Assembly (NCBI RefSeq): GCF_000801315.1 | Contig: NZ_CP010054.1 | Span: 496,001-560,000 of the forward strand | Source: Hymenobacter sp. DG25B | GTDB lineage: Bacteria; Bacteroidota; Bacteroidia; Cytophagales; Hymenobacteraceae | DNA: 64,000 bases | Direction of reading: 5' to 3' | In this document: positions 1-64,000 of the stretch, piece by piece | Layout: each line of letters begins with the position of its first letter | How positions within the stretch are numbered: position 1 is the stretch's first letter | Notes under the pieces: model-generated | The model's input: the letters and a program-made list of their open reading frames with translations, nothing else | Databases searched by the model: none | What the model was told of the DNA's origin: nothing | Translations under genes and position numbers: made by a program

Positions 1-462
1 GCTCAGACGAAGCCAGCGGCTAAGCCAGCGGCTAAGCCAGCGGCCAAACCGGCTGCGAAGGCCCCGGTGAAAACGGCGCCAAAGCCTGCTGCCACGGCTG
101 CCAAGCCTGCCCCGGCTAAGCCTGCTCCGGCTGCTGCGGCAGCCCCGGCAGCGGCTCCGGCCAAGCCGGCTCTCATTTCGGATACCGATAATGCTGCGCC
201 GGCCGCAGCCTCTACCGATGCGCTGAAAGTGCGCATCGAGACTAACCCGATTACCAAGCGGCTGGTAGTGCGGACTAACGCCACCGGCCCAACCCGCGTG
301 GAGGTAAATGATGATGCCGGCCGGCCGGTGCTTACCCGTGATATTGTAGCCGGTGATGCAGCCGCGGTGCTGGATGTAAGCCGCCTGCCTGCCGGGAGCT
401 ATATTGTACAGTGCACTTCCGGTGAGCGGCGCGGCATGCGCCGCGTCGTGCTGGGTCAATAA
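1..462 (+). CDS. C-terminal part of a T9SS-sorted, Ala/Pro/Lys-rich protein (5' partial)
   Basis: The reading frame is open from the first base of the window, so the true start lies outside; the GTG at 67 is internal. The visible part begins with a low-complexity linker built from repeated K-P-A-A units, then Ala/Pro-rich sequence to about residue 60. A compact domain of about 80 residues follows and ends in LPAGSYIVQ and a basic tail (RRGMRRVVLGQ). That ending matches type IX secretion C-terminal sorting domains (compare LPAGVYSVHV and LATGMYVVRI in the two large cargo proteins at 28.9-44.6 kb). I infer a secreted or surface-attached protein whose N-terminal functional part is not in view. 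A strong terminator follows at 484. Confidence 0.7.
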   Translation, partial: AQTKPAAKPAAKPAAKPAAKAPVKTAPKPAATAAKPAPAKPAPAAAAAPAAAPAKPALISDTDNAAPAAASTDALKVRIETNPITKRLVVRTNATGPTRVEVNDDAGRPVLTRDIVAGDAAAVLDVSRLPAGSYIVQCTSGERRGMRRVVLGQ

Positions 463-483
463 TTCAACTGCCATTCCATATCT

Positions 484-520
484 AAAAAAGCCCAGCTGAA
501 ATCGTCAGCTGGGCTTTTTT
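484..520. terminator. Bidirectional Rho-independent terminator
   Basis: A 16-bp perfect inverted repeat (484-499 and 505-520) has a 5-nt loop, an A-run on the left and a T-run on the right. It ends the T9SS cargo gene and insulates the FAD oxidoreductase gene that follows. Confidence 0.85.
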
Positions 521-563
521 ATGCTCTGACCAGGCAAACAGGCCCGTTACGTATCTTCGCTTT

Positions 564-1703
564 ATGGCGCAGCGACTTTTCTCCTACTGGGAGCACCAGA
601 CGTTTCTGGACACATATGATGTAGTAGTGGTGGGCGGTGGTATTGTGGGGCTTACGGCCGCCATCTTCACCCGGCGGCTGCGGCCCACTGCCCGCGTGTG
701 CGTGCTGGAGCGCGACCTGCTGCCCAACGGGGCCAGCACCAAAAACGCGGGCTTTGCCTGCTTCGGCAGTATTTCGGAGCTGATAGAACAGGAGAAGAAA
801 AGCGGAACCGCCACCTTACTACAAGTAGTGCAGGCGCGCTGGCAGGGGCTGGGCTTGCTGCGGGAACTTCTCGGCGACGAGGCCTTACGCTACGAAGGAG
901 TCGGCGGCTTTGAGCTGTTCCGGCCAGATGATGCCGCCTTGGCGCGCACCTGCCAGGAACATATAGGCTACTATAACCAATTGCTGGCCCCCATTATTGG
1001 TAGGGCCGATATCTTTCGGGACGCCACGGCTTGCCTCCCGGAATTTGGCTTTGCCGGTGTAGAGGTGGTACTGGAGAATACGGCCGAAGGCTGCCTGGAT
1101 ACCGGCCGCATGATGCACCGGCTGCTGCAGCTAGCCTGGCAGGAAGGGGTAACAGTGCTGCACGGCTGCCCGGTAACGGCGCTGGAAAGCCGGGCCGCTG
1201 ATGTGCGGCTGGAAACGGGGTTAGGACCTATGCTGGCCGGGCAGGTACTGCTGGCTACCAATGCCTTCACCACAACGTTCTTCCCGGATTTGGACGTGCA
1301 GGCTGGCCGCGGGCAGGTGTTGGTTACGGAGCCCATTCCCGGCCTGGCCGTGCGCGGCACTTTCCACTACGATAAGGGCTACTACTACTTCCGGCAGGTA
1401 GGCAACCGGCTGCTGCTGGGCGGTGGCCGCAACCTGGATTTTGCCGCCGAAGCTACCACTGAGCCCGGTCTCACCGAGCTGGTGCAAAACCATCTGGAAC
1501 AACTTCTTACCGATGTTATCCTGCCCGGGCAGCGCCCCCGCATTGATTACCGCTGGAGCGGTGTTATGGCCTTCGGGGCCGACCTGCAGCCCATTATACA
1601 GCCGCTCGCCCCGGGTATTTACGGAGCCCTGCGCTGCAACGGCATGGGCGTAGCCATGGGTGCCGGCAGCGGCCGCCGGGCCGCGGAAATGATGAACGGT
1701 TAG
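564..1703 (+). CDS. FAD-dependent oxidoreductase, D-amino-acid oxidase (DAO) family
   Basis: This 379-residue protein has an N-terminal FAD-binding Rossmann motif, VVVVGGGIVGL, at about residues 20-30, then an acidic-ended strand (VCVLERD) and the family-typical G-A-S-T-K-N-A-G-F segment that contacts the flavin. The C-terminal part has the DAO-like RWSGVMAF stretch and a closing G-M-G-V-A-M-G-A-G segment that completes the FAD site. The family oxidises amines or amino acids (glycine oxidase, D-amino-acid dehydrogenase, related enzymes); the substrate cannot be read from the sequence. ATG at 564 is chosen because the family's N-terminus begins just before the Rossmann strand. A TATCTTCG box, one mismatch from TAnnTTTG, lies directly upstream. 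The gene stands alone and is followed by a long palindromic repeat. Confidence 0.85.
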   Translation: MAQRLFSYWEHQTFLDTYDVVVVGGGIVGLTAAIFTRRLRPTARVCVLERDLLPNGASTKNAGFACFGSISELIEQEKKSGTATLLQVVQARWQGLGLLRELLGDEALRYEGVGGFELFRPDDAALARTCQEHIGYYNQLLAPIIGRADIFRDATACLPEFGFAGVEVVLENTAEGCLDTGRMMHRLLQLAWQEGVTVLHGCPVTALESRAADVRLETGLGPMLAGQVLLATNAFTTTFFPDLDVQAGRGQVLVTEPIPGLAVRGTFHYDKGYYYFRQVGNRLLLGGGRNLDFAAEATTEPGLTELVQNHLEQLLTDVILPGQRPRIDYRWSGVMAFGADLQPIIQPLAPGIYGALRCNGMGVAMGAGSGRRAAEMMNG

Positions 1704-1711
1704 CAACTGAA

Positions 1712-1818
1712 CAGTAGCGCGAAGCTCCGGCTTCGCGGACGAGCAGCGCGAGTAGCAGGCGTCTGCATACGTCAGAACTCGCGTTGCTCGTGCGCGAAGC
1801 CGGAGCTTCGCGCTACTG
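1712..1818. repeat. Long palindromic intergenic repeat (GCGCGAAGC family)
   Basis: The outer arms 1712-1737 and 1793-1818 are a perfect 26-bp inverted repeat. The inner arms 1739-1753 and 1777-1791 pair with a single mismatch, giving a near-continuous cruciform of about 107 bp. It sits between the convergent FAD oxidoreductase and ABC exporter genes and may end transcription from both sides. A diverged relative lies at 50101-50194, also beside convergent or neighbouring gene ends. Confidence 0.85.
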
Positions 1819-1821
1819 CCT

Positions 1822-3561
1822 TTACGCCTCTTCGCTCTGCAGCTGGCGCTCATACAGCGCCCGGTAGAGGCCATTTTCCTCTTGCATGAGCACCTCGTGG
1901 GTGCCGTGCTGCACTATCTGGCCATCATCGAGTACTAAAATTTCATCGGCCAGCTTTACCGAAGATACCCGGTGGGAAATGATGAGGCTGGTGCGGTTGG
2001 CCATGATGCGCTGCAGGCTGGCCAGAATGGCGTTTTCGGTGTTGGTATCTACGGCAGAAAGCGAATCATCCAGAATCAGGATGCCGGGCTCTTTTACCAG
2101 GGCACGGGCAATGCTCACGCGCTGCTTCTGGCCGCCGGAAAGCGTGATGCCCCGCTCGCCCACTTTGGTATCGAAGCCTTCGGGAAAGCGCATGATGTTG
2201 TCGTACACGTTGGCATCCCGGGCGGCCTGCAGCATGCGTTCTTCCGTAGGCTGATCGAGGCCGAAGTTGATGTTGTTGCGGATGGTATCGGAGAACAGGA
2301 ACACGTCCTGCGGCACGTAGCCGATTTGCTCCCGCAGCGAGGTCAGAGCATAGTCGCGCACGTCCACGCCATCTACCTGAATGCTGCCGCCGGAAACGTC
2401 GTAGAGTCGGCAGAGCAGGGCGGCCACGGTGCTTTTGCCCGAGCCGGTGTTGCCGATGACGGCCAGCGTCTGCCCCGGCCGGATGCGGAAGGACACGTCG
2501 CGCAGGGCCTGAATACCCGTATCAGGGTAGGTGAAGGAGACGTGGTCGAAGACAATGTCGCCCTGAATTTCCTTTTCCACGTTCTGGCGTGAAACGATAT
2601 TCGTTTTCTGATGCAGAAACTCGTTGATGCGGGCCTGGGAAGCTTCGGCGCGCTGCACCAGGGAAGAAGTCCAGCCCAGGGCCGTCACGGGCCAGGTGAG
2701 CAGGTTTACATAAATCAGGAACTCCGCAATGCTGCCGGTGGTAATGGTGCCGCGAATAACCTCCTGGCCACCCACCCACACGGTGATGATGGTGCTGAGG
2801 CCTACCAGGAACAAAATCAGTGGGAAAAACAGAGAGTTCACAAAGTTCAGACTCAGCGACTTCTGCTTGTACTCATCCGAAGCCAGCGCAAACTGCCGGT
2901 GCGAGTCTTCTTCCCGCACGAACGATTTCAGCACCCGGATGCCGGAAAAGGCTTCCTGCACGAACGTGGTCATGCTGGCCAGGGAACGTTGAATCTCGTC
3001 GGACTTCCGCTCAATGAGGTTGTTCACGTAGAAAATGCTGATGCTCAGCACGGGCAGCGGCAGCAGAGTATACAGCGTGAGCTTCACGTTCACCATCAGC
3101 ATCAGCGGCACAATCAGCAGAAACAGGATTACCAGCTGCAGAAAGTACATGATGGCCGGCCCGACGTACATGCGCACCCGGCCCACGTCCTCCGAAATGC
3201 GTGACATCAAATCCCCGGTGCTGTGGCGGCGGTAGAAGGAGAGGGGCAGGGACTGATAGTGCTGGTAGATTTCGTTTTTCTGGTCGTTTTCGATGAGCCG
3301 GCTCATCACGATGAGCGTCTGGCGCATGAAAAACAAAAAGATGCCCCGCAGCAGCGCCATGGTCACAATCAATACCCCATACAGCAGCACGTTGCGGCCA
3401 AACAGGGCATATACGCCGCTCTGGGCCTGAGTGCCGGCGAAGAGGTGGTAGAGGTCAATTCCTTCGCCTACCAGGTCAAAGGAATAGCGCACAATCTGGG
3501 CCGGAAAAATAGCCAGCAGCGTGCTGAGGGCCACAAATAGCACCCCCCCAGGAAGTGCCAT
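1822..3561 (-). CDS. ABC exporter, fused permease and ATPase (5' end probably frameshifted)
   Basis: This is a half-transporter with an ABC_membrane domain (about residues 5-310, roughly six membrane segments) and a nucleotide-binding domain. The ATPase has Walker A GNTGSGKST at 370-378, signature LSGGQKQR, Walker B ILILDDSLSAVD and the H-loop ISHRVS, so all catalytic motifs are present. It should act as a homodimer or heterodimer exporting lipids, drugs or peptides across the inner membrane; the substrate is unknown. The ATG at 3561 gives 579 residues, but it starts inside the first membrane segment. A better N-terminus is read in another frame from GTG at 3605 (VRALASTNKYLFRYKWHF), joined across a run of seven C on the plus strand (3543-3549). 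One extra base there gives a 594-residue protein. The gene is divergent from the dehydrogenase at 3811. Confidence 0.9.
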   Translation of the reverse strand: MALPGGVLFVALSTLLAIFPAQIVRYSFDLVGEGIDLYHLFAGTQAQSGVYALFGRNVLLYGVLIVTMALLRGIFLFFMRQTLIVMSRLIENDQKNEIYQHYQSLPLSFYRRHSTGDLMSRISEDVGRVRMYVGPAIMYFLQLVILFLLIVPLMLMVNVKLTLYTLLPLPVLSISIFYVNNLIERKSDEIQRSLASMTTFVQEAFSGIRVLKSFVREEDSHRQFALASDEYKQKSLSLNFVNSLFFPLILFLVGLSTIITVWVGGQEVIRGTITTGSIAEFLIYVNLLTWPVTALGWTSSLVQRAEASQARINEFLHQKTNIVSRQNVEKEIQGDIVFDHVSFTYPDTGIQALRDVSFRIRPGQTLAVIGNTGSGKSTVAALLCRLYDVSGGSIQVDGVDVRDYALTSLREQIGYVPQDVFLFSDTIRNNINFGLDQPTEERMLQAARDANVYDNIMRFPEGFDTKVGERGITLSGGQKQRVSIARALVKEPGILILDDSLSAVDTNTENAILASLQRIMANRTSLIISHRVSSVKLADEILVLDDGQIVQHGTHEVLMQEENGLYRALYERQLQSEEA

Positions 3562-3690
3562 TTATAGCGGAAGAGGTATTTATTGGTAGAAGCGAGGGCG
3601 CGCACGGAAAGCAGGTTAGGATATACAGACAACCACCGACACCATAAGCGGGTACATAGCGGGTAGGGTGCCGGAGTCAGAAAAACAGGT

Positions 3691-3698
3691 TACTTTTG
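3691..3698 (+). promoter_or_regulatory. Candidate Bacteroidota -7 promoter box
   Basis: TACTTTTG matches the TAnnTTTG -7 element exactly, about 110 bases before the dehydrogenase start. No TTG at the usual -33 spacing is visible, so the match alone is weak evidence. Confidence 0.4.
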
Positions 3699-3810
3699 CA
3701 CCCGAATTGCGGGGGCGGTATTGTCGTGTTGACAAAGATACAACAAGCCGGCCCTTGCGGTTTCCCACCCAAATTTTCCCCACCCACCCATTTTCAAACA
3801 TTCCACCCGC

Positions 3811-4902
3811 ATGGTTGAAATTCAAACCCTGGCTTCTACGTCCATCTTTGGTCAGATTGCCGAGCACGAGCACGAACAAGTGGTGTTCTGCCACGACAAG
3901 GACACCGGTCTGCGCGCCATTATTGGCATTCACAACACCGTGCTGGGCCCGGCCCTGGGCGGCACCCGCATGTGGCACTACGCCTCCGATGCCGAAGCTC
4001 TGAACGACGTGCTGCGCCTTTCGCGCGGCATGACCTACAAAGCAGCCATTTCCGGCCTGAACCTGGGTGGCGGCAAAGCCGTGATTATCGGCGACGCCAA
4101 AACGCTGAAAAACGAAGCCCTGCTGCGCAAATTCGGCCGCTTCGTGCAAAACCTCAACGGCAAGTACATCACCGCCGAAGATGTAAACATGACCACCAAG
4201 GACATGGAGTACATCCGGATGGAAACCAAACACGTGGCCGGCCTGCCCGAAAGCATGGGCGGTAGTGGCGACCCGTCGCCGGTAACGGCGTATGGCACCT
4301 ACATGGGCATGAAGGCCGCTGCGAAAAAGGCTTTCGGCTCTGACTCTTTGGCCGGCAAGCGCATTGCGGTGCAGGGCGTGGGCCACGTGGGTACCTACCT
4401 GCTGGAGCATCTCTCCAAGGAAGGCGCCAAGCTCATCCTGACCGACTATTACGAAGACCGCGCTATTGAAGCCGCTGCCAAATTCAAGGCGGTAGCCGTG
4501 GGCCTGGAGGAAATCTACGATCAGAACGTGGACATCTACTCGCCGTGCGCGCTGGGGGCTACCATCAACGATGATACCCTGGACCGTCTGAAGTGCAAAG
4601 TCATTGCCGGCTGCGCCAACAACCAGCTGCAGGACGAGAATGTGCACGGCCCGGCGCTGGTAGAGCGCGGCATCATCTACGCCCCCGACTTCCTGATCAA
4701 CGCCGGTGGCCTGATCAATGTGTACTCCGAGGTGATTGGCGGCAGCCGTCAGTCGGCCCTCACGCAGACCGAGAAAATTTACGATTACACCACGCAGGTG
4801 CTTGAAAAAGCCGAGCAGGAACATTCGCACCCCCAAGCTGCCGCTATCCGGCAGGCGGAGGAGCGCATTGCTGCCATCGGTAAGGTTAAATCCACTTACT
4901 AA
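3811..4902 (+). CDS. Leucine dehydrogenase-like amino-acid dehydrogenase
   Basis: This 363-residue enzyme of the Glu/Leu/Phe/Val dehydrogenase family should oxidatively deaminate a branched-chain or related amino acid to its 2-oxo acid using NAD+. The N-terminal dimerisation/catalytic domain carries GPALGGTRM (about 47-54) and the two family lysines, K77 in RGMTYK and K89 in the glycine-rich NLGGGKAVI. The C-terminal domain is a Rossmann fold with GVGHVG at about 185-190. The length and the GGGK form fit leucine dehydrogenases better than hexameric glutamate dehydrogenases. A second, longer family member lies at 50200-51426. The gene is divergent from the ABC exporter and followed by a palindromic repeat before nusB. 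Confidence 0.88.
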   Translation: MVEIQTLASTSIFGQIAEHEHEQVVFCHDKDTGLRAIIGIHNTVLGPALGGTRMWHYASDAEALNDVLRLSRGMTYKAAISGLNLGGGKAVIIGDAKTLKNEALLRKFGRFVQNLNGKYITAEDVNMTTKDMEYIRMETKHVAGLPESMGGSGDPSPVTAYGTYMGMKAAAKKAFGSDSLAGKRIAVQGVGHVGTYLLEHLSKEGAKLILTDYYEDRAIEAAAKFKAVAVGLEEIYDQNVDIYSPCALGATINDDTLDRLKCKVIAGCANNQLQDENVHGPALVERGIIYAPDFLINAGGLINVYSEVIGGSRQSALTQTEKIYDYTTQVLEKAEQEHSHPQAAAIRQAEERIAAIGKVKSTY

Positions 4903-4904
4903 TT

Positions 4905-4989
4905 GAGTTGCCGGTTGCCGGTTGTCAGTTGCCAGGTTGTTGAACGACTATCTGAAAACTGGCAACCGGCAACTGACAACTGACAACTC
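4905..4989. repeat. Intergenic inverted repeat built from GTTGCCGGTTGCC units
   Basis: The arms 4905-4938 and 4957-4989 form an imperfect inverted repeat of about 33 bp made of short GTTGCC/GTTGTC units. Related unpaired units occur at 54889-54920, so this is a dispersed family. It fills the gap between the dehydrogenase and nusB. Confidence 0.75.
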
Positions 4990-4994
4990 ACATC

Positions 4995-6179
4995 ATGCTC
5001 AACCGTCGCACGCTCCGCATTAAAGTCATGCAGGCCCTGTATGCCTATCAGCAGGCCATTGGGTCCGATGCCTCCCTGGCCCTTGACCGCATTGCGGATG
5101 CCTTTGCGCCTGACCTGAACTCGCCGGAGCCCCAGGACCGCAAGGTGCTGAAAGGCCAGCAGAAGATGGCGGAGGTTATCTTCAAGGAATGGCTGAAAAC
5201 CGGCGAAGAGCCGGAGCCCCTGGACGACAAAGAGGTAAACGACGCCGTGCAGGATGCCATTAAGTACTATAAGAAGGCCAAGGCCAAGGATGGTACTTTC
5301 TTTGGCGGCCAGATGGTGCACGCGGCTGAGAGCATTCATGACCAGTACATTCACCTGCTGAACCTGCCTACGGCGCTGCTGCAGGTGTTTGAGGAGGAGA
5401 AAAACCGCGAGTCGCGGCGCTACACCGCGCCCAAGGAGCAGCGCCTGGACACCACGCGCCTGGAGGAAAACCAGGTGCTGCAGAAGCTGGCCGAGAATAA
5501 GCAGTTGCAGGACCTTACCATTCGGCGCACCCTGCACTGGGGTGGCGAGGATGAGATGGAAGCCCTGCGTATGGCCTGGCGCAACGAAATCCGCAACGAT
5601 GCCGAACTGCAGAGCTACCTGGCCGCCCCGGCCGGCTCCTACGCCGAGGATCAGGAAATTGTGAAGCACCTCTACAAGGAATACGTGTTTAAAGGCGAGG
5701 CCCTGCCGGCCTGGCTGGAAGAAGACGACCTGAACTGGGAGGAAAACCGCTCCGTGGTGAAAAACCTGGTGATGAAGACGCTGAAAATGCTCGACGAGCA
5801 GGCGGACGAAAACCTGGAGCTTATGTCGCTGTCGGCTAACTGGCAGGAGGATAAGGAGTTTGCTGAGGCGCTCTACAAGCAGACCATGGAGGCCGATGAG
5901 CAGTACGAAAAGCTCATTGCCGACTCCGTGCAGAACTGGGACGTGGAGCGCGTAGCCCTCACCGACAAGATTATTCTGAAAATGGCCTTGTGTGAGATGC
6001 ACTCTTTCCGGGCTATTCCGGTGAAAGTGACCATTAACGAGTACATTGAAATCAGCAAAAACTACAGTACGCCCAAGAGCAAGCAGTTTGTGAACGGTAT
6101 TCTGGATAAATTGGCGCAGGACCTGACGGCCAGCGGCGCTATCCGCAAGTCGGGGCGCGGGTTGCTGGATAACCAGTAG
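4995..6179 (+). CDS. nusB: Transcription antitermination factor NusB, long Bacteroidota form
   Basis: NusB binds boxA RNA with NusE (S10) and supports processive rRNA transcription. The 394-residue product opens with MLNRRTLRIKVMQALYAY, the start typical of NusB. The conserved C-terminal NusB domain lies at about 290-380, with VERVALTDKIILKMALCE and VTINEYIEISKNYSTPKSKQFVNGILD. The stretch between is a long charged, helical insertion, which makes the protein more than twice the length of the roughly 140-residue E. coli form; extended versions are usual in this phylum. ATG 4995 follows the inverted repeat directly. The YtxH gene follows 91 bases downstream. Confidence 0.92.
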   Translation: MLNRRTLRIKVMQALYAYQQAIGSDASLALDRIADAFAPDLNSPEPQDRKVLKGQQKMAEVIFKEWLKTGEEPEPLDDKEVNDAVQDAIKYYKKAKAKDGTFFGGQMVHAAESIHDQYIHLLNLPTALLQVFEEEKNRESRRYTAPKEQRLDTTRLEENQVLQKLAENKQLQDLTIRRTLHWGGEDEMEALRMAWRNEIRNDAELQSYLAAPAGSYAEDQEIVKHLYKEYVFKGEALPAWLEEDDLNWEENRSVVKNLVMKTLKMLDEQADENLELMSLSANWQEDKEFAEALYKQTMEADEQYEKLIADSVQNWDVERVALTDKIILKMALCEMHSFRAIPVKVTINEYIEISKNYSTPKSKQFVNGILDKLAQDLTASGAIRKSGRGLLDNQ

Positions 6180-6270
6180 CCGGCGGCAACCTCCGGCGGG
6201 CCGCAACCGTTGAGTCTAACACCTATTCATCTGTTTCTCCCTCTTCCCACCACGCCACGTTTTCCGCATT

Positions 6271-6585
6271 ATGGGTAGCAAAACCACTACCGGCATCTTG
6301 TGCTTTGCAGGCGGCGCCCTCACCGGGGCCGTGCTCGGCATTTTATACGCCCCCGAAAAAGGCCGCGAAACCCGCAGCTGGCTCAGCTATAAGCTCGAAA
6401 AATACCGCGAGACTCTGGCTGATCTCACCGAAAGCCTCGTCACCAGCCGCAGCGAGAATGCGCCCTCCACGGCCAAATCAGAAGGGCAGCGCGTGATTCG
6501 CGACGCCAAGGATAAAGCCGAGCAGCTGCTGGGTGATGTTGACCAGCTCATCAACCAGATTAACTCGCGCCGCTCCACGCTGTAA
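6271..6585 (+). CDS. YtxH domain-containing protein
   Basis: The product is a small protein of 104 residues. A single hydrophobic segment (about 8-26, GILCFAGGALTGAVLGILYA) is followed by the family motif YAPEKGRETR, then an amphipathic, charged helical tail. YtxH proteins are small membrane-anchored proteins of poorly defined, often stress-linked function. The sequence gives no catalytic motif. It probably shares a transcript with nusB. Confidence 0.8.
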   Translation: MGSKTTTGILCFAGGALTGAVLGILYAPEKGRETRSWLSYKLEKYRETLADLTESLVTSRSENAPSTAKSEGQRVIRDAKDKAEQLLGDVDQLINQINSRRSTL

Positions 6586-6594
6586 TTTTAACGG

Positions 6595-6670
6595 AATGTG
6601 AAAAATGTGAAGAACGTGCTGCTATGTAGGTGTAAAGCCGACAGTAGCCACGATTCACATTTTTCACATT
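6595..6670. repeat. 16-bp perfect inverted repeat around a 44-nt spacer
   Basis: Arms 6595-6610 and 6655-6670 are exact reverse complements (AATGTGAAAAATGTGA type). The loop is too long and the stem too AT-rich for a classical terminator. It sits between the YtxH gene and the isocitrate dehydrogenase gene and ends 26 bases before the latter's start, so it could also be a regulatory site. Confidence 0.7.
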
Positions 6671-6695
6671 TTATCTTTTCGCATATTCATTCGTC

Positions 6696-7697
6696 ATGCA
6701 TACCATCACCCTCATTCCCGGCGACGGCATCGGCCCGGAAATCACCAAAGCGGTTATTGACATTTTTGCCGCCGCGCAGGTGCCCGTGCAATGGGAAGAG
6801 CAGAACGCCGGTCAGACCACGTTCGACCAGTCGGGCGAGCTGATTCCGCAGGCGCTGCTGGACTCTTTGGAGCGCAACCGCGTAGCGCTGAAAGGCCCCA
6901 TCACCACGCCCGTAGGCAAAGGCTTCCGCAGCATCAACATCACGCTGCGCCAGAAGTACGACCTGTACCAGAACGTGCGCCCGGCCCAGACCACGGAAGG
7001 CATCACCTCCCGCTACTCCGGCGTAGACCTGGTGCTGTTCCGCGAGAATACCGAGGGCCTGTATTCTGGTCTGGAAGTGTACGACGAGCGACTGGGTATT
7101 TCCGACTCGTTTAACCGCATTACGGTAAACGGCTCGCGCAAAATCTGCCGCGCCGCTTTTGCCTATGCCGCCAAGCATGGCCGCAAAAAGGTAACGCTGG
7201 CCCACAAAGCCAACATCCTGAAAATGGCCGGCACGCTTATGCTGAATGCCTGCAAGGAAGCCGCCACTGAGTTTCCGCAGATTGTTTTCGAAGACAAGAT
7301 CATCGACAACATGTGCATGCAGCTGGTGAACAAGCCCGAGCAGTTTGACGTGGTGGTGACCACCAACCTGTTCGGCGACATCCTTTCTGACCTCTGCGCC
7401 GGCCTGGTAGGCGGCCTGGGCGTGGTAGCCGGCGCCAACATCGGCGACGACATGGCCATTTTTGAAGCCGTACACGGCTCGGCGCCGGATATTGCCGGCC
7501 AGGGCAAAGCCAACCCCACCGCCCTGCTACGCTCCGCGCTGATGATGCTCCACCACCTGGGCGAGCACCAGCACGCCGACCGGATTCAGAAGGCCCTGGA
7601 AGCTACCCTGAAAACCAAGGAAAAGTGCACCGGCGACCTGGGCGGCCAGGCATCTACCACCGAGTTTGCGCAGGCCATTATCGAGAACCTGGCGTAG
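6696..7697 (+). CDS. Isocitrate/isopropylmalate dehydrogenase family, probably NAD+-dependent isocitrate dehydrogenase
   Basis: The 333-residue product belongs to the beta-decarboxylating dehydrogenase family. It shows the N-terminal ITLIPGDGIGPEI, the substrate-binding RENTEGLYSG (about 113-122) and the metal/NAD motif NLFGDILSD (about 226-234), followed by GSAPDIAGQGKANPTA near 265-280. Its length is that of Idh3-type NAD-isocitrate dehydrogenases and isopropylmalate or homoisocitrate dehydrogenases. The RENTEGLYSG form and the lack of leu genes nearby favour isocitrate as substrate, giving 2-oxoglutarate and CO2 in the TCA cycle. Isopropylmalate dehydrogenase is less likely. Confidence 0.85.
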   Translation: MHTITLIPGDGIGPEITKAVIDIFAAAQVPVQWEEQNAGQTTFDQSGELIPQALLDSLERNRVALKGPITTPVGKGFRSINITLRQKYDLYQNVRPAQTTEGITSRYSGVDLVLFRENTEGLYSGLEVYDERLGISDSFNRITVNGSRKICRAAFAYAAKHGRKKVTLAHKANILKMAGTLMLNACKEAATEFPQIVFEDKIIDNMCMQLVNKPEQFDVVVTTNLFGDILSDLCAGLVGGLGVVAGANIGDDMAIFEAVHGSAPDIAGQGKANPTALLRSALMMLHHLGEHQHADRIQKALEATLKTKEKCTGDLGGQASTTEFAQAIIENLA

Positions 7698-7858
7698 CCG
7701 GTTACGGCTTGATTCTCAAAGCCCTTTCGCGGTTTCTGTCATTGCTGATGGGAATTGGCGGGAGGGCTTTCGGGTTTATACCCGGCATAGCTTACTTTAG
7801 TACTTTCAAACGTTGTTTTAACTGAAAACTGCCTGCGGGCAGCCAATGTTCTCTTTCT

Positions 7859-8380
7859 ATGAAACGCACATTCCTTTCCGCCTTCCTGCTTTCCGGCGTA
7901 TTACTGATGGGCTCCTGCAACCAGGATAAACCCGCCGAAGTAGGTGTTGAGGGCATGAATGCCGCCGCTAACGAAGCCGCCGCCAACCCCACCGTAGATA
8001 ACCCCAACGTAGCCAGCGACACGGAAGCGCCTAACCCCAACGCGCCGGTGATGACCTTCGCTGAAAACGAGTTTGACTTTGGTGACATCAAGCCCGGTGC
8101 CATTGTAAAGCACACTTTCACCTTCACCAACACGGGCAAAAGCCCGCTGTTGATTGAAAATGCCATTGCTTCCTGCGGGTGCACCACGCCCAACTGGACC
8201 AAAGACCCCATTGCCCCCGGCGCAAAAGGCACTATTGATGTGCAGTTCAACAGCCAGGGCAAGTCGGGTATCCAGAACAAGGAAATATCCATTCAGGGCA
8301 ATACCCAGCCCAGCATCACCAAAATTTCCATCCGCACCAATATTCTCCCGGATGGTGCCAACGGCCCGGTTCGGAAATAA
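7859..8380 (+). CDS. DUF1573 lipoprotein
   Basis: This 173-residue protein has a lipoprotein signal peptide with lipobox LMGSC (lipidated Cys20). After an Ala/Asn/Pro-rich linker (about 25-65) comes a DUF1573 immunoglobulin-like domain, with FDFGDIKPGAIVKHTFTFTN and the conserved ASCGCTTPNW segment holding a Cys-Gly-Cys pair. DUF1573 proteins are abundant in Bacteroidota envelopes and are predicted ASH/MSP-like beta-sandwiches; their role is not settled. It heads the conserved run DUF1573 - yajC - YbbR - coaE. A TACTTTAG sequence upstream, one mismatch from TAnnTTTG, may be its promoter. Confidence 0.88.
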   Translation: MKRTFLSAFLLSGVLLMGSCNQDKPAEVGVEGMNAAANEAAANPTVDNPNVASDTEAPNPNAPVMTFAENEFDFGDIKPGAIVKHTFTFTNTGKSPLLIENAIASCGCTTPNWTKDPIAPGAKGTIDVQFNSQGKSGIQNKEISIQGNTQPSITKISIRTNILPDGANGPVRK

Positions 8381-8404
8381 TCTGTAACTCGAAACCAGAA
8401 GGCG

Positions 8405-8458
8405 AGAGGGTGCGGTATGCTACCATAGTAGCCGGCGGCGCCCTCTTTCTTTGATTTT
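8405..8458 (+). terminator. Probable terminator between DUF1573 gene and yajC
   Basis: Stem AGAGGGTGC (8405-8413) pairs with GCGCCCTCT (8438-8446), with one G-U pair, and is followed by a T-rich stretch. The 24-nt loop makes it weaker than the other terminators in the window. Confidence 0.5.
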
Positions 8459-8478
8459 CTCATTCTGTTCGCCCATCC

Positions 8479-8808
8479 ATGTTTCTTACTTTATTGCTGC
8501 AGGCTCCGGCCGGCGAAGGTTTTACGTCGCTGTTATTTCCCATTGCCATTGGTCTGGTAGTGTACTTCTTTATGATTCGGCCGCAGCAGCGCCGTGCCAA
8601 GGATGCCAAGCAATTCCGGGAAGCCGTAGCTAAAGGCATGCAGGTAGTAACCATTGGCGGCCTGCACGGCAAAATAGTAGAGGTAACACCCGAAACCGTG
8701 GTGCTGGAAGTAGACCGCGGCACTAAGCTGCGCTTCGACCGCACGGCCATTGCCCGCCAGGCCGGCGGCGCGGCCCAGCCGGAGGCAGTGGTAGTTCCCG
8801 AATCCTGA
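8479..8808 (+). CDS. yajC: Preprotein translocase subunit YajC
   Basis: YajC associates with SecDF at the SecYEG translocon. The 109-residue product has a short N-terminus, one membrane helix (about 17-34) ending in FMIRPQQRR, then the soluble YajC domain with GMQVVTIGGLHGKIVEV and a closing RFDRTAIAR. Length and motif order are those of the family. It lies 16 bases upstream of the YbbR-like gene and probably shares its transcript. Confidence 0.94.
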   Translation: MFLTLLLQAPAGEGFTSLLFPIAIGLVVYFFMIRPQQRRAKDAKQFREAVAKGMQVVTIGGLHGKIVEVTPETVVLEVDRGTKLRFDRTAIARQAGGAAQPEAVVVPES

Positions 8809-8824
8809 TTAACCTGTTTGTAGG

Positions 8825-9796
8825 GTGTCGCTCCTGAATGTTCGCCATATAGCCCGCTGGTTCTTGAGCCCCTTTCTGGGGCAGGAGCGGAGCTATTGGC
8901 GGGCCGTAACGGCGTGCTTTCTGGCCGCCTCTACATTCTGGATGCTGAATGCCCTGAACAAGGTGTATACCACGCGCATTGCCTACCCGGTGGTGTGGCG
9001 CTACGATGCCCGTAAGTATGTTCCGGTGCAGCCGCTGCCTACGGAGGTGGCCGTCAACGTAACGGCCCGGGGCTGGAAGCTACTGCGTAAAAACCTGATG
9101 CTGGACGTGCGCCCGGCCGAAATTGTGCTGGGCCGCCTGCCGGGCACCAAGTTTCTGCCGGGCACCGCCCTGCGCCCCACACTGATGGGCGCCATGGAGG
9201 GTATGCAGCTCAACTACGTACTCACGGATACCATCTTTGTGGAGTTCGACCGGCTGGTGAGCCGCCGCCTGCCCCTGATGCTGAGCCCGGCCGCCGATGG
9301 TACAGCACTGCCCTTTCTGGCGCAGTTCTCGCCGGAGAGTATCTCCTTCCGGGGGCCGTCGCAGGTGGTGTCACGCCTGAGCAGCCCCTACCTGGTGCAT
9401 TTGCCGCAGGCGCCCGCCGGCAGCAGCAGCGGCTCTATTCGGGTGCCTATTGGCGGGCCCAAACTGGTGACTACGGATGTGCAGGATGTGTATATCCGGC
9501 TGCAGCCCCGGCCTCTGGTCAGCCGGGTAGTATCCGTAATGCCGGAGCTGCACAATTTCCCCATTGGGCAGGCCTACACCATCCGTCCGGTGCGGATGCT
9601 GGTGGAGGTGCAAAGCTTTGGAGCAGATACCGCCGGCCTCGACCTCTCGCAGGTGCGGGTACTGCTGGATTATGGGCAGCTGCACGCCGCCGATTCTACC
9701 CTGCAGCCCCTGCTCACGCCCACCAAGCCGCCCATTCGGGGGGCACGTCTCCTGACGCCGGTGGTGCATGTGTCACTCACCTCGCCTAAGAAATAA
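8825..9796 (+). CDS. YbbR/CdaR-like membrane-anchored protein
   Basis: The 323-residue product has one N-terminal membrane helix (about 25-45) and a long extracytoplasmic beta-rich region resembling YbbR repeats (segments such as EVAVNVTARGWKLL and SPESISFRGPSQVV). In Firmicutes, CdaR-type YbbR proteins regulate a diadenylate cyclase; in Bacteroidota the gene regularly sits between yajC and coaE, as here, and its function is not defined. The GTG at 8825 is chosen because it keeps the cytoplasmic stretch before the helix; the next ATG would cut into the membrane segment. It is separated from coaE by two bases, implying coupled translation. Confidence 0.75.
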   Translation: MSLLNVRHIARWFLSPFLGQERSYWRAVTACFLAASTFWMLNALNKVYTTRIAYPVVWRYDARKYVPVQPLPTEVAVNVTARGWKLLRKNLMLDVRPAEIVLGRLPGTKFLPGTALRPTLMGAMEGMQLNYVLTDTIFVEFDRLVSRRLPLMLSPAADGTALPFLAQFSPESISFRGPSQVVSRLSSPYLVHLPQAPAGSSSGSIRVPIGGPKLVTTDVQDVYIRLQPRPLVSRVVSVMPELHNFPIGQAYTIRPVRMLVEVQSFGADTAGLDLSQVRVLLDYGQLHAADSTLQPLLTPTKPPIRGARLLTPVVHVSLTSPKK

Positions 9797-9798
9797 GC

Positions 9799-10401
9799 AT
9801 GCGGCGCATTGGGATAACCGGCGGCATTGGCTCCGGCAAAAGCGTGGTTTGCCGTCTGTTTCAGGTGCTGGGCGTGCCCGTGTATGATTCTGATGCCCGC
9901 GCCAAGTGGGTAATGGCCCACGACCCGGCGCTGCGCGCAGAATTGATAGGGGCTTTCGGGGCGGCAACCTTCACCACCGAGGGCCAGCTGGACCGTACCT
10001 ACCTCGCCCGGCGCGCGTTCCAGGACCCCGCGCAGCTGGCCGCTCTCAATGCGCTGGTGCACCCCCACATAGGGCGTGACTTTGAACAATGGGCCGCCCG
10101 GCAGCAGGAGCAGCAGCATGCGTATGTGCTGAAGGAAGCCGCCTTGTTGTATGAATCCGGTGCCTACCGCCAGCTGGACCAGATTATCACTGTCTTTGCG
10201 CCTTCCGAGGTACGCCATGCCCGCGTCCTGCGCCGTGACCCGCACCGCACCGCCGACGACGTGCTCAGCATCATGGGCAAGCAGCTCAGTGAAGAAGAAA
10301 AGCTGCAGCGCGCCGATTTCGTTGTTTACAACGACGATGCCCACCTAGTGATACCGCAGGTGCTGGCCCTGCACGAGCAATTTCTGCGCGCTACCGGCTA
10401 A
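9799..10401 (+). CDS. coaE: Dephospho-CoA kinase
   Basis: CoaE performs the last step of coenzyme A synthesis, ATP-dependent phosphorylation of the 3'-hydroxyl of dephospho-CoA. The 200-residue protein has the P-loop GITGGIGSGKS at 5-15, the downstream YDSDARAK segment with the family's conserved D-x-D, and a lid region with RDPHRTADD. Its length is typical. It is the last gene of the yajC cluster and converges on the acetyltransferase-like gene. Confidence 0.95.
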   Translation: MRRIGITGGIGSGKSVVCRLFQVLGVPVYDSDARAKWVMAHDPALRAELIGAFGAATFTTEGQLDRTYLARRAFQDPAQLAALNALVHPHIGRDFEQWAARQQEQQHAYVLKEAALLYESGAYRQLDQIITVFAPSEVRHARVLRRDPHRTADDVLSIMGKQLSEEEKLQRADFVVYNDDAHLVIPQVLALHEQFLRATG

Positions 10402-10405
10402 GCAG

Positions 10406-10441
10406 CCTGGGTGTTCAATACTACCTGGGTGTTCAATACTA
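10406..10441. repeat. Tandem duplication of an 18-bp unit
   Basis: Two exact, adjacent 18-bp copies (10406-10423 and 10424-10441) fill nearly the whole gap between the stop codons of the convergent coaE and acetyltransferase-like genes. It looks like a local slippage duplication. Confidence 0.85.
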
Positions 10442-10445
10442 AATG

Positions 10446-11633
10446 CTACCGGATAATGGGGCAGCGCTCAAAGGGGCGCGTGGGGTCAAACAGCTTGCGG
10501 TAGGTAATGTGGGTTTTGAAGATGCGCGCCCCAATGGACCGGGTAACGGCCAGCATACGGGGGTTGAAGTCGCCAATCCAGTTCATTTCAATATCCGTGT
10601 AGCCGGCCTGCATAAACTGCTGCTGCGCGTGCACCATCAGCGCCGACTCTACCCCTTTGCCCTGCCAGGCTGGCACCACGCCAAAAATCACCCCAAACAT
10701 TTTCTTGGGCTGCCGGCGCTGGTAGCGCCACCGCTCATAGACAAAGCGCAGCTTACCCAGGAGGTTGAGCCGGGGACCTACGTGCTTGAAAATCTGGTTT
10801 AGCTCCGGCAGGCTCACAAAAAAGGCCACTGGCTCCTCGTTCTGATAAGCAAACCACAGCAGGCGCTCATCCAGCACGGGCTGCAGCTGCTTGATGAGGT
10901 TACGGGCTTTCTCCAGGGGCATGGCATTGATGCCGGAATGGTTAGCCCAGGCCAGGTTATACACGTGGTGAAAGTCACGGGCCAGGCGCTCTGCGTCCCG
11001 GCCATTGGCGTGCGCAAAGCGGAACTCGGGGTGCTCCGTGGCATAGCGCTCGGCAGCTTTAGGGAAGCTGGGGTGCAGCGGCGCGGCTACCTCCCGGTAA
11101 CAGGTATACTGCTTGAAATACACCTGAAATCCGTAATTCTCAAATAGCTGCTGATAGTAGGGCGGGTGGTAAAACATGCCGTAGTTCGGCTCCGTGAAAC
11201 CATCCGTAAGCAGCCCCCAGAACCGGTCCCGCTCCCCAAAATTGATGGGGCCATCCATGGCCTGCATGCCTCGCTCCGCCAGCCAGCGCTGGCAGGTTTC
11301 AAAAAGCAGGTTAGCGGCTGTCTGATCCTCCATGCACTCAAAAAAGCCCATGCCCCCGGTGGGCAGCGTGGGGTCGGTGTGGGCATTGTGGTGGTTGATG
11401 AAGGCTGCCACCCGCCCGATGGGCTCGTTCTGCGCATTGGTCAGCACCCAGCGGATAGCCTCGCCGTGGGCAAAATTAGGGTTGCGGGCCGGGTCAAACG
11501 TGGCTTCAATGTCGTTATCCAACGGGCGAATCCACTGGGGGTGCTGCTGGTAGAGGCGTTCCGGCATATCCCGAAACAGGCGCTGCTCATCGGCAGTACG
11601 AACTTCAATCAACGACATCATTGAATGGGGCAA
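10446..11633 (-). CDS. GNAT-fold N-acetyltransferase-like protein
   Basis: This soluble protein of up to 395 residues opens with an IEVRTADEQRLF segment. A C-terminal GNAT-like half contains VIFGVVPAWQGKGVESALM, resembling the acetyl-CoA-binding V-x-P-x-x-x-G-x-G motif, followed by IEMNWIGDFNPRMLAV, as in motif B. The N-terminal half includes the conserved-looking GPINFGERDRFWGLL. I infer an acetyl- or aminoacyl-transferase with unknown substrate. ATG 11633 begins MPHSMMSLIEV; the second or third Met (11621/11618) fits better as the start because the domain begins right after it. It may be the distal gene of an operon with the two GT-C genes upstream. Confidence 0.6.
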   Translation of the reverse strand: MPHSMMSLIEVRTADEQRLFRDMPERLYQQHPQWIRPLDNDIEATFDPARNPNFAHGEAIRWVLTNAQNEPIGRVAAFINHHNAHTDPTLPTGGMGFFECMEDQTAANLLFETCQRWLAERGMQAMDGPINFGERDRFWGLLTDGFTEPNYGMFYHPPYYQQLFENYGFQVYFKQYTCYREVAAPLHPSFPKAAERYATEHPEFRFAHANGRDAERLARDFHHVYNLAWANHSGINAMPLEKARNLIKQLQPVLDERLLWFAYQNEEPVAFFVSLPELNQIFKHVGPRLNLLGKLRFVYERWRYQRRQPKKMFGVIFGVVPAWQGKGVESALMVHAQQQFMQAGYTDIEMNWIGDFNPRMLAVTRSIGARIFKTHITYRKLFDPTRPFERCPIIR

Positions 11634-11698
11634 AGGGTACAGCGGTGCAAGTTACGGCACGGGCGGAAAATGGGCCGGCAAGTCGGAGGCTCCCACTG

Positions 11699-13285
11699 CT
11701 AGCGCTGAAAAATGGACAAAATCTTAACGCCCTCGGCCCGGATGTGGTATACTTCCCGGCCTACACTGTCGAGGTAAGACTGCGGATGCCAGCGGTAGCT
11801 GGTGATGAAATATCGGGCCCGGGCATTGGGCTGGTATTGAATCCGGGCACGCTCCGCCTGCGGCAGCAGCAGCGAGTTATTATACAGCGGCTCCTGCATG
11901 CTCACCATCTGAATAGTGATTTGCGGGGAGGCATCATGCGTGAGCAGCCACTCCAGGCCTTGCCGGAAAGCCAGGCCCCAATAGTCGCGCTCAAACCACT
12001 GCTCAGCCAGCGGGGCGGGCAAAAAGCTGAAGTATACGTTTTGAAACGGATGCATACGCACCATGCGAACAGCGGTAAGCGGCAGTTCCAAAAGGGCGGC
12101 CGCCAGCAAAGCGCCCGCCACCCAGCGCATGGGCCGGCGGGCACTCACCACCCGCACCAGAAAGCGTAGGCCCTGCACGGTAAATAAAAGCAGGGCCGGG
12201 TAAATGAAGTACACGTGCCGCCAGCCATCATAAACCACTGCCCGCGTGCCCATGACTACCAGCACCGGGCCCAGCAGCCACAGGGAAAACCAGGCATCGG
12301 CCTGCGCCGCAATGCTCCGAAGACAGGCTCCCTGGGAGCGAAATAATCGGGTAAGCTGCCGGCTCAGCCCCAGCAGGGCCAGCAGGGAATAGGCTACCGG
12401 GGTGGTAATGAGAATCCAGACCGGCAGGTAATGCCAGGGCAGTTGGTTTGAGGGTATCAGCTTGCCAAAATAAAGGCAGGTTTCTGCCCAGGAGTAGCTT
12501 TTCAGGCGGTAAAATGCTGCCCAAAGCTCAGTGAGCGGGGTGGCCCACAGATAAGGCCAGCCCAGGAAAGCCACCGCCAGCGTGGCCGCCAGATAGACCA
12601 TAATGAGAAATGCCCGGCGAGACGAAGAATATACACCGGCGGGCAGGCGCAGCAGAACTACTAGTGTAGGCAGGACTACCAACAGGCCCTGCACCCGAAT
12701 ATCAGTAGCCAAAGCCGTTAGAATGCCCAGTACCAGCACGCGGCCTGGGCTGGGCCGCTCCCGCATCCAGAGCAGTCCGGCCACCGCCAGCGTGAACAGG
12801 GCCATAAAGACGACATCCTTGCCGTTATAAAAGGCCTCAGCAAAAAACCGGGGCGAGAGTACCAGCAGCAAGCTGGTCACCAGGCCCCAGCGCCAGTCCC
12901 GGAAGCGCCAGCGCCCGATACAATACAGGCCCCAGACCCCCAGCACAAACATGCAGAACACCAGCAAATGACGCAGAAAGTACAGGGGCCGGGCGTCTCC
13001 ATCCGTAAGCGCATAGCCCAGTACCGAAACCACCATTTCAAACACCGGCCCATGGTCGCTGTCATGATACTGCCGGATATCCGGAATGGGGGAGTGGCCC
13101 GCCGTTACGCGTTGGGCCAGTTCCGGCGTCAGCTGTCGGGCCGCATAATTCAGGCTCACCAGCCCGTTCAGGTGGTTGTTCACCTCATCCCAGGACACGC
13201 CATAGTCGCGGTGGACCAGCCCGCCCAGCAACAGCAGCACGGCAAAGAATACGCGGGGCAAACGCCGCGCCCAGGGGCCTTCCAT
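11699..13285 (-). CDS. GT-C superfamily membrane glycosyltransferase (paralogue 2)
   Basis: The 528-residue polytopic membrane protein has roughly ten to twelve hydrophobic segments. The first loop carries RDYGVSWDE (about 27-35), the acidic catalytic signature of GT-C enzymes of the ArnT/PMT (GT39-like) type, which transfer sugar from a polyprenyl-phosphate donor on the outer face of the membrane. A downstream loop has LSPRFFAEAFYNGKD, conserved with the neighbour. Donor and acceptor cannot be told. It starts six bases after the stop of its homologue upstream (13292-14899), and the shared motifs across the full length indicate tandem duplication. Confidence 0.7.
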   Translation of the reverse strand: MEGPWARRLPRVFFAVLLLLGGLVHRDYGVSWDEVNNHLNGLVSLNYAARQLTPELAQRVTAGHSPIPDIRQYHDSDHGPVFEMVVSVLGYALTDGDARPLYFLRHLLVFCMFVLGVWGLYCIGRWRFRDWRWGLVTSLLLVLSPRFFAEAFYNGKDVVFMALFTLAVAGLLWMRERPSPGRVLVLGILTALATDIRVQGLLVVLPTLVVLLRLPAGVYSSSRRAFLIMVYLAATLAVAFLGWPYLWATPLTELWAAFYRLKSYSWAETCLYFGKLIPSNQLPWHYLPVWILITTPVAYSLLALLGLSRQLTRLFRSQGACLRSIAAQADAWFSLWLLGPVLVVMGTRAVVYDGWRHVYFIYPALLLFTVQGLRFLVRVVSARRPMRWVAGALLAAALLELPLTAVRMVRMHPFQNVYFSFLPAPLAEQWFERDYWGLAFRQGLEWLLTHDASPQITIQMVSMQEPLYNNSLLLPQAERARIQYQPNARARYFITSYRWHPQSYLDSVGREVYHIRAEGVKILSIFQR

Positions 13286-13291
13286 AGCAGG

Positions 13292-14899
13292 TTAGTAGCG
13301 CTGAAAGATGGAAAGAACCCGCATACCGCCGGCCCAGATGGTATAAATTTCCTTGCCCGTGTCTGCCGGATAAGGCTGGGGATGCTCGCGGTAGTTCGTC
13401 AGGAAATAGCGGGAATTTGGGTCTCCTATACTCAGGCGCTGGCGCTCGGCGGGGCGCAACACCAGATGAACAAACCCAATGGGATTGGCGGTGTTGGCAA
13501 GCACCGTAACGCGCGGGGATGTATCGTGCGCCAGCAGCCATTCAACGCCCTGGCGGTTAGACAGAGCCCAGTAGTCTCGCTCAAACAAGCGTTCCGCCAT
13601 TGGCCCGGGCAAAAAGCTGAAGTAGACGTTCTGGTAAGGATGGTCCTGCACCATGCGCACCACGGTATACCCCATTTCTGCGGCGCCCAGCCCCGCAAGT
13701 CCAAACGCCAGCGGGCGCCACGCCCGATGCCGCTGTGCTGCCTGTGCGCCCGCCTGCATGCCCCCAACGGCCAGTAGCAGCAGCGCCGGATACAGAAAAT
13801 AAAGGTGCCGCCACCCATCATACAAAACGGAGTGCAGCACCACCACAATCACCATTGGGCCTACGGACCAGGCCAGAAACAGGGCATCGTAGCGGTAAGC
13901 GGGGGAGGTAAGCAGGCGGCGCAGGCTAAAGCCGGCCACCAAGGCGCCCACGCTGCCAATAAAAGCCACGGTATAGGCTACGGGGGTGGTTACTGCTATC
14001 CAGACGGGGGCATAGTGCCAAGGGAGCTGCGTGGAGAGCAGCATATCGCCCAGGTAGAATGCCGGGCCCACCCAACGGAAGTGGCTCATTGACTGAAAAG
14101 CCAGTACCAGATGGTGCGGCGGGCTGGCCCAGAGGTAGGGCCAGCCAATAATGGTGAACACGGCGCCCGCCAGCAGGTATATGCCCCCCACCCGAGCCAG
14201 CACGCCCTTGCCGGGAGTGGGCCGGGCAAAGGCTTCCAGCACCAGCATGCCCAATGTGCAGGCCACCACTAACACCCCCATTACCCGTACATCAATGGCG
14301 GCGGCGGTAGCCAGGCCATGCACCACGGCCCGGCTCATGGTGGGGCGCTCCAGCAGGCGCAGCAGCGTGTACATAGCCAGCGTAAACAGAGCCGTAAATA
14401 CCAGGTCTTTGGAGTTATAGAAGCTTTCGGCAAAAAAGCGGGGGGAAAGCAGCAGGCAGAGGCTGCCCAGTAGCGCCCAGCGCCAGTCCTTAAACCGAAT
14501 CAGCCCTATCCGGTATAGCGCCCAGATGCCCAGCGTACAGGTAAGGTAGTTGAGCAGGTGCGACATGAAGTAGAATTCCCGCGTATCGCCGGGCGTAAAG
14601 ATGCGGCCCAGTACTGCGGCGGGCAGCAAAAAGAGTACCCCATGGTCGTGCTCGGGAAAGCCGCCGAAATCCGGAATGGCTGCGTACGATGCTTCCCGGC
14701 GGGCCAGCTCAGGGAAGAAAAGCTCGCCAATATATTTTGCGTTTACCTTCCCGTTCAGGTGGTCCGTCGGTTCATCCCAGCTCAGGCCGTAGTCGCGGTA
14801 CAGCAGCACGCCCAGCAGCAGCACCAGCGCGAAAAACAGGCGGGGCACCAGGCGCCCCCAGGAAACAGGGCCTTGAAATCGAGTAGCTAATCCGGGCAT
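13292..14899 (-). CDS. GT-C superfamily membrane glycosyltransferase (paralogue 1)
   Basis: This 535-residue multi-span protein is homologous along its length to the next gene. The first periplasmic loop reads RDYGLSWDEPTDHLNGK, the next conserved loop LSPRFFAESFYNSKD, and the C-terminal soluble part EHPQPYPADTGKEIYTIW. Both are consistent with a lipid-linked-sugar glycosyltransferase of the GT39/ArnT type. The start at 14899 puts a short basic stretch before the first membrane helix. It is the first gene of the minus-strand group; about 350 bp of apparently non-coding DNA separates it from the island. Confidence 0.7.
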   Translation of the reverse strand: MPGLATRFQGPVSWGRLVPRLFFALVLLLGVLLYRDYGLSWDEPTDHLNGKVNAKYIGELFFPELARREASYAAIPDFGGFPEHDHGVLFLLPAAVLGRIFTPGDTREFYFMSHLLNYLTCTLGIWALYRIGLIRFKDWRWALLGSLCLLLSPRFFAESFYNSKDLVFTALFTLAMYTLLRLLERPTMSRAVVHGLATAAAIDVRVMGVLVVACTLGMLVLEAFARPTPGKGVLARVGGIYLLAGAVFTIIGWPYLWASPPHHLVLAFQSMSHFRWVGPAFYLGDMLLSTQLPWHYAPVWIAVTTPVAYTVAFIGSVGALVAGFSLRRLLTSPAYRYDALFLAWSVGPMVIVVVLHSVLYDGWRHLYFLYPALLLLAVGGMQAGAQAAQRHRAWRPLAFGLAGLGAAEMGYTVVRMVQDHPYQNVYFSFLPGPMAERLFERDYWALSNRQGVEWLLAHDTSPRVTVLANTANPIGFVHLVLRPAERQRLSIGDPNSRYFLTNYREHPQPYPADTGKEIYTIWAGGMRVLSIFQRY

Positions 14900-15206
14900 G
14901 CTAATGAAATACTACGCTGATAGTTTCCGGCGAAGATACAGTCTGGAACTACACGCTGTCCGGTGGACTACCGCGGCCAGCTGATTTCGGCTAATATCCC
15001 CTCCGCCTGAACCATGAGGCCTGCATTGGCTGGGGCGGAGCCGCACCGCGCCTCCCGATCAAGCCTTAAAAACAGGCGCATTTCAGCGCTTCCCGGCCAA
15101 AACCGGAACTCCGAATTACATCACCAAGACGATAGGGAAAGTTAGGTAGGCATCACGGCGGGCCCCGCCGCCAGAATTGCGTTAAAACGCGCCGTAAACC
15201 AAAAGC
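14900..15206. other. Non-coding backbone DNA next to the island
   Basis: I see no gene here. The region holds the upstream DNA of the GT-C gene pair and leads into the terminator of the original tRNA-Val locus. Confidence 0.5.
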
Positions 15207-15244
15207 AAAAAAGCCACTCGGCATTGCTGCGAAGTGGCTTTTTG
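15207..15244 (-). terminator. Original terminator of the tRNA-Val locus, displaced by the island
   Basis: AAAAAGCCACT at the left pairs with AGTGGCTTTTT (15233-15243), giving a strong stem with a U-run in minus orientation. It lies just beyond the orphaned 3' half of the tRNA. The terminator at 45022-45058 beside the restored tRNA is similar, and the flanking AAACCAAAAGCAAAA is shared by both. Confidence 0.75.
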
Positions 15245-15249
15245 TACTT

Positions 15250-15295
15250 GTGGGAGATACTGGGTTCGAACCAGTGACCCTCTGCTTGTAAGGCA
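15250..15295 (-). repeat. attL: orphaned 3' half of tRNA-Val
   Basis: This is 46 bp identical to 45065-45110, covering the anticodon arm's 3' side, variable loop, T-arm and acceptor 3' strand of tRNA-Val. No 5' half is present (the sequence diverges after 15295), so it is not a tRNA gene. Unlike the right copy it is not followed by an encoded CCA (the bases read ACAA). Confidence 0.85.
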
Positions 15296-15340
15296 TCGGG
15301 TAATGCGCTATTGGGCTTTTCTGTGCTTTATCAAAAGTGC

Positions 15341-15446
15341 CTTTAAAGTGCTTTAAAGAGGTTTTTATCTATTGTTGCTTACTGGTGCTATCGGTTGTTT
15401 TACTATATTTGTTTAAACCAGCGTTTAAACCACCGCCGGTTTAAAC
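15341..15446. promoter_or_regulatory. Palindrome cluster before the integrase, probable recombinase/excisionase sites
   Basis: Two CTTTAAAG palindromes (15341-15348, 15351-15358) are followed by three GTTTAAAC palindromes (15411-15418, 15423-15430, 15439-15446), the last ending three bases before the integrase ATG. A 24-bp stretch with two GTTTAAAC sites (15409-15432) is repeated exactly near the other end of the island (44992-45015). The arrangement fits arm-type integrase or excisionase binding sites that may also autoregulate the integrase gene. The role is inferred. Confidence 0.55.
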
Positions 15447-15448
15447 AC

Positions 15449-16768
15449 ATGGCAAAGACAACCGAACACAAGGAAGGGCGGGCTACGGTGAAGGTAGTTT
15501 ACTACACTCATAAAACCCTGGCGGATGGCTCGCACCCTTTCATGGTGCGCATTACCAAAGACCGTAAGCTGAAGTATCTGGCTACTGGTTTAAGCTTGCA
15601 TCCGAAGTATTGGAACGAGGCGAAGCGAGAGGTGCGGAAAAGCTTTCCGGAGCCTGGCCGGGAAGAGCTGCTGACCAAGTTGCAGGAGTGGCAAACCAAA
15701 TACGAGAATGCGGCAAAGAGTCTGGCGGCCGATGATGAGCAGCACGATGCGCCCGCTGTGGCGGCAAAAGCCATAGAAGGGCGCAAGGCTACGCGCCGCA
15801 TTAAGCTGCTGGCTTACTGTACGGAGCTAAGCGATGCAATGAAGGCCGGCGGGCAGGTAGGTAATGCGACTATCTATCGGGATTTAAGAAACCAGCTCGC
15901 TAAGTTCTTGGGAGAAGCCTACCCTGAAGCTGGAGGAGACATTGCCTTCGATAAAGTGTCAGTTTCCTTCTGCAACAAATGGGAGGCATCATTGCGGGCT
16001 ACGGGAGTCGAAGAAATTACCCTTTCGCAACGGTTTCGGACGTTACGGGCCGTTTTAAACAAAGCTATTGCGGCTGGGGTAGCGAAAGGGGAATATTACC
16101 CTTTCGCTCGCACAGTAGCGGAGAAGCACAAGTTCCAGGTAGGTAAATTCGATGTGAGTACTGCGAAGCGGGCAGTTTCCCGCGATGAGCTGCGCTGTTT
16201 GGAAGCCCTCGTGCCGGCCAATGAGCGGCAACAGTTGGCGAAAGATGTCTTTCTGTTTTCCTTCTATGGCGGCGGTATCAACTTTGTCGACTTAGCCCAG
16301 CTACGGTGGCGGGACTTAACGGGAGCCTCCGCAGATACCGGTTACCCGGAACGGTTGAACTACATCCGGCAAAAGACAGGGGGGAAGTTCTCCTTGCGTC
16401 TGCTAGCCCCTGCCGCTGCTATTGTCGGGGCCTACCGACCGTTCACGTATGCTACGCCAACTAGCTACGTGTTTCCAGTACTGGATCCTGCCAAGCATGT
16501 AAGCCCGACTCAAATCAAGAACCGCCTGCATAAAGTATTGGGCCAGGTGAATAAGGACTTAAAGGAGTTAGGTGAGCTGGCAGGTATAGCGACGCCTCTA
16601 ACGACCTATGTAGCGCGTCATTCATTCGCCACCAGTCTTAAACAGGGAGGCGTTGCGACGGGGGTGATTAGTGAGGCCATGGGCCATAAGTCAGAAGCCG
16701 TAACAGCTATATACCTAGGCTCCTTTGCCTCTGAAATAATTGATGCTGCATATGAACATCTTTTGTAA
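15449..16768 (+). CDS. int: Tyrosine recombinase (island integrase), Bacteroidota type
   Basis: This 439-residue site-specific recombinase catalyses insertion and excision at tRNA-Val. It has an N-terminal arm-binding region (KVVYYTHKTLADGSHPFMV), a SAM-like core-binding domain (about 130-235) and a catalytic domain from about 250. Catalytic residues seen are R390 in ARHSFAT, H413 in MGHKS and the nucleophile Y422 in AIYLGSF. The position of the first catalytic Arg reads FYGGGINFVD (273-282), with Gly in place of the Arg of the common FYxRGM form; IntDOT-type enzymes are also known to lack this Arg. ATG 15449 is chosen over an upstream TTG because the TTG extension would translate the GTTTAAAC repeats. 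Confidence 0.92.
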   Translation: MAKTTEHKEGRATVKVVYYTHKTLADGSHPFMVRITKDRKLKYLATGLSLHPKYWNEAKREVRKSFPEPGREELLTKLQEWQTKYENAAKSLAADDEQHDAPAVAAKAIEGRKATRRIKLLAYCTELSDAMKAGGQVGNATIYRDLRNQLAKFLGEAYPEAGGDIAFDKVSVSFCNKWEASLRATGVEEITLSQRFRTLRAVLNKAIAAGVAKGEYYPFARTVAEKHKFQVGKFDVSTAKRAVSRDELRCLEALVPANERQQLAKDVFLFSFYGGGINFVDLAQLRWRDLTGASADTGYPERLNYIRQKTGGKFSLRLLAPAAAIVGAYRPFTYATPTSYVFPVLDPAKHVSPTQIKNRLHKVLGQVNKDLKELGELAGIATPLTTYVARHSFATSLKQGGVATGVISEAMGHKSEAVTAIYLGSFASEIIDAAYEHLL

Positions 16769-16830
16769 AAGATAATAAAAGCCGTTTAAAACCGCTGATA
16801 ATTTTATTGCTTATTTAAGCAAATTCAAAA

Positions 16831-17754
16831 ATGGTAGAATACTGGAATAGAAGGAATAAACTAGAAGCAATGGCCTTCGATCTGGGGAGAACAATAGCTG
16901 CTGCTCGTATGCTTGATATAGATATTTTAGACCTTAAAGATGAGAATGAGCGCGCATTTATTATGCAAGAATTAGAAAAAAGAATAAATATAATAAGATT
17001 ATTTGATCCAGAGGATGTTACCAAAATGGATGAAGATATGTTTTTGGAATTATTAGGCGTAGAAGATATGCTATATTCTAATCATATACCTTATCATTTC
17101 TACTATCACGAATGGTTGCCTGAAATGATAGAAAAGTATTCTGCTATTGAAGTCAGTGAGGTTATATACAACGAGATAGAGCGATTTAGAATTTTCTTAA
17201 AAGAATTTTATCAAGTTGATTTTGATAAAAATGATTTGGGTTACCTGTTGTCAATATTTGAAATACGGCTTCGTGTTCTTGATGCTGAATCAATAGATTC
17301 ACCCTTGTTTAACACAGTTAATTATGATGGTATCTTAAAAGCAGATAGAGTAGTAGTTCTGCAAACTGCTATAAGTTTCCTGGACAAATATAAAATCGAA
17401 TATTTTGAACAGCCTGTAATTAAGCAAGTTAAAATTACACACCCAAATGGAAAGGCATGGACTCATAAACAAATATCACTGCTTCACCATTATCAAGGTA
17501 AACATGAAATAATTTCTATTAAAAGTGCGGAAAAAGTTGCTGAGCCTTATGGGTTAAAATCAGGTGAAAGGCTATATAAATTTTATTTAAAATTTAATAA
17601 AGAAATTAATATTATTAATGTAGATGGAGGGCAAATTAAACCGATGTTAAAAGACATACATGCAATTTTGCCATCCTTATCAGATAAGCAGAAGAAGCAA
17701 GCAGAAGAGGATGCTGATAAGCTGCGAAAAACACAGAGACTAGTCCGAGACTAG
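16831..17754 (+). CDS. Unknown AT-rich island protein
   Basis: I do not recognise this 307-residue protein. It is soluble and charged with no signal peptide or membrane segment. The N-terminal half is mostly helical and acidic (ENERAFIMQELEKR, FDPEDVTKMDEDMF). The C-terminal part has ITHPNGKAWTHKQISLLHHY (about 208-227) and a lysine-rich end. Codon use is strongly AT-biased against the GC-rich neighbours on both sides, indicating a separate origin. It sits 62 bases after the integrase and before the excisionase-like gene, the position of accessory or regulatory genes in Bacteroidota elements. Confidence 0.7.
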   Translation: MVEYWNRRNKLEAMAFDLGRTIAAARMLDIDILDLKDENERAFIMQELEKRINIIRLFDPEDVTKMDEDMFLELLGVEDMLYSNHIPYHFYYHEWLPEMIEKYSAIEVSEVIYNEIERFRIFLKEFYQVDFDKNDLGYLLSIFEIRLRVLDAESIDSPLFNTVNYDGILKADRVVVLQTAISFLDKYKIEYFEQPVIKQVKITHPNGKAWTHKQISLLHHYQGKHEIISIKSAEKVAEPYGLKSGERLYKFYLKFNKEINIINVDGGQIKPMLKDIHAILPSLSDKQKKQAEEDADKLRKTQRLVRD

Positions 17755-17810
17755 TCTCACCGATAACGGACGATAACCTTTGCTAGCGTCAACAACAAAC
17801 GACGATAGCC

Positions 17811-18086
17811 ATGAACAACCCTTTTGAACTTATCAATGCCCGGTTAAATAACCTGGAGGCCTTGACGCTGGAAGCCCTGCAACATCTGCGCAGTGCTCCT
17901 CCTGCCGCTGCGGCAGTGGGAGGCATTGAATTAGCCCAAGAAGTAACTCGGCTGAGCAAGCCTCGCATTTATGCACTCGTATCTGCACGAGCTATTCCGC
18001 ACAGCAAAAGAGGCAACAAACTTTACTTCAACCGTACCGAGTTGGTCGCATGGTTAGAAGAAGGCAGGCGTGCCATCACTAGGTAG
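17811..18086 (+). CDS. Excisionase-like helix-turn-helix DNA-binding protein
   Basis: This 91-residue protein has a short helical N-terminus with an Ala/Pro linker, then a MerR/excisionase-type winged HTH from about residue 42. Typical signs are LAQEVTRLSKPRIYALVSARAIPHSKRGNKLYFNRTELVAWL: a helix-turn-helix, a basic wing and a Phe/Tyr-x-x-x-x-L-x-x-W-L end, as in helix_turn_helix_17 proteins. Such proteins serve as recombination directionality factors in Bacteroidota elements. The palindromes near the island ends are plausible targets. Confidence 0.8.
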   Translation: MNNPFELINARLNNLEALTLEALQHLRSAPPAAAAVGGIELAQEVTRLSKPRIYALVSARAIPHSKRGNKLYFNRTELVAWLEEGRRAITR

Positions 18087-18159
18087 CTGTCCTGCTACAT
18101 GGCCCCTACACCTTGCCATATCCATAATCATCCGTCAAGCCAGTCGCTAAGCTTGCTTT

Positions 18160-18246
18160 GATGGCGCTGGTAATCCTTTTCTTAGGTGGCGCCATCGGAT
18201 ATGCCACATTGATACTTGAGCGCCCTACTGTAAACATACAGTAGGG
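18160..18246. other. Hairpin pair upstream of the Rep-like gene, candidate replication origin
   Basis: The 313-bp gap 18087-18399 has no gene. It contains an 8-bp inverted repeat (GATGGCGC 18160-18167 with GCGCCATC 18189-18196) and a perfect 10-bp stem with a 4-nt loop (18223-18232 / 18237-18246). The second hairpin has no T-run and is not a terminator. Its position about 150 bp before a Rep-like gene suggests a nick-site hairpin of a rolling-circle origin. This is inferred from position and shape only. Confidence 0.4.
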
Positions 18247-18399
18247 GCCCTCCAGAGCCGTCGTTCGCTCTACAACTCTTCCCTTTCTTCCTGGCTCTCA
18301 TCTCCTCCCCCTATCGGGAGCGCGTCTCCGTGTGCCCATACGGTTCCGGGATATGCGCGCTTCGAGTAGACTGAGAGGAGGCTTCTCTCCTTCTTCCTT

Positions 18400-19326
18400 A
18401 TGATTGATGAAGTCCACCTACACTTTAGCTTTCCTTCAAATTCTACAAGCGTTGAGCATTGGGTGCATACATGTCCAGCTCTTCAGGGTACCCTCACCAG
18501 GCAAACTAGGGTGGAGCAGGTTCAATACAGGTACCGGGGTCTGCAGATAGACTTGTGGTTTGCGCAAGGAAGGGGAAGAGTAAAAGGCTCCCTGCATAGC
18601 TTTGCCCAAGGGCATAATCGTGGGCTTTTTACGTTCTCAGCGGTGAAGGCTGCCTGTGAGCAGCTAGCCAATGATCTGGCTCTCCCTGCGGAAACGTTAA
18701 AGGTCTACAAGTTGGAAATAGGGGTCAACTTAAAGCTTGACACCTCGCCGGCCAGCTTTTTGGAAAGCCTCATCTCGCACAAACGGAAGCCTTTCTGGCC
18801 TAAGGAGCCCCATGATAAAGAACCCCGCCCGTTGCTCTTCTATGCTAAATATGGAGACTATAAGATCAAAATGTATGATAAGGCAACCTATCATCGGATT
18901 CAAGGCGAGGCTATTCCAAAGAACAGTGAGTTACTCCGCTTCGAAGTACGATATCATCGCATCAGAGCTCTGCTGAGGCCTTTAAGGATAGCACTGCTAA
19001 CACTAAAAGATCTTGCTGAGCCGAAACTCTTACTACGTTTCTCCGAAATCCTAGCCGTCCATTGGAAGCATTGTAAACGCCGAGAGCCCAAAAACTTCAC
19101 GGGCTTAACCCCCCGGAAATGCGAGTTGCTCAGCGCTGGAGATGATCAGGACTTGACTGCCCACTTGAGGCAGCTCAAATCTGTGTCTTGGAATACGAAG
19201 CGTCAATGCGAGTTGAATAAGCTTCAAATAGGGTCGAAAAGACGTAGGCCACCTCATCCGTTTGATCAGATATTCCAGCAGACGTTATTGTGTATGCAGG
19301 GAAAAGCTGCGGAGAAGAATGGCTAG
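18400..19326 (+). CDS. Rolling-circle Rep-like protein (phage/plasmid replication protein)
   Basis: The 308-residue protein starts MIDEVHLHF, similar to the start of filamentous-phage gene II/X-type initiators. The middle holds VYKLEIGVNLKL, then KIKMYDKATYHR and LLRFEVRYHR, the order Y-K-I-K-x-Y-D-K ... L-R-x-E-x-R found in phage/plasmid replication proteins of the CRI and Rep_trans groups. The C-terminal part is basic (GSKRRRPPHP). I cannot point with certainty to the catalytic tyrosine. I infer a nicking initiator that lets the excised island replicate or be mobilised. Confidence 0.5.
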   Translation: MIDEVHLHFSFPSNSTSVEHWVHTCPALQGTLTRQTRVEQVQYRYRGLQIDLWFAQGRGRVKGSLHSFAQGHNRGLFTFSAVKAACEQLANDLALPAETLKVYKLEIGVNLKLDTSPASFLESLISHKRKPFWPKEPHDKEPRPLLFYAKYGDYKIKMYDKATYHRIQGEAIPKNSELLRFEVRYHRIRALLRPLRIALLTLKDLAEPKLLLRFSEILAVHWKHCKRREPKNFTGLTPRKCELLSAGDDQDLTAHLRQLKSVSWNTKRQCELNKLQIGSKRRRPPHPFDQIFQQTLLCMQGKAAEKNG

Positions 19327-19407
19327 TTCAAAAAAGGGTATGTTTTCCACTCATGTAATGAGGTGGAAACAGGGCTATCCTTCTCTGTTATAAACAGTGT
19401 TCTATAA

Positions 19408-19540
19408 CACACACCCTTCTTACCAGGCGAAGCCTTGATGTAAGAACATTGAGGTTATGGAGCACCTCGGAACGGCAGCGGGCAGTATCAGCCTACCTCC
19501 GAGAGATAAAATGGGTCCTGGTAAGAAGCCCGTTAGTGTG
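19408..19540. other. Structured non-coding region after the Rep-like gene
   Basis: The 333-bp gap 19327-19659 has no gene but holds nested complementary segments: CACAC/GTGTG (19408-19412 / 19536-19540), a perfect 12-bp stem (19416-19427 / 19517-19528), a small AGGC-GAA-GCCT hairpin and an inner CTCGGA/TCCGAG stem (19466-19471 / 19498-19503). The nesting resembles a multibranch RNA or a structured single-strand origin. No known RNA family is recognised. Confidence 0.45.
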
Positions 19541-19659
19541 CTATTTTAACAATAGGGTGTGCTTGCCTTATGCCTGTTAATGGAGGGATATAGAACGCAG
19601 TGTAGGTGGCTAGGTGAACTTGGCCGCCTACACTGAACGCATTAATATACTCGACATAG

Positions 19660-20394
19660 CTACCGCCCAATAGCCAATAGCTGCTCCCGTAGCGTGTTGC
19701 TGTTCTCTGTCGCCTCCAGATAAGTAGTTCCTTCTTCTGAACTAGTATGGTAAGCTATTTTATCCAGGTCGCTACGCTTCAGCTTCTGGCACTCCGCAAG
19801 GGTTAGGTAATGCGCTGAGAAGCGTTGGTATATGTCGGATTTTAGTCCGTACTCCCTGGTCTTACCCTCGGTTATCTTGTTTTGCCCATGCATGCCTCTG
19901 TCCGTGAGTAAAATAGCCTCTCCATTTTTCAGATACAGATACACACTCTTTTCCCATTTATCATTAAAGAAATTCATTTTGCTATCCTCGGTATCCTGCC
20001 AGAAAATGATGAGGGTTTTGTCTCCATCCCTGGCTACGGTTACTGAAGTTGTGAAACCGAAATTTTCGGTATGAATGGTCGTCTTCAACCCAGCCGTCAT
20101 TCTCCGGCCTCCCATAAACACGGAGCCCGTCGGGCGGTAGGGCTCGGGCTCTGCAACCTCCTCTGTTGTCTCCACTATGTCATCGGCTGCAGCTTCCATC
20201 GAGTCGGCTCGGGCATCGGCTCGGGCATTCACGGCTGCTTCCAGGCTATCGGCCATGGCTATCTGAGAGGTATACTGCCACGTGCCATCTGCATGGAGCG
20301 TCACTTTCCGGCCGGCCTCGGTAGTAGCCGTTTCCTGGCCGAAAGCCGTCATAGCTACCAGTAGGGTAATAAGGGTAATAAAGTACTGTTTCAT
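19660..20394 (-). CDS. Secreted hypothetical protein
   Basis: The 244-residue product has a clear signal peptide (MKQYFITLITLLVAMTAFGQ, cleavage after about residue 19). Next comes the segment TEAGRKVTLHADGTWQYT, a short motif common in exported Bacteroidota proteins of unknown function, then an Ala/Asp/Glu-rich linker and a beta-rich domain with SVTVARDGDKTLIIFWQD and a KITEGKTREYGLKSDIY stretch. No catalytic motif is seen. It is the last minus-strand gene after hsdM, about 90 bases downstream, with no obvious link to restriction. Confidence 0.6.
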   Translation of the reverse strand: MKQYFITLITLLVAMTAFGQETATTEAGRKVTLHADGTWQYTSQIAMADSLEAAVNARADARADSMEAAADDIVETTEEVAEPEPYRPTGSVFMGGRRMTAGLKTTIHTENFGFTTSVTVARDGDKTLIIFWQDTEDSKMNFFNDKWEKSVYLYLKNGEAILLTDRGMHGQNKITEGKTREYGLKSDIYQRFSAHYLTLAECQKLKRSDLDKIAYHTSSEEGTTYLEATENSNTLREQLLAIGR

Positions 20395-20482
20395 TTGTGT
20401 AATTCGGCCAGCGCTGGTGTTCCTGCTGGCCTGGCAATAGGTAGTTGTAAATGTGATAGGTAAAGACTGTGGGTTAGTTTCG

Positions 20483-21946
20483 CTATTCTACTTCCTCCAG
20501 CTCCTCGGCAATGCTGCCGAACTCGGCCAGAGCGGCGCGCAGGTTCTCAGCTATTTCTTGGGCGAGTACGTCGGGGGCGGGGAGGGAGGCGCTGTCTTCC
20601 AGCGTGTCGTCTTTCAGCCAGAAGATATCCAGGTTCACCTTGTCGCGGGCGAGCAGCTCTTCCAGACCGAAGGGGCGGAATTGTTCCGTTTCCTGGCGCT
20701 TGGCTCGCTCGCCGGGCTGGCCGTAGCACCGCACAAAGTCCTGTAGGTGTGCGTCGCTCAGGGGGCGGGTTTTTGGGGTAAAGTGCTGGTTGGTGCGTAG
20801 GTCATAGACCCACAGCTTGCTCGTGCGAGCGGTTTCGCCGCTGGTTTTCTTGTCGAAGAACAGCACATTGGCTTTCACCCCCTGAGCATAGAAGATGCCC
20901 GTGGGCAAGCGCAACAGCGTGTGCACGTCGCAGTCCTGCAGGAGCTTGCGGCGGATGGTTTCCCCTGGTCCTCCCTCAAACAGCACGTTATCCGGCAGCA
21001 CCACGGCCGCCGTGCCGTTCACCTTCAGAATAGTGTAGATGTGCTGCAGGAAGTTAAGCTGCTTGTTGCTGGTGGTGGCCACAAAGTCGGGCCGCTCGTA
21101 GCTGAGCGAGTCCTTGCCGGCCTGGCCTTCCTCGTTCAGCACCGTAATGCTGCTTTTCTTGCCGAAGGGCGGGTTGGCCAGAATCATATCATAGCGCGTG
21201 CCCGGGTCGCCGATAAGCGAATCCTGATTCTTTACTGGGCTTTCCAGCCCCCCAATTCCGTGCAGGTACAGATTCATGGCGGCCAGCCGCACCACGGAGT
21301 CCACAATGTCGAAGCCATGGAAGGTGCCGTCGCGCAGGAAGCGCAGCTCGTCTTCGTCCATCTCCTGGCTGTAGCGCTCTACCAGGTAGTCGCGGGCCAC
21401 CAGCAGGAAGCCGGCCGTGCCGCAGGCGGGGTCGCAGATGGTCTGGCCGGGGCGGGGCGCTACGGCGTCTACAATAGCCTGAATGAGTGGGCGAGGGGTG
21501 AAGTACTGGCCGGCGCCGCCTTTCACGTCTTCGGCGTTCTTCTGCAGCAGTCCTTCGTAAATCTCCCCCTTCACGTCGAAGCCCATGCCCGACCAGTTTT
21601 CCCGGTCTATCAGCACCAGCAGGTGCTTCAGCCGGGCCGGGTTCTGAATCTTGTTCTGAGCCTTCTTGAAAATAACGCCCAGCATGCCCGGCTCTTTGGC
21701 CAGGTCCGTCAGAATGTGGCGGTATTGGATTTCCAGCGCGTCGCCTTCCAGCTCGCGCAGGCTGGCCCAGCTCAGGGCTTCCGGCACGGTAGGCGCGTTG
21801 GGGTTGCCCAGTTGCTCATCGGCCATCTTCAGAAACAGCAGGTAGGTTATCTGCTCCACGTAGTCGCCGTAGCCCACGCCGTCATCGCGCAGTACGGTGG
21901 CATAATTCCAGACGCGCTGGACGAGTTGAGAAGCTTGTATGTTCAT
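20483..21946 (-). CDS. hsdM: Type I restriction-modification system, DNA methyltransferase subunit
   Basis: HsdM methylates adenine in the sequence chosen by HsdS and is required for restriction. The protein of 487 residues starts MNIQASQLVQ. It has the helical HsdM N-terminal domain, then the N6-adenine methylase domain with SAM motif CDPACGTAGF at 171-180 and catalytic motif ANPPFG at 257-262. The frame is open further upstream (to 22084), but ATG 21946 matches the usual HsdM start and the extra residues have no domain. It is the last RM gene in an unusual order: hsdR, hsdS, an unknown gene, hsdM, all on the minus strand. Confidence 0.93.
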   Translation of the reverse strand: MNIQASQLVQRVWNYATVLRDDGVGYGDYVEQITYLLFLKMADEQLGNPNAPTVPEALSWASLRELEGDALEIQYRHILTDLAKEPGMLGVIFKKAQNKIQNPARLKHLLVLIDRENWSGMGFDVKGEIYEGLLQKNAEDVKGGAGQYFTPRPLIQAIVDAVAPRPGQTICDPACGTAGFLLVARDYLVERYSQEMDEDELRFLRDGTFHGFDIVDSVVRLAAMNLYLHGIGGLESPVKNQDSLIGDPGTRYDMILANPPFGKKSSITVLNEEGQAGKDSLSYERPDFVATTSNKQLNFLQHIYTILKVNGTAAVVLPDNVLFEGGPGETIRRKLLQDCDVHTLLRLPTGIFYAQGVKANVLFFDKKTSGETARTSKLWVYDLRTNQHFTPKTRPLSDAHLQDFVRCYGQPGERAKRQETEQFRPFGLEELLARDKVNLDIFWLKDDTLEDSASLPAPDVLAQEIAENLRAALAEFGSIAEELEEVE

Positions 21947-22065
21947 AAAGGAATGTCTTGGGAGTAGGAGCCCGATATAGGGGCGCAAACTTGCGTCCCT
22001 ACTATTGCGGTTGTTGAGACCGGTAGGAGCAGTATCGTTAAGTGTGGAGATGCAAGTATGTGTCT

Positions 22066-22560
22066 CTACACTGTTGGGGAGCAATAGTCATCCCAGTTTT
22101 TGCCGTCCAGCTTTCGGGCAAGGTCTTCGGCTGAATCAGCCATTACACATGCTACGGGCAGGTATGTTTTGCGCGGGAACATACCGCCCGGCGTCGGCTT
22201 CAAGAACTCTGTCGGAAACAACTCACTCAGCACAAATACCCGCTGAACATTTTTCTCCTCCGGGAACATCACATCCAGACGCTGACGGGCCTGGTCAACC
22301 AACTGGTCGTCGGTGAGACCTTGTTGCCGTTCGTTGTTTCTATAAACCGTGGCTACGCCAGAAACAAGATCAATATCTACAATACCCCGAAGCTGCCCAA
22401 TCTGTCGAACTGCCATCTTATTGTAAAGGCCCATGTATTGGTTGTTTCGGAAAGAGCCATTTCTCCCTTCTGCAGGGCACGCGTAGGCATTGGCACCGGC
22501 CTGGGCCTCATAAAAATCACCACAATTAACGATAGTAAGTTGGTCGAATGTGAAAGGCAT
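22066..22560 (-). CDS. Unknown protein encoded inside the type I RM locus
   Basis: I do not recognise this 164-residue protein. It is soluble, with no signal peptide or membrane segment. It begins MPFTFDQLTIVNCGDFYEAQ, has a central GIVDIDLVSGVATVYRNNERQ and ends LDGKNWDDYCSPTV; several Cys and aromatic residues are scattered along it. It is co-directional with hsdS (30 bases upstream) and hsdM (about 120 bases downstream), so it should be co-expressed with the RM genes. That position suggests an accessory or regulatory role, but nothing in the sequence proves it. Confidence 0.6.
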   Translation of the reverse strand: MPFTFDQLTIVNCGDFYEAQAGANAYACPAEGRNGSFRNNQYMGLYNKMAVRQIGQLRGIVDIDLVSGVATVYRNNERQQGLTDDQLVDQARQRLDVMFPEEKNVQRVFVLSELFPTEFLKPTPGGMFPRKTYLPVACVMADSAEDLARKLDGKNWDDYCSPTV

Positions 22561-22589
22561 ATTGTAAGCGAGAAAGGAGAAAATTTCGG

Positions 22590-23369
22590 TTAAAAAGACA
22601 GGCCAATCTGAGTGCCTGCGGCTTTGGGTTTGCGCCCGCGCTTCCCGCCACCAGATGCCGGGCCTTCCCCTTTCTTCGGGGAAGTAACTTGGGCTGTGAG
22701 CCGCGCTAGCAGCGCGCTGGCTGGCTCATCGGTGGCATCCTGGGGCACCAGCCGTCCGGTAAAGGCCCGGTGTAGCAAGCTCTGCCGCAGCCGCTCCGCC
22801 CGCTTTAATTCGTCGGCCAGCGTGTGCTCCAGCGCGTCAATGGTGGATAGGCGCCGCTCGGCTTCCGCCACGATTTCGGCTTGCTCGGCCAGCGGTGGTA
22901 CTGGTAGGGGTAATTGGCGACACATGGCTAGCGTCAAGTTTACTTGACTTGTGGTCGTATTAGCTTGTTTCAGCAACCACTTCATAATTGTCTCTGTCAG
23001 TAGAGACGTCAAGAGGAATCTATTAGAATAAGAAGGCAAAGGATTAAAGGCTGCAATTGCCTGATTGATATTCCATTCAGGATGGTCATCAGGAACAATA
23101 GCAACCTTCCCAAGAGGCGGACCGACAATGTTAATTAGTACATCTCCTGGGTATGCTTTTGAACGGTTCAATAGACTGTTATGAGTTTTGAAACGGACAT
23201 AAGTAGGGTTAATTGTAAAGTCGAGCTTCCCTGTTTTTGTGAGATTATACACCTTTATGAACGGGACTTCGCCTTGGTCTGCAAACAGTTCGTTTTTATC
23301 AGGAGTACTTCCCTTGGTAATGAATGTACATATCTGTTCCGCTGTAGCCCAAACCCAACCCTCCGGCAA
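22590..23369 (-). CDS. hsdS: Type I specificity subunit, C-terminal half (split hsdS)
   Basis: This is the second target-recognition domain and the end of an HsdS protein. It starts in PEGWVWATAEQI, the usual start of a TRD, with TTG as first codon of the open frame. It runs through the TRD to the conserved PLPVPPLAEQAEIV and a long helix with LEHTLADELKRAERLRQSLLHRAFTGRLVPQD, then a basic tail. The preceding half lies in another frame (23255-24139). With one base added to the four-G run at 23532-23535 the two join into a 516-residue HsdS of normal size. Alone it would be a half-subunit, which in some systems works as a dimer. Confidence 0.8.
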   Translation of the reverse strand: MPEGWVWATAEQICTFITKGSTPDKNELFADQGEVPFIKVYNLTKTGKLDFTINPTYVRFKTHNSLLNRSKAYPGDVLINIVGPPLGKVAIVPDDHPEWNINQAIAAFNPLPSYSNRFLLTSLLTETIMKWLLKQANTTTSQVNLTLAMCRQLPLPVPPLAEQAEIVAEAERRLSTIDALEHTLADELKRAERLRQSLLHRAFTGRLVPQDATDEPASALLARLTAQVTSPKKGEGPASGGGKRGRKPKAAGTQIGLSF

Positions 23370-24139
23370 CTCCGGTAGCTCCGAGGTATCAACTGCTGCA
23401 GGCTCCTCATACTTGCTTTTCCAGGCACCATCCAGCGGAAGCTGCCCGCCTCGCTTGGCCTGTTGGGCCGCTTCCCACTGCGCCTGCCGCTCTGCCCGGA
23501 TGCGGGCCAGCAGCGCCGCCCCGCTTTCCTCGGGGCCGGGTGGGCCGTGCGCCAGGCGCTGGTCAGTGCCCCCGTCACGGCCGCGTGTAGCACCGACTGC
23601 CGGTAGCGTTTCAGCAGCTTTTGGCTCTGTCGCACCGCCGCCACGCCCGCATCGAGCCGGCTAAATAGCTCCTCCAGCTTCGCCACAATGCGCTTCTGCT
23701 CAGGGAGGGGTGGAACCGGAAATGCAGTATCCTCGAAGTTGCCCTTCGTGATATGCTGCATTCCACTACCCTGCGTCTTACTTTTTAACTCGCCAATAAA
23801 ATTGAGTGTTCCATAGTATAGAAACAGCTTATCAATCTTAGGGACTACTTTGAAAATATGCTGATTTAGTACCGCTTCTTCTTCATTATAAATAAAAGCT
23901 CCAAGGGTTGCTGACCATGAGATAAGTAGCTCTCCAGGACGTACAATGTATTTCTCCTCGATTTCACGAGGATAGCGGTTTATGGTAGTCGTTGATTTAG
24001 TAAGGTTCTGTATTCTAAGAATAGGACGACCAGTTTCTTCCCATTCAGTTGGCTTAAATGCCCGTCCATTGATGTAAGTACCGACGTCCTTAAAAGTGGC
24101 TAAAACCCAGCCCTTCGGCAATTCCTGTTCTTCCTGCAT
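23255..24139 (-). CDS. hsdS: Type I specificity subunit, N-terminal half (split hsdS)
   Basis: This half contains TRD1 (LPKGWVLATFKDVGTYINGRAF onward) and the central conserved helix with PVPPLPEQKRIVAKLEELFSRLD and LLKRYRQSVLHAAVTGALT (about 141-190). After WRTAHPAP (about residue 200) the frame turns into unrelated basic sequence, while the expected continuation (PEESGAALLARIRAERQAQW) is read in the neighbouring frame. The change maps to a G run at 23532-23535 on the plus strand that has four G where five would keep the frame. It starts 20 bases after the hsdR stop. Confidence 0.82.
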   Translation of the reverse strand: MQEEQELPKGWVLATFKDVGTYINGRAFKPTEWEETGRPILRIQNLTKSTTTINRYPREIEEKYIVRPGELLISWSATLGAFIYNEEEAVLNQHIFKVVPKIDKLFLYYGTLNFIGELKSKTQGSGMQHITKGNFEDTAFPVPPLPEQKRIVAKLEELFSRLDAGVAAVRQSQKLLKRYRQSVLHAAVTGALTSAWRTAHPAPRKAGRRCWPASGQSGRRSGKRPNRPSEAGSFRWMVPGKASMRSLQQLIPRSYRSCRRVGFGLQRNRYVHSLPREVLLIKTNCLQTKAKSRS

Positions 24140-24159
24140 TCTATTTATTCAAAAGCCAA

Positions 24160-26952
24160 TTACGCGGCCAACTCATCGTTTAATTCCTGTATTACCTGCG
24201 GCAGCGCGTCGCCAAATAGAGCACGAGCACGGCCGTAGCCGCCTTGGTCAATGAAGGGGGGCAGCGTGAAGGAGTCGGGGCTAACGCTCAGCGAGGTAGC
24301 GATGCGCTCCTTCATCATCTGTAGCCAGCCCAGCTGCTCCTCGGTAAACAGCCGCCCGGCCTGCTGCTGCCGGCCCAGCCAGTGCTGGTAGCGCTGCTCC
24401 ACCGTGAGCGGGTAGGCCTCCAGCAGTTCTGTCTGCTCGGTAGCAAAGCGCACCAGGCTGATGAGGTTGGTGAGCAGCATTTTGGGACCGGCCCCACGCA
24501 CCCGGCTCTGCTCCAGCTTCTCGTAGGCCTCCCACAGGTGCTCGGGCAGCAGGGGTGGGCTCTCCAGCTTCATGGATTCGGCCAGCTGCTTTATCTCGCG
24601 GTAGGTGAGGGCCCGGCGCTGGTAAGGTTGGTTGTGTAGCACCTGCAGGGCCGTTATCTCGTCGCGGTGCTCGGTGATAAAGGTCTTGAACTTGTCTACC
24701 TGCGTCTGGGCCAGCCGCCGTGCTGCTTCCTCCGGGGAGTGTTTGGTAGTAAAGCCGCCGTTAATCACCCGGTCTTTGCTCACTAGGTCAATCACCATGT
24801 CTTTCTGGGTGTGCAGCTTCGTGAGCAGCGTGCGCAGGGCCGGGTCGTTCAGGGCTTGGGTGGCTGTATCGACCAAATGCTGCTGGGCCTGTTCCCAGTG
24901 TACCTCGGTGGGCTCGGGGGCGCCTTCCAGTCTGGCTAGGGCTAGCGCGGCGGTTTCCTGTCGCACGGGGTCCACGGCATCAAACAGCCGGCTGGCCAGC
25001 TGCTGCACCGTGGGGCCGCCGTTGGTCTGAGCAGCCACGGTGGCGCGGTCGTCGTCAGTCAGTTGCCGGTCTAGCCGGGCCAGGCGGGTGGCCAGGGCGC
25101 GCAGGTGCTCGGGCTCCTGGCTGCCCAGGGCCACCGCTTCCAGCAGCTTCTCAAAGCTCACGCCGTTGGGGCGCTCGGTGCGGGTGGTTTCGGTTTTCTC
25201 GCTCTCCGTCACGCCCACGGCGTCTACTATCACAAAGCGGGTTTTGGCCTCCACTTCCTGGTCGGCCACCAGGCGCAGGTCGTCCAGGCTGATGGTACGC
25301 GTGCCCCGGCCTTTCATCTGGTCGTAGTATACCCGGCTGCGTACGTCGCGCAGGAAAATCAGGCACTCCAGCGGCCGGATGTCGGTACCGGTGGAAATCA
25401 TATCCACCGTTACGGCCACCCGCGGGTTAAACTCGTTGCGAAACCGCTTAATCAGCTCGTCGGGCTTGCCCTCAGTGGTGCCGTAAGTTATCTTTTTGCA
25501 GAAGTCGTTGCTCTTGCCGAAGACCTCCCGCATCAAATCCACAATTTCGTCGGCGTGGTGGTCGGTCTTAGCGAATATCAAGGTCTTGGGCACATGCTCC
25601 CGCCCAGGGAACAGCTGGGGCAGCCGGTCCCGGAACTCGGTCAGCACCGTGCGTATCTGGTCGGGCGTGGTGACGGAGCGGTCCAGTTGGCTGCCGGTGT
25701 ACACCAGGTCGTCGTCCAGCGTTTCCCAGCGCCGCCGCCGGGTCTGGCGCTCCATCATCTTCACGGCGCTGCCCTTCTCTACCCGGGCTCCGCCTCCGGT
25801 TATTTCAGTCTCAATGCGGTACACGTCGAAGCCCACGTTCACGCCGTCTACTACGGCCCGCTCGTGGCTGTACTCCATCACCAGATTCTGGTTGAAGAAG
25901 CCGAAGGTCTGTTTGGATGGGGTAGCCGTCAGCCCAATCAGGTGGGCATCAAAGTACTCCAGCACCTGCTGCCACACGTTGTAGATGGAGCGGTGGCACT
26001 CGTCGATAATGATGAAGTCGTAGGTTTCCGGCGGCAGGGCCGGGTTGTAGGCCACTTCCTTGGGCCGCTTGCTCACGGCATCGGCCGGCAGCTCAAACCC
26101 CGAGCGCTCCTCGTTGCCCTCCTCAAACTCCGCCTCACCCCGCAGCATGGAGTACAGCCGCTGAATGGTGGTGATGGTGACTTTGTTTACCGAGTCGAGG
26201 TGGTTGCTCGTCAGGTTCTGCACGTTGTACAGCTCTGTAAACTTGCGCCCGTCGTCGGGGGTAGCGTAGGCCTGGAACTCCTGCAGCGTCTGCCGGCCCA
26301 GGTTACCCCGGTCTACCAGAAACAGGATGCGCTTGGCCCCGGCAAACTTGATGAGCCGGTACGCAGCCGTTACGGCCGTAAAGGTCTTGCCTGAGCCCGT
26401 GGCCATCTGAATCAGGGCCCGCGGCCGGTCGTGCTTCAGGGAGACTTCCAGGTTGCGGATGGCCTCTACCTGGCAGTCGCGCAGGCCCGTGGGTTCCAGC
26501 ACGGGCAGATGCTGCAGGCGAGCCCGTAGCGTGGCCGTCTGCCGCGCCCAGTCGCGCAGCGTTTCTGGCCGATGAAACCAGAACACCGGTCGGGATCGGG
26601 GCTCCGGGTCACGCCGGTCCAGAAACCGAATTTCGTGGCCGTTGGCCTCGTACCCAAAGGGCAGCTCGTCGGCCGTACGCGGAATATGCTTGGTGGCGCT
26701 GGTCAGGTAGCGCGCCGTCTGCTCGGCTACGGCCGTCAGGGAGGTGCCTTCCTTCTTAGCTTCTACCACACCTACCAGCTTGCCTTCCACCAGCAGGGCA
26801 TAGTCAGCCGGGCCCGAGGCGGTGGGAAACTCCCGCACGGCTACCCCTAACGAGGCGGTGCGATTCAGCTGGTCCCGGTCCTGCAGCACCCAGCCTGCTG
26901 CCGTCAGTTGCGCATCAATCAGTTGGCGAGCTTTCTGTTCGGGAGTAAGCAT
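24160..26952 (-). CDS. hsdR: Type I restriction endonuclease subunit R
   Basis: HsdR drives ATP-dependent DNA translocation and cuts away from the recognition site. The 930-residue protein begins with a PD-(D/E)xK nuclease: D50 in GPADYALL and E64-x-K66 in GVVEAKKEG. The SF2 helicase core follows, with Walker A ATGSGKT near 185, DECH in IIIDECHR, and a later motif in GRGTRT. The C-terminal helical region contacts the methylase core. All catalytic residues are intact, so loss of activity, if any, would come from the broken hsdS. It is the first gene of the locus; upstream is about 450 bp without genes. Confidence 0.94.
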   Translation of the reverse strand: MLTPEQKARQLIDAQLTAAGWVLQDRDQLNRTASLGVAVREFPTASGPADYALLVEGKLVGVVEAKKEGTSLTAVAEQTARYLTSATKHIPRTADELPFGYEANGHEIRFLDRRDPEPRSRPVFWFHRPETLRDWARQTATLRARLQHLPVLEPTGLRDCQVEAIRNLEVSLKHDRPRALIQMATGSGKTFTAVTAAYRLIKFAGAKRILFLVDRGNLGRQTLQEFQAYATPDDGRKFTELYNVQNLTSNHLDSVNKVTITTIQRLYSMLRGEAEFEEGNEERSGFELPADAVSKRPKEVAYNPALPPETYDFIIIDECHRSIYNVWQQVLEYFDAHLIGLTATPSKQTFGFFNQNLVMEYSHERAVVDGVNVGFDVYRIETEITGGGARVEKGSAVKMMERQTRRRRWETLDDDLVYTGSQLDRSVTTPDQIRTVLTEFRDRLPQLFPGREHVPKTLIFAKTDHHADEIVDLMREVFGKSNDFCKKITYGTTEGKPDELIKRFRNEFNPRVAVTVDMISTGTDIRPLECLIFLRDVRSRVYYDQMKGRGTRTISLDDLRLVADQEVEAKTRFVIVDAVGVTESEKTETTRTERPNGVSFEKLLEAVALGSQEPEHLRALATRLARLDRQLTDDDRATVAAQTNGGPTVQQLASRLFDAVDPVRQETAALALARLEGAPEPTEVHWEQAQQHLVDTATQALNDPALRTLLTKLHTQKDMVIDLVSKDRVINGGFTTKHSPEEAARRLAQTQVDKFKTFITEHRDEITALQVLHNQPYQRRALTYREIKQLAESMKLESPPLLPEHLWEAYEKLEQSRVRGAGPKMLLTNLISLVRFATEQTELLEAYPLTVEQRYQHWLGRQQQAGRLFTEEQLGWLQMMKERIATSLSVSPDSFTLPPFIDQGGYGRARALFGDALPQVIQELNDELAA

Positions 26953-27231
26953 GGGCGGGGTAGGATAGAGGCGTAGAATCTAGCAATAGATAATGAGCCC
27001 CGCACGGCAGAATACTATCCGGGGGTAGCAAATCTACCGAAGCTACCGCGCTTTTCCTTCCTTCTGTGCAAACTTGAAGAGGTGCCCTTAATTGAGTTGC
27101 TCTATTCAGAAAGAGTATCTAAAAAAGCGGCTGACAAAACTCGCTAGAATCGCGGCCTGCATAGCAACTGATGGCGTAGTCGCATCCCATAACAACACCG
27201 AAAAAAGGCTTAAAACTGCGTATGGATATTG

Positions 27232-27336
27232 CTTAGCGAGTACGTGTCCATACCCTCTCTTGTCAAATGTTTATAAGTGACTGTATGACATTAATTTATA
27301 CCTTGAAAGAGGGGGTGTGGATACGTACTTGCTAGG
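27232..27336. repeat. Long imperfect inverted repeat in the gap between hsdR and the HTH gene
   Basis: In the gene-free stretch 26953-27401, arms of about 34 bases (27232-27266 and 27302-27336) pair with few mismatches (GAGTACGTGTCCATACC against GTGTGGATACGTACTT). The spacer is about 35 bases. It could be a miniature element, a terminator-like structure or a small RNA; there is no T-run. Confidence 0.6.
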
Positions 27337-27401
27337 AACCCCCAGGCCTCTCCTCAAGAATGCCACCTGAACATCAGAGGTAAGCGGCCCGCCTATCCTT
27401 T

Positions 27402-27638
27402 TCAGGCCTCCAGAGATACCTCGATTTGCTCCAGTATTTCGGAGAGAGTTACCTGGTAATACCGGCAGAGTGTTGCCAGCGTAGTAATCGTCACATTCAG
27501 GGAGTTGGCCTCAATGCGGCCTATATGCACCCCTGTTGCTTCATACACTTGTTGCAGGGTGAGCCGGCGCCTTTCTCGCAGGGCTTTTAGCCGGCGAATC
27601 AATTCCAGAAGTAAGGGGGAAGCAGCCTTGGCAGTCAT
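27402..27638 (-). CDS. XRE-family HTH repressor-like protein
   Basis: This 78-residue protein is essentially one HTH_3 domain: LIRRLKALRERRRLTLQQVYEATGVHIGRIEANSLNVTITTLATLCRYYQVTLSEIL. The helix-turn-helix is at about 25-48, and the dimerisation helix follows. It is divergent from the ADP-ribosylglycohydrolase gene. The perfect 24-bp palindrome at 27668-27691 lies 29 bases before its start, so autoregulation and joint control of both genes is likely. Confidence 0.82.
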   Translation of the reverse strand: MTAKAASPLLLELIRRLKALRERRRLTLQQVYEATGVHIGRIEANSLNVTITTLATLCRYYQVTLSEILEQIEVSLEA

Positions 27639-27667
27639 AACAGGTAGGAGAAGTCGTAAACAAACTT

Positions 27668-27691
27668 ATTAATGACATTAATGTCATTAAT
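27668..27691. promoter_or_regulatory. Perfect 24-bp palindrome, probable operator
   Basis: The sequence, built from ATTAATGACATT and its reverse complement, is identical on both strands. It sits in the 164-bp gap between the divergent HTH repressor and ADP-ribosylglycohydrolase genes. An internal TTAATG/CATTAA arrangement gives four half-sites, as expected for a dimeric or tetrameric repressor. Confidence 0.7.
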
Positions 27692-27802
27692 GCATGTATA
27701 CTACGTATTTTTGAAGGGCCTATCACGGCCTCCCTGGCTTTTCCGCGCAGGCTTACGCCCAAGGCAGTACCAACTCACTTATCACTCCTACCTCCAGCTT
27801 AC

Positions 27803-28783
27803 ATGAAACCTACTCTCTCCTCTTCGGTAACAGAACAATGTCGGGCGGCCTTGCTGGGGTTGGCGGTGGGTGATGCGCTAGGAGTGCCCGTGGAGTTTCA
27901 AAGCCGCGCAGCCCGGCGTCAGGACCCAGTCGTCCACATGCGCGCCTACGGGACACACAACCAGCCCGCTGGTACCTGGTCCGATGATGCCTCCCTGACC
28001 TTCTGTTTGGCCGAAGCCATTGCCGATGGCTTCACGCTGCCCAAGCTGGCCCGCAACTGCTGCCGTTGGTATGAGGACAACTTCTGGACACCCCACGGCC
28101 GCGTGTTTGACATCGGCATTACCACCCGCGAGGCCTTGCAGCGCCTGCAGGCAAAGCCTGGGCTGGTGCGCGCCGGCGGCACCGACGAGTATAGCAATGG
28201 AAATGGGGCCCTGATGCGGATTCTGCCCTTGGCCTTCTACCAGACCAATGCTCCGCTACAGGAGCGGTTCCAGCTAATCTTTGACGTGGCGGCCGTCACC
28301 CACGGGCATATCCGCTCCGCGGTGGCCTGCTTCCTGTATCTGGAAATAGCGCGCCACTTGCGCGCAGGCCTCACGCCGGCTGAAGCCTATGCCCAGCTCT
28401 GCCAGGAGGGGCCGGCCCAGTTGCGGGCTCTGAACATTCCCGCCAAGGAAGCCGACCACTTCGAGCGTATCCTCAGCGGCCGGCTGCCCGACGTGAACGT
28501 GCTAGCTATCAACAGCGGCGGCTATGTAATGCACACGCTGGAGGCGGCCCTCTGGTGCCTGCTGCGCTATGAAACCTACGCCGAAACCGTACTAGCCGCC
28601 GTCAACCTCGGCGACGATACCGATACCACCGGCGCCGTGACTGGTGGCCTAGCTGGCCTGTACTATGGCGAAGCCGCCATTCCTGCTGAGTGGCTCCAGG
28701 TGCTGGCTCGTCGCGCCGATATCGAAGGCCTGGCCTATCGGATGGTCGCTGCTACTATCTCAGTCGATGCTCCTCCCGCTTAA
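27803..28783 (+). CDS. ADP-ribosylglycohydrolase (DraG/ARH family)
   Basis: Enzymes of this all-helical, di-magnesium family remove ADP-ribose from modified proteins or nucleic acids or split related ADP-ribose conjugates. In 326 residues it shows the N-terminal ALLGLAVGDALGVPVEF (about 17-32), the metal-binding WSDDASL with D61/D62, and the C-terminal LGDDTDTTGAVTGGLAG with D271, D272 and D274. All metal ligands seem present. The gene faces the HTH repressor across a palindrome and ends at a strong terminator. Such enzymes on mobile DNA may reverse a toxin's ADP-ribosylation; no partner transferase is visible here. Confidence 0.88.
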   Translation: MKPTLSSSVTEQCRAALLGLAVGDALGVPVEFQSRAARRQDPVVHMRAYGTHNQPAGTWSDDASLTFCLAEAIADGFTLPKLARNCCRWYEDNFWTPHGRVFDIGITTREALQRLQAKPGLVRAGGTDEYSNGNGALMRILPLAFYQTNAPLQERFQLIFDVAAVTHGHIRSAVACFLYLEIARHLRAGLTPAEAYAQLCQEGPAQLRALNIPAKEADHFERILSGRLPDVNVLAINSGGYVMHTLEAALWCLLRYETYAETVLAAVNLGDDTDTTGAVTGGLAGLYYGEAAIPAEWLQVLARRADIEGLAYRMVAATISVDAPPA

Positions 28784-28832
28784 GAGCGGATTACCTGAAG
28801 TAATTTGCTGCTCATGCAGCAGGTTAAAGACC

Positions 28833-28866
28833 AAAAAAGGCAGCCCCGTCATGGAGCTGCCTTTTT
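28833..28866. terminator. Bidirectional terminator
   Basis: An 11-bp stem (28834-28844 with 28856-28866) is flanked by an A-run and a T-run. It lies between the convergent ADP-ribosylglycohydrolase and T9SS cargo genes and serves both. Confidence 0.85.
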
Positions 28867-28901
28867 GCTTTCAAGCTGTAGCAGAATCAATCTGCTTAGA
28901 G

Positions 28902-31900
28902 CTATTCAATAACCAAGCGTTTGGTCGTGGCAACCTCACCGGCCTGGACGTGCACCGAGTACACACCCGCGGGTAGATTAGCCAGTTCCAGCTTGTGCTC
29001 CGCGCCATTAGGCTTCAGGCCCAACTCAAACTGTCGCACCTCTTGCCCCAGGGCATTGAATACCGCTACCTGCGCTGTTTTCGTGCCGGGTACACTAGGT
29101 AAAGCTAGCGTTACTGTATGGTGGGCCGGGTTGGGATACAAGGCTATGGCTGTCGCCAGCAGCGCCGCCCTGGTAGGCGTGGCCGTGGCCGGCCCAAAGC
29201 GCAACGCGAAACGGCCACTAACAGCTTTGGAATCAGTCGTGAAGGTATACGCTGCCTGCGTCTGTAGGTCCGTTTCCTGGCCCGTTACCGCATCCACTAG
29301 GACGACAGGGGTGCTTTCCAAATGCAACAGCTTAGCCACCTTCAGCGTGTAGGTTCCAATCTGAGGAATAACAAGCCCAAGTGGTACCACCGCCCCGGAA
29401 GTTAGAACCGGCAAGCCATTAATCGCTAGCTCATTCCCGGAGCCAGTGACTGAGTATAGTGACAAGCCATGCGGGTTGCGGAGCTTCACAGCATCATATC
29501 GAGCATCTACGCCATCAGTAGCACCAGACTCGAAATATACGTCCGTAGCATCAGACAGAGATGGTGTCGTTCCTTGTAAGGTTAGCTGTAGGCGAGGACG
29601 AAGATCAGTGGAAGGCCGTTTTAGCGGGGCAGCGCTAGTTAACACATTCACAGATCGGATATTGTTGGTTAAAACTAGTGTAGTTGGGCCTGCCCCTGCA
29701 GTAGAGTGCACGAAAAAACCTTGCCCCATAGCAACCATTGGGTTGCCCACTCCATTGACGCAACTTCTATACTGTCCGGTATAACGGTCGGTACTTTCAA
29801 AAACATACATAGCATTATCAAGGCCAGGAGGAACTGCTACTTGGCTCCAGTCGATTAAAGTTGGATAAGGGTTACCTAGTAAATGCCAACCTCCATTGGA
29901 ATTAGTTTGGGTGATGGGTATACTAATGGGACCGGTGTTCAGAGCGCCTACAAAATCGACTGTCTGCTTTGCAGCTAAGTTGACCGTATATCCGTGACCA
30001 ACCTCCAGAGAAGAGGCTAAACTGGTCGGCGATACCCAGCCTTTGTCAAAGGTTGATAGAGTAGTAGCTGGACTAGTAGCTACCCTAGCTTCATCGTAAC
30101 CAAATACAGTAGGAAATGGGGTAATAGCTCCTGGCGCTATTGCCTTGTTGTAAGCCGAATTGATAGTTGGTATAAAGCCCGCTGTAGCTATATCTGCTAC
30201 AGTAGAACCGGACACCGGTGCAGAGAGGTGACGATAGCCAGCACCAGCATTCGCACCTTCGCTAATATAGCGTTGCACTGTGGCCATCCCAATGACCCGA
30301 CCTAAGCCAAAGTTTGCTACTATAGCAGTAGAATCAGCATCAGAAAGAAGAGTGAGCATGTGGCTATTTAAGAGTAGATTCCCTGTGTTAGTCACTGATA
30401 CCCCGCCTCGGATGGCAACGGGTTGGGTAAGTTTCACAACTGTCTCAATGCTCAGAAAGCGAACGCGGCGGGGTAACCCTGAACCAGTCTCCTGACTCGC
30501 GTCGGCGGGATAATAATAATCTGCGGACTGGGAGAAATTACGTGATCCGGTTACTTGGATCGGCCCAACTGCTTCTGTTGCACTTAACCCCTCTTCTGAC
30601 ACAATAAATATCTTAGCGCCAGAAGCTAGAGTAAATCCTCCAGGGCCATTAATTGTATTACTGCTATTATTTTGGCTTAAAAGACCGTTTCCCTGGACCA
30701 CCATCTGACCATAAACAGTTAGGGTCCCAATCAAGTTTGCAACTCCGGTGCTGGTAACAGTCACATTCCGATAGCTGCCTTGAACCAATTGATTGTCGCT
30801 TACTATAAGGTCAGTTAAGTCTGTGATTACCTCAAAAGTTTTAGAACTGGAAGCGGAACCGCTGGGCGTGGTGACAGAGATGAGGCCTGAAGTAGCTCCT
30901 GCCGGCACTTTTACGATAATTTGTCTGCCACCTTCATTTACTGTAAATTCGGAAGCGGAGGTGCCATTAAAAGATACGCTGGTTGTACCGCTGAATCCCG
31001 AACCTGTTAAAGTTATGGATGTGCCGACTAAACCATTTGTAGGAGTAAAGGAGGCTATGGTAACTGATGAACCTATAGCAAGGCGCGCCACAAAATTATC
31101 GCCTCCTCCTTGTGCAGTAGGTAGAGTCTGGTTACCCACACTCATGCTAGTACCGTTGTAGCCACCAGATAGATAAACAGCATCCGCGTAATGCGTATCT
31201 AATTCTCGACCGAAGAGATCCGCAGTGGAACCACCAAGACCCATTGCCGATTGCCAAACCCCAGATCGGCTAATTTGAGCTACATAATCAGAAGTAGAAG
31301 TACTTGGGACAAGTTTAGTAGTGCCAAAGGCAAAGGTACCCGGCAACTTCCCAGATAAGGAGGCGCCAGAGGTAGTACCTCTCCCTGCCAATGCTGTTGT
31401 ATAAAGGTAAGCATCAGGAATTTCCTGAGCCCATTCAAAAGTAGCTGCGTAAGGATTATACCCTGCTATAAAAGCCCCGGCAGGAGATGAGACCCCAGTA
31501 GCATTGCCGGGGGCTGGATTATAGCCTGTTATATAGATAAAATTGCTGCCATCGTGGGCAATATGGCCGCCAGCGGGTGCATTGGTAATATATTGACTAA
31601 CAAAGTTGCTTGCACTGCCCCAGTTGCCATAGCTGGCCGAGGCAATGAACACGTCACGGTTACCAGGGGCCGTAGTGCCACCAGGCGTCAATGTGGTTAC
31701 GCCCTGTGCGGTGGGGAAAGCTACAGAGGGTCCTGCAACAATGCCGGTAATCCATACTTTACCGTAAGCATAGTATGTGTCCGAAATATAGCGAACGGAC
31801 GAACCCATTAGGTTGCCATTACTGTAGGAAGCAGTCGCCCAATCCCAGCCTTCGCCAGTGCGAGGATCATATTTGGCTACCACAAACTCTTTGGTATCAC

Positions 31901-32516
31901 CACTAGTATGCGGGGAAACCCTAACTGTATGGCTCCCAAAGGAGGCGGTCCCAGCTTCCATCATTCCAGCTATACAGACTGTTCCGCTCCCGTCCGTACG
32001 CAAAAGCACTGAAGACCGTATGACTGTTTCTGAAAACGTAGCCACCAACCCACTCTGCCATACACCTGACTCACTAAGAAAGGCACGGTAGAAAGAATTA
32101 CCTGTTGCGGGAGCTTTGAGAGTAGAGACTCCAAATGTGACTACTGAATCTTTAGGTAGCCATCCGACCACGTAATACCCGCCGTACGATGCTTCTACAT
32201 CTTCCACAGTTAGGAATTGATTGATATCGGTACCTGGCCGGGAAGGCTTTACTGGCTTAGACCAAACAAGAGCTCCTTGTTGATTGAATTTCGTGAGGTA
32301 AGGCCCTGGCCCGTCAGGACCTGTATCCAGTCTGAGTTCGGCTACCAGAGTTCCCCCATTGGGGTCGTAGGTATGGGTTATGGCCTTGACGATGTCGCGG
32401 CCGCTGCCGTCACGATGAGTAGACCAATCCCATGTCTGGCCTAATACTATGCTCCCGTGTAACGAAAAGCACACCATTATAAACAGCGCTACAAGCCGTA
32501 GTAGTAAGTGTTTCAT
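28902..32516 (-). CDS. Large T9SS-secreted protein with IPT/TIG domain
   Basis: The 1,204-residue exported protein starts MKHLLLRLVALF with a signal peptide ending near VLGQ (about 27). This start is preferred over an upstream ATG at 32606 because it gives a canonical signal peptide. Residues about 27-480 form a beta-rich region with repeated WDWA and YITGYN-type segments, suggesting a propeller-like repeat. An IPT/TIG immunoglobulin-like domain follows (about 495-580: IASFTPTNGLVGTSITLTGSGFSG). The next 450 residues (QRYISEGANAGAGYRHLSAPV, GWHLLGNPYPTLIDWSQV) are homologous to the same region of the giant protein at 34-44.6 kb. The end is a T9SS type A domain, with LYPNPAHHTVTL and LPAGVYSVHV. 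Confidence 0.85.
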   Translation of the reverse strand: MKHLLLRLVALFIMVCFSLHGSIVLGQTWDWSTHRDGSGRDIVKAITHTYDPNGGTLVAELRLDTGPDGPGPYLTKFNQQGALVWSKPVKPSRPGTDINQFLTVEDVEASYGGYYVVGWLPKDSVVTFGVSTLKAPATGNSFYRAFLSESGVWQSGLVATFSETVIRSSVLLRTDGSGTVCIAGMMEAGTASFGSHTVRVSPHTSGDTKEFVVAKYDPRTGEGWDWATASYSNGNLMGSSVRYISDTYYAYGKVWITGIVAGPSVAFPTAQGVTTLTPGGTTAPGNRDVFIASASYGNWGSASNFVSQYITNAPAGGHIAHDGSNFIYITGYNPAPGNATGVSSPAGAFIAGYNPYAATFEWAQEIPDAYLYTTALAGRGTTSGASLSGKLPGTFAFGTTKLVPSTSTSDYVAQISRSGVWQSAMGLGGSTADLFGRELDTHYADAVYLSGGYNGTSMSVGNQTLPTAQGGGDNFVARLAIGSSVTIASFTPTNGLVGTSITLTGSGFSGTTSVSFNGTSASEFTVNEGGRQIIVKVPAGATSGLISVTTPSGSASSSKTFEVITDLTDLIVSDNQLVQGSYRNVTVTSTGVANLIGTLTVYGQMVVQGNGLLSQNNSSNTINGPGGFTLASGAKIFIVSEEGLSATEAVGPIQVTGSRNFSQSADYYYPADASQETGSGLPRRVRFLSIETVVKLTQPVAIRGGVSVTNTGNLLLNSHMLTLLSDADSTAIVANFGLGRVIGMATVQRYISEGANAGAGYRHLSAPVSGSTVADIATAGFIPTINSAYNKAIAPGAITPFPTVFGYDEARVATSPATTLSTFDKGWVSPTSLASSLEVGHGYTVNLAAKQTVDFVGALNTGPISIPITQTNSNGGWHLLGNPYPTLIDWSQVAVPPGLDNAMYVFESTDRYTGQYRSCVNGVGNPMVAMGQGFFVHSTAGAGPTTLVLTNNIRSVNVLTSAAPLKRPSTDLRPRLQLTLQGTTPSLSDATDVYFESGATDGVDARYDAVKLRNPHGLSLYSVTGSGNELAINGLPVLTSGAVVPLGLVIPQIGTYTLKVAKLLHLESTPVVLVDAVTGQETDLQTQAAYTFTTDSKAVSGRFALRFGPATATPTRAALLATAIALYPNPAHHTVTLALPSVPGTKTAQVAVFNALGQEVRQFELGLKPNGAEHKLELANLPAGVYSVHVQAGEVATTKRLVIE

Positions 32517-32626
32517 CAAATAAGTGGAAAGAAAATGAGATACGAAGATGAAAGAGACTGATGAGGATGGTTTCTTGTCAGACGGGATATGATAGTTTAC
32601 TTCCACTCACAATAGCTTTTCCAGTA

Positions 32627-33130
32627 TTAAGAATTTTTGACTTCGAGCAGGGCAGATTCTTTTTCCGCCAGCACTAGTAAAGGGTACGCCAGCAGAACAG
32701 CCAGAGGCGAGCAGAGGAAATCAATCAGTTGATGAGCCAGCAGGCTCATTACCTGCAGGTGTAAGCCTTGTCCTACAGCCAGCAGCATACACCCCGTCAG
32801 AAAGGCCCCGGCATATGCCAGCACAATCTGCCACTGGAAACGCCCCCGCAGCAGGACGCGCAGCAGGAGGATGCTCAAGCCCAGATACAGAACCCTGTAC
32901 GTCAGCGCTACCGGCATCCCATGGCTCGTGAGCTGCGTGTGTGTGCCTGCTTGCAATAAGTACTGCCCGGCCGGTCCCATCAATGCCATCCCGGCTCGCC
33001 ATAGCCGTGCTAGTCCGGTAAATACCTGCTCATCAAACTGCCCCAGCACAAACAGCCCGCTGCCCAGTAGGAGCAGGACTAGCTTCCGCAGTATCCGGGA
33101 TAACCGCCCATTCACGCCCGGACTATGCAT
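32627..33130 (-). CDS. Exosortase-associated membrane protein
   Basis: This is a 167-residue membrane protein. Using ATG 33130 (MHSPGVNGRL), it has about four hydrophobic segments (around 17-33, 75-90, 97-118 and 130-157). It has no catalytic Cys/Arg/His set. The gene overlaps the end of the exosortase gene by eight bases, indicating coupled translation, and the exosortase/PID-CTERM genes are directly upstream. I infer the dedicated partner that accompanies exosortases of this group in Hymenobacter-like bacteria (XrtX-associated type). The ORF can be extended to 33196, but that part is Cys/Gly/Arg-rich and is the exosortase gene in another frame. Confidence 0.65.
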   Translation of the reverse strand: MHSPGVNGRLSRILRKLVLLLLGSGLFVLGQFDEQVFTGLARLWRAGMALMGPAGQYLLQAGTHTQLTSHGMPVALTYRVLYLGLSILLLRVLLRGRFQWQIVLAYAGAFLTGCMLLAVGQGLHLQVMSLLAHQLIDFLCSPLAVLLAYPLLVLAEKESALLEVKNS

Positions 33131-33659
33131 AGCTGGCCTCCGCAGCGGAAGTAACCGAAGCCTGCCGCCGCACCCACAGCACCCACAAGCCTCCAATGGC
33201 GCCGTACACCACGAAGGTGAAGGTGTAGTGGTGGTTGAAGTCCACGCTGCCGGCCGGGCCCCAGTGCTGCAGCACCGCCAGCGCCGCTACCCGGATAATA
33301 TTCAGCAGGTAAATCATCAGGCAGCCCAGGGGGATAAACCACCCTTTGCGCGTGCCTGGGCTGGGAAAAGACAGCACAAAGCCGGCAAACAGCGTGTAGA
33401 GCACCAACCCATTGCAGGGGTGGCCCACCCACACGGCCGGCTGCCCGCTCACGCTCACCAGCCGCAGCTGCTCGACTTGTGCGTCTATGCCCAGGCCGCG
33501 CAGTGCGAAAGCGCTGGCCTGCGCCAGGTTCACCGACAAGGCCTGGTCCAGCTGACCCTGCGGCCCCAGCCACAGCGTGTAACCCACGTGCCAGACCAGC
33601 AGCAGCAGCAGGGCGCGCAACAGAAATACCCGTAGGGGGGATTGAAAGAGACGATTCAT
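33123..33659 (-). CDS. Exosortase family protein (XrtX-like)
   Basis: The 178-residue multi-span membrane transpeptidase-like enzyme is predicted to cleave C-terminal sorting signals and hand the protein to an envelope acceptor. The exosortase triad is visible: Cys82 in HPCNGLVLY, Arg123 in LLNIIRVAAL and His143/144 in DFNHHYTF. An N-terminal helix (about 9-30), a periplasmic stretch and four to five further helices complete the fold. The size fits small Bacteroidota exosortases. The PID-CTERM gene directly upstream is its probable substrate, and the overlapping gene downstream its membrane partner. The XrtX label is from memory of the family context, not a profile hit. Confidence 0.85.
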   Translation of the reverse strand: MNRLFQSPLRVFLLRALLLLLVWHVGYTLWLGPQGQLDQALSVNLAQASAFALRGLGIDAQVEQLRLVSVSGQPAVWVGHPCNGLVLYTLFAGFVLSFPSPGTRKGWFIPLGCLMIYLLNIIRVAALAVLQHWGPAGSVDFNHHYTFTFVVYGAIGGLWVLWVRRQASVTSAAEASYA

Positions 33660-33669
33660 ACCGGAAAGC

Positions 33670-33702
33670 GCAGCCCCATCAGAAGTTATCCAACGGGGCT
33701 GC
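33670..33702 (-). terminator. Hairpin between PID-CTERM and exosortase genes, possible attenuator
   Basis: GCAGCCCC (33670-33677) pairs with GGGGCTGC (33695-33702) around a 17-nt loop. On the minus strand no real U-run follows, so partial attenuation or mRNA 3'-end protection seems likelier than full termination. That would let the small substrate gene be expressed above the exosortase. Confidence 0.5.
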
Positions 33703-33725
33703 AGGAAAAAGTCGAAGAGGGTAGG

Positions 33726-33959
33726 TTAAGACCGGGAACGACGTTTGCGCAACGTGTTCAGACCATAGGCCACGCTGCCGGCCAGCAGCAGCGAAGCGCC
33801 GCCATCAATGGGCACGGCCGTGGGCGCGGGTTCCGGATCCGGCGTCGGGCCACCATCCCCCGGCTGGCCCTGGGCATACAGAGGAGAAGAAAAGCTAACG
33901 GCCAGCACCAGCAAGGCGCCACTCAGGAAGGAAGAGAGGATAAAGCGAGAGGTATTCAT
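33726..33959 (-). CDS. PID-CTERM sorting-domain small protein, probable exosortase substrate
   Basis: This 77-residue protein has a signal peptide (about 1-29, ending PLYAQ) and a Pro/Gly/Asp/Glu-rich spacer (GQPGDGGPTPDPEPAP). The sorting tail is the tripartite type: Pro50-Ile51-Asp52 followed by GGASLLLAGSVAYGLNTL and a basic end RKRRSRS. This signal-spacer-motif-helix-basic layout is that of PEP-CTERM-like proteins, here with P-I-D as the motif. The mature part would be only about 20 residues, so it may be a small surface peptide or a marker protein. It is directly upstream of the exosortase gene. Confidence 0.85.
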   Translation of the reverse strand: MNTSRFILSSFLSGALLVLAVSFSSPLYAQGQPGDGGPTPDPEPAPTAVPIDGGASLLLAGSVAYGLNTLRKRRSRS

Positions 33960-34006
33960 AAAAAAGCGGAATGAGAGAAAAGCAGATCAGTAAAGGGAAT
34001 GAATGA

Positions 34007-34028
34007 CCCAGCCCCATTGGGAGCTGGG
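34007..34028 (-). terminator. Short hairpin after the giant gene
   Basis: CCCAGC (34007-34012) pairs with GCTGGG (34023-34028), extended by partial pairing of neighbouring bases. It lies in the 86-bp gap between the giant gene's stop and the PID-CTERM gene. No strong U-run follows, so readthrough is likely. Confidence 0.45.
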
Positions 34029-34045
34029 CCATCTTTAAGCAGAAC

Positions 34046-37000
34046 CTAACGGCTGAGCACGATTTTGCGGGAAACCACCTGGTTGCCGGAGGTGATCCGC
34101 ACCACATACATACCCGTGGCCAGCTGCGAGCCGTCGACCGGAATGTGTTGCTGGGCTCCGGTCGTCGTCACTGTGCGCGCCAACACTCGCTGACCGAGGG
34201 CGTTGATCAGCTCCAGCTGCACACGGCCCTGGTACTGGTTGAGCTCCACCGTGAAGTGGCCGACACTAGGATTAGGGTACACCCGTGCCTCCTGACTGCC
34301 CGCACCCGCTTTGGTCGGGGTCGGGGTCAGGGAAGGATTGAAGTGCACGAAGAAGCGGCCCTCCGCCTCGGTGGAGGAGGCGGTGAAGGAGTAGGACGGG
34401 GTCGTGCGCAAATCCTGCCACACCTTCAGCTGCCGGTCCTCCAGCAGAATCTGCGTCGTGCTGGCAAAGTTGACCAGCTGGGTTGCATCCAGCGTATGCG
34501 CCGTGGCCTGCGTCACCCGCACGCCCAGAGGTACCACCACCGACTGCTGCAAGGGCCCCTGGCCGTTGATGGACAACTGCTTCTGCGCGGCCACGCTGTA
34601 CAGGTTGGGGCTGCCATCCGTGTTCAGGATCTTGTAGGCATCGAAGGCGGCATCCACCTCGGCGGTGGCTCCCTGCTCGAAGTACAGGTAAGTGGCATCC
34701 GTGTGCTGCTGCCCGTCACGCAGACTCAGCTCTACCAGAGGACGGGTTTCGCCGCCGCGGTACAGGCCGGGGTTCTGGTAGGAGGTCAGGCGGCAGGCAT
34801 CTGTGAAGCTGAAGGTCACCGGCTGGGCGCCCTGCACCCGCACCAGGAAGCCCTGCATAGCGGGAATGATGTTGGCGCCTTTCGGGCCGATGCCATTCAC
34901 GTAGCTCACGTACGAGCCGGCATATGCCGTGCTCGAGCGGAAGGTGTAGATGGCGTTGTACATGCCGGCCGGAGCCGTCACCAAATCCCAGTTAATAGGT
35001 GCCGGGTACGGGTTACCCAGAACATGCCAGCCCGAGTTTTCCAGGCCACCATGCGTCAGGTTGGTCACGGCCACCGGTCCCGTGGTTAAGGTGCCTTCCA
35101 AAGCTACCTTCTCCTGAGCACTGATGTTCACCGAATAGCCTTTACCCGATACCAATGCATCGGACAGCGCAGCCAGCGACTTCCAGCCCACAGTAAATTC
35201 GGGGTATGAAGCAGTAATGCGCGTCTCGTCATAGCCCAAGACATTGGGGAAGATAGAGGCCGGCATGTAGGGTCGTGGCAGCTTGTTGTAGTCCGGGTTT
35301 ACCTTTGGCGTAAAGCCGCTGGTGGCCAGGTCCGCTACCGTCGTGCTCACCACCGGGGAGGAGAGGTGGCGGTAGCCTACCCCTGGGTTCGAAGGGCTGA
35401 TGTAGCGCTGCATAGCCGCTTTGCCAACTACAACCCCGCCGGCATTAACCACCAGGGCGGTGGTTTTGGCATCGGAGAGCAGCGTGAAGGGCTGAGCGTT
35501 GGTAGTCAGGTTGCCGCGCAGCGTAAGCAGGCGGGCTACCGTGGTAGTCCCCGTCAGCTCGCCCCCGGCCGCTTCGACGGTCAGGTTAGAAAAAGGTGTG
35601 ACCCCACTGCCGCCTATTTTCTGCTTCGTCGTACCCGTCAGGCGAACTTCACCCTTCTCCGTGCTGCTGAACAGACCATTGTTGATAAAGTCGCCTTTCA
35701 GCTCCAGCACGCCGTTGTCTAGCACGCTGAGTTTGGCGTTTGATGCCAGGGTCACTTGCTTGACCGCCTGCAACGAGCTGATGGTCGGCGAGTAGGGGGT
35801 TCCAGCGGGAATCAGGACTGTGGTTTCCGCAGTAGGTACCTGGTTATTGCTCCAGTTCGAAGCGGTCGTCCAGGCCGTCGAGGTCTGACCCGTCCACGTC
35901 AGGCTGGCTGTCGTCACAGTTACAGAGACGGTACTAGTAGCCGTGCAGCTGCCGTTGGTTGCTGTCACGGTATACTGCTGGGTCCCAATTGCCGTGGGCG
36001 TTGCCGAAACCAAGCTGCCGCTGGTCTGCTGCAGGCCCTGACCACTCCAGATATAGGTAGCTCCACTTACCTGGCTGGCCACACTGAGCGTCGTGCTGCT
36101 GCCCAGCATCAGGGAAGTGGGCGAAGCCTGCGCGGTTACAGCCAGCGCCGGGTTTACCGTTACCGTCACCGTAGCCGTGCTGGTGCAGCCCTGCGCCGAG
36201 GTGCCTGTTACCGTATACGTCGTAGTGGTAGCCGGAGAGGCTGTTACCGTAGCGCTGCTGGTGCTGCTCAGCCCGGTAGCCGGCGACCAGCTATACGAGC
36301 TGGCCCCCGTTGCCTGCAGGCTGGTGGAAGAGCCGGCACAAATGCTGGCGGAGGTAGCGCTGGCGCTTACCACCGGCGCGGCATTGATGGTGGCCGTCGC
36401 ACTCACCCGACTGCTGGGGCATCCTTGCGTGGAAGTAGCCTGCACGTAGTACGTAGTCGTAGCGCTCAGCGAGGGCGTGGTATAGCTCGCGCTGGTGCTC
36501 AGCACAGTAGTGCTGGTGGCCGTGGCGTACCAGGCATAGGTACCGCTGGAGCCGCTGGCTTTCAACGTAACCGTACCAGCGCCGCAGCGCGCAGCACCCG
36601 TGATAACCGGGGCACTGAGTACCGGACTCACCGTTACCTGCTGGGTAGCGGTGCCCTGGCAGCCGTTGGCATTGGTGTAGCGGTAAGTAATGGTATAGGT
36701 ACCGGCCCCCGCCGTGCCCGGCGAAAACTGATTCCCATTCAAAATGCCCGTTCCGCTGAACGTACCGCCCGTAGGTGAGCCTGTCAGGGTAGCGTTGCCA
36801 TCTGTAGTGCAATAGGCAGCATTCAGGCCCGTGAAGCTGATGTTGGATAGAGAGGTAACGTTTACAATTACCTCATCCGAAGCCTGCTGGCCATACGAAT
36901 CCTCTACCGTCACGCTGTAGGTGCCAGCGGTGGTAACGGTAATGGAAGCCGTGGTAGCGCCCGTGCTCCACTTATAGGATTTGAAGCCCGCGGCGGCCGT

Positions 37001-38785
37001 TAGCGTTTTGCTCTGGCCTTCGCACATCGTCACATCGGCGCCTAGGTTCACTACGGGCTCGGGTGCCAGCTGCACTGTTACCGCGGCCGAGGTGGCCTGA
37101 CAGCCGTTTTTATCCGTTACCGTCACCGTATAGGTGCCCGGCGTCGAAATAACCGCTTCCTGATAGGGCTGCCCGTCCGACCAGCGGTAGGAAGCAAACC
37201 CATCATTGGCCTTCAGGGTTGTTTTCGAGCCCTTAACAATGGTAATGGTTCCGGTAGGTGTGGTGGTCACCACGGGGGCCGGGTACACCGTTACCATCGT
37301 AGCACTGGAAGTGCTGCAGCCGGCGCTGCCGGTGGTGGTCAGCTCCACCTTATAGGTACCGGCTTTGGCGTAGGTGTGCGTGGGATGCTGTGCTGTAGAG
37401 GTCTGGCCATCCCCAAACTTCCAGCTGTAACTCATGGTACCCGAGCCAATGGTGCTGGTATTGGTAAAGGTAATGCCCGATCCGAAACAGGAGTTGCTAG
37501 CGGTGAAGGCCGCCTGGGGCGTTTCTGTTACCGTCACCGCCTTGCTGATGGCGCTGTAGCAGCCTTCCTTGGAATAGGCCCGCATCGTCACAGTATAGGT
37601 GCCGGACTTCGCATAGGCATGAATCGGGCTCTTCACTGAGGCGGAGTCCCCATCTCCGAACAGCCACTCGTAGCGGGAAATGCTACCCGTGCTGATGCTG
37701 GCCGAACCGGTGAACTTCACGGGCTGGTTCGCGCAGTCCGTTACGTAGGTGAAGTTAACGCTGGGACTTGGCTTCTTATACCGGTCGATGCGCAGCGTGT
37801 CGTTGTTGATGTTGTCATCGTTGGCATCCACTAGCCAGATTTTGAAGCTATACACCCCATCCGTGCCCAAATCCTGGGGCTGCTTGAAGGTGTAGGCAAT
37901 ATCATTAGCTGTGCTTCCCGGAATGACGTCCGTATAGATGGTGCCCTTATTGACCTGATAGGCCACCTTCAGGTTGAGGAGCGGAATATCCCCGTACTGG
38001 GCAATGTTCACCGTCACGGGTTCACTGCTGCCTAGGTTGCAGTCCAGCGTAGGGCTTACCAGACGGGTAATACCAAAGTCCACGGTAAACTCATCACCGC
38101 CTACATCGGGCGCGGAACCGTTGCGTAGCTCCCCGTCAATGTCCAGCGTGACGCCTGATGAGGCAATTCCTGCACCGTTTATAAAGCGCTGCAGAGGTCG
38201 CAACTCCGTTGTCGATTTGAAGAAAGGGTTAACGGCGTTGGAGTTGGGATCGGTCTTGAGCGTTTGCCGCCAGCTGCTCAGACTGTTTTGATTGGTGCCG
38301 TTAGCGAAGCCGAGCTTGCCGGAAGCAGAGTAGTAGTTGTTGTAATCCCAGTCGTTGGTGCCGCTGGGGCTGCTAACCAGGTAGGTGGCGTAGCCGCTGC
38401 CGGTGTTGGCGAAGATATTATTCTTCACCGTCAGGTCACTGCCCCCGGTTAGCTCAAAAGCCCGGCCGTTGACCGGATCCGAGCCCGTGATGTTGACCGA
38501 GTTGAAGACGATGCGGTTGCTGGAGCCGCTATTGGAGATGCCCTTGGCAATGCCCACGCCGCCGGCCTGAATGAAATTGTTGGCGATCAAGCAACCCGAC
38601 TGCTGCACTTCAATGCCACTGCCATTTACCACGTTAGTAATGCGGTTCTGGAGTACTTGCACCTGGCTGTTTTCTGTGCCGGTGAGGCGCAGGCCGGTAT
38701 CCACACCGCTAAGCAAATTGCCACGCACTATGCCTCCGCTGCTCGCCCACAGATTAAGGTCTAGTCCGATACGGGCCTGTTGCAC
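34046..38785 (-). CDS. Giant protein, C-terminal ORF with PKD, Ig-like and T9SS domains
   Basis: This 1,579-residue ORF opens (GTG) inside the beta-helix region of the last repeat. After about residue 230 it has a linker domain, two PKD domains with YEWLFGDGDSASVKSP and YSWKFGDGQTSTAQHP, and several Ig-like segments typical of gliding-motility-type proteins (VTVTDKNGCQATS, TYYVQATSTQGCPSS). Then come TWTGQTSTAWTTASNW, the shared QRYISPSNPGVGYRHLSSPV / GWHVLGNPYPAPINW module, and a T9SS type A sorting domain with VYPNPSVGHFTVEL and LATGMYVVRI. It has no signal peptide of its own, so it cannot be exported unless joined to the upstream ORFs. Confidence 0.8.
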   Translation of the reverse strand: MQQARIGLDLNLWASSGGIVRGNLLSGVDTGLRLTGTENSQVQVLQNRITNVVNGSGIEVQQSGCLIANNFIQAGGVGIAKGISNSGSSNRIVFNSVNITGSDPVNGRAFELTGGSDLTVKNNIFANTGSGYATYLVSSPSGTNDWDYNNYYSASGKLGFANGTNQNSLSSWRQTLKTDPNSNAVNPFFKSTTELRPLQRFINGAGIASSGVTLDIDGELRNGSAPDVGGDEFTVDFGITRLVSPTLDCNLGSSEPVTVNIAQYGDIPLLNLKVAYQVNKGTIYTDVIPGSTANDIAYTFKQPQDLGTDGVYSFKIWLVDANDDNINNDTLRIDRYKKPSPSVNFTYVTDCANQPVKFTGSASISTGSISRYEWLFGDGDSASVKSPIHAYAKSGTYTVTMRAYSKEGCYSAISKAVTVTETPQAAFTASNSCFGSGITFTNTSTIGSGTMSYSWKFGDGQTSTAQHPTHTYAKAGTYKVELTTTGSAGCSTSSATMVTVYPAPVVTTTPTGTITIVKGSKTTLKANDGFASYRWSDGQPYQEAVISTPGTYTVTVTDKNGCQATSAAVTVQLAPEPVVNLGADVTMCEGQSKTLTAAAGFKSYKWSTGATTASITVTTAGTYSVTVEDSYGQQASDEVIVNVTSLSNISFTGLNAAYCTTDGNATLTGSPTGGTFSGTGILNGNQFSPGTAGAGTYTITYRYTNANGCQGTATQQVTVSPVLSAPVITGAARCGAGTVTLKASGSSGTYAWYATATSTTVLSTSASYTTPSLSATTTYYVQATSTQGCPSSRVSATATINAAPVVSASATSASICAGSSTSLQATGASSYSWSPATGLSSTSSATVTASPATTTTYTVTGTSAQGCTSTATVTVTVNPALAVTAQASPTSLMLGSSTTLSVASQVSGATYIWSGQGLQQTSGSLVSATPTAIGTQQYTVTATNGSCTATSTVSVTVTTASLTWTGQTSTAWTTASNWSNNQVPTAETTVLIPAGTPYSPTISSLQAVKQVTLASNAKLSVLDNGVLELKGDFINNGLFSSTEKGEVRLTGTTKQKIGGSGVTPFSNLTVEAAGGELTGTTTVARLLTLRGNLTTNAQPFTLLSDAKTTALVVNAGGVVVGKAAMQRYISPSNPGVGYRHLSSPVVSTTVADLATSGFTPKVNPDYNKLPRPYMPASIFPNVLGYDETRITASYPEFTVGWKSLAALSDALVSGKGYSVNISAQEKVALEGTLTTGPVAVTNLTHGGLENSGWHVLGNPYPAPINWDLVTAPAGMYNAIYTFRSSTAYAGSYVSYVNGIGPKGANIIPAMQGFLVRVQGAQPVTFSFTDACRLTSYQNPGLYRGGETRPLVELSLRDGQQHTDATYLYFEQGATAEVDAAFDAYKILNTDGSPNLYSVAAQKQLSINGQGPLQQSVVVPLGVRVTQATAHTLDATQLVNFASTTQILLEDRQLKVWQDLRTTPSYSFTASSTEAEGRFFVHFNPSLTPTPTKAGAGSQEARVYPNPSVGHFTVELNQYQGRVQLELINALGQRVLARTVTTTGAQQHIPVDGSQLATGMYVVRITSGNQVVSRKIVLSR

Positions 38786-39816
38786 GGTGTTGTTCAGTAC
38801 CTGTAGATCAAGCGGGGCCCGGCAGGAAGAGCTGCATACATAGCTAGCGGAAACCCCGATGGTTAAGCGCCCAACGGGAGTAATGGTATTGTTTTTTACG
38901 ATTATGCTGCTACCCCCCGGACCTGTATACCATAGGACGAATAGCCACTAGATGAATAGCAGCCGCCCTGAATCGTATTGTCAGATATTTCAGCGTTAAC
39001 CGTACTGCTCACTATCACACCATAAGTCGAGTAATATCCATAGGCAAATAGGTGGTTGTTGTTGATCTTGGGGTTGGAACTGTTAGTCACGTTCACTGAT
39101 GTAACCTCGGAGCCCGAATTGATACTGGGTGCAACAGTGTTGCCCTGCACCAGCGCCCCAGTGGTATAGGATAACCCGATGCTGGACTCTGAGGCCGAGT
39201 ATGGGCTGGTAAAGGTGTTGCCTGTAATGGCGACGCGGCTTGCTGGCTGAGTCGACAGATTGGCCAAAAATATGCCGCCGGTCACGGCATTGCCCGCAAA
39301 GGTGAGCACTGAGTCGCAGGAGGTGCCAGGGGAGCTGACCCGGTTGAGTTGCGTGTTGCGGAAACTTACATGGTGAGCCCCGTTCCGAATAATGACCGCC
39401 GATGAACCAGATTGCCCATTGCTACGCAAAATCCCCAGCTTGCGGAAGGTGATATAATCGGTTCCTTCCAGAACGAGGGTATAGTCATTGCTAGGATTCG
39501 TCTCCTGGTAATGCAAAGCCACCTTCGTGCTATCCCCACTTTCCGACTCAAATACGATTGGGGCCGTTGCCGACGCACCACTGATCTGGCCCAGCTTCAC
39601 CTGCTCGTTATAGCTGCCGTTGCGCACACGGAAAGTCACCCCACAGCCCACCCCGGCATTATTCAAGGCCGTTACTGCTTCCGTGAAGTTCTGGAAGTCG
39701 GGATTCGTGCCCCCAATCGTGTATAAACCGCACAGTGGTGTGGCAAGATCCTTAATCGAAGCCGTGTCATTAAGGGCATTGCACGCTTTCTGACCATTGG
39801 GTGTGGTAGCCCAGGC
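38277..39816. repeat. 1,540-bp intragenic direct repeat, copy A
   Basis: By eye it is identical base for base to copy B (40259-41798), offset 1,982 bp. It encodes most of one beta-helix unit of the giant protein. Unique spacer 39817-40258 separates it from B. Confidence 0.9.
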
Positions 39817-40767
39817 TTTTAAGGAATACGTCTTCCCGCTGGGGAAACTGTAGCTACCTACTGTAATGGTAGCATTGCCTGCCCCAGCCAAAGTCCCAGT
39901 CCAGTTATAAGTCGGCTGCGCAACTCCGTTGATGGACCAGTTGATAACGGCCGAGCTGAGAGTGGTCAGGCTCTGATTCTGTAGCTGTACTTCTATTCCC
40001 TGTAAGCCAGGAGACAACGGGTTCCTTAGACTTGTGAAAGCATTCACCCCGACATCGGGGGTGCAAGGGACATACTCTTTGGCTCCTATATCGGCAGTGG
40101 TGCTTCGGAGTACACTATCAATATCTGTTGTGATGCCACTAATAGATACAGCGGCATTGTTGAGCAGAATCTGATTAATGCCAAGATCGGTATGAGAGAC
40201 GAAAAATGGATTGACTGCTTTACTATGTACATCTGTAGAGATTAAAGCGCTCCAAGCACTCAGACTGTTTTGATTGGTGCCGTTAGCGAAGCCGAGCTTG
40301 CCGGAAGCAGAGTAGTAGTTGTTGTAATCCCAGTCGTTGGTGCCGCTGGGGCTGCTAACCAGGTAGGTGGCGTAGCCGCTGCCGGTGTTGGCGAAGATAT
40401 TATTCTTCACCGTCAGGTCACTGCCCCCGGTTAGCTCAAAAGCCCGGCCGTTGACCGGATCCGAGCCCGTGATGTTGACCGAGTTGAAGACGATGCGGTT
40501 GCTGGAGCCGCTATTGGAGATGCCCTTGGCAATGCCCACGCCGCCGGCCTGAATGAAATTGTTGGCGATCAAGCAACCCGACTGCTGCACTTCAATGCCA
40601 CTGCCATTTACCACGTTAGTAATGCGGTTCTGGAGTACTTGCACCTGGCTGTTTTCTGTGCCGGTGAGGCGCAGGCCGGTATCCACACCGCTAAGCAAAT
40701 TGCCACGCACTATGCCTCCGCTGCTCGCCCACAGATTAAGGTCTAGTCCGATACGGGCCTGTTGCAC
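38902..40767 (-). CDS. Giant protein, repeat-unit ORF (unit 3)
   Basis: This 621-residue ORF runs from the beta-helix part of one unit (GLDLNLWASSGGIVRGNLL) through a unit-specific spacer (VSISGITTDIDSVL ... AWATTPNGQKACN) into the next beta-helix (GLYTIGGTNPDFQNFTEAV). It ends at a stop directly after RGVAA, where the frame slips at a run of six C (38913-38918, plus strand). No signal peptide or sorting domain is present, so it is an internal segment. Confidence 0.7.
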   Translation of the reverse strand: MQQARIGLDLNLWASSGGIVRGNLLSGVDTGLRLTGTENSQVQVLQNRITNVVNGSGIEVQQSGCLIANNFIQAGGVGIAKGISNSGSSNRIVFNSVNITGSDPVNGRAFELTGGSDLTVKNNIFANTGSGYATYLVSSPSGTNDWDYNNYYSASGKLGFANGTNQNSLSAWSALISTDVHSKAVNPFFVSHTDLGINQILLNNAAVSISGITTDIDSVLRSTTADIGAKEYVPCTPDVGVNAFTSLRNPLSPGLQGIEVQLQNQSLTTLSSAVINWSINGVAQPTYNWTGTLAGAGNATITVGSYSFPSGKTYSLKAWATTPNGQKACNALNDTASIKDLATPLCGLYTIGGTNPDFQNFTEAVTALNNAGVGCGVTFRVRNGSYNEQVKLGQISGASATAPIVFESESGDSTKVALHYQETNPSNDYTLVLEGTDYITFRKLGILRSNGQSGSSAVIIRNGAHHVSFRNTQLNRVSSPGTSCDSVLTFAGNAVTGGIFLANLSTQPASRVAITGNTFTSPYSASESSIGLSYTTGALVQGNTVAPSINSGSEVTSVNVTNSSNPKINNNHLFAYGYYSTYGVIVSSTVNAEISDNTIQGGCYSSSGYSSYGIQVRGVAA

Positions 40768-41798
40768 GGTGTTGTTCAGTACCTGTAGATCAAGCGGGGC
40801 CCGGCAGGAAGAGCTGCATACATAGCTAGCGGAAACCCCGATGGTTAAGCGCCCAACGGGAGTAATGGTATTGTTTTTTACGATTATGCTGCTACCCCCC
40901 GGACCTGTATACCATAGGACGAATAGCCACTAGATGAATAGCAGCCGCCCTGAATCGTATTGTCAGATATTTCAGCGTTAACCGTACTGCTCACTATCAC
41001 ACCATAAGTCGAGTAATATCCATAGGCAAATAGGTGGTTGTTGTTGATCTTGGGGTTGGAACTGTTAGTCACGTTCACTGATGTAACCTCGGAGCCCGAA
41101 TTGATACTGGGTGCAACAGTGTTGCCCTGCACCAGCGCCCCAGTGGTATAGGATAACCCGATGCTGGACTCTGAGGCCGAGTATGGGCTGGTAAAGGTGT
41201 TGCCTGTAATGGCGACGCGGCTTGCTGGCTGAGTCGACAGATTGGCCAAAAATATGCCGCCGGTCACGGCATTGCCCGCAAAGGTGAGCACTGAGTCGCA
41301 GGAGGTGCCAGGGGAGCTGACCCGGTTGAGTTGCGTGTTGCGGAAACTTACATGGTGAGCCCCGTTCCGAATAATGACCGCCGATGAACCAGATTGCCCA
41401 TTGCTACGCAAAATCCCCAGCTTGCGGAAGGTGATATAATCGGTTCCTTCCAGAACGAGGGTATAGTCATTGCTAGGATTCGTCTCCTGGTAATGCAAAG
41501 CCACCTTCGTGCTATCCCCACTTTCCGACTCAAATACGATTGGGGCCGTTGCCGACGCACCACTGATCTGGCCCAGCTTCACCTGCTCGTTATAGCTGCC
41601 GTTGCGCACACGGAAAGTCACCCCACAGCCCACCCCGGCATTATTCAAGGCCGTTACTGCTTCCGTGAAGTTCTGGAAGTCGGGATTCGTGCCCCCAATC
41701 GTGTATAAACCGCACAGTGGTGTGGCAAGATCCTTAATCGAAGCCGTGTCATTAAGGGCATTGCACGCTTTCTGACCATTGGGTGTGGTAGCCCAGGC
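40259..41798. repeat. 1,540-bp intragenic direct repeat, copy B
   Basis: It is identical to copy A over 1,540 bp and to copy C over about 1.43 kb apart from one base. The spacer to C (41799-42269) encodes a diverged but homologous protein segment. Confidence 0.9.
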
Positions 41799-42392
41799 CT
41801 TGATGCTATAGCTCTTTCCTCCCTGAAAGTTAAAATTGCCCAGTGAGATGCTGGCGTTAGCGGCCCCAGTCAAGGACCCTGTCCACTTATAAACAGGCTG
41901 GGAGGCGCCATTTATGGACCAGTTAATTACAGCTGAATTGAGCGCGGTTAAGCTCTGATTTTGTAACTGTACCTGCACCGATTGGCTACCTGGGGTAAGC
42001 GGATTCCCTAGCCCGACAAATGCATTCACCCCAACATCGGGTGTACATGGGGTGAATTCTTTGGCCCCAATATCAGCCGTACTACCACGCGTTGCGCCAT
42101 CAATATCAGTTGTTATACCTGTTATGGCCATCGCGGCACTATTAAGCAGAATTTGATTGATGCTTAGATTAGTGGGGGAAGTATAAAATGGATTAACTGC
42201 TTTTGAGTTGTTGTCGAGGCTATTGGCTTTCCTCCATTGAGCTAAGTCAGCTACAGCGGTGCCGTTAGTGAAGCCGAGCTTGCCGGAAGCAGAGTAGTAG
42301 TTGTTGTAATCCCAGTCGTTGGTGCCGCTGGGGCTGCTAACCAGGTAGGTGGCGTAGCCGCTGCCGGTGTTGGCGAAGATATTATTCTTCAC
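40884..42392 (-). CDS. Giant protein, repeat-unit ORF (unit 2)
   Basis: This 502-residue internal segment starts at VKNNIFANTGSGYATY. Its spacer is a diverged version of the one in unit 3 (MAITGITTDIDGATR, FQGGKSYSIKAWATTPNG). The second half is identical to that of unit 3 and ends at the same RGVAA stop after six C (40895-40900). Confidence 0.7.
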   Translation of the reverse strand: MKNNIFANTGSGYATYLVSSPSGTNDWDYNNYYSASGKLGFTNGTAVADLAQWRKANSLDNNSKAVNPFYTSPTNLSINQILLNSAAMAITGITTDIDGATRGSTADIGAKEFTPCTPDVGVNAFVGLGNPLTPGSQSVQVQLQNQSLTALNSAVINWSINGASQPVYKWTGSLTGAANASISLGNFNFQGGKSYSIKAWATTPNGQKACNALNDTASIKDLATPLCGLYTIGGTNPDFQNFTEAVTALNNAGVGCGVTFRVRNGSYNEQVKLGQISGASATAPIVFESESGDSTKVALHYQETNPSNDYTLVLEGTDYITFRKLGILRSNGQSGSSAVIIRNGAHHVSFRNTQLNRVSSPGTSCDSVLTFAGNAVTGGIFLANLSTQPASRVAITGNTFTSPYSASESSIGLSYTTGALVQGNTVAPSINSGSEVTSVNVTNSSNPKINNNHLFAYGYYSTYGVIVSSTVNAEISDNTIQGGCYSSSGYSSYGIQVRGVAA

Positions 42393-43697
42393 CGTCAGGT
42401 CACTGCCCCGGTTAGCTCAAAAGCCCGGCCGTTGACCGGATCCGAGCCCGTGATGTTGACCGAGTTGAAGACGATGCGGTTGCTGGAGCCGCTATTGGAG
42501 ATGCCCTTGGCAATGCCCACGCCGCCGGCCTGAATGAAATTGTTGGCGATCAAGCAACCCGACTGCTGCACTTCAATGCCACTGCCATTTACCACGTTAG
42601 TAATGCGGTTCTGGAGTACTTGCACCTGGCTGTTTTCTGTGCCGGTGAGGCGCAGGCCGGTATCCACACCGCTAAGCAAATTGCCACGCACTATGCCTCC
42701 GCTGCTCGCCCACAGATTAAGGTCTAGTCCGATACGGGCCTGTTGCACGGTGTTGTTCAGTACCTGTAGATCAAGCGGGGCCCGGCAGGAAGAGCTGCAT
42801 ACATAGCTAGCGGAAACCCCGATGGTTAAGCGCCCAACGGGAGTAATGGTATTGTTTTTTACGATTATGCTGCTACCCCCCGGACCTGTATACCATAGGA
42901 CGAATAGCCACTAGATGAATAGCAGCCGCCCTGAATCGTATTGTCAGATATTTCAGCGTTAACCGTACTGCTCACTATCACACCATAAGTCGAGTAATAT
43001 CCATAGGCAAATAGGTGGTTGTTGTTGATCTTGGGGTTGGAACTGTTAGTCACGTTCACTGATGTAACCTCGGAGCCCGAATTGATACTGGGTGCAACAG
43101 TGTTGCCCTGCACCAGCGCCCCAGTGGTATAGGATAACCCGATGCTGGACTCTGAGGCCGAGTATGGGCTGGTAAAGGTGTTGCCTGTAATGGCGACGCG
43201 GCTTGCTGGCTGAGTCGACAGATTGGCCAAAAATATGCCGCCGGTCACGGCATTGCCCGCAAAGGTGAGCACTGAGTCGCAGGAGGTGCCAGGGGAGCTG
43301 ACCCGGTTGAGTTGCGTGTTGCGGAAACTTACATGGTGAGCCCCGTTCCGAATAATGACCGCCGATGAACCAGATTGCCCATTGCTACGCAAAATCCCCA
43401 GCTTGCGGAAGGTGATATAATCGGTTCCTTCCAGAACGAGGGTATAGTCATTGCTAGGATTCGTCTCCTGGTAATGCAAAGCCACCTTCGTGCTATCCCC
43501 ACTTTCCGACTCAAATACGATTGGGGCCGTTGCCGACGCACCACTGATCTGGCCCAGCTTCACCTGCTCGTTATAGCTGCCGTTGCGCACACGGAAAGTC
43601 ACCCCACAGCCCACCCCGGCATTATTCAAGGCCGTTACTGCTTCCGTGAAGTTCTGGAAGTCGGGATTCGTGCCCCCAATCGTGTATAAACCGCACA
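42270..43697. repeat. 1,428-bp intragenic direct repeat, copy C
   Basis: It matches copy B except for one missing C at 42406-42409. Identity ends at 43697, earlier than the A/B identity, where the N-terminal unit has its own sequence. Confidence 0.9.
42395..42748 (-). CDS. Giant protein, short repeat fragment
   Basis: The 117-residue fragment is identical to the start of the 34046-38785 and 38902-40767 ORFs up to GRAFELTG, then ends three codons later. The cause is a run of four C at 42406-42409 where the other two copies have five (38442-38446, 40424-40428). Direct comparison of the three copies shows this single-base difference. Confidence 0.75.
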   Translation of the reverse strand: MQQARIGLDLNLWASSGGIVRGNLLSGVDTGLRLTGTENSQVQVLQNRITNVVNGSGIEVQQSGCLIANNFIQAGGVGIAKGISNSGSSNRIVFNSVNITGSDPVNGRAFELTGAVT

Positions 43698-44646
43698 AGC
43701 TGCTGTACAAAGTCACTGCAAGCGTGTCGTTCTGAACATTGGGGTCATTTAAACCATTTGGTTTGCTTTGCCACACCTTTAACTGTACAGGTTTACCCGC
43801 AGGAAAAGCATAGGTGCCAATCTTTACATCATTCGCTGACATGCCTAATGCCAGGTTTCCCGTCCAGTTATAAGCAGTTTGTACTACATTATTTACTGAC
43901 CAGCCAATAGTAGTCTTGCTCAGTGTATTCGCACCGAAGTTGGTCAGCCTTATCTGGATGGGCTGCGTGCCAGCCTTAAATGGCATAGAAGGGGCATCTA
44001 ACGCACTTATGCCTGCATCTAATGGCAGCGGCGCGTAGATGCGGATATTATCAATGGCCCAGTAGTGGGAGTTATTGCCCTCCCAGCGGAAGCGCACTTT
44101 AGCGCCCGTGGCGCCTCTTACTAATGAAGATATATTATATACTTCGCTCTGTGGGTTAGCCGTACTATCGGAATACGAAGCCACAAACTGCCAGATAAAA
44201 CCATTAAACACTTCTACCATGCCCTTGCCTCCTTTGCCACCCGCGAAAAAGTGGTCGAAGTATAGCACCGTATTCTGGCTTACCGAGGCATCGAAAAAGC
44301 GAGTTTCCAGCGTAGCGGTTTCTTTGCCACCATCCGTCGAGTAGTTCTCACTGTCGAAAATAGCGAAGCTGCCGGAGAAAGGGTAGTTGATGTTCCGCCC
44401 GCCGGGGTTATCAAAGTGCCACTTATCGGTAGCAGGCCCGGAGCCGGCACTGTTGAGCCAACCCGTAGGCGGCGTAGTGCCCGAGGCCGAGGAAAAGTCT
44501 TCGTTCAGGATATAGGTCTGAGCAAAGGCGCGGCCGGTACCTCCCAGAATGAGAAGCAGGCACAACAGCAAAGCCCGGTGCCAGGACCGGGTAGCAGTAA
44601 ATTTACCAAGAAGGAAAAAGTTACCCGCGCGTAGGGTTATTGCCAT
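42865..44646 (-). CDS. Giant protein, N-terminal ORF with signal peptide and MAM-like domain
   Basis: This 593-residue ORF has an extended signal sequence (basic start, hydrophobic core around residues 25-39, cleavage after AFAQ near 43). A jelly-roll domain follows (about 45-205): NEDFSSASGTTPPTGW and VRFRWEGNNSHYWAIDNIRI resemble MAM/concanavalin-type domains of T9SS proteins. A CARDB-like segment (IQIRLTNFGANTLSKTTIGW) and the first beta-helix unit follow. It ends at the RGVAA stop after six C (42876-42881). ATG 44646 gives the only good signal peptide in the whole gene set 34-44.6 kb. Confidence 0.8.
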   Translation of the reverse strand: MAITLRAGNFFLLGKFTATRSWHRALLLCLLLILGGTGRAFAQTYILNEDFSSASGTTPPTGWLNSAGSGPATDKWHFDNPGGRNINYPFSGSFAIFDSENYSTDGGKETATLETRFFDASVSQNTVLYFDHFFAGGKGGKGMVEVFNGFIWQFVASYSDSTANPQSEVYNISSLVRGATGAKVRFRWEGNNSHYWAIDNIRIYAPLPLDAGISALDAPSMPFKAGTQPIQIRLTNFGANTLSKTTIGWSVNNVVQTAYNWTGNLALGMSANDVKIGTYAFPAGKPVQLKVWQSKPNGLNDPNVQNDTLAVTLYSSLCGLYTIGGTNPDFQNFTEAVTALNNAGVGCGVTFRVRNGSYNEQVKLGQISGASATAPIVFESESGDSTKVALHYQETNPSNDYTLVLEGTDYITFRKLGILRSNGQSGSSAVIIRNGAHHVSFRNTQLNRVSSPGTSCDSVLTFAGNAVTGGIFLANLSTQPASRVAITGNTFTSPYSASESSIGLSYTTGALVQGNTVAPSINSGSEVTSVNVTNSSNPKINNNHLFAYGYYSTYGVIVSSTVNAEISDNTIQGGCYSSSGYSSYGIQVRGVAA

Positions 44647-44991
44647 AGGTTAATGGTAGGTGGTATTGAAGCACGTAAAATCAAGGGAAGAGGCAGAGCG
44701 CTATCCAGCGAGCTAATAGAAGAGTACTGATTACTTACTACTTACTAATGGTAAACTGGTAATCGGAGGTATAGAGCAATGACTATACAAAGCAAGTTTT
44801 TCTATAGAAGAAAACCTACTTCTAAAATGATATCCTCTTGAAATTTTTCAAACTTATTATCTAGTCCTCTATCTAGCCTCCAACTCCCTGGTAATCGACA
44901 CGGATGATGGTTTTGGAAGAGTTATTCTTAATGCTGTATGTGCTAGTAGTACTCAGGCTTAGTAACTCCAAAGGGCGTAGGTAAGCACATC
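44647..44991. other. Gene-free upstream region of the giant gene at the island's right end
   Basis: No convincing gene is seen in these 345 bases, which are AT-richer than their surroundings. They must hold the promoter of the giant gene, but I find no clear TAnnTTTG box. Confidence 0.4.
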
Positions 44992-44993
44992 TT

Positions 44994-45013
44994 GTTTAAA
45001 CCAGCGTTTAAAC
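44994..45013. promoter_or_regulatory. Two GTTTAAAC palindromes near the right island end
   Basis: The sites at 44994-45001 and 45006-45013 have the same 12-bp spacing as two of the three sites before the integrase. They lie within the 24-bp stretch 44992-45015 that repeats 15409-15432 exactly. They are probable integrase/excisionase arm sites on this side of the element. Confidence 0.55.
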
Positions 45014-45021
45014 CAAAAGCA

Positions 45022-45058
45022 AAACAGCCACCTAGAACAATGTCTAAGTGGCTGTTTA
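45022..45058 (-). terminator. Island-borne terminator of tRNA-Val
   Basis: AAACAGCCAC (45022-45031) pairs with GTGGCTGTTT (45049-45058), just past the tRNA 3' end in minus orientation. It copies in form and partly in sequence the original terminator at 15207-15244. Confidence 0.75.
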
Positions 45059-45064
45059 TCAGTG

Positions 45065-45110
45065 GTGGGAGATACTGGGTTCGAACCAGTGACCCTCTGC
45101 TTGTAAGGCA
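45065..45110 (-). repeat. attR: island-side copy of the tRNA-Val 3' half
   Basis: These 46 bp are identical to attL (15250-15295). Here they are part of a complete tRNA gene. Bases 45063-45065 supply CCA on the tRNA strand, which the left copy lacks. Confidence 0.85.
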
Positions 45111-45140
45111 GATGCTCTGAACCAGCTGAGCTAATCTCCC
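45066..45140 (-). tRNA. tRNA-Val (anticodon TAC)
   Basis: The 75-nt cloverleaf reads from 45140: acceptor GGGAGAT pairs with ATCTCCC, the D-arm is GCTC-AGCTGGTTCA-GAGC, the anticodon loop CTTACAA gives anticodon TAC, and the T-arm is ACTGG-TTCGAAC-CAGT. The discriminator is A and CCA is encoded (to 45063). It reads GUA/GUN valine codons. Its 3' half comes from the integrated island. Confidence 0.95.
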
Positions 45141-45300
45141 TTTTCCGTCCCGGTGTGTGCCGTTTGGGAGTACAAATATGGCGGGTGTTTTCGAATACAC
45201 CAAACTTTCTCCGACCTTCGGCTAGAAATTTTTTGGTATTTGCAGCGTTAGAAACCCGGTTTTAAGCAGCAAAGTATTCATATTCAGAATTGTTGAGGCG

Positions 45301-45732
45301 TTGGGAATCGTTAAAAAAACATTGCTTTTCGGGCTGATTTTTTTTGCGCTGCTGCTGAGCGGGCTGCTGGCGGCCGTGAAATTCGGCGAAAAGCACATTA
45401 TTAACCTGTTTGTGCAGGAGGCCAATCAGTACCTGACTACACCGGTACAGGTGGGGCGCATTGAGTTGTCTCTGCTCGACCAGTTTCCCCGCGTTTCCAT
45501 TACCCTGCACCACGTCACCATCCGCGGAACCCTGCCCACTGATACGGCGGCGCTGGCCCGGGTGCGCACGCTGTATTGCGCCTTCGATACCTGGGATGTG
45601 CTGTCGGGGATTACCGGATTCGGGCGCTTACGCTGGGGCAGGGGCAGGTATTGGTGCGGCGCAATGCCCAGGGCGAGGGTAACTACAACGTATTCCGAAC
45701 CGACACTACCCAGGACGCGGACCGCCCCTTGA
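45301..45732 (+). CDS. AsmA-like protein, N-terminal part (frameshifted)
   Basis: This ORF begins with TTG at 45301 and has a membrane anchor (VKKTLLFGLIFFALLLSGLLAAV, about 4-26), then VQVGRIELSLLDQFPRVSITLHHVTIRG, the usual opening of AsmA/TamB-like proteins. After TWDVLSG (about residue 103) the frame is lost; the continuation YRIRALTLGQGQVLVRRN is read in another frame. One more G in the four-G run 45606-45609 joins it to the next ORF. Confidence 0.75.
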   Translation: MGIVKKTLLFGLIFFALLLSGLLAAVKFGEKHIINLFVQEANQYLTTPVQVGRIELSLLDQFPRVSITLHHVTIRGTLPTDTAALARVRTLYCAFDTWDVLSGITGFGRLRWGRGRYWCGAMPRARVTTTYSEPTLPRTRTAP

Positions 45733-47858
45733 TTTTCGACCTGGAAAAAATAAGCCTGCAGCAGGTGAGCATAGTGTATCAGGATGAAGGCCTGCACCAG
45801 CGCTACCGTTTGCAGGCGCACGATGTACAGGCCGCCCTGGCCGTAGCCGAGCCCCTGATTCGGATTGCCGCCACGGGCACCACGCGGGTAGCGGCTATAG
45901 AGCTGGGCCCCGATGCCTATCTGCGCGACAAAGAGCTGACGCTGCATACCCAGCTGACCGTGGACCGAAAAACTAGGCTGGTAACCCTGGCGCCCTCGGT
46001 GCTGGGCATAGGCCCGGCCGCGTATCAGGTGGCGGGCACCATAGGGTATGCGGGCGCCACCCAACTGAACCTGACGGTGCAGGGCAAAAATACCAATGCG
46101 CAGTCGGTGGTGGCGCTGCTGCCGGCCCGGCTGGTGCGCCGCCTGGGCGTATACCGCAGCCAGGGCGAGCTATATTTTAACGGCGCGGTGCACGGGGAGC
46201 TGTCGGCGCGGGCCAACCCACACCTGACGTTGGCCTTCGGGTGCCGCAATGCTTCGTTTTTCCACCCCGGGTACAAGCAGCGGGTGGAGCAGGTCTTTCT
46301 CACGGGTACCTTCAGTAATGGCGCCCGCCGCAATGCGCGAACCTCCGTTCTTTCCCTGCAGGATATCCGCGGTAAGCTGCAAGGCCGGCCGTTTAGCGGC
46401 GCTTTGCATTACGCTAACTTCACAGACCCCAACATGCGCCTGCGCCTGCTGGCCGATGTGGATGTAGGCCAGGCGCTGCGCTTCTTTCCGGTGGCCGCCG
46501 TGCGCGCCGGCAGTGGGCAGGCCACCCTGCAACTGCAGTTTAAGGGCAACTTACGCGCCTTCAAAGCGCAGTCGGGGCGGGGCGGGGAGGCGGCCGGGCA
46601 GTTGCAACTGCGGAATGTAAGTCTGCAGCTGCGCGATTATCCGCAGCCGGTTTCCCGCCTTACCGGCCAGCTGCAGCTGCGCGGCAACACGGTGGCGCTG
46701 GTGGGCTGCTCCGCTATGTGGGGGCAGTCAGACTTTCAAGTGAACGGGGCCCTGCGCAACTTTCTGGAGTGGGCACTGCACCCGGGGCAGGCTTTGCTGG
46801 TAGATGCCGCCGTGGCCTCGCGGCAGCTGAATCTAAATGAGCTGCTGGCCGCATCGTCTCAACCAACTGCCGGGCCGCGAGCGGCAGCGGGTGCTTCTGC
46901 GGAGTACGCGGCTCTGGTTGTGCCAGTTTCCCTGGCTCTCAACATCCGGGCTTCGGCCCAAAACGTGGTGTTTCGGCGGCTGCGGGCCCAGAATCTGCGG
47001 GGCGTGGTTCGGCTGCAGAACCAGGTGTTTTCCTCGCCCGGGCTCAGCATTGAGGCGCTGGGCGGGCGGGCCAGCGTGCGCGGTACCGTAGATGCGCGCC
47101 GCCCCAGCCTGATTAAAGCCAGCACCGTAGCCGCGTGCAGCCGCATGCCCCTGGACAAGCTGTTTTATGTGTTTGAGGATTTCGGACAGCAGTTTATTAC
47201 GCACCAGCATTTGCGCGGCCTGCTGACGGCCTCCGGCGAATCAGACGTGTATTTTAATCAGCGCCTGGAACCCATAACCGACCGGCTGGAAGCGGAAATA
47301 AAAGCTACGGTGTACAATGGCGAGCTGCTCAACTTTGAGCCCGTGCAGAAGCTGTCCATGGTGGCCAGCCGGGAGCAGCTGCGCCATCTGCGCTTCGCGG
47401 AGCTGACCAACAACTTCTACATTCAGAGTCGCACGGTGTACCTGCCGGAAATGGAAATCCGCTCTAACGTGCGTACGGCTTCCCTGATTCGGGTAACGGG
47501 CACGCACACCTTCGATCAGCAGATGGATTATCATGTTTCCATTCCGGTGCTGCCGGGCCTGCTGCGGCGCGTTTCTATTGGGGGCGAAACCAATACGGGG
47601 CCGGCTATTCTGCTGGCCGTGCAGGGCGACGAAGACAACTTCCGGGTGAGTTTTGACCGGCGCCGGACCACGCCGCCCGCGGCCCGGCCCCCGGTAAAGC
47701 CGCGCACCACCCTGGAGGAGCTGCTGGCCGGGCGGGAACGGCCGACGACCCCCGCTGACCCGGCCGCCAGTACCGCCCCGGCCGAGCGGCCAGCAGCCGT
47801 AAAACCTCGGGAGAAAAAGCCCGTGGCCCCCGCGCCCGGCGAGTATTTCGACTTCTGA
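45576..47858 (+). CDS. AsmA-like outer-membrane biogenesis protein, main part (frameshifted 5')
   Basis: AsmA-like proteins are large periplasmic beta-groove proteins anchored in the inner membrane and linked to lipid transport and outer-membrane assembly. This ORF carries the bulk of the protein, with long beta-rich stretches such as GNYNVFRTD, GRASVRGTVDARRP and a C-terminal AsmA_2-like region (EMEIRSNVRTASLIRVTGTHTFDQQMDYHVSIPVLPGLL), then a Pro/Ala/Lys-rich tail. Joined with the N-terminal ORF (one base added at 45606-45609) it makes a protein of 852 residues spanning 45301-47858, a normal size. The real coding part of this frame starts near 45610. Confidence 0.82.
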   Translation: MRLRYLGCAVGDYRIRALTLGQGQVLVRRNAQGEGNYNVFRTDTTQDADRPLIFDLEKISLQQVSIVYQDEGLHQRYRLQAHDVQAALAVAEPLIRIAATGTTRVAAIELGPDAYLRDKELTLHTQLTVDRKTRLVTLAPSVLGIGPAAYQVAGTIGYAGATQLNLTVQGKNTNAQSVVALLPARLVRRLGVYRSQGELYFNGAVHGELSARANPHLTLAFGCRNASFFHPGYKQRVEQVFLTGTFSNGARRNARTSVLSLQDIRGKLQGRPFSGALHYANFTDPNMRLRLLADVDVGQALRFFPVAAVRAGSGQATLQLQFKGNLRAFKAQSGRGGEAAGQLQLRNVSLQLRDYPQPVSRLTGQLQLRGNTVALVGCSAMWGQSDFQVNGALRNFLEWALHPGQALLVDAAVASRQLNLNELLAASSQPTAGPRAAAGASAEYAALVVPVSLALNIRASAQNVVFRRLRAQNLRGVVRLQNQVFSSPGLSIEALGGRASVRGTVDARRPSLIKASTVAACSRMPLDKLFYVFEDFGQQFITHQHLRGLLTASGESDVYFNQRLEPITDRLEAEIKATVYNGELLNFEPVQKLSMVASREQLRHLRFAELTNNFYIQSRTVYLPEMEIRSNVRTASLIRVTGTHTFDQQMDYHVSIPVLPGLLRRVSIGGETNTGPAILLAVQGDEDNFRVSFDRRRTTPPAARPPVKPRTTLEELLAGRERPTTPADPAASTAPAERPAAVKPREKKPVAPAPGEYFDF

Positions 47859-47959
47859 CAGCACCCATAAAGATCAAAACAAACGCCAGGGTCAACATTC
47901 CAACCCGGGGGCGCGTTAAGGAGAGCTGTACTTAATTTCCACACCAAACTCTCCCTGGT

Positions 47960-48874
47960 ATGAACGATACTCAACTGCTCCAGCAGTACTCCGAAGAAGA
48001 AAAAACAGCCTATATCAGCGTTATTGCCAGCCTGGCCTCCGCCGACCGCGAAGCCTCTGCCGTAGAGCTGGAGTTTCTGCAGCAGCTGGCGCACACGGCC
48101 GGCCTGAGCGGGGGCTCTACCCAGCAGGTGCTGGCCGCCGCCAAAGACTCGACCAACGAAAGCGTAAAAGCCAACCTGGATGCCCTGCGCAACAGCGACC
48201 TGCGCTTTTCCCTGATAACGGACCTCATCAGCTTTGCCCGCACCGATGGCGCTTATGCCAACGACGAAGAAGCCATGGTCAACAAAATATCCACTTACCT
48301 GGGCATCAGCCCCCAGCAAACCCACACGCTGGAGCAGGTGGTAGACGAGGCAGCGCAGGTACCGCATGATGCCAGCGACCCAGCCAAAAAAGGCTTCCTG
48401 AATGGTATTACCGACAAGCTGGACAGCGTAGGCATTCCGAAAGGCGCTTTGCTGGGCGGCCTGCTGGGCGTAGTGGCTCCCATGGTGCTTTCCGGCATGA
48501 TGGGCGGTAACCGCAGCAACACCGGCGGCATGATGGGTGGTGGCAGCACCATGGGCGGCCTGCTGGGCGGCGCCATGGGTGGCGGTGGCGGCGGTAGCTC
48601 CATGGGCGGTCTGCTGGGCGGCTTGCTGGGCGGTGGCCTGCTCAGTGGCGTGCTGGGCGGTAACCAGCAACAGGCTGCTGATCCTTACGGCACCAATTAC
48701 CCGCAACAGGGCACGCACGTGGGTAGCGGGGGCCTGGGTTCCCTGGTTTCTATTCTCGGTGGCCTGGGCGGCCGGCCGGGCTCGGCGCCCCGCAGTGCGG
48801 GCGGTTCCGGCCTGGGTGGCCTGATGGGCGGCGGCATGGGCAGCCTGCTGGGCGGGCTGCTGGGCGGCCGCTAA
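47960..48874 (+). CDS. TerB-like protein with glycine-rich C-terminus
   Basis: In this 304-residue protein the first 150 residues are helical and acidic and resemble a TerB/DUF533-type domain: SEEEKTAYISVIASLASADREASAVELEFLQQL and LISFARTDGAYANDEEAMVNKI, with the A-D-x-x-x-x-x-E repeated pattern of the family, which may bind metal. The rest (about 160-304) is Gly/Met/Leu-rich, with repeated GGLLGG and MGGG blocks, which may form a membrane-associated or aggregation-prone region. The function is not defined. It is closed by a strong terminator. Confidence 0.65.
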   Translation: MNDTQLLQQYSEEEKTAYISVIASLASADREASAVELEFLQQLAHTAGLSGGSTQQVLAAAKDSTNESVKANLDALRNSDLRFSLITDLISFARTDGAYANDEEAMVNKISTYLGISPQQTHTLEQVVDEAAQVPHDASDPAKKGFLNGITDKLDSVGIPKGALLGGLLGVVAPMVLSGMMGGNRSNTGGMMGGGSTMGGLLGGAMGGGGGGSSMGGLLGGLLGGGLLSGVLGGNQQQAADPYGTNYPQQGTHVGSGGLGSLVSILGGLGGRPGSAPRSAGGSGLGGLMGGGMGSLLGGLLGGR

Positions 48875-48891
48875 CCCCTACGGATAAACGT

Positions 48892-48930
48892 AAAAAGCGC
48901 CGGCAGTCTCAGACTACCGGTGCTTTTTTT
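48892..48930. terminator. Bidirectional terminator
   Basis: AAAAAGCGCCGGCAGTCT pairs with AGACTACCGGTGCTTTTT with two interruptions, flanked by A and T runs. It separates the convergent TerB-like and MscS genes. Confidence 0.8.
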
Positions 48931-48941
48931 ATGCTTTGTGC

Positions 48942-50090
48942 TTAGCTCACCAGCGGCTGCTGATTGGACTGCAGACCGCGCAGCGGGTCCTGGTTGGCCA
49001 GCTGCACCAAGGTGGTATTGCTGCTCACGAAGTTGCCGCCATACTGCTCCACAATTTCCACCAGGCAGTAGTTAAGGTCTTCCTTCACGGCCAGGTATTC
49101 GTCGTAGTCCACGGTTTCTACGAAGTACTGCACGGTTACTTCCTTGGCCGTGGGCGTGAGGGCGGAAAATTTAATCTGCACCTCGGGCGTGGTGAGCTTG
49201 TGCGCCTGAATCATGCGGTGGGCCTCTTTAATAATCTGGCGCAGCTGCTCGCTGGTGGTGGTGTGGCTGAGCGCCAGTGTGAAGCTGACGCGGCGCGCCG
49301 TGCGCAGGGAAAGGTTATCCAGGGGCTTATCAATCATGGATTTGTTGGGCACCGTGACAAAGCTCTTTTCGGCGGTGCGCAGGCGGGTGCTGCGGAAGCC
49401 CACTTTCTCCACCGTGCCGGTTACGCCACCCACCGATACCAGGTCGCCCACGGCAAAGGGGCGGTCCAGGAAAATGGTGAACGAGGCAATGAGGTTTTCC
49501 AGGCTCTCTTTAGCGGCGAAGGCCACGGCCAGTCCGCCAATACCCAGCCCGCCAATCAGGGCGGTTACATTCACCCCAAATACCCGGCTCAGCATCAGTA
49601 GAAACGTGAGCGAGAGCACCAGCACTTTCAGCAGGTCTTTGGCGAAGGGAATAAGCTGGTTGTTGAGGCGGGAAGGCGTGGTTTCGGCGCGCCGCTGGAA
49701 CACCAGTACCAGAAAGTCAATCAGGCGCAGGCCAATCCAGCCAATGCCCATGAACACGGCCAGCTGAAACAGGCGAAATAAAGCTACCTGCGGCCAGGGC
49801 TCATTGCGGGTCAACTCCGAGCTACGCACCGGATAGTCCAGCACCTGAAAAGCGAAGTAGGCCGTTATCAGGAAGAGAACCACCGACAGCGGCTGAATCA
49901 GCAGGGCCTGAAACTGCTGCTCTGAAACCCCTTCCGTACGCTTGCGAATGGCCCGAAACACCAGCTTGGAGAGCAGGCGCGAAAGCAGCCGCTTAAAAAG
50001 GTAGCCAAACAGCAGAATGCCCAGGCACCATAAGTAGGCCTGCACATCATTTCCAAGAAAGCGCTGATGGAGAAAATCCTGAAAGAGCAT
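48942..50090 (-). CDS. Small-conductance mechanosensitive channel, MscS family
   Basis: The 382-residue channel opens under membrane tension to release solutes. There are four hydrophobic segments in the first 190 residues. The pore helix with the Gly/Ala pattern is VTALIGGLGIGGLAVAFAAKESLENLIASFTIFLD (about 174-208). Next come the beta domain (DRPFAVGDLVSVGGVTGTVEKVGFRSTRLRT) and the alpha/beta C-terminal domain (VPNKSMIDKPLDNLS). All MscS hallmarks are present. A palindromic repeat separates it from the upstream dehydrogenase. Confidence 0.92.
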   Translation of the reverse strand: MLFQDFLHQRFLGNDVQAYLWCLGILLFGYLFKRLLSRLLSKLVFRAIRKRTEGVSEQQFQALLIQPLSVVLFLITAYFAFQVLDYPVRSSELTRNEPWPQVALFRLFQLAVFMGIGWIGLRLIDFLVLVFQRRAETTPSRLNNQLIPFAKDLLKVLVLSLTFLLMLSRVFGVNVTALIGGLGIGGLAVAFAAKESLENLIASFTIFLDRPFAVGDLVSVGGVTGTVEKVGFRSTRLRTAEKSFVTVPNKSMIDKPLDNLSLRTARRVSFTLALSHTTTSEQLRQIIKEAHRMIQAHKLTTPEVQIKFSALTPTAKEVTVQYFVETVDYDEYLAVKEDLNYCLVEIVEQYGGNFVSSNTTLVQLANQDPLRGLQSNQQPLVS

Positions 50091-50100
50091 AAGGGCAGAA

Positions 50101-50194
50101 TAGCGCGAAGCGTCAGCCTCGCGTAGGATTGCGCCGATGACGGGTCATCAGCGCAACCGGGTTTAACGGGGCACGAAGCCGGCGCTTCGCGCTA
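50101..50194. repeat. Palindromic intergenic repeat (GCGCGAAGC family)
   Basis: The outer arms 50101-50123 and 50172-50194 pair with four mismatches. Inner arms TTGCGC/GCGCAA lie within. It shares TAGCGCGAAGC and CTTCGCGCTACTG with the element at 1712-1818 and fills the gap between the dehydrogenase and MscS genes. Confidence 0.75.
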
Positions 50195-50199
50195 CTGCT

Positions 50200-51426
50200 T
50201 TATACCAGCTGGCGCAAAGCCAGCTCAAATGATTTCATGGCAATGCCCGTGCGCTGGTTGCCCTGCTGGCGGGTGCGGGCTAAGGCCGAGCGGATAATGC
50301 GGGAGGTGTCCCCGAAAATGGCTTCGTCGGTGATTTCCACGTCGGTTTCCATCAGATAGGCAAATACCCGGGCCATGCCGCAGTTGGCAATAAAATCGGG
50401 AATGACGGACACATGCTGGTCGGCGTACTCGCCGGTGGCACCAAAGAAGATTTCCGGGTCCTGGAACGGCACATTAGCCCCGCAGCTGATAACCTCCAGC
50501 CCGGCGCCCGTAAGCTGCTCTACCTGCGCGCTGGAAACCAGGCGCGAGGCGGCGGCGGGAATGAAAATCTCAGCCCCGGAAGTCCAGATCTGCCGGTTGA
50601 TTTCTTCAAAGGAGAGCAGGCCCTCGGCTACCAGGGTGTTGTTCTCGCGGCGCAGGAACAGGTCCCGTACTTCCTCGAAGGAAAAGCCTTCGGGGCGCAG
50701 CAAACCGCCGCTACGGTCAATGATGCCGGTGATGCGCACGCCCTGCTGGGCGAGATAGTAGGCGGCGGCGGCGCCCACATTGCCCCAACCCTGAATAATG
50801 GCGCGCTTGCCCTGCAGCTCGCCGCCCCACAGCTCATAGTAGTGGCGCACGGCCTCGGCCACGCCGTAGCCCGTAATCAAATCAGCCACGGTATAGCGGC
50901 GGGCGCGGTCCGGAGTGAACTTCTCATCCTCTACTACTTTCACTACGCCCTGGCGCAGCTGGCCTATTTTCTGGATTTTCTGGGGCTCAGTGGCGCGGTA
51001 GTGGCCGTTCACGATGCCTTCCTGCGGGTGCCAGAGGCCGTAGTCCTCGGTAATGGGAATTACATCGTGGATTTCGTCCACGTTCAGGTCGCCGCCGGTG
51101 CCGTAGTAGCTTTTCAGCAGGGGAATTACGGCGCGGTACCAGCGCTCCAGCACGCCGCGCTTGCGCGGGTCCTGGGGGTCGAAGTTGATACCGGACTTGG
51201 CGCCGCCAATAGCGGGGCCCGAGACGGTGAACTTCACCTCCATGGTTTTAGCCAGGCTTTCTACTTCCCGCTTATCCAGGCCCTTGCGCATGCGCGTGCC
51301 CCCGCCGGCGGCCCCGCCCCGCAGGGAGTTGATAACCACCCAGCCTTCGGCTTCGGTTTCGGCATCTTTCCATTCAAAAACGATTTCCGGACGCTTGTTT
51401 TCAAACTTTGCCAGCAGGTCGCGCAT
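50200..51426 (-). CDS. Glu/Leu/Phe/Val dehydrogenase
   Basis: The 408-residue amino-acid dehydrogenase should interconvert an amino acid and its 2-oxo acid with NAD(P). The N-terminal catalytic domain has GGAAGGGTRMRKGL (about 37-50) and GPAIGGAKSGINFDP (about 70-84) with the catalytic-type lysine in GGAKSG. GTGGDLNVDEI follows. The Rossmann domain has IIQGWGNVGAAAAYYLA at about 210-226. Glutamate dehydrogenases usually show GGGKGG, so glutamate as substrate is uncertain. It is clearly distinct from the shorter leucine-dehydrogenase-like gene at 3811-4902. Confidence 0.85.
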   Translation of the reverse strand: MRDLLAKFENKRPEIVFEWKDAETEAEGWVVINSLRGGAAGGGTRMRKGLDKREVESLAKTMEVKFTVSGPAIGGAKSGINFDPQDPRKRGVLERWYRAVIPLLKSYYGTGGDLNVDEIHDVIPITEDYGLWHPQEGIVNGHYRATEPQKIQKIGQLRQGVVKVVEDEKFTPDRARRYTVADLITGYGVAEAVRHYYELWGGELQGKRAIIQGWGNVGAAAAYYLAQQGVRITGIIDRSGGLLRPEGFSFEEVRDLFLRRENNTLVAEGLLSFEEINRQIWTSGAEIFIPAAASRLVSSAQVEQLTGAGLEVISCGANVPFQDPEIFFGATGEYADQHVSVIPDFIANCGMARVFAYLMETDVEITDEAIFGDTSRIIRSALARTRQQGNQRTGIAMKSFELALRQLV

Positions 51427-51670
51427 ACACTATTTGGGGTGGGTGGGGTGAAGAAATATTTTGGCAAAGGTAAGCACCTAATTGCGAGCTAGCCCGATTC
51501 TTGCTCTAGTTGTCTTTCAGGAAGACAATCAATACCTGAAAAAGCACAACAAAAATTAAATTCTACAAATCTTTTTCCAGGTCACTTTCGTTACTGTAGG
51601 AACTTTGCACTAGGTGTATAGCGTATTAGCCATACTTCGCTCCTCCCGTCGTTCATTTTTGTACTTGTTT

Positions 51671-51979
51671 ATGAAACCATTGCTTTCTCGCGTCGAATCG
51701 AAGAAGGTAGATAAGGCTGCTGCGATGCTCAAGGTGCTGGCTCACCCCAAGCGCCTGGCCATCGTCGACCTGCTGGGTAAGGAAGAAAAGATGACTGTCA
51801 CGGAAATCTACCGCAATCTGGATTTACCGCAGGCTATAGCTTCTCAACACCTTATTACGCTCAAGGATCGGGGCATTTTGTCCTCGTTCAAGGTGGGCAC
51901 CAAAATCTACTACTCCCTGTCAATCCCCAAATTATTGGACGTGATTGATTCTCTTGAAGACTGCTGCGATACGCTGTAG
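51671..51979 (+). CDS. ArsR-family winged-helix transcriptional regulator
   Basis: This 102-residue regulator starts at ATG 51671 (MKPLLSRVESKKV); the frame is open upstream, but the added residues lie outside the domain. Winged helix: AAAMLKVLAHPKRLAIVDLLGKEEKMTVTEIYRNLDLPQAIASQHLITLKDRGILSSFKVGTKIYYSL. The recognition helix is around 50-64, and the LAHPKRLAIVDLL stretch is the ArsR signature. The ELCVCD metal motif is absent; a Cys-Cys pair near the end (DCCDTL) might sense redox or metal. No target gene is obvious nearby. The gene before it is divergent and hemA after it is convergent. Confidence 0.85.
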   Translation: MKPLLSRVESKKVDKAAAMLKVLAHPKRLAIVDLLGKEEKMTVTEIYRNLDLPQAIASQHLITLKDRGILSSFKVGTKIYYSLSIPKLLDVIDSLEDCCDTL

Positions 51980-52017
51980 CTTTCCGAGATGCTACTACTT
52001 CAGCAAGAAGTAGGATG

Positions 52018-52100
52018 AAGGGCGCTGCTGGCGCCCTTTGTCTTTTGCAAAGACAAGTGCCCCGCTTCTGGTATCATCCGGAAGCGGGGCACTTGTCTTT
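52018..52100. terminator. Two consecutive terminator hairpins, the second with 20-bp perfect arms
   Basis: The first hairpin is AAGGGCGC-TGCT-GGCGCCCTT (about 52018-52038), followed by T-rich bases. The second has perfect 20-bp arms, 52049-52068 and 52081-52100, with a 12-nt loop and flanking A and T runs. Together they separate the convergent ArsR-type gene and hemA. Confidence 0.85.
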
Positions 52101-52119
52101 ATAGCGGTATTCAGCGGGC

Positions 52120-53391
52120 TTACGAGGTAGCGGGCTGCTTTTCCAGATCAAACATATCGGTGAGCACCTCAATGAGTTGCTCGGCGTCGTCGCGGCGGCA
52201 TACGGCTTTTAGCTGTAGTACGCGCTGCTTCAGTACTTTCTGCATCAGAGAGCGGGTAATGTCGTCGAGGCGCTTGGCTTCTTCGGCGGATACTTTCTTC
52301 TGGAAGCGGTCCAGCTCTTCCTGGCGCAGCTGCTCCAGGCCGGCTTTCATGCGCTGAATAATGGGGGATACCATCATTTCCTTGGTCCAGTCGGAGAGGC
52401 CGGCAATGCTTTCGGCAATGATGGCGCGCACGTGCGGCACCGCAGCCAGGCGCTGCTCCAGGGCGGCGCTGGCTTTGCTGTGAATGGCATCAATGTTATA
52501 CACCAACACGCCAGGTACGTTTTCCACATCGGCCTCAATACTGCGGGGCACGGACAGGTCGATGAAAAACTTGTAGCTGAGCACGTCCAGGCGCTCTATC
52601 ATGTCGCGGGTGAAGAAAGGCTCGTCGCGGGCAATGGAGGAGATAATAACGTCGGCTTCCTTGAGGCCTTCTACCAGGTTTTCGAAGTCCAGCACTTTCA
52701 CACCGCACTCCTCGGCCAAGGCTTGGGCTTTGCTGCGGGTGCGGTTGCAGATGGTCACGTTAGTGAACTGCTTGCTGTCGCCGAGGTGGCGGCAAACATC
52801 AGCGCCAATCTCACCCAGGCCTACTACCAGCACGCGGGGGTTAGCCACGTCGGCGGTCAGCTCTTCCACCAGCTCCAGGGCGGCGTAGGAAGTAGAGGCG
52901 GCGCCGTCGCGGAAGGAGGTTTCCTGCTGCACGCGCTTGTTGGTGAAGAATACGGTGTGCAGCACGCGGTGCAGGAACGGGCCGGCAGCGTCTTCATCAG
53001 CCGACCACTGGTAGGCCATCTTCACCTGGTTGCTGATCTGCAGGTCGCCTACTACCTGGGCATCGAGGCCCATGGACACCTCAAAGAGGTGCTGTACGGC
53101 CTCCTCATAGGTATTGAGCAGGTCGAAGTAAGGGTAGTAGGGGGTGATATCGGCAATGCCTTTCAGCTGGCCCAGCGCCTCAATAATAGCGGGGCTCTGG
53201 TCACGGTCGGCGGCGTAGTATACCTCGGTACGGTTGCAGGTACTGAGCACGAGCAGGTCGGTGAGGCCCAGGTCGTGGTGCAGGGTGTGTAGAAAGCGGC
53301 GGCAGGCAGCCTCATCCAGCGAAATCAGCTCCCGAATTTCCAGCGGGGCTTTTTTGAAGGAAAGACTAATGGCCTTGAACGGGTGGAGCAT
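52120..53391 (-). CDS. hemA: Glutamyl-tRNA reductase
   Basis: HemA reduces glutamyl-tRNA to glutamate-1-semialdehyde with NADPH, the first committed step of C5 tetrapyrrole synthesis. The 423-residue protein has the active-site LSTCNRTEVYY with nucleophile Cys near 51, the substrate domain with GLDAQVVGDLQISNQVK, the NADPH-binding VVGLGEIGADVCRHL (about 187-201), and a C-terminal helical dimerisation domain. All signature segments are intact. A TAATTTTG box lies about 29 bases upstream of the start. No other heme gene is adjacent. Confidence 0.95.
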   Translation of the reverse strand: MLHPFKAISLSFKKAPLEIRELISLDEAACRRFLHTLHHDLGLTDLLVLSTCNRTEVYYAADRDQSPAIIEALGQLKGIADITPYYPYFDLLNTYEEAVQHLFEVSMGLDAQVVGDLQISNQVKMAYQWSADEDAAGPFLHRVLHTVFFTNKRVQQETSFRDGAASTSYAALELVEELTADVANPRVLVVGLGEIGADVCRHLGDSKQFTNVTICNRTRSKAQALAEECGVKVLDFENLVEGLKEADVIISSIARDEPFFTRDMIERLDVLSYKFFIDLSVPRSIEADVENVPGVLVYNIDAIHSKASAALEQRLAAVPHVRAIIAESIAGLSDWTKEMMVSPIIQRMKAGLEQLRQEELDRFQKKVSAEEAKRLDDITRSLMQKVLKQRVLQLKAVCRRDDAEQLIEVLTDMFDLEKQPATS

Positions 53392-53419
53392 AGCAGTTGC
53401 TAGTGCGTATTGTAGGCAT

Positions 53420-53427
53420 CAAAATTA
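53420..53427 (-). promoter_or_regulatory. Candidate -7 promoter box of hemA
   Basis: On the minus strand the bases read TAATTTTG, an exact TAnnTTTG match, 29 bases before the hemA ATG. A TTG at the expected -33 spacing is not evident. The same 302-bp divergent gap has TACTTTCG at 53635-53642 (plus strand), a one-mismatch box for the kinase gene. Confidence 0.45.
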
Positions 53428-53693
53428 CGGCGCAATCGGTTAGGATGCTAACTACCGCCAAACCTGTAGTAAATCAGATATCTTAAACCATGGCTAGAAA
53501 GCGCCGCAGGGGGCATTTTGTTCCGGCCGGGTGACTAAAATCATCTTTTGCAGGCTCCGTGCCCACATCATTATAAGCGGAATGTGCGTTGAGGGGCCTA
53601 ACCTACTGAAACGCTGCCAACGCGGAGAAGCCCGTACTTTCGTACAATACGACAAAGCCCCGCCCCTGGCTTTACGCCTTTTGATATTTTCCT

Positions 53694-54887
53694 GTGCTGC
53701 CTGTTCTCCCCATCTACGACCAGAAATCCCGCATCAAGCTCATCATTGTAGCCGTGGCGCTGCTGGTGGCCGGGGCCACGGTGGTGTATACCAACATTCT
53801 GGTGCAGCGCCTCTCCGAGCGGGAGCAGCAGCAGATAGATCTGTACGCCAAGGCCCAGCGGTTTATCATCAACTCGGAGGTGGACTCCAACACCAACTTC
53901 GTGTTCGAGGAAATCATCAACGCCAACAAAACCATTCCCATTATCTTCACCGATGGCAACGGCTACCCCCTGGATGCCAAAAACCTGGAGGTGCCCAAGC
54001 GGTTGAACGAGGTGCAGCGCATGGCCCTGTTGCAGCGGGAAATTCAGATTATGAAAAGCCAGCACCCGCCCATTGTGGTGGAGCTGGGCGCGGGCCTGCG
54101 CAACTACATCTATTATAAGGACTCCGTACTGCTGGCCCAGCTGCGCACCTACCCGCTGGTGCAGCTGGCCGTAATTGGCTGCCTGGCCGTTATTGCCTAC
54201 TTCACCTTCAGCTACTCGCGCCGCGCCGAGCAAAACCGCGTGTGGGTGGGCCTGGCCAAGGAAACCGCGCACCAGCTGGGCACGCCCCTGAGCAGCCTGA
54301 TGGCCTGGCACACCTACCTGAAGGAAAGCGAGAAGTTCAAGAACGAACCCATTGTAGACGAGCTGGGCAAGGATGTGCGCCGCCTGGAAATTATTACGGA
54401 GCGCTTCAGCAACATCGGCTCGGTGCCCATTCTCAAGGATGAAAACATTCTGCGCGTGACGCAAAATGCCATTGCCTACCTACAAAGCCGGGTTTCCAAG
54501 AAAGTAACCTTTGAAATTAAGACCGATTTGCCCACCGACACGCCCGCCCAGGTAAATGTGCCGCTGTTTGACTGGGTAATCGAAAACATCTGCAAAAACG
54601 CCATTGATGCCATGGACGGGCGCGGCAGCATTACCATTCACCTGCGCCGCCCGGCCCGCAACAAGTCCCAGATTGCCATTGATATTACGGATACCGGCAA
54701 AGGCATTCCCAAGAGCAAGCTCGACCGGGTTTTCCTGCCGGGCTTCACCACCAAAAAGCGCGGTTGGGGCCTGGGCCTGGCCCTGGCCAAGCGTATTATT
54801 GAGAACTACCACAAAGGCCGCCTCTTCGTGAAATGGAGCGAGGTAGGCCGGGGAACCACGTTCCGGGTGATTTTGAACGGGGAGTAA
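53694..54887 (+). CDS. Membrane sensor histidine kinase
   Basis: The 397-residue kinase starts with GTG 53694. Two membrane helices (about 14-36 and 153-175) enclose a periplasmic sensor stretch of about 115 residues. The phospho-accepting histidine is H193 in AKETAHQLGTPLSS. The ATPase domain has the N-box ENICKNAIDAM, G1 DTGKGIP and G2 GWGLGLALAKRII. No HAMP or PAS domain is apparent. No response regulator is next to it, so the partner must be encoded elsewhere. The signal sensed is unknown. The gene is divergent from hemA. Confidence 0.9.
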   Translation: MLPVLPIYDQKSRIKLIIVAVALLVAGATVVYTNILVQRLSEREQQQIDLYAKAQRFIINSEVDSNTNFVFEEIINANKTIPIIFTDGNGYPLDAKNLEVPKRLNEVQRMALLQREIQIMKSQHPPIVVELGAGLRNYIYYKDSVLLAQLRTYPLVQLAVIGCLAVIAYFTFSYSRRAEQNRVWVGLAKETAHQLGTPLSSLMAWHTYLKESEKFKNEPIVDELGKDVRRLEIITERFSNIGSVPILKDENILRVTQNAIAYLQSRVSKKVTFEIKTDLPTDTPAQVNVPLFDWVIENICKNAIDAMDGRGSITIHLRRPARNKSQIAIDITDTGKGIPKSKLDRVFLPGFTTKKRGWGLGLALAKRIIENYHKGRLFVKWSEVGRGTTFRVILNGE

Positions 54888-54888
54888 T

Positions 54889-54920
54889 CAGTTGCCAGTA
54901 GTGAGTTGCCGGTTGCCAGC
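54889..54920. repeat. GTTGCC-type repeat units
   Basis: Short copies of CAGTTGCCAG and GAGTTGCCGGTTGCCAG directly follow the kinase stop. They match units of the inverted repeat at 4905-4989. Confidence 0.6.
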
Positions 54921-54930
54921 TTAAAAACCC

Positions 54931-55097
54931 GTCTGTCATCCTGAGGCGGTAGCCGAAGGACCTTCCTCGCCTTGGTGATGCAGTGAATTAAATGTTCAAA
55001 GCCCTTTGCCGGTTGCGCGGCGAAGGGCTTTGTGTGTTTCATGAGCGTTTGTGGGCTATAGGAGGAAGGTCCTTCGCTTAGGCTCAGGATGACAGAC
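54931..55097. repeat. Inverted repeat of the TGTCATCCTGAG...GAAGGACCTT type with inner terminator
   Basis: The arms 54931-54967 and 55062-55097 pair over about 36 bases with a small insertion (GTCTGTCATCCTGAG and GAAGGACCTTCCTC in both). Inside, CAAAGCCCTTTGCCG pairs with CGGCGAAGGGCTTTG (about 54997-55032), a terminator-like hairpin. It fills the gap between the convergent kinase and lipoprotein genes. Confidence 0.8.
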
Positions 55098-55098
55098 G

Positions 55099-56235
55099 TT
55101 ACTTACCCGTAGAACCTGCCGCCGGGGCTGTTTCGGCCGTGGTATTAGTGGGGGCGGCTTTCTTGTTTTTGACTTCTTTCCGATTGGTGATTTCCACGTA
55201 GCTGTTGCCCGTAACCGGCTGGCCGCGGTGGGTGCCCGTTACGCGGCACATGCCTTCCCAATAGGGCAGCTTTACGGCCGTAAACAGGCGCAGGACCAGT
55301 TCCTGATCGGGTACCAAGGGCTCAATGGTGAGGTCATAGCCCTGGCTGGGGATTTGGAGGCGCCAGCGGGCGGGGTAGCGGTTGCCGGAGCGCGGGCTGG
55401 TCCACCAGGCGGTGGTTTCTAGCTGAAAATCCTCGGCGGCCAGGTGCGTGTTCTGGCCCTGCGGGCCGAAGTGGGAGCCGCCATCAATGGCGCGGCCGGT
55501 CTGCTTTTCGTAGAGATGGTATGCCATGATTTCCTCCCGCGGCTCGTTCAGGTGCAGGCTAAACCAGTCCCAGCCAATGTTGGGGTTGGTCACAGAGTTA
55601 CAGTTCCACTGCCGGTCGTACCACAGCTCGCCTTCTACCTCATGCAGCTTGCCGTTCACCTCCAGCGTGCCCGTGGTGGCCAGGCGCGGATAGCTGTAGT
55701 AGCCGGCTTTGGCCACGCCGCCATAGTTCTCGTAGCCGGTGCCACCGTGCAGCAGAATGGGTTTGGTAGGCGTGGTGCTCAGATCAATAGCCATGCCCTC
55801 GTGGGCGGCCATGCGGGCCTGCAGGCGGTAAATGCCTTCCTGGCCGCTGAGCGTCCAGCGCTGCTTCTGCTTTTCCATGGAAAGCGCCAGCGGCAGGGTA
55901 GAGGGCAACAAATCGGAGAGGTTTTCCAGCTTATAATCGTAGCGAAACTGCTGGGTGGCGGGGTCGGTAATGGCGAAGTTCACCATCTGCCAGTCTTTCT
56001 TGCCGCTGATATTGAAGTGGAAGAACACGTACTCCACGCCAAAAACTTCGCCCGTTACTTTATCCTTTAGGTGACCCGTAAAGTACCACCACTCCAGAGA
56101 GTTGCGCGGGTGCACGGCTTCTTCCTGAGGTAGCTGGGCACGCTCCTCAAACACATCATGCTTGTTGGTAGGCTTGAGGGCACAGCCAGTAGTAAAGGTG
56201 AAAAGGAGGAGGGTAGCGAGCAGCAAATTCTTCAT
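55099..56235 (-). CDS. Lipocalin-like lipoprotein (AttH / carotenoid 1,2-hydratase-like family)
   Basis: The 378-residue lipoprotein has lipobox FTTGC (Cys18). It shows the family opening HPRNSLEWWYFTGHLKDKVTGEVFGVEYVFFHFN (about 42-75), a paired lipocalin-like beta-barrel region with GGTGYENYGGVAKAGYYSYPRL and EGELWYDRQWNCNSV, and WDWFSLHL. The W-W-Y-F-T-G-H and D-R-Q-W segments are characteristic of AttH/CrtC-like proteins. The tail is Ala/Thr/Lys-rich. Hydratase activity is not proven by the sequence, and no carotenoid genes are nearby. Confidence 0.82.
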   Translation of the reverse strand: MKNLLLATLLLFTFTTGCALKPTNKHDVFEERAQLPQEEAVHPRNSLEWWYFTGHLKDKVTGEVFGVEYVFFHFNISGKKDWQMVNFAITDPATQQFRYDYKLENLSDLLPSTLPLALSMEKQKQRWTLSGQEGIYRLQARMAAHEGMAIDLSTTPTKPILLHGGTGYENYGGVAKAGYYSYPRLATTGTLEVNGKLHEVEGELWYDRQWNCNSVTNPNIGWDWFSLHLNEPREEIMAYHLYEKQTGRAIDGGSHFGPQGQNTHLAAEDFQLETTAWWTSPRSGNRYPARWRLQIPSQGYDLTIEPLVPDQELVLRLFTAVKLPYWEGMCRVTGTHRGQPVTGNSYVEITNRKEVKNKKAAPTNTTAETAPAAGSTGK

Positions 56236-56275
56236 ACCCCGGGAAAAGGAATTTCGGGGGCAAAAGGTTTGCGGG

Positions 56276-57031
56276 CTATTCCTGAAAAGACCTGCGAATA
56301 CCCCACCATAGACCTCTTATATTCCACCATAAGCCGTGCGGCGTGTACCAAGGGGGGCGAGGTGTATGGTAGCCGCCGACTACCGTACGGTCATTCATGG
56401 TAACCCGATCTAGCTGCATGACCACAATAGCATCAGCCTGCAAAAACAACGTGGCCGCTAACTTCTGTTGGTAGTAGCCTATCTGGGAAAAAAGTAACAA
56501 TCCATTATGATGAAGATTGGGTGGTATTACCAACTCAAAGCGGCCCAAACTATCAGTGGAAGCTCCAACGTAAGTGCCATCCAGTAGTACAGTTACACCG
56601 GATAATGGACTCTGCAGAGAATCAACCACCGTTCCGTGCACCACGAGCGGAGTGGTGGGCGGCTTTGCTCCGCGCTTCGCCCGAGCTGGCAGGGCCAGCT
56701 GTTGCGTTGGCGCGACTTGTACCGTGGACTGGCCCACCGCTGATGTGGGATTCATCAACTGGCTGCTAATTCCAGCCAGTAGCGCCGGCCAAATGGGCCA
56801 ACCTGTGCGGGGCCGCCGAGCGATGGGCAGTAGTTGTTCCGTCCGAAACCGACCACATCCGCTGGGTTGCCGTTGCAGCCACGCTACCACTTCCGCATCC
56901 GTCATCCGGGTAAAATCCACCACCACTTTATCACAGGCGGCGCAGTGCCGGCCCTGACCAGCGGGCGTCATAGCGGCCCAGTTTTCAGAGCAGGGCTGCG
57001 GGATGGAGAGCGTGAGGGAACGGCGAGGCAT
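56276..57031 (-). CDS. Carboxypeptidase-regulatory-like domain protein with N-terminal Cys motif
   Basis: Starting at ATG 57031 (MPRRSLTLSIPQPC), the protein has 251 residues. The N-terminal part PCSENWAAMTPAGQGRHCAACDKVVVDFTRMTDAEVVAWL (about 13-52) is a short Bacteroidota motif with C-x-x-C that may bind metal. A single hydrophobic segment (about 75-92) follows. A CarboxypepD_reg-like beta-sandwich begins about 130: VVHGTVVDSLQSPLSGVTVLLDGTYVGASTDSLGRFEL. The last 30 residues are Trp/Arg/Gly-rich. It is probably an envelope-linked protein of unknown role. It is divergent from the permease. Confidence 0.7.
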   Translation of the reverse strand: MPRRSLTLSIPQPCSENWAAMTPAGQGRHCAACDKVVVDFTRMTDAEVVAWLQRQPSGCGRFRTEQLLPIARRPRTGWPIWPALLAGISSQLMNPTSAVGQSTVQVAPTQQLALPARAKRGAKPPTTPLVVHGTVVDSLQSPLSGVTVLLDGTYVGASTDSLGRFELVIPPNLHHNGLLLFSQIGYYQQKLAATLFLQADAIVVMQLDRVTMNDRTVVGGYHTPRPPWYTPHGLWWNIRGLWWGIRRSFQE

Positions 57032-57194
57032 GGGCGGCGAAGAACAGGTTTCGCTTGCAGGATGCCAAAAGTCAGCACATTGCATACACCTCGGAGAAGT
57101 ATCCCAATTTATCTTTCCGGCATGCTACCGGGCCAATAGATGCCGCCGCGCCGCATTATTCTGTATCTTTTGGCCCCTAAAACTATTTACTCCC

Positions 57195-58964
57195 TTGTCT
57201 GCACCACTGCCAACCACCCGCTCTGCCAGCCTGTTTCGGCGCAAGAACATTGCCGACATCCTCCACAACCCGCCCGCTGATGCCGAGCCGCATATTGGCG
57301 CCGTAGAAGGCGGCTTGGCCCGCCACCTCACCGTGCGCGACCTCACGGCCCTGGGCATTGCGGCCGTTATCGGGGCTGGTATTTTCAGCACCATCGGCAA
57401 TGCCTCCCACGACGGCGGCCCCGCCGTTTCGCTGCTGTTTGTATTCACGGCCATTGCCTGCGCTTTTTCGGCGCTGTGCTACGCGCAGTTTGCCGCTACC
57501 ATTCCCGTCAGCGGCTCGGCCTATACCTACGCCTACGCCTCTTTTGGCGAGCTGGCGGCCTGGATCATCGGTTGGGCACTGATTATGGAATATGCCGTTG
57601 GCAACATTGTGGTGGCCATTTCCTGGTCCGATTATTTTACCGGCCTGCTGGATGGTATTGGCCTGCATATTCCGGCTTATCTTACCATGGGCACGCAAAG
57701 TGCCTATAAAGGCTACCACGAGGTGCTGGCCCTGATGCAGGCCGGCAAGCCGCTGGCCGGCGCTTCGCCCGCCCAACTGGATGCCTATAAGGTGTGGAAC
57801 AGCGCCCCGGCCCTGTTCGGCGACCTGAAACTGGTCTGCGACCTGCCCGCCTTCATGATTACCGTGCTGGTTACGGCGCTGGTGTACATCGGCATCAAGG
57901 AATCCAAAACCGCCTCCAACCTGCTGGTGCTGCTCAAGCTGATTGTGGTATTGGTGGTGATTGTAGTAGGAGCGTTTTACGTGAAAACGGCCAACTGGAG
58001 CCCCTTTGCCCCCAACGGCGTAGGCGGCGTGCTGAAAGGTGTATCCGCGGTGTTCTTCGCTTATATCGGCTTTGATGCCATCAGCACCACGGCCGAAGAA
58101 TGCAACAACCCCCAGCGCGACCTGCCCCGCGCTATGATCTATGCCCTCATCATCTGCACGGTGTTGTATGTGATTATCACGCTGGTACTCACCGGCATGG
58201 TCAGCTACAAAGAGCTGGGCGTCGGCGACCCATTGTCGTTCGTGTTTGAGCGGGTTGGTCTTGACTGGCTGGCGGGCGTGGTAGCCGTATCGGCCGTATT
58301 TGCCATGACCTCCGTGCTGCTGGTGTTCCAGATCGGCCAGCCCCGTATCTGGCTGACGATGAGCCGCGACGGCCTGCTGCCCAAGGTGTTTGCCAGAGTG
58401 CACCCCAAGTTCCACACGCCTTCCTTCTCTACCATTGTTACGGGCTTCTTTGTGGGCGTGCCGGCCCTGCTCCTGAACATGGATCTGGTGATTGACCTGA
58501 CCAGCATCGGCACCCTGTTCGCCTTTGCGCTGGTATGCGGCGGCATCCTCATCATCGACCCCCACGGCACCTCCAAGGCCCGCTTTAAAGTGCCCTATGT
58601 GAATGGCCGCTACCTCGTGCCGCTTATTCTCATGGTTATTGGCGTGCTGCTGCTCAACTACAACCGTACCGCCATTAACGAGTTCTGGAGCGCGGTAACC
58701 AGCGGGCAGTACGAGCTATTCCGCCATCAGATTCCGATGCTGGTCTTCCTGTTTTTCTGCGTGGGGCTGGCCTGGGCTTCATTCACCAAAAATCTCTCCC
58801 TGCTGCCCATCCTCGGCCTGCTCACCAACCTGTATCTGATGACGCAGCTGGGCATTGGCAACTGGATGCTGTTCTTCGGCTGGCTGATTATCGGTTTGGT
58901 GATTTACTTCGGCTACAGCTACAAAAACAGCAAGCTGAACCAGCCCGTGCTGGCCGTGCGCTAG
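57195..58964 (+). CDS. APC-family amino-acid permease
   Basis: The 589-residue inner-membrane transporter has about twelve to fourteen membrane segments. The first helix carries the substrate-site sequence ALGIAAVIGAGIFSTIGNA, and a later one FAYIGFDAISTTAEECNNPQRDLPRAM, both hallmarks of cationic/general amino-acid transporters. The frame is open from 57003, but that part overlaps the divergent gene and has no transporter features. TTG 57195 gives the natural start (LSAPLPTTRSASLFRRKNIADIL), with a TATCTTTT sequence about 30 bases upstream as possible promoter. No ATG is available before the first helix. Confidence 0.88.
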   Translation: MSAPLPTTRSASLFRRKNIADILHNPPADAEPHIGAVEGGLARHLTVRDLTALGIAAVIGAGIFSTIGNASHDGGPAVSLLFVFTAIACAFSALCYAQFAATIPVSGSAYTYAYASFGELAAWIIGWALIMEYAVGNIVVAISWSDYFTGLLDGIGLHIPAYLTMGTQSAYKGYHEVLALMQAGKPLAGASPAQLDAYKVWNSAPALFGDLKLVCDLPAFMITVLVTALVYIGIKESKTASNLLVLLKLIVVLVVIVVGAFYVKTANWSPFAPNGVGGVLKGVSAVFFAYIGFDAISTTAEECNNPQRDLPRAMIYALIICTVLYVIITLVLTGMVSYKELGVGDPLSFVFERVGLDWLAGVVAVSAVFAMTSVLLVFQIGQPRIWLTMSRDGLLPKVFARVHPKFHTPSFSTIVTGFFVGVPALLLNMDLVIDLTSIGTLFAFALVCGGILIIDPHGTSKARFKVPYVNGRYLVPLILMVIGVLLLNYNRTAINEFWSAVTSGQYELFRHQIPMLVFLFFCVGLAWASFTKNLSLLPILGLLTNLYLMTQLGIGNWMLFFGWLIIGLVIYFGYSYKNSKLNQPVLAVR

Positions 58965-58994
58965 GTACTTCGACTGCCGGTTTCAAATAGAATA

Positions 58995-59041
58995 AAAGTG
59001 GCCCGTGCGCCGGTCTAATAGCCGCCGCATCGGGCCACTTT
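58995..59041 (+). terminator. Terminator of the permease gene
   Basis: AAAGTGGCCCG (58995-59005) pairs with CGGGCCACTTT (59031-59041), an 11-bp perfect stem. It separates the permease from the helicase-nuclease gene. Confidence 0.7.
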
Positions 59042-59063
59042 CCTTGTCAGAATAGTTTCTGCT

Positions 59064-62000
59064 ATGTTATCAGTGGAGCAAGAGCGGCTGCTGGCCCTGC
59101 TCGCCTATACCCAGGAAAGCGTGCGGCTGCGGTCTGCGCCGGCGGCCGATGTTACCCGGCAGCCACATTTTCATGCCCTGGAAGCCCAGCTAAGCGGCTT
59201 GCCGGGCGTGGAATTGAATCTGGCTGCCAACTCCCCGGAAGCAGAAGAAGAGGTATGGCTGCGCATTGAGCGGCTGCGGGAACGGCCCGCGCCGCCCATT
59301 CTGGAAGAGCCCCTGGCCACGCTGATTGACTTCACAAACGACCCTGGCAGCCGGCCGGAGCTGCGCCGTGCACTGCCCGCCAGCACCCTGCGCCGCCTGG
59401 GGCTACTGCCGGAAGACGCCTCGCCGGAACCCGCCTACGACCCCCTGGCTCCGATAGAAACCAGTACCCTGGCCCAGTTCCCCGGCCTGGCGGTGGCGTT
59501 GGAGCAGTATATCCGGCAGCAGTGGCAGCCGTGGGCGCTGGAAGAAAACCAGCGCCGCCGCACCATGGCGTGGTACTCCCGGCTATATACCCTCAAGCAG
59601 CAGCTGGATGGCGGCCTCACGGATTCCCCCCTGGAGCTGGTTTGGGGCGTGGGCATGGCGGTGTGGCACCTGAACGGCACTGCCGTGTGCTACCCGCTGC
59701 TCACCCGCCTGGTAGAGCTGACGCTGAATCCGCAGAGCATGGCGCTGGAAATTCGCCCCCGGGACGTGGTAACCCGTCTGGAGGTGGAGATATATGCGGC
59801 GCAAAATGTGGGCGGCGTAGCAGAGCTGGAGCGGGGCAGCCGTCCCTTTCTCACCGAAAGCCCCTACCTGTCTCCTTTTGACCCGGATACATACAAGCCC
59901 ATATTGGAGCTGGCGGCCGGCTTTCTGGATGAGCAGGGCCATTTTCTGTTCGATAAGAACCAGGCCCGCCTATTACCCACCGCCACGGCGGCGCTCCAGA
60001 TAACCGACACCTGGGTGCTGTTTGCCCGCCCGCGCACCAGCAATGCTTTTTTGCAGGATCTGGAAGCCCTGCGCGGGCAAGTGGAGCAGGCACCACAAGG
60101 GCTGCCAGAGGCCGCCGCCGCGCTGGTGCGGGAACCGGCCGACTACCACGCCAACCGCCCGCTGCCGGCTTTCCGGGGTTTATCGATGGTGGGTGGCAGC
60201 ACCGAAAACCCGGATTCCCCGCCGCAGGAGCTGTATTTCCCGCTGCCGTTTAATGACGAGCAGGTACGCATTGTGCAAATGCTGGAGCACGCCCCCGGTG
60301 TGGTTGTGCAGGGCCCGCCCGGCACCGGCAAAACCCACACCATTGCCAACGTTATCTGTCATTATCTGGCTTTGGGCAAGCGGGTGCTGGTGACATCCAT
60401 GAAGGATCCGGCCCTGGCCGTGCTGCGCGATAAGCTCCCGGCAGCCGTGCGCCCCCTGGCCATCAGCCTGCTGACCAGTGAACGGGAAGGAATGCAGCAA
60501 TTTGAATACGCCATTCAGCGCATTGGCGAGGAAGTGCAGCGCCTCGACCCTGCCACTTCCACCCGGCAGATTGAGCAGTTGGCGGCGCAGCTGGATGCCT
60601 GCCACGCCCAGATGGCCGACATCGATAGGCTTGTAACCCAATGGGGCCAGCAAAACCTGCAGCCGCTGGATCTGGATGGAGAAATGCTGACGGCAAGAGA
60701 CATTGCCCGGGAGGTGGTACAGAGCGGAACGCTGGCCAATTGGCTGACCGACGACCTGGAAACAGACCCAGCTCATGCCCCACAGTTCACAGAGGCAGAA
60801 ATTAATGCCTTACGCACCGCTCGCCGCACACTGCAGGCTGATTTGGAATACCGAACCGCCCAATTGCCTGCGCTGGAAGCACTGCCGGATATCCGCGAGT
60901 TGTTGCTCACGCACCAACAGCTCAGCCGGGCTACTGAGCTACAGAAGGCCGTTGCCCTAGGGCAGGTACCGCCGCTGGCCGCGCTTCCCGATATGCCGGA
61001 CCAGCTGTCTGCGGTGCTGGCTATGCTTACCTCTGTACAGGAGCAGCGGCAGCAAATAGCCGCTATAACCTGGGGTATCAGTCAGCAGGAGCAGCTAAAG
61101 CAAGGCCGAAAGGTGCCGCTGTATGCTCTGCTGGAAGCGCTGGGAGCAGAACTGCGAACCGCACTGCAGGCCAGGCAGCAGTTTCTGCCCCGGCCGGTAA
61201 GTGTGCCGGCCGGGATAGAGCTGAATGAGGAGCTGGTGGAGGCAATTCAGGCGCAGGCACAGGGACAGCGCCCCTTCGGGCTGGCCGGTTGGTTTGGCAA
61301 AACCGCGCAAAAGCAGCAGCTGGCCGAAATCAGGGTTATGGCAACCGCCCCGGCTACGGCTGCGGACTGGGCCTACGTGGACAACTACCTGAAGGTGCTG
61401 CGGACCCTATGTGCATTAGCGGCCCGCTGGAATGCTTTAGCTGCGGAATTAAGCCTGCCGGTTCTGGTGGCAGATCAGCCGATAGCCGCTGCCGCGGAAG
61501 CCGGACAGCGCTACGAAGAGTACGAGCTGCTGCGCGATGTGCAACAGCTGGAAGATGAGCTAAATACAAGCCTGCAACGCGTGTTGCCCTCCTGGCCCCC
61601 CGCCGGAAAGATTTTTCCTCTCGAAGAGGCCCGGAAAATACTCCAACTGCACCAGGACCGCCTGCAGCTGGAAACTACCTGGACCGTGCGCGAGCAATAC
61701 GAACGGGCACTGCACGGTGCTACCGGCGCTATCAGCGAAGAACTGCGGCAGTTCATGGCCCATACCCTGGGCAACCCAGCCGTGACGGACGAGGCAATGC
61801 AGGCCCAGTGGGCCGCGCTAACTCAGGAGCTGCGGCGCATCCACGCCCTGCAAAGCGAACTGGCTACGGTTACGAACCTAACATCACAAATTGCTGCCTC
61901 CGGCGCTCTGCGCTGGGCGGCTCGCCTACAGCATGAGCCAGCCAACGGCACCCTTGATGAGCTGCTGCCCGCCGACTGGTCGGTGCGGTGGCGGCTACGG

Positions 62001-63644
62001 CGCCTGGCGCGTTACCTGTCGGGGCTCGATCATCGGGCTGAAATCAAACAGCTGGCCGCTGACCGGGTAGAAACCGAAGCGGCCCTGGCCCGCACCTATC
62101 AGGACATCATCACCCAAAAAACCTGGCTGCAGCTGGCGCTAAAGGCCACCCCTCTGGTGCGTAGTGCGCTGCAGGCCTACCGCAGTGCCATTACCCGGGT
62201 GGGCAAAGGAACCGGCAAGAGTGCCGGCAAGCACCGGCAGGCAGCCCGGGAAGCGGCGCAGGTAGCCAACTCGGCCATTCCGTGCTGGATTATGCCGCAC
62301 TATCGGGTGTCGGAGTCATTACCGGCGGAGCTGGGGGCGTTTGATCTGGTGATTGTGGATGAGGCCTCGCAGTCGAACCTGCTGGCATTACCGGCCCTGC
62401 TGCGGGCCCGGAAAATCCTGATTGTGGGCGATGATAAGCAGGTGGGTCCCGGCCGCAGCGGGCTGACGGAAGAAAAGGAAAATGAGCTGATGAGCCGCTT
62501 TCTGGCCACGCAGCCGGCCCTCTATCGGCCCCAGCTTTCGCCCAGTCATTCTATCTACCAGCTGTTTCAGGTGGTTTTCTCGGATTCGCAGGTACCGCTG
62601 CAGGAGCATTTCCGGAGTGTGGGCCCCATTATCGAATACTCTAAACGGGAGTTTTACCACCACAGTCTGCGACCCCTGCGCCTGCCTAAAGCCTCCGAGC
62701 GGCTGGACCCGCCTCTGGTGGATGTGCTGGTAGAAGACGGTGCCCGGCAGGGTGACATCAATCCCGGGGAAGCCCGCTTTATTGTGGAGGAAATCCGTCG
62801 GTTGACCCAGGACCCGGCTATGCAGCAGCGCAGCATTGGCGTGGTGTCGTTGCTGGCGGATAAGCAGGCCAAGCTTATCTGGGAGATGCTGGAGCAGGAA
62901 ATAGGGCTGGAAACCATGCTGCGGCACCAGCTGGCCTGTGGCAATGCGCATACCTTCCAGGGTAAAGAGCGGGATATTATGTTCCTCTCCCTGGTGGTGT
63001 CGCCGGGGCAGGCCACAGCTATGGGGCAAACCGAAGATGCGCGCCGCTTTAACGTGGCCGCCTCCCGCGCCCGCGACCGGATGTATCTGGTGCGCAGCAT
63101 TGAGTTGGAAGACCTCAGCCCCGCCGACCAGCTGCGCCGCAACTTGCTGGCCCATTTCACGGCGCCGTATGCTCAGGATGAGCAGTGCGTAAACAACCTG
63201 CGGGCGCTGTGCGAGTCGCCGTTTGAGCAGGAAGTGTACGATATGCTCACCACGCGCGGCTACCGCGTGCAGCCGCAGGTGCGCGTGGGTCATTACCGCA
63301 TTGACCTGGTAGTAGAAGGCGAAAACGACCAGCGCCTGGCCGTAGAGTGCGACGGTGACCAGTACCACGGCCCCGACCGGTGGCAGGACGACCTGCGCCG
63401 GCAGCGCGTGCTGGAGCGGGCCGGCTGGCAGTTCTGGCGCTGCTTTGCCTCCGCCTGGGTACGCTGGCGCCAGGAAACCGAGCAGGACCTGCTGGATACT
63501 CTGACGCGCGCCGGAATCAGGCCGGTAAGTGCTACTGCCGTACCGGGCAGGCACACGGAAAGCCGCCGCTATGTGGCATTTCCGGCACAGGAGGCAGAAG
63601 CCGCCTCCGCCTTCGAAATGTCAGGGCCGCCCAGGCCCGCGTGA
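59064..63644 (+). CDS. Giant SF1 helicase with C-terminal PD-(D/E)xK nuclease domain
   Basis: In this 1,526-residue protein, residues 1-400 are of unknown fold. A UPF1/Dna2-like SF1 helicase is split by a long helical insertion: Walker A GPPGTGKT at 417-424; Walker B VDEASQ (D1099/E1100); GDDKQVGPG; and motif VI FNVAASRARDRMYLV. The insertion (about 480-1040) is rich in coiled-coil-like sequence. The end (about 1395-1495) is a restriction-endonuclease-like domain of the Vsr/DUF559/MTES_1575 type with D1414 in YRIDLVV and E1428-C-D1430-G in AVECDGDQYH. A helicase-nuclease in one chain suits DNA repair or anti-phage defence. It is a single gene with no obvious partners. Confidence 0.85.
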   Translation: MLSVEQERLLALLAYTQESVRLRSAPAADVTRQPHFHALEAQLSGLPGVELNLAANSPEAEEEVWLRIERLRERPAPPILEEPLATLIDFTNDPGSRPELRRALPASTLRRLGLLPEDASPEPAYDPLAPIETSTLAQFPGLAVALEQYIRQQWQPWALEENQRRRTMAWYSRLYTLKQQLDGGLTDSPLELVWGVGMAVWHLNGTAVCYPLLTRLVELTLNPQSMALEIRPRDVVTRLEVEIYAAQNVGGVAELERGSRPFLTESPYLSPFDPDTYKPILELAAGFLDEQGHFLFDKNQARLLPTATAALQITDTWVLFARPRTSNAFLQDLEALRGQVEQAPQGLPEAAAALVREPADYHANRPLPAFRGLSMVGGSTENPDSPPQELYFPLPFNDEQVRIVQMLEHAPGVVVQGPPGTGKTHTIANVICHYLALGKRVLVTSMKDPALAVLRDKLPAAVRPLAISLLTSEREGMQQFEYAIQRIGEEVQRLDPATSTRQIEQLAAQLDACHAQMADIDRLVTQWGQQNLQPLDLDGEMLTARDIAREVVQSGTLANWLTDDLETDPAHAPQFTEAEINALRTARRTLQADLEYRTAQLPALEALPDIRELLLTHQQLSRATELQKAVALGQVPPLAALPDMPDQLSAVLAMLTSVQEQRQQIAAITWGISQQEQLKQGRKVPLYALLEALGAELRTALQARQQFLPRPVSVPAGIELNEELVEAIQAQAQGQRPFGLAGWFGKTAQKQQLAEIRVMATAPATAADWAYVDNYLKVLRTLCALAARWNALAAELSLPVLVADQPIAAAAEAGQRYEEYELLRDVQQLEDELNTSLQRVLPSWPPAGKIFPLEEARKILQLHQDRLQLETTWTVREQYERALHGATGAISEELRQFMAHTLGNPAVTDEAMQAQWAALTQELRRIHALQSELATVTNLTSQIAASGALRWAARLQHEPANGTLDELLPADWSVRWRLRRLARYLSGLDHRAEIKQLAADRVETEAALARTYQDIITQKTWLQLALKATPLVRSALQAYRSAITRVGKGTGKSAGKHRQAAREAAQVANSAIPCWIMPHYRVSESLPAELGAFDLVIVDEASQSNLLALPALLRARKILIVGDDKQVGPGRSGLTEEKENELMSRFLATQPALYRPQLSPSHSIYQLFQVVFSDSQVPLQEHFRSVGPIIEYSKREFYHHSLRPLRLPKASERLDPPLVDVLVEDGARQGDINPGEARFIVEEIRRLTQDPAMQQRSIGVVSLLADKQAKLIWEMLEQEIGLETMLRHQLACGNAHTFQGKERDIMFLSLVVSPGQATAMGQTEDARRFNVAASRARDRMYLVRSIELEDLSPADQLRRNLLAHFTAPYAQDEQCVNNLRALCESPFEQEVYDMLTTRGYRVQPQVRVGHYRIDLVVEGENDQRLAVECDGDQYHGPDRWQDDLRRQRVLERAGWQFWRCFASAWVRWRQETEQDLLDTLTRAGIRPVSATAVPGRHTESRRYVAFPAQEAEAASAFEMSGPPRPA

Positions 63645-63675
63645 ATTTTCTCCCGCGGGCCTGGGCGGCCCTGAC
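63620..63675. terminator. Terminator with 22-bp perfect arms overlapping the helicase stop
   Basis: Arms 63620-63641 and 63654-63675 are exact reverse complements. The left arm encodes the last residues (SGPPRPA) of the helicase-nuclease, and the stop codon is in the loop. It separates that gene from the convergent EamA gene. Confidence 0.75.
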
Positions 63676-63683
63676 TTTACGGC

Positions 63684-64000
63684 CTACCGGGCCCGGTGAA
63701 TAATAAACACACTGAGCAGGATAATGACCATGCCCAGTACGTGCCAGAGGTTAAACGCCTCGCCATCCAGCAAGCCCCAGCCCAGCGCCACAATGGGCAC
63801 GATGTAGGTATTAGACGCCGCAAACAGGGCCGTAGAGCTGTGAATGAGCTTGTTGAACAGCACCATAGCAATGGCGGTGCTCATGGTGGCCAGCAGCGCA
63901 ATGTAGCCGAAGGCCGTCCAGGCGCCGGGCACGGTAGCCAGTTTATGCAGGAAATCGGTGCCCAGCAGCAGGAAGGCCAGTGCCGGTCCGCCAATTAAAA
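63684..64000 (-). CDS. EamA/DMT-family transporter, C-terminal part (5' partial)
   Basis: The frame is open to the window edge, so the start lies beyond 64000. The visible 105 residues or so contain three hydrophobic helices: GPALAFLLLGTDFL, FGYIALLATMSTAIAMVLFNKLI and the last, HVLGMVIILLSVFIIH. Between them is the family segment ASNTYIVPIVALGWGLLDGEAF, the second EamA repeat's conserved P-I-V-A/x-G-x-x-x-x-E region. It is a drug/metabolite exporter family member of unknown substrate. Confidence 0.8.
   Translation of the reverse strand, partial: LIGGPALAFLLLGTDFLHKLATVPGAWTAFGYIALLATMSTAIAMVLFNKLIHSSTALFAASNTYIVPIVALGWGLLDGEAFNLWHVLGMVIILLSVFIIHRAR

Follow-up and report, generated by a model that had tools for sequence, protein, structure and literature searches.

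Five open reading frames of Hymenobacter sp. DG25B as probable pieces of one giant T9SS protein gene with near-identical repeat blocks

Introduction

Surface proteins encoded by genes with long, highly identical DNA repeats have been described as periscope proteins, and the paper on them expects such repeats to recombine, altering length (PMC8201768). One criterion for this group is a stalk, built from the repeats, that bears an N-terminal ligand-binding domain. The gene of Hymenobacter sp. DG25B studied here shares with these genes the long and highly identical DNA repeats, but differs in that its unit is a predicted pair of a beta-helix and an Ig domain within a giant protein of the type IX secretion system (T9SS); the near-complete difference of the repeat cores between species is an extra feature of the Hymenobacter gene. 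The number of repeat blocks is three in DG25B and two in the orthologue of Hymenobacter sp. J193 (two species, one strain each).

According to the Polypolish paper, wrong homopolymer lengths make up most of the errors left in long-read assemblies and often persist in repeats after short-read polishing (PMC8812927), and the Kastor paper describes long-read errors as mainly short homopolymer indels that fragment genes (PMC12007338). When the gene of a giant T9SS protein is broken at runs in long identical repeats, the protein is concealed in the form of fragments, and surveys of surface proteins may therefore undercount such giants. The DG25B protein is another T9SS giant of an already known type, and the concerted variable cores of its blocks are the part worth following. 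Among the papers listed in searches of the openly licensed literature, none was on the DG25B gene, on Hymenobacter sp. J193, or on a concerted turnover of beta-helices in T9SS proteins.

Reading frames and domain content of the locus

All coordinates refer to the window, the whole 64,000-nt stretch of contig NZ_CP010054.1 that was analysed (genome of 4.36 Mb, four contigs). The five open reading frames (ORFs) reported for positions 34046-44646 of the minus strand in the preliminary description are present there: four exceed 150 aa (42865-44646, 593 aa; 40884-42392, 502 aa; 38902-40767, 621 aa; 34046-38785, 1579 aa), and the fifth (42395-42748) has 117 aa counted from its first start codon. From stop to stop, the five stretches comprise 594, 171, 510, 675, and 1633 codons, with neighbours overlapping end to start, and each of the four G/C runs that had been named as joins falls inside such an overlap. 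The pieces, as used in the following, are:

42865..44646, minus strand: piece 1, with the start, an apparent signal peptide, the conserved N-terminal region, and the first part of block 1 (ORF of 593 aa)
42398..42910, minus strand: piece 1b, continuing block 1 (171 codons without a stop)
40884..42416, minus strand: piece 2, with the end of block 1, the first spacer, and the start of block 2
38902..40929, minus strand: piece 3, with the remainder of block 2, the second spacer (CARDB-like), and the start of block 3; used for structure prediction and fold matching
34046..38947, minus strand: piece 4, with the end of block 3, two PKD domains, two Ig_7 domains, the C-terminal region, and the T9SS sorting domain
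34058..34282, minus strand: T9SS C-terminal sorting domain, residues 1556-1630 of piece 4

Piece 4 scores above the Pfam cut-offs for PF18911/PF00801 (PKD), PF19081 (Ig_7), and PF18962 (T9SS tail), its tail reaching 49.8 bits with PF18962 (cut-off 27) and 48.0 bits with TIGR04183 (cut-off 23). Piece 1b has a weak match to NosD (PF05048, E 7e-5) that lies under the curated cut-off, and piece 1 contains a hydrophobic stretch ending in AFAQ, recognized by eye as an apparent signal peptide. Of the claim that only the first ORF has a signal peptide and only the last one the T9SS domain, the second half is confirmed by profiles; as to the first half, an apparent signal peptide was seen by eye in the first piece only. 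The expectation that annotation would yield five unrelated hypothetical proteins fails for the last piece, which bears PKD, Ig_7, and T9SS sorting domains and is present in the protein collection as a protein of its own (P0121, 1552 aa).

Repeat blocks and frame-break sites

Three repeat blocks, separated by two spacers, and four sites of frame change were located:

42258..43697, minus strand: block 1, near-identical repeat
40276..41716, minus strand: block 2, near-identical repeat
38294..39734, minus strand: block 3, near-identical repeat
41717..42257, minus strand: spacer 1, with strong synonymous divergence from spacer 2 (pS 0.70) but a constrained protein sequence (dN/dS 0.12)
39735..40275, minus strand: spacer 2, predicted CARDB-like Ig domain
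42876..42881, minus strand: frame change in block 1, G run with a counterpart site in blocks 2 and 3
42406..42409, minus strand: frame change in block 1 only, G run whose length differs from blocks 2 and 3
40895..40900, minus strand: frame change in block 2, G run, counterpart of the site in blocks 1 and 3
38913..38918, minus strand: frame change in block 3, G run, counterpart of the site in blocks 1 and 2

The blocks, each of about 1.44 kb, are about 99.9% identical and differ by a one-base difference in a run and by one substitution near the block end; when the repeat codons of pieces 2 and 3 are compared, 326 of 327 aligned codons match. The repeats are spaced by 1982 and 1981 bases, neither of which is a multiple of three, and the protein frames of the spacers are nonetheless consistent. 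Every one of the four breaks falls within a block, and because three of the joins represent one and the same G run in each of the three blocks, the fourth being the one-base run difference of block 1, the joins are not independent of each other. The four joins of the preliminary description amount to at most two independent sites rather than four separate facts. The divisibility by three of the joined length of 10,605 nt, which had been cited as support, carries no independent weight, since the joins were chosen such that each piece runs into the next one.

Homologues and protein-level constraint

A full-length homologue in another Hymenobacter genome, proposed earlier as a check of the joined gene, was found in J193, where a frame of 3735 codons from stop to stop spans all five pieces without a split. 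This paralogue (P0001, 3709 aa; L025) is a PKD domain-containing protein that carries PKD, Ig_7, and T9SS tail domains and to which the last piece aligns at 79% identity. The syntenic orthologue of J193 (L024), which shares the conserved genes and the tRNA on the tRNA side of the DG25B locus and whose N- and C-terminal parts are 85-89% identical to those of DG25B, contains a frame of 1771 codons that crosses the positions corresponding to the DG25B joins. The orthologue (L024, 4175-12870) is split, too, at two positions unlike those of DG25B; at one of them, its two near-identical blocks differ from each other by one base.

Selection on the reading frames was assessed against this orthologue. 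Residues 1-333 of piece 1 show 89% identity and a dN/dS of 0.058, piece 2 aligns at 59% identity in a single frame, piece 4 has a dN/dS of 0.10-0.11, and for pieces 1b, 2, and 3 values of 0.14-0.28 were obtained with synonymous sites near saturation. For piece 1, another comparison yielded no value owing to saturation. Within the DG25B gene, the two spacers yield the dN/dS of 0.12 given above. Constraint at the protein level downstream of the joins indicates that these frames have been translated for a long time. The repeat piece was matched in 36 of 120 genomes (own genome included), the listed open frames reaching up to 6116 codons; the genus thus has many large relatives that are intact. 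No complete copy from a second strain of the species was present among the 120 matches listed out of 312 (2009 candidates scored). Taken from the sequence comparisons, the view that the five pieces constitute one gene is strongly supported.

Origin of the frame breaks

We consider the frame breaks to be G runs left with a wrong length in the assembly, with a probability of roughly 0.8. On this explanation, the pattern would reduce to one erroneous site carried by three near-identical blocks plus one additional difference in block 1, and short-read polishing would be expected to perform worst precisely in long near-identical repeats. As a control, 40 stretches of 20 kb (800 kb in total) of the DG25B chromosome were scanned for frame switches on the same strand. 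The scan gave 27 listed switches, nine of which, picked by eye, were checked against Pfam (on both sides of the switch in eight cases, on one side in the ninth); this tested set leaves out the own-genome pairs at L028, L031, L045, and L026 (~10394, ~11705). Four of the nine were clear splits, one was weak (L036, methyltransferase with a match on one side), and in the remaining four no sign of a split was seen. The clear splits are:

L041, ~3584: glycogen synthase, profile positions 1-487 in one frame and 473-585 in the next
L026, ~4458: nicotinate phosphoribosyltransferase, N and C domains in different frames
L038, ~4714: PAS/HisKA kinase, HisKA and HATPase in different frames
L117, ~5160: E1 dehydrogenase fusion, in two frames

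Glycogen synthase is unsplit (593-845 codons) in all 18 other genomes with a match (24 searched, own included), and in 21 of the 23 other genomes compared, the E1 fusion occupies a single frame of 661 codons or more; the matches in the remaining two (G061 and G082) have stops or a short frame. With conserved enzymes split in the DG25B assembly, residual indel errors are an easier reading than decay. Comparable scans of two relatives found two splits (L055, L061) and one doubtful case (L046, ~2236) among five of eight candidate pairs tested in J193, and one split (L084) among the five candidates of a further genome (G010), all of which were tested.

Two results of the control count against assembly errors. 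The four confirmed splits in 800 kb, a lower bound, correspond to about 0.05 breaks expected in 10.6 kb, so that the giant gene with its four breaks exceeds its share; the excess fits the repeats, within which all of these breaks lie. Of the four sites in the window, the codon-usage scan itself caught just the fourth and none of the three at G6 runs, and it therefore undercounts; a stricter version also overlooked the glycogen synthase break. Secondly, a general shortening of long G/C runs was not seen, as eight runs of at least 7 were counted in 400 kb compared with four and four in two relatives; long runs are not depleted, so runs of such length are not always shortened.

The strongest competitor of the error explanation, which we nevertheless regard as unlikely, is a very recent real frameshift, in which a run changed its length in one block, gene conversion carried this change into the remaining blocks, and block 1 acquired another change; the gene would then be a young pseudogene or yield only a truncated product. 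Since the blocks are homogenised in the DG25B gene as well as in both J193 genes, such a mutation would indeed be copied, and the different split sites of the J193 orthologue could reflect genuine decay of both genes. The E1 matches with stops or a short frame in 2 of 23 genomes also count against the error explanation. Against it stand the otherwise open state of the five pieces across 10.6 kb, the strong protein-level constraint, and the splitting of conserved enzymes in the same assembly.

Programmed or transcriptional slippage at the G runs, or their action as phase-variable on/off tracts, is favoured by the position of three breaks at the same G6 sequence, shortly followed by a stop, but is very improbable: the run falls in the variable core, the J193 orthologue reads this region in one frame, and the full product would take four successive slips. 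A G6 run is short for a phase-variable tract. Programmed slippage in particular is disfavoured by the absence of the slippery site from the 1771-codon frame of the orthologue, in which the core is not conserved. That the pieces represent five separate genes, as their separate appearance in the ORF listing and the 1552-aa entry in the protein collection might suggest, is hardly conceivable and was rejected, because the J193 homologue is a single ORF and because the sorting tail occurs in the last piece alone and the apparent signal peptide (by eye) in the first alone.

Predicted architecture and export of the protein

Read as one gene, the locus very probably encodes a giant surface protein of about 3.5 thousand residues that is exported by the T9SS. 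Its predicted order is an apparent signal peptide, a conserved N-terminal region, and three beta-helix blocks with CARDB-like Ig spacers between them, followed by two PKD domains, two Ig_7 domains, a further C-terminal region, and the T9SS sorting tail. The protein would most likely be exported via the T9SS translocon and held at the cell surface, where the beta-helices may be displayed as putative carbohydrate- or ligand-binding heads. The genome encodes SprA (SprA_N match of 472 bits in a frame of 2443 codons; a second match of 80 bits lies nearby in a frame of 2660 codons), and 69 matches to T9SS sorting tails were found in it. Seven of these 69 matches lie in open frames of at most 205 codons, which may be stubs or further split genes.

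The repeat unit is predicted to consist of a beta-helix and a CARDB-like Ig domain, based on a structure model that is of low confidence in large part (mean pLDDT 53.7); the latter half of the range matched to beta-helices is among the low-confidence parts. The likeness to the beta-helices of pectin methylesterases and pectate lyases is one of fold only (13-15% identity in the best rows) and implies no enzyme activity, and the likeness to the CARDB domain is likewise one of fold only (rows of 18-23% identity). No solved structure was found by sequence search. As judged from sequence, the rest of the protein is ordinary type IX secretion cargo.

Possible concerted turnover of the variable blocks

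The J193 orthologue contains two near-identical blocks of 1447 bp (about 99.9% identity), and the J193 paralogue has an internal repeat of two blocks of 1121 bp (99.9% identity). When DG25B and the J193 orthologue are compared, the flanking parts are 75-100% identical per 60-residue bin, the block edges (first 90 and last 90 residues) 70-93%, and the bins adjoining these edges 47-53%, while the block core (about residues 120-360) shows 13-33% identity in all of its eight bins of 30 residues. A relationship between the cores is still evident, as none of 200 shuffles reached the alignment score. Block start and end positions match between the two genes, and the lone substitution among copies is found at an equivalent site near the block end in both species. 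The paralogue differs in that it lies on another contig, is not syntenic, and has blocks mostly 20-58% identical to those of DG25B (40-residue bins). In 14 other homologue regions of the genus, from 13 genomes, for which up to five matches of at least 150 bp per region were considered, identities of 72-90% were found among the repeats listed; for two of the regions no repeat was listed.

The presence of this pattern in two separate assemblies suggests, from one orthologue pair and one paralogue, that the whole block set may turn over together. We tentatively propose, as a possibility to which we give less than even odds, that a new core enters between the conserved edges and is then copied to every block by gene conversion. 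The conserved edges would act as recombination anchors, all heads would change together and thereby vary the binding surface of a T9SS giant on a tRNA-linked island, and the frame breaks would be errors or by-products of the same recombination. A DNA search of the DG25B genome for silent donor copies of the block gave just the three matches within the gene. If such turnover occurs, the protein would carry three identical variable heads that are almost completely unlike those of its orthologue, and the locus would offer a testable case in Bacteroidota of a diversification system made up of conserved edges and gene conversion.

The tRNA-Val island and neighbouring genes

The giant gene sits at one end of a tRNA-integrated genomic island of about 30 kb (15250-45140), as evident from a copy of the tRNA 3' part, an integrase, and an empty site in a relative. 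The boundary features are:

45063-45140: tRNA-Val, island boundary
15250-15295 and 45065-45110: exact 46-bp copies of the tRNA-Val 3' part, attachment-like repeats
15395-16768: tyrosine integrase, adjoining the far 46-bp copy

The empty site was found in G012, in which two tRNA copies, with about 0.1 kb between them, connect the two flanks. An equally close pair of tRNA copies points to an empty site in G110 and G022, in each of which one flank only was examined, and G023 has two close tRNA copies with the flanks on different contigs. In J193 and G102, the sites are occupied by about 22 and about 30 kb, respectively, and the 18 kb read from G102 have only the tRNA in common with the window.

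The cargo of the island includes a type I restriction system, an ADP-ribosylglycohydrolase, a second T9SS protein, and an exosortase-like protein. The second protein with a T9SS tail (1234 aa, 28902-32606) and the exosortase-like ORF (33123-33659) are located beside the giant gene. The type I restriction specificity protein HsdS (22590-24139) is represented by two overlapping ORFs in different frames with one Methylase_S domain each, which can be read as a split gene, as a real split subunit, or as another assembly indel. Outside the island, a long gene without a Pfam match shows a frame switch at about 45615, its two open stretches extending over 45226-45729 and 45543-47855.
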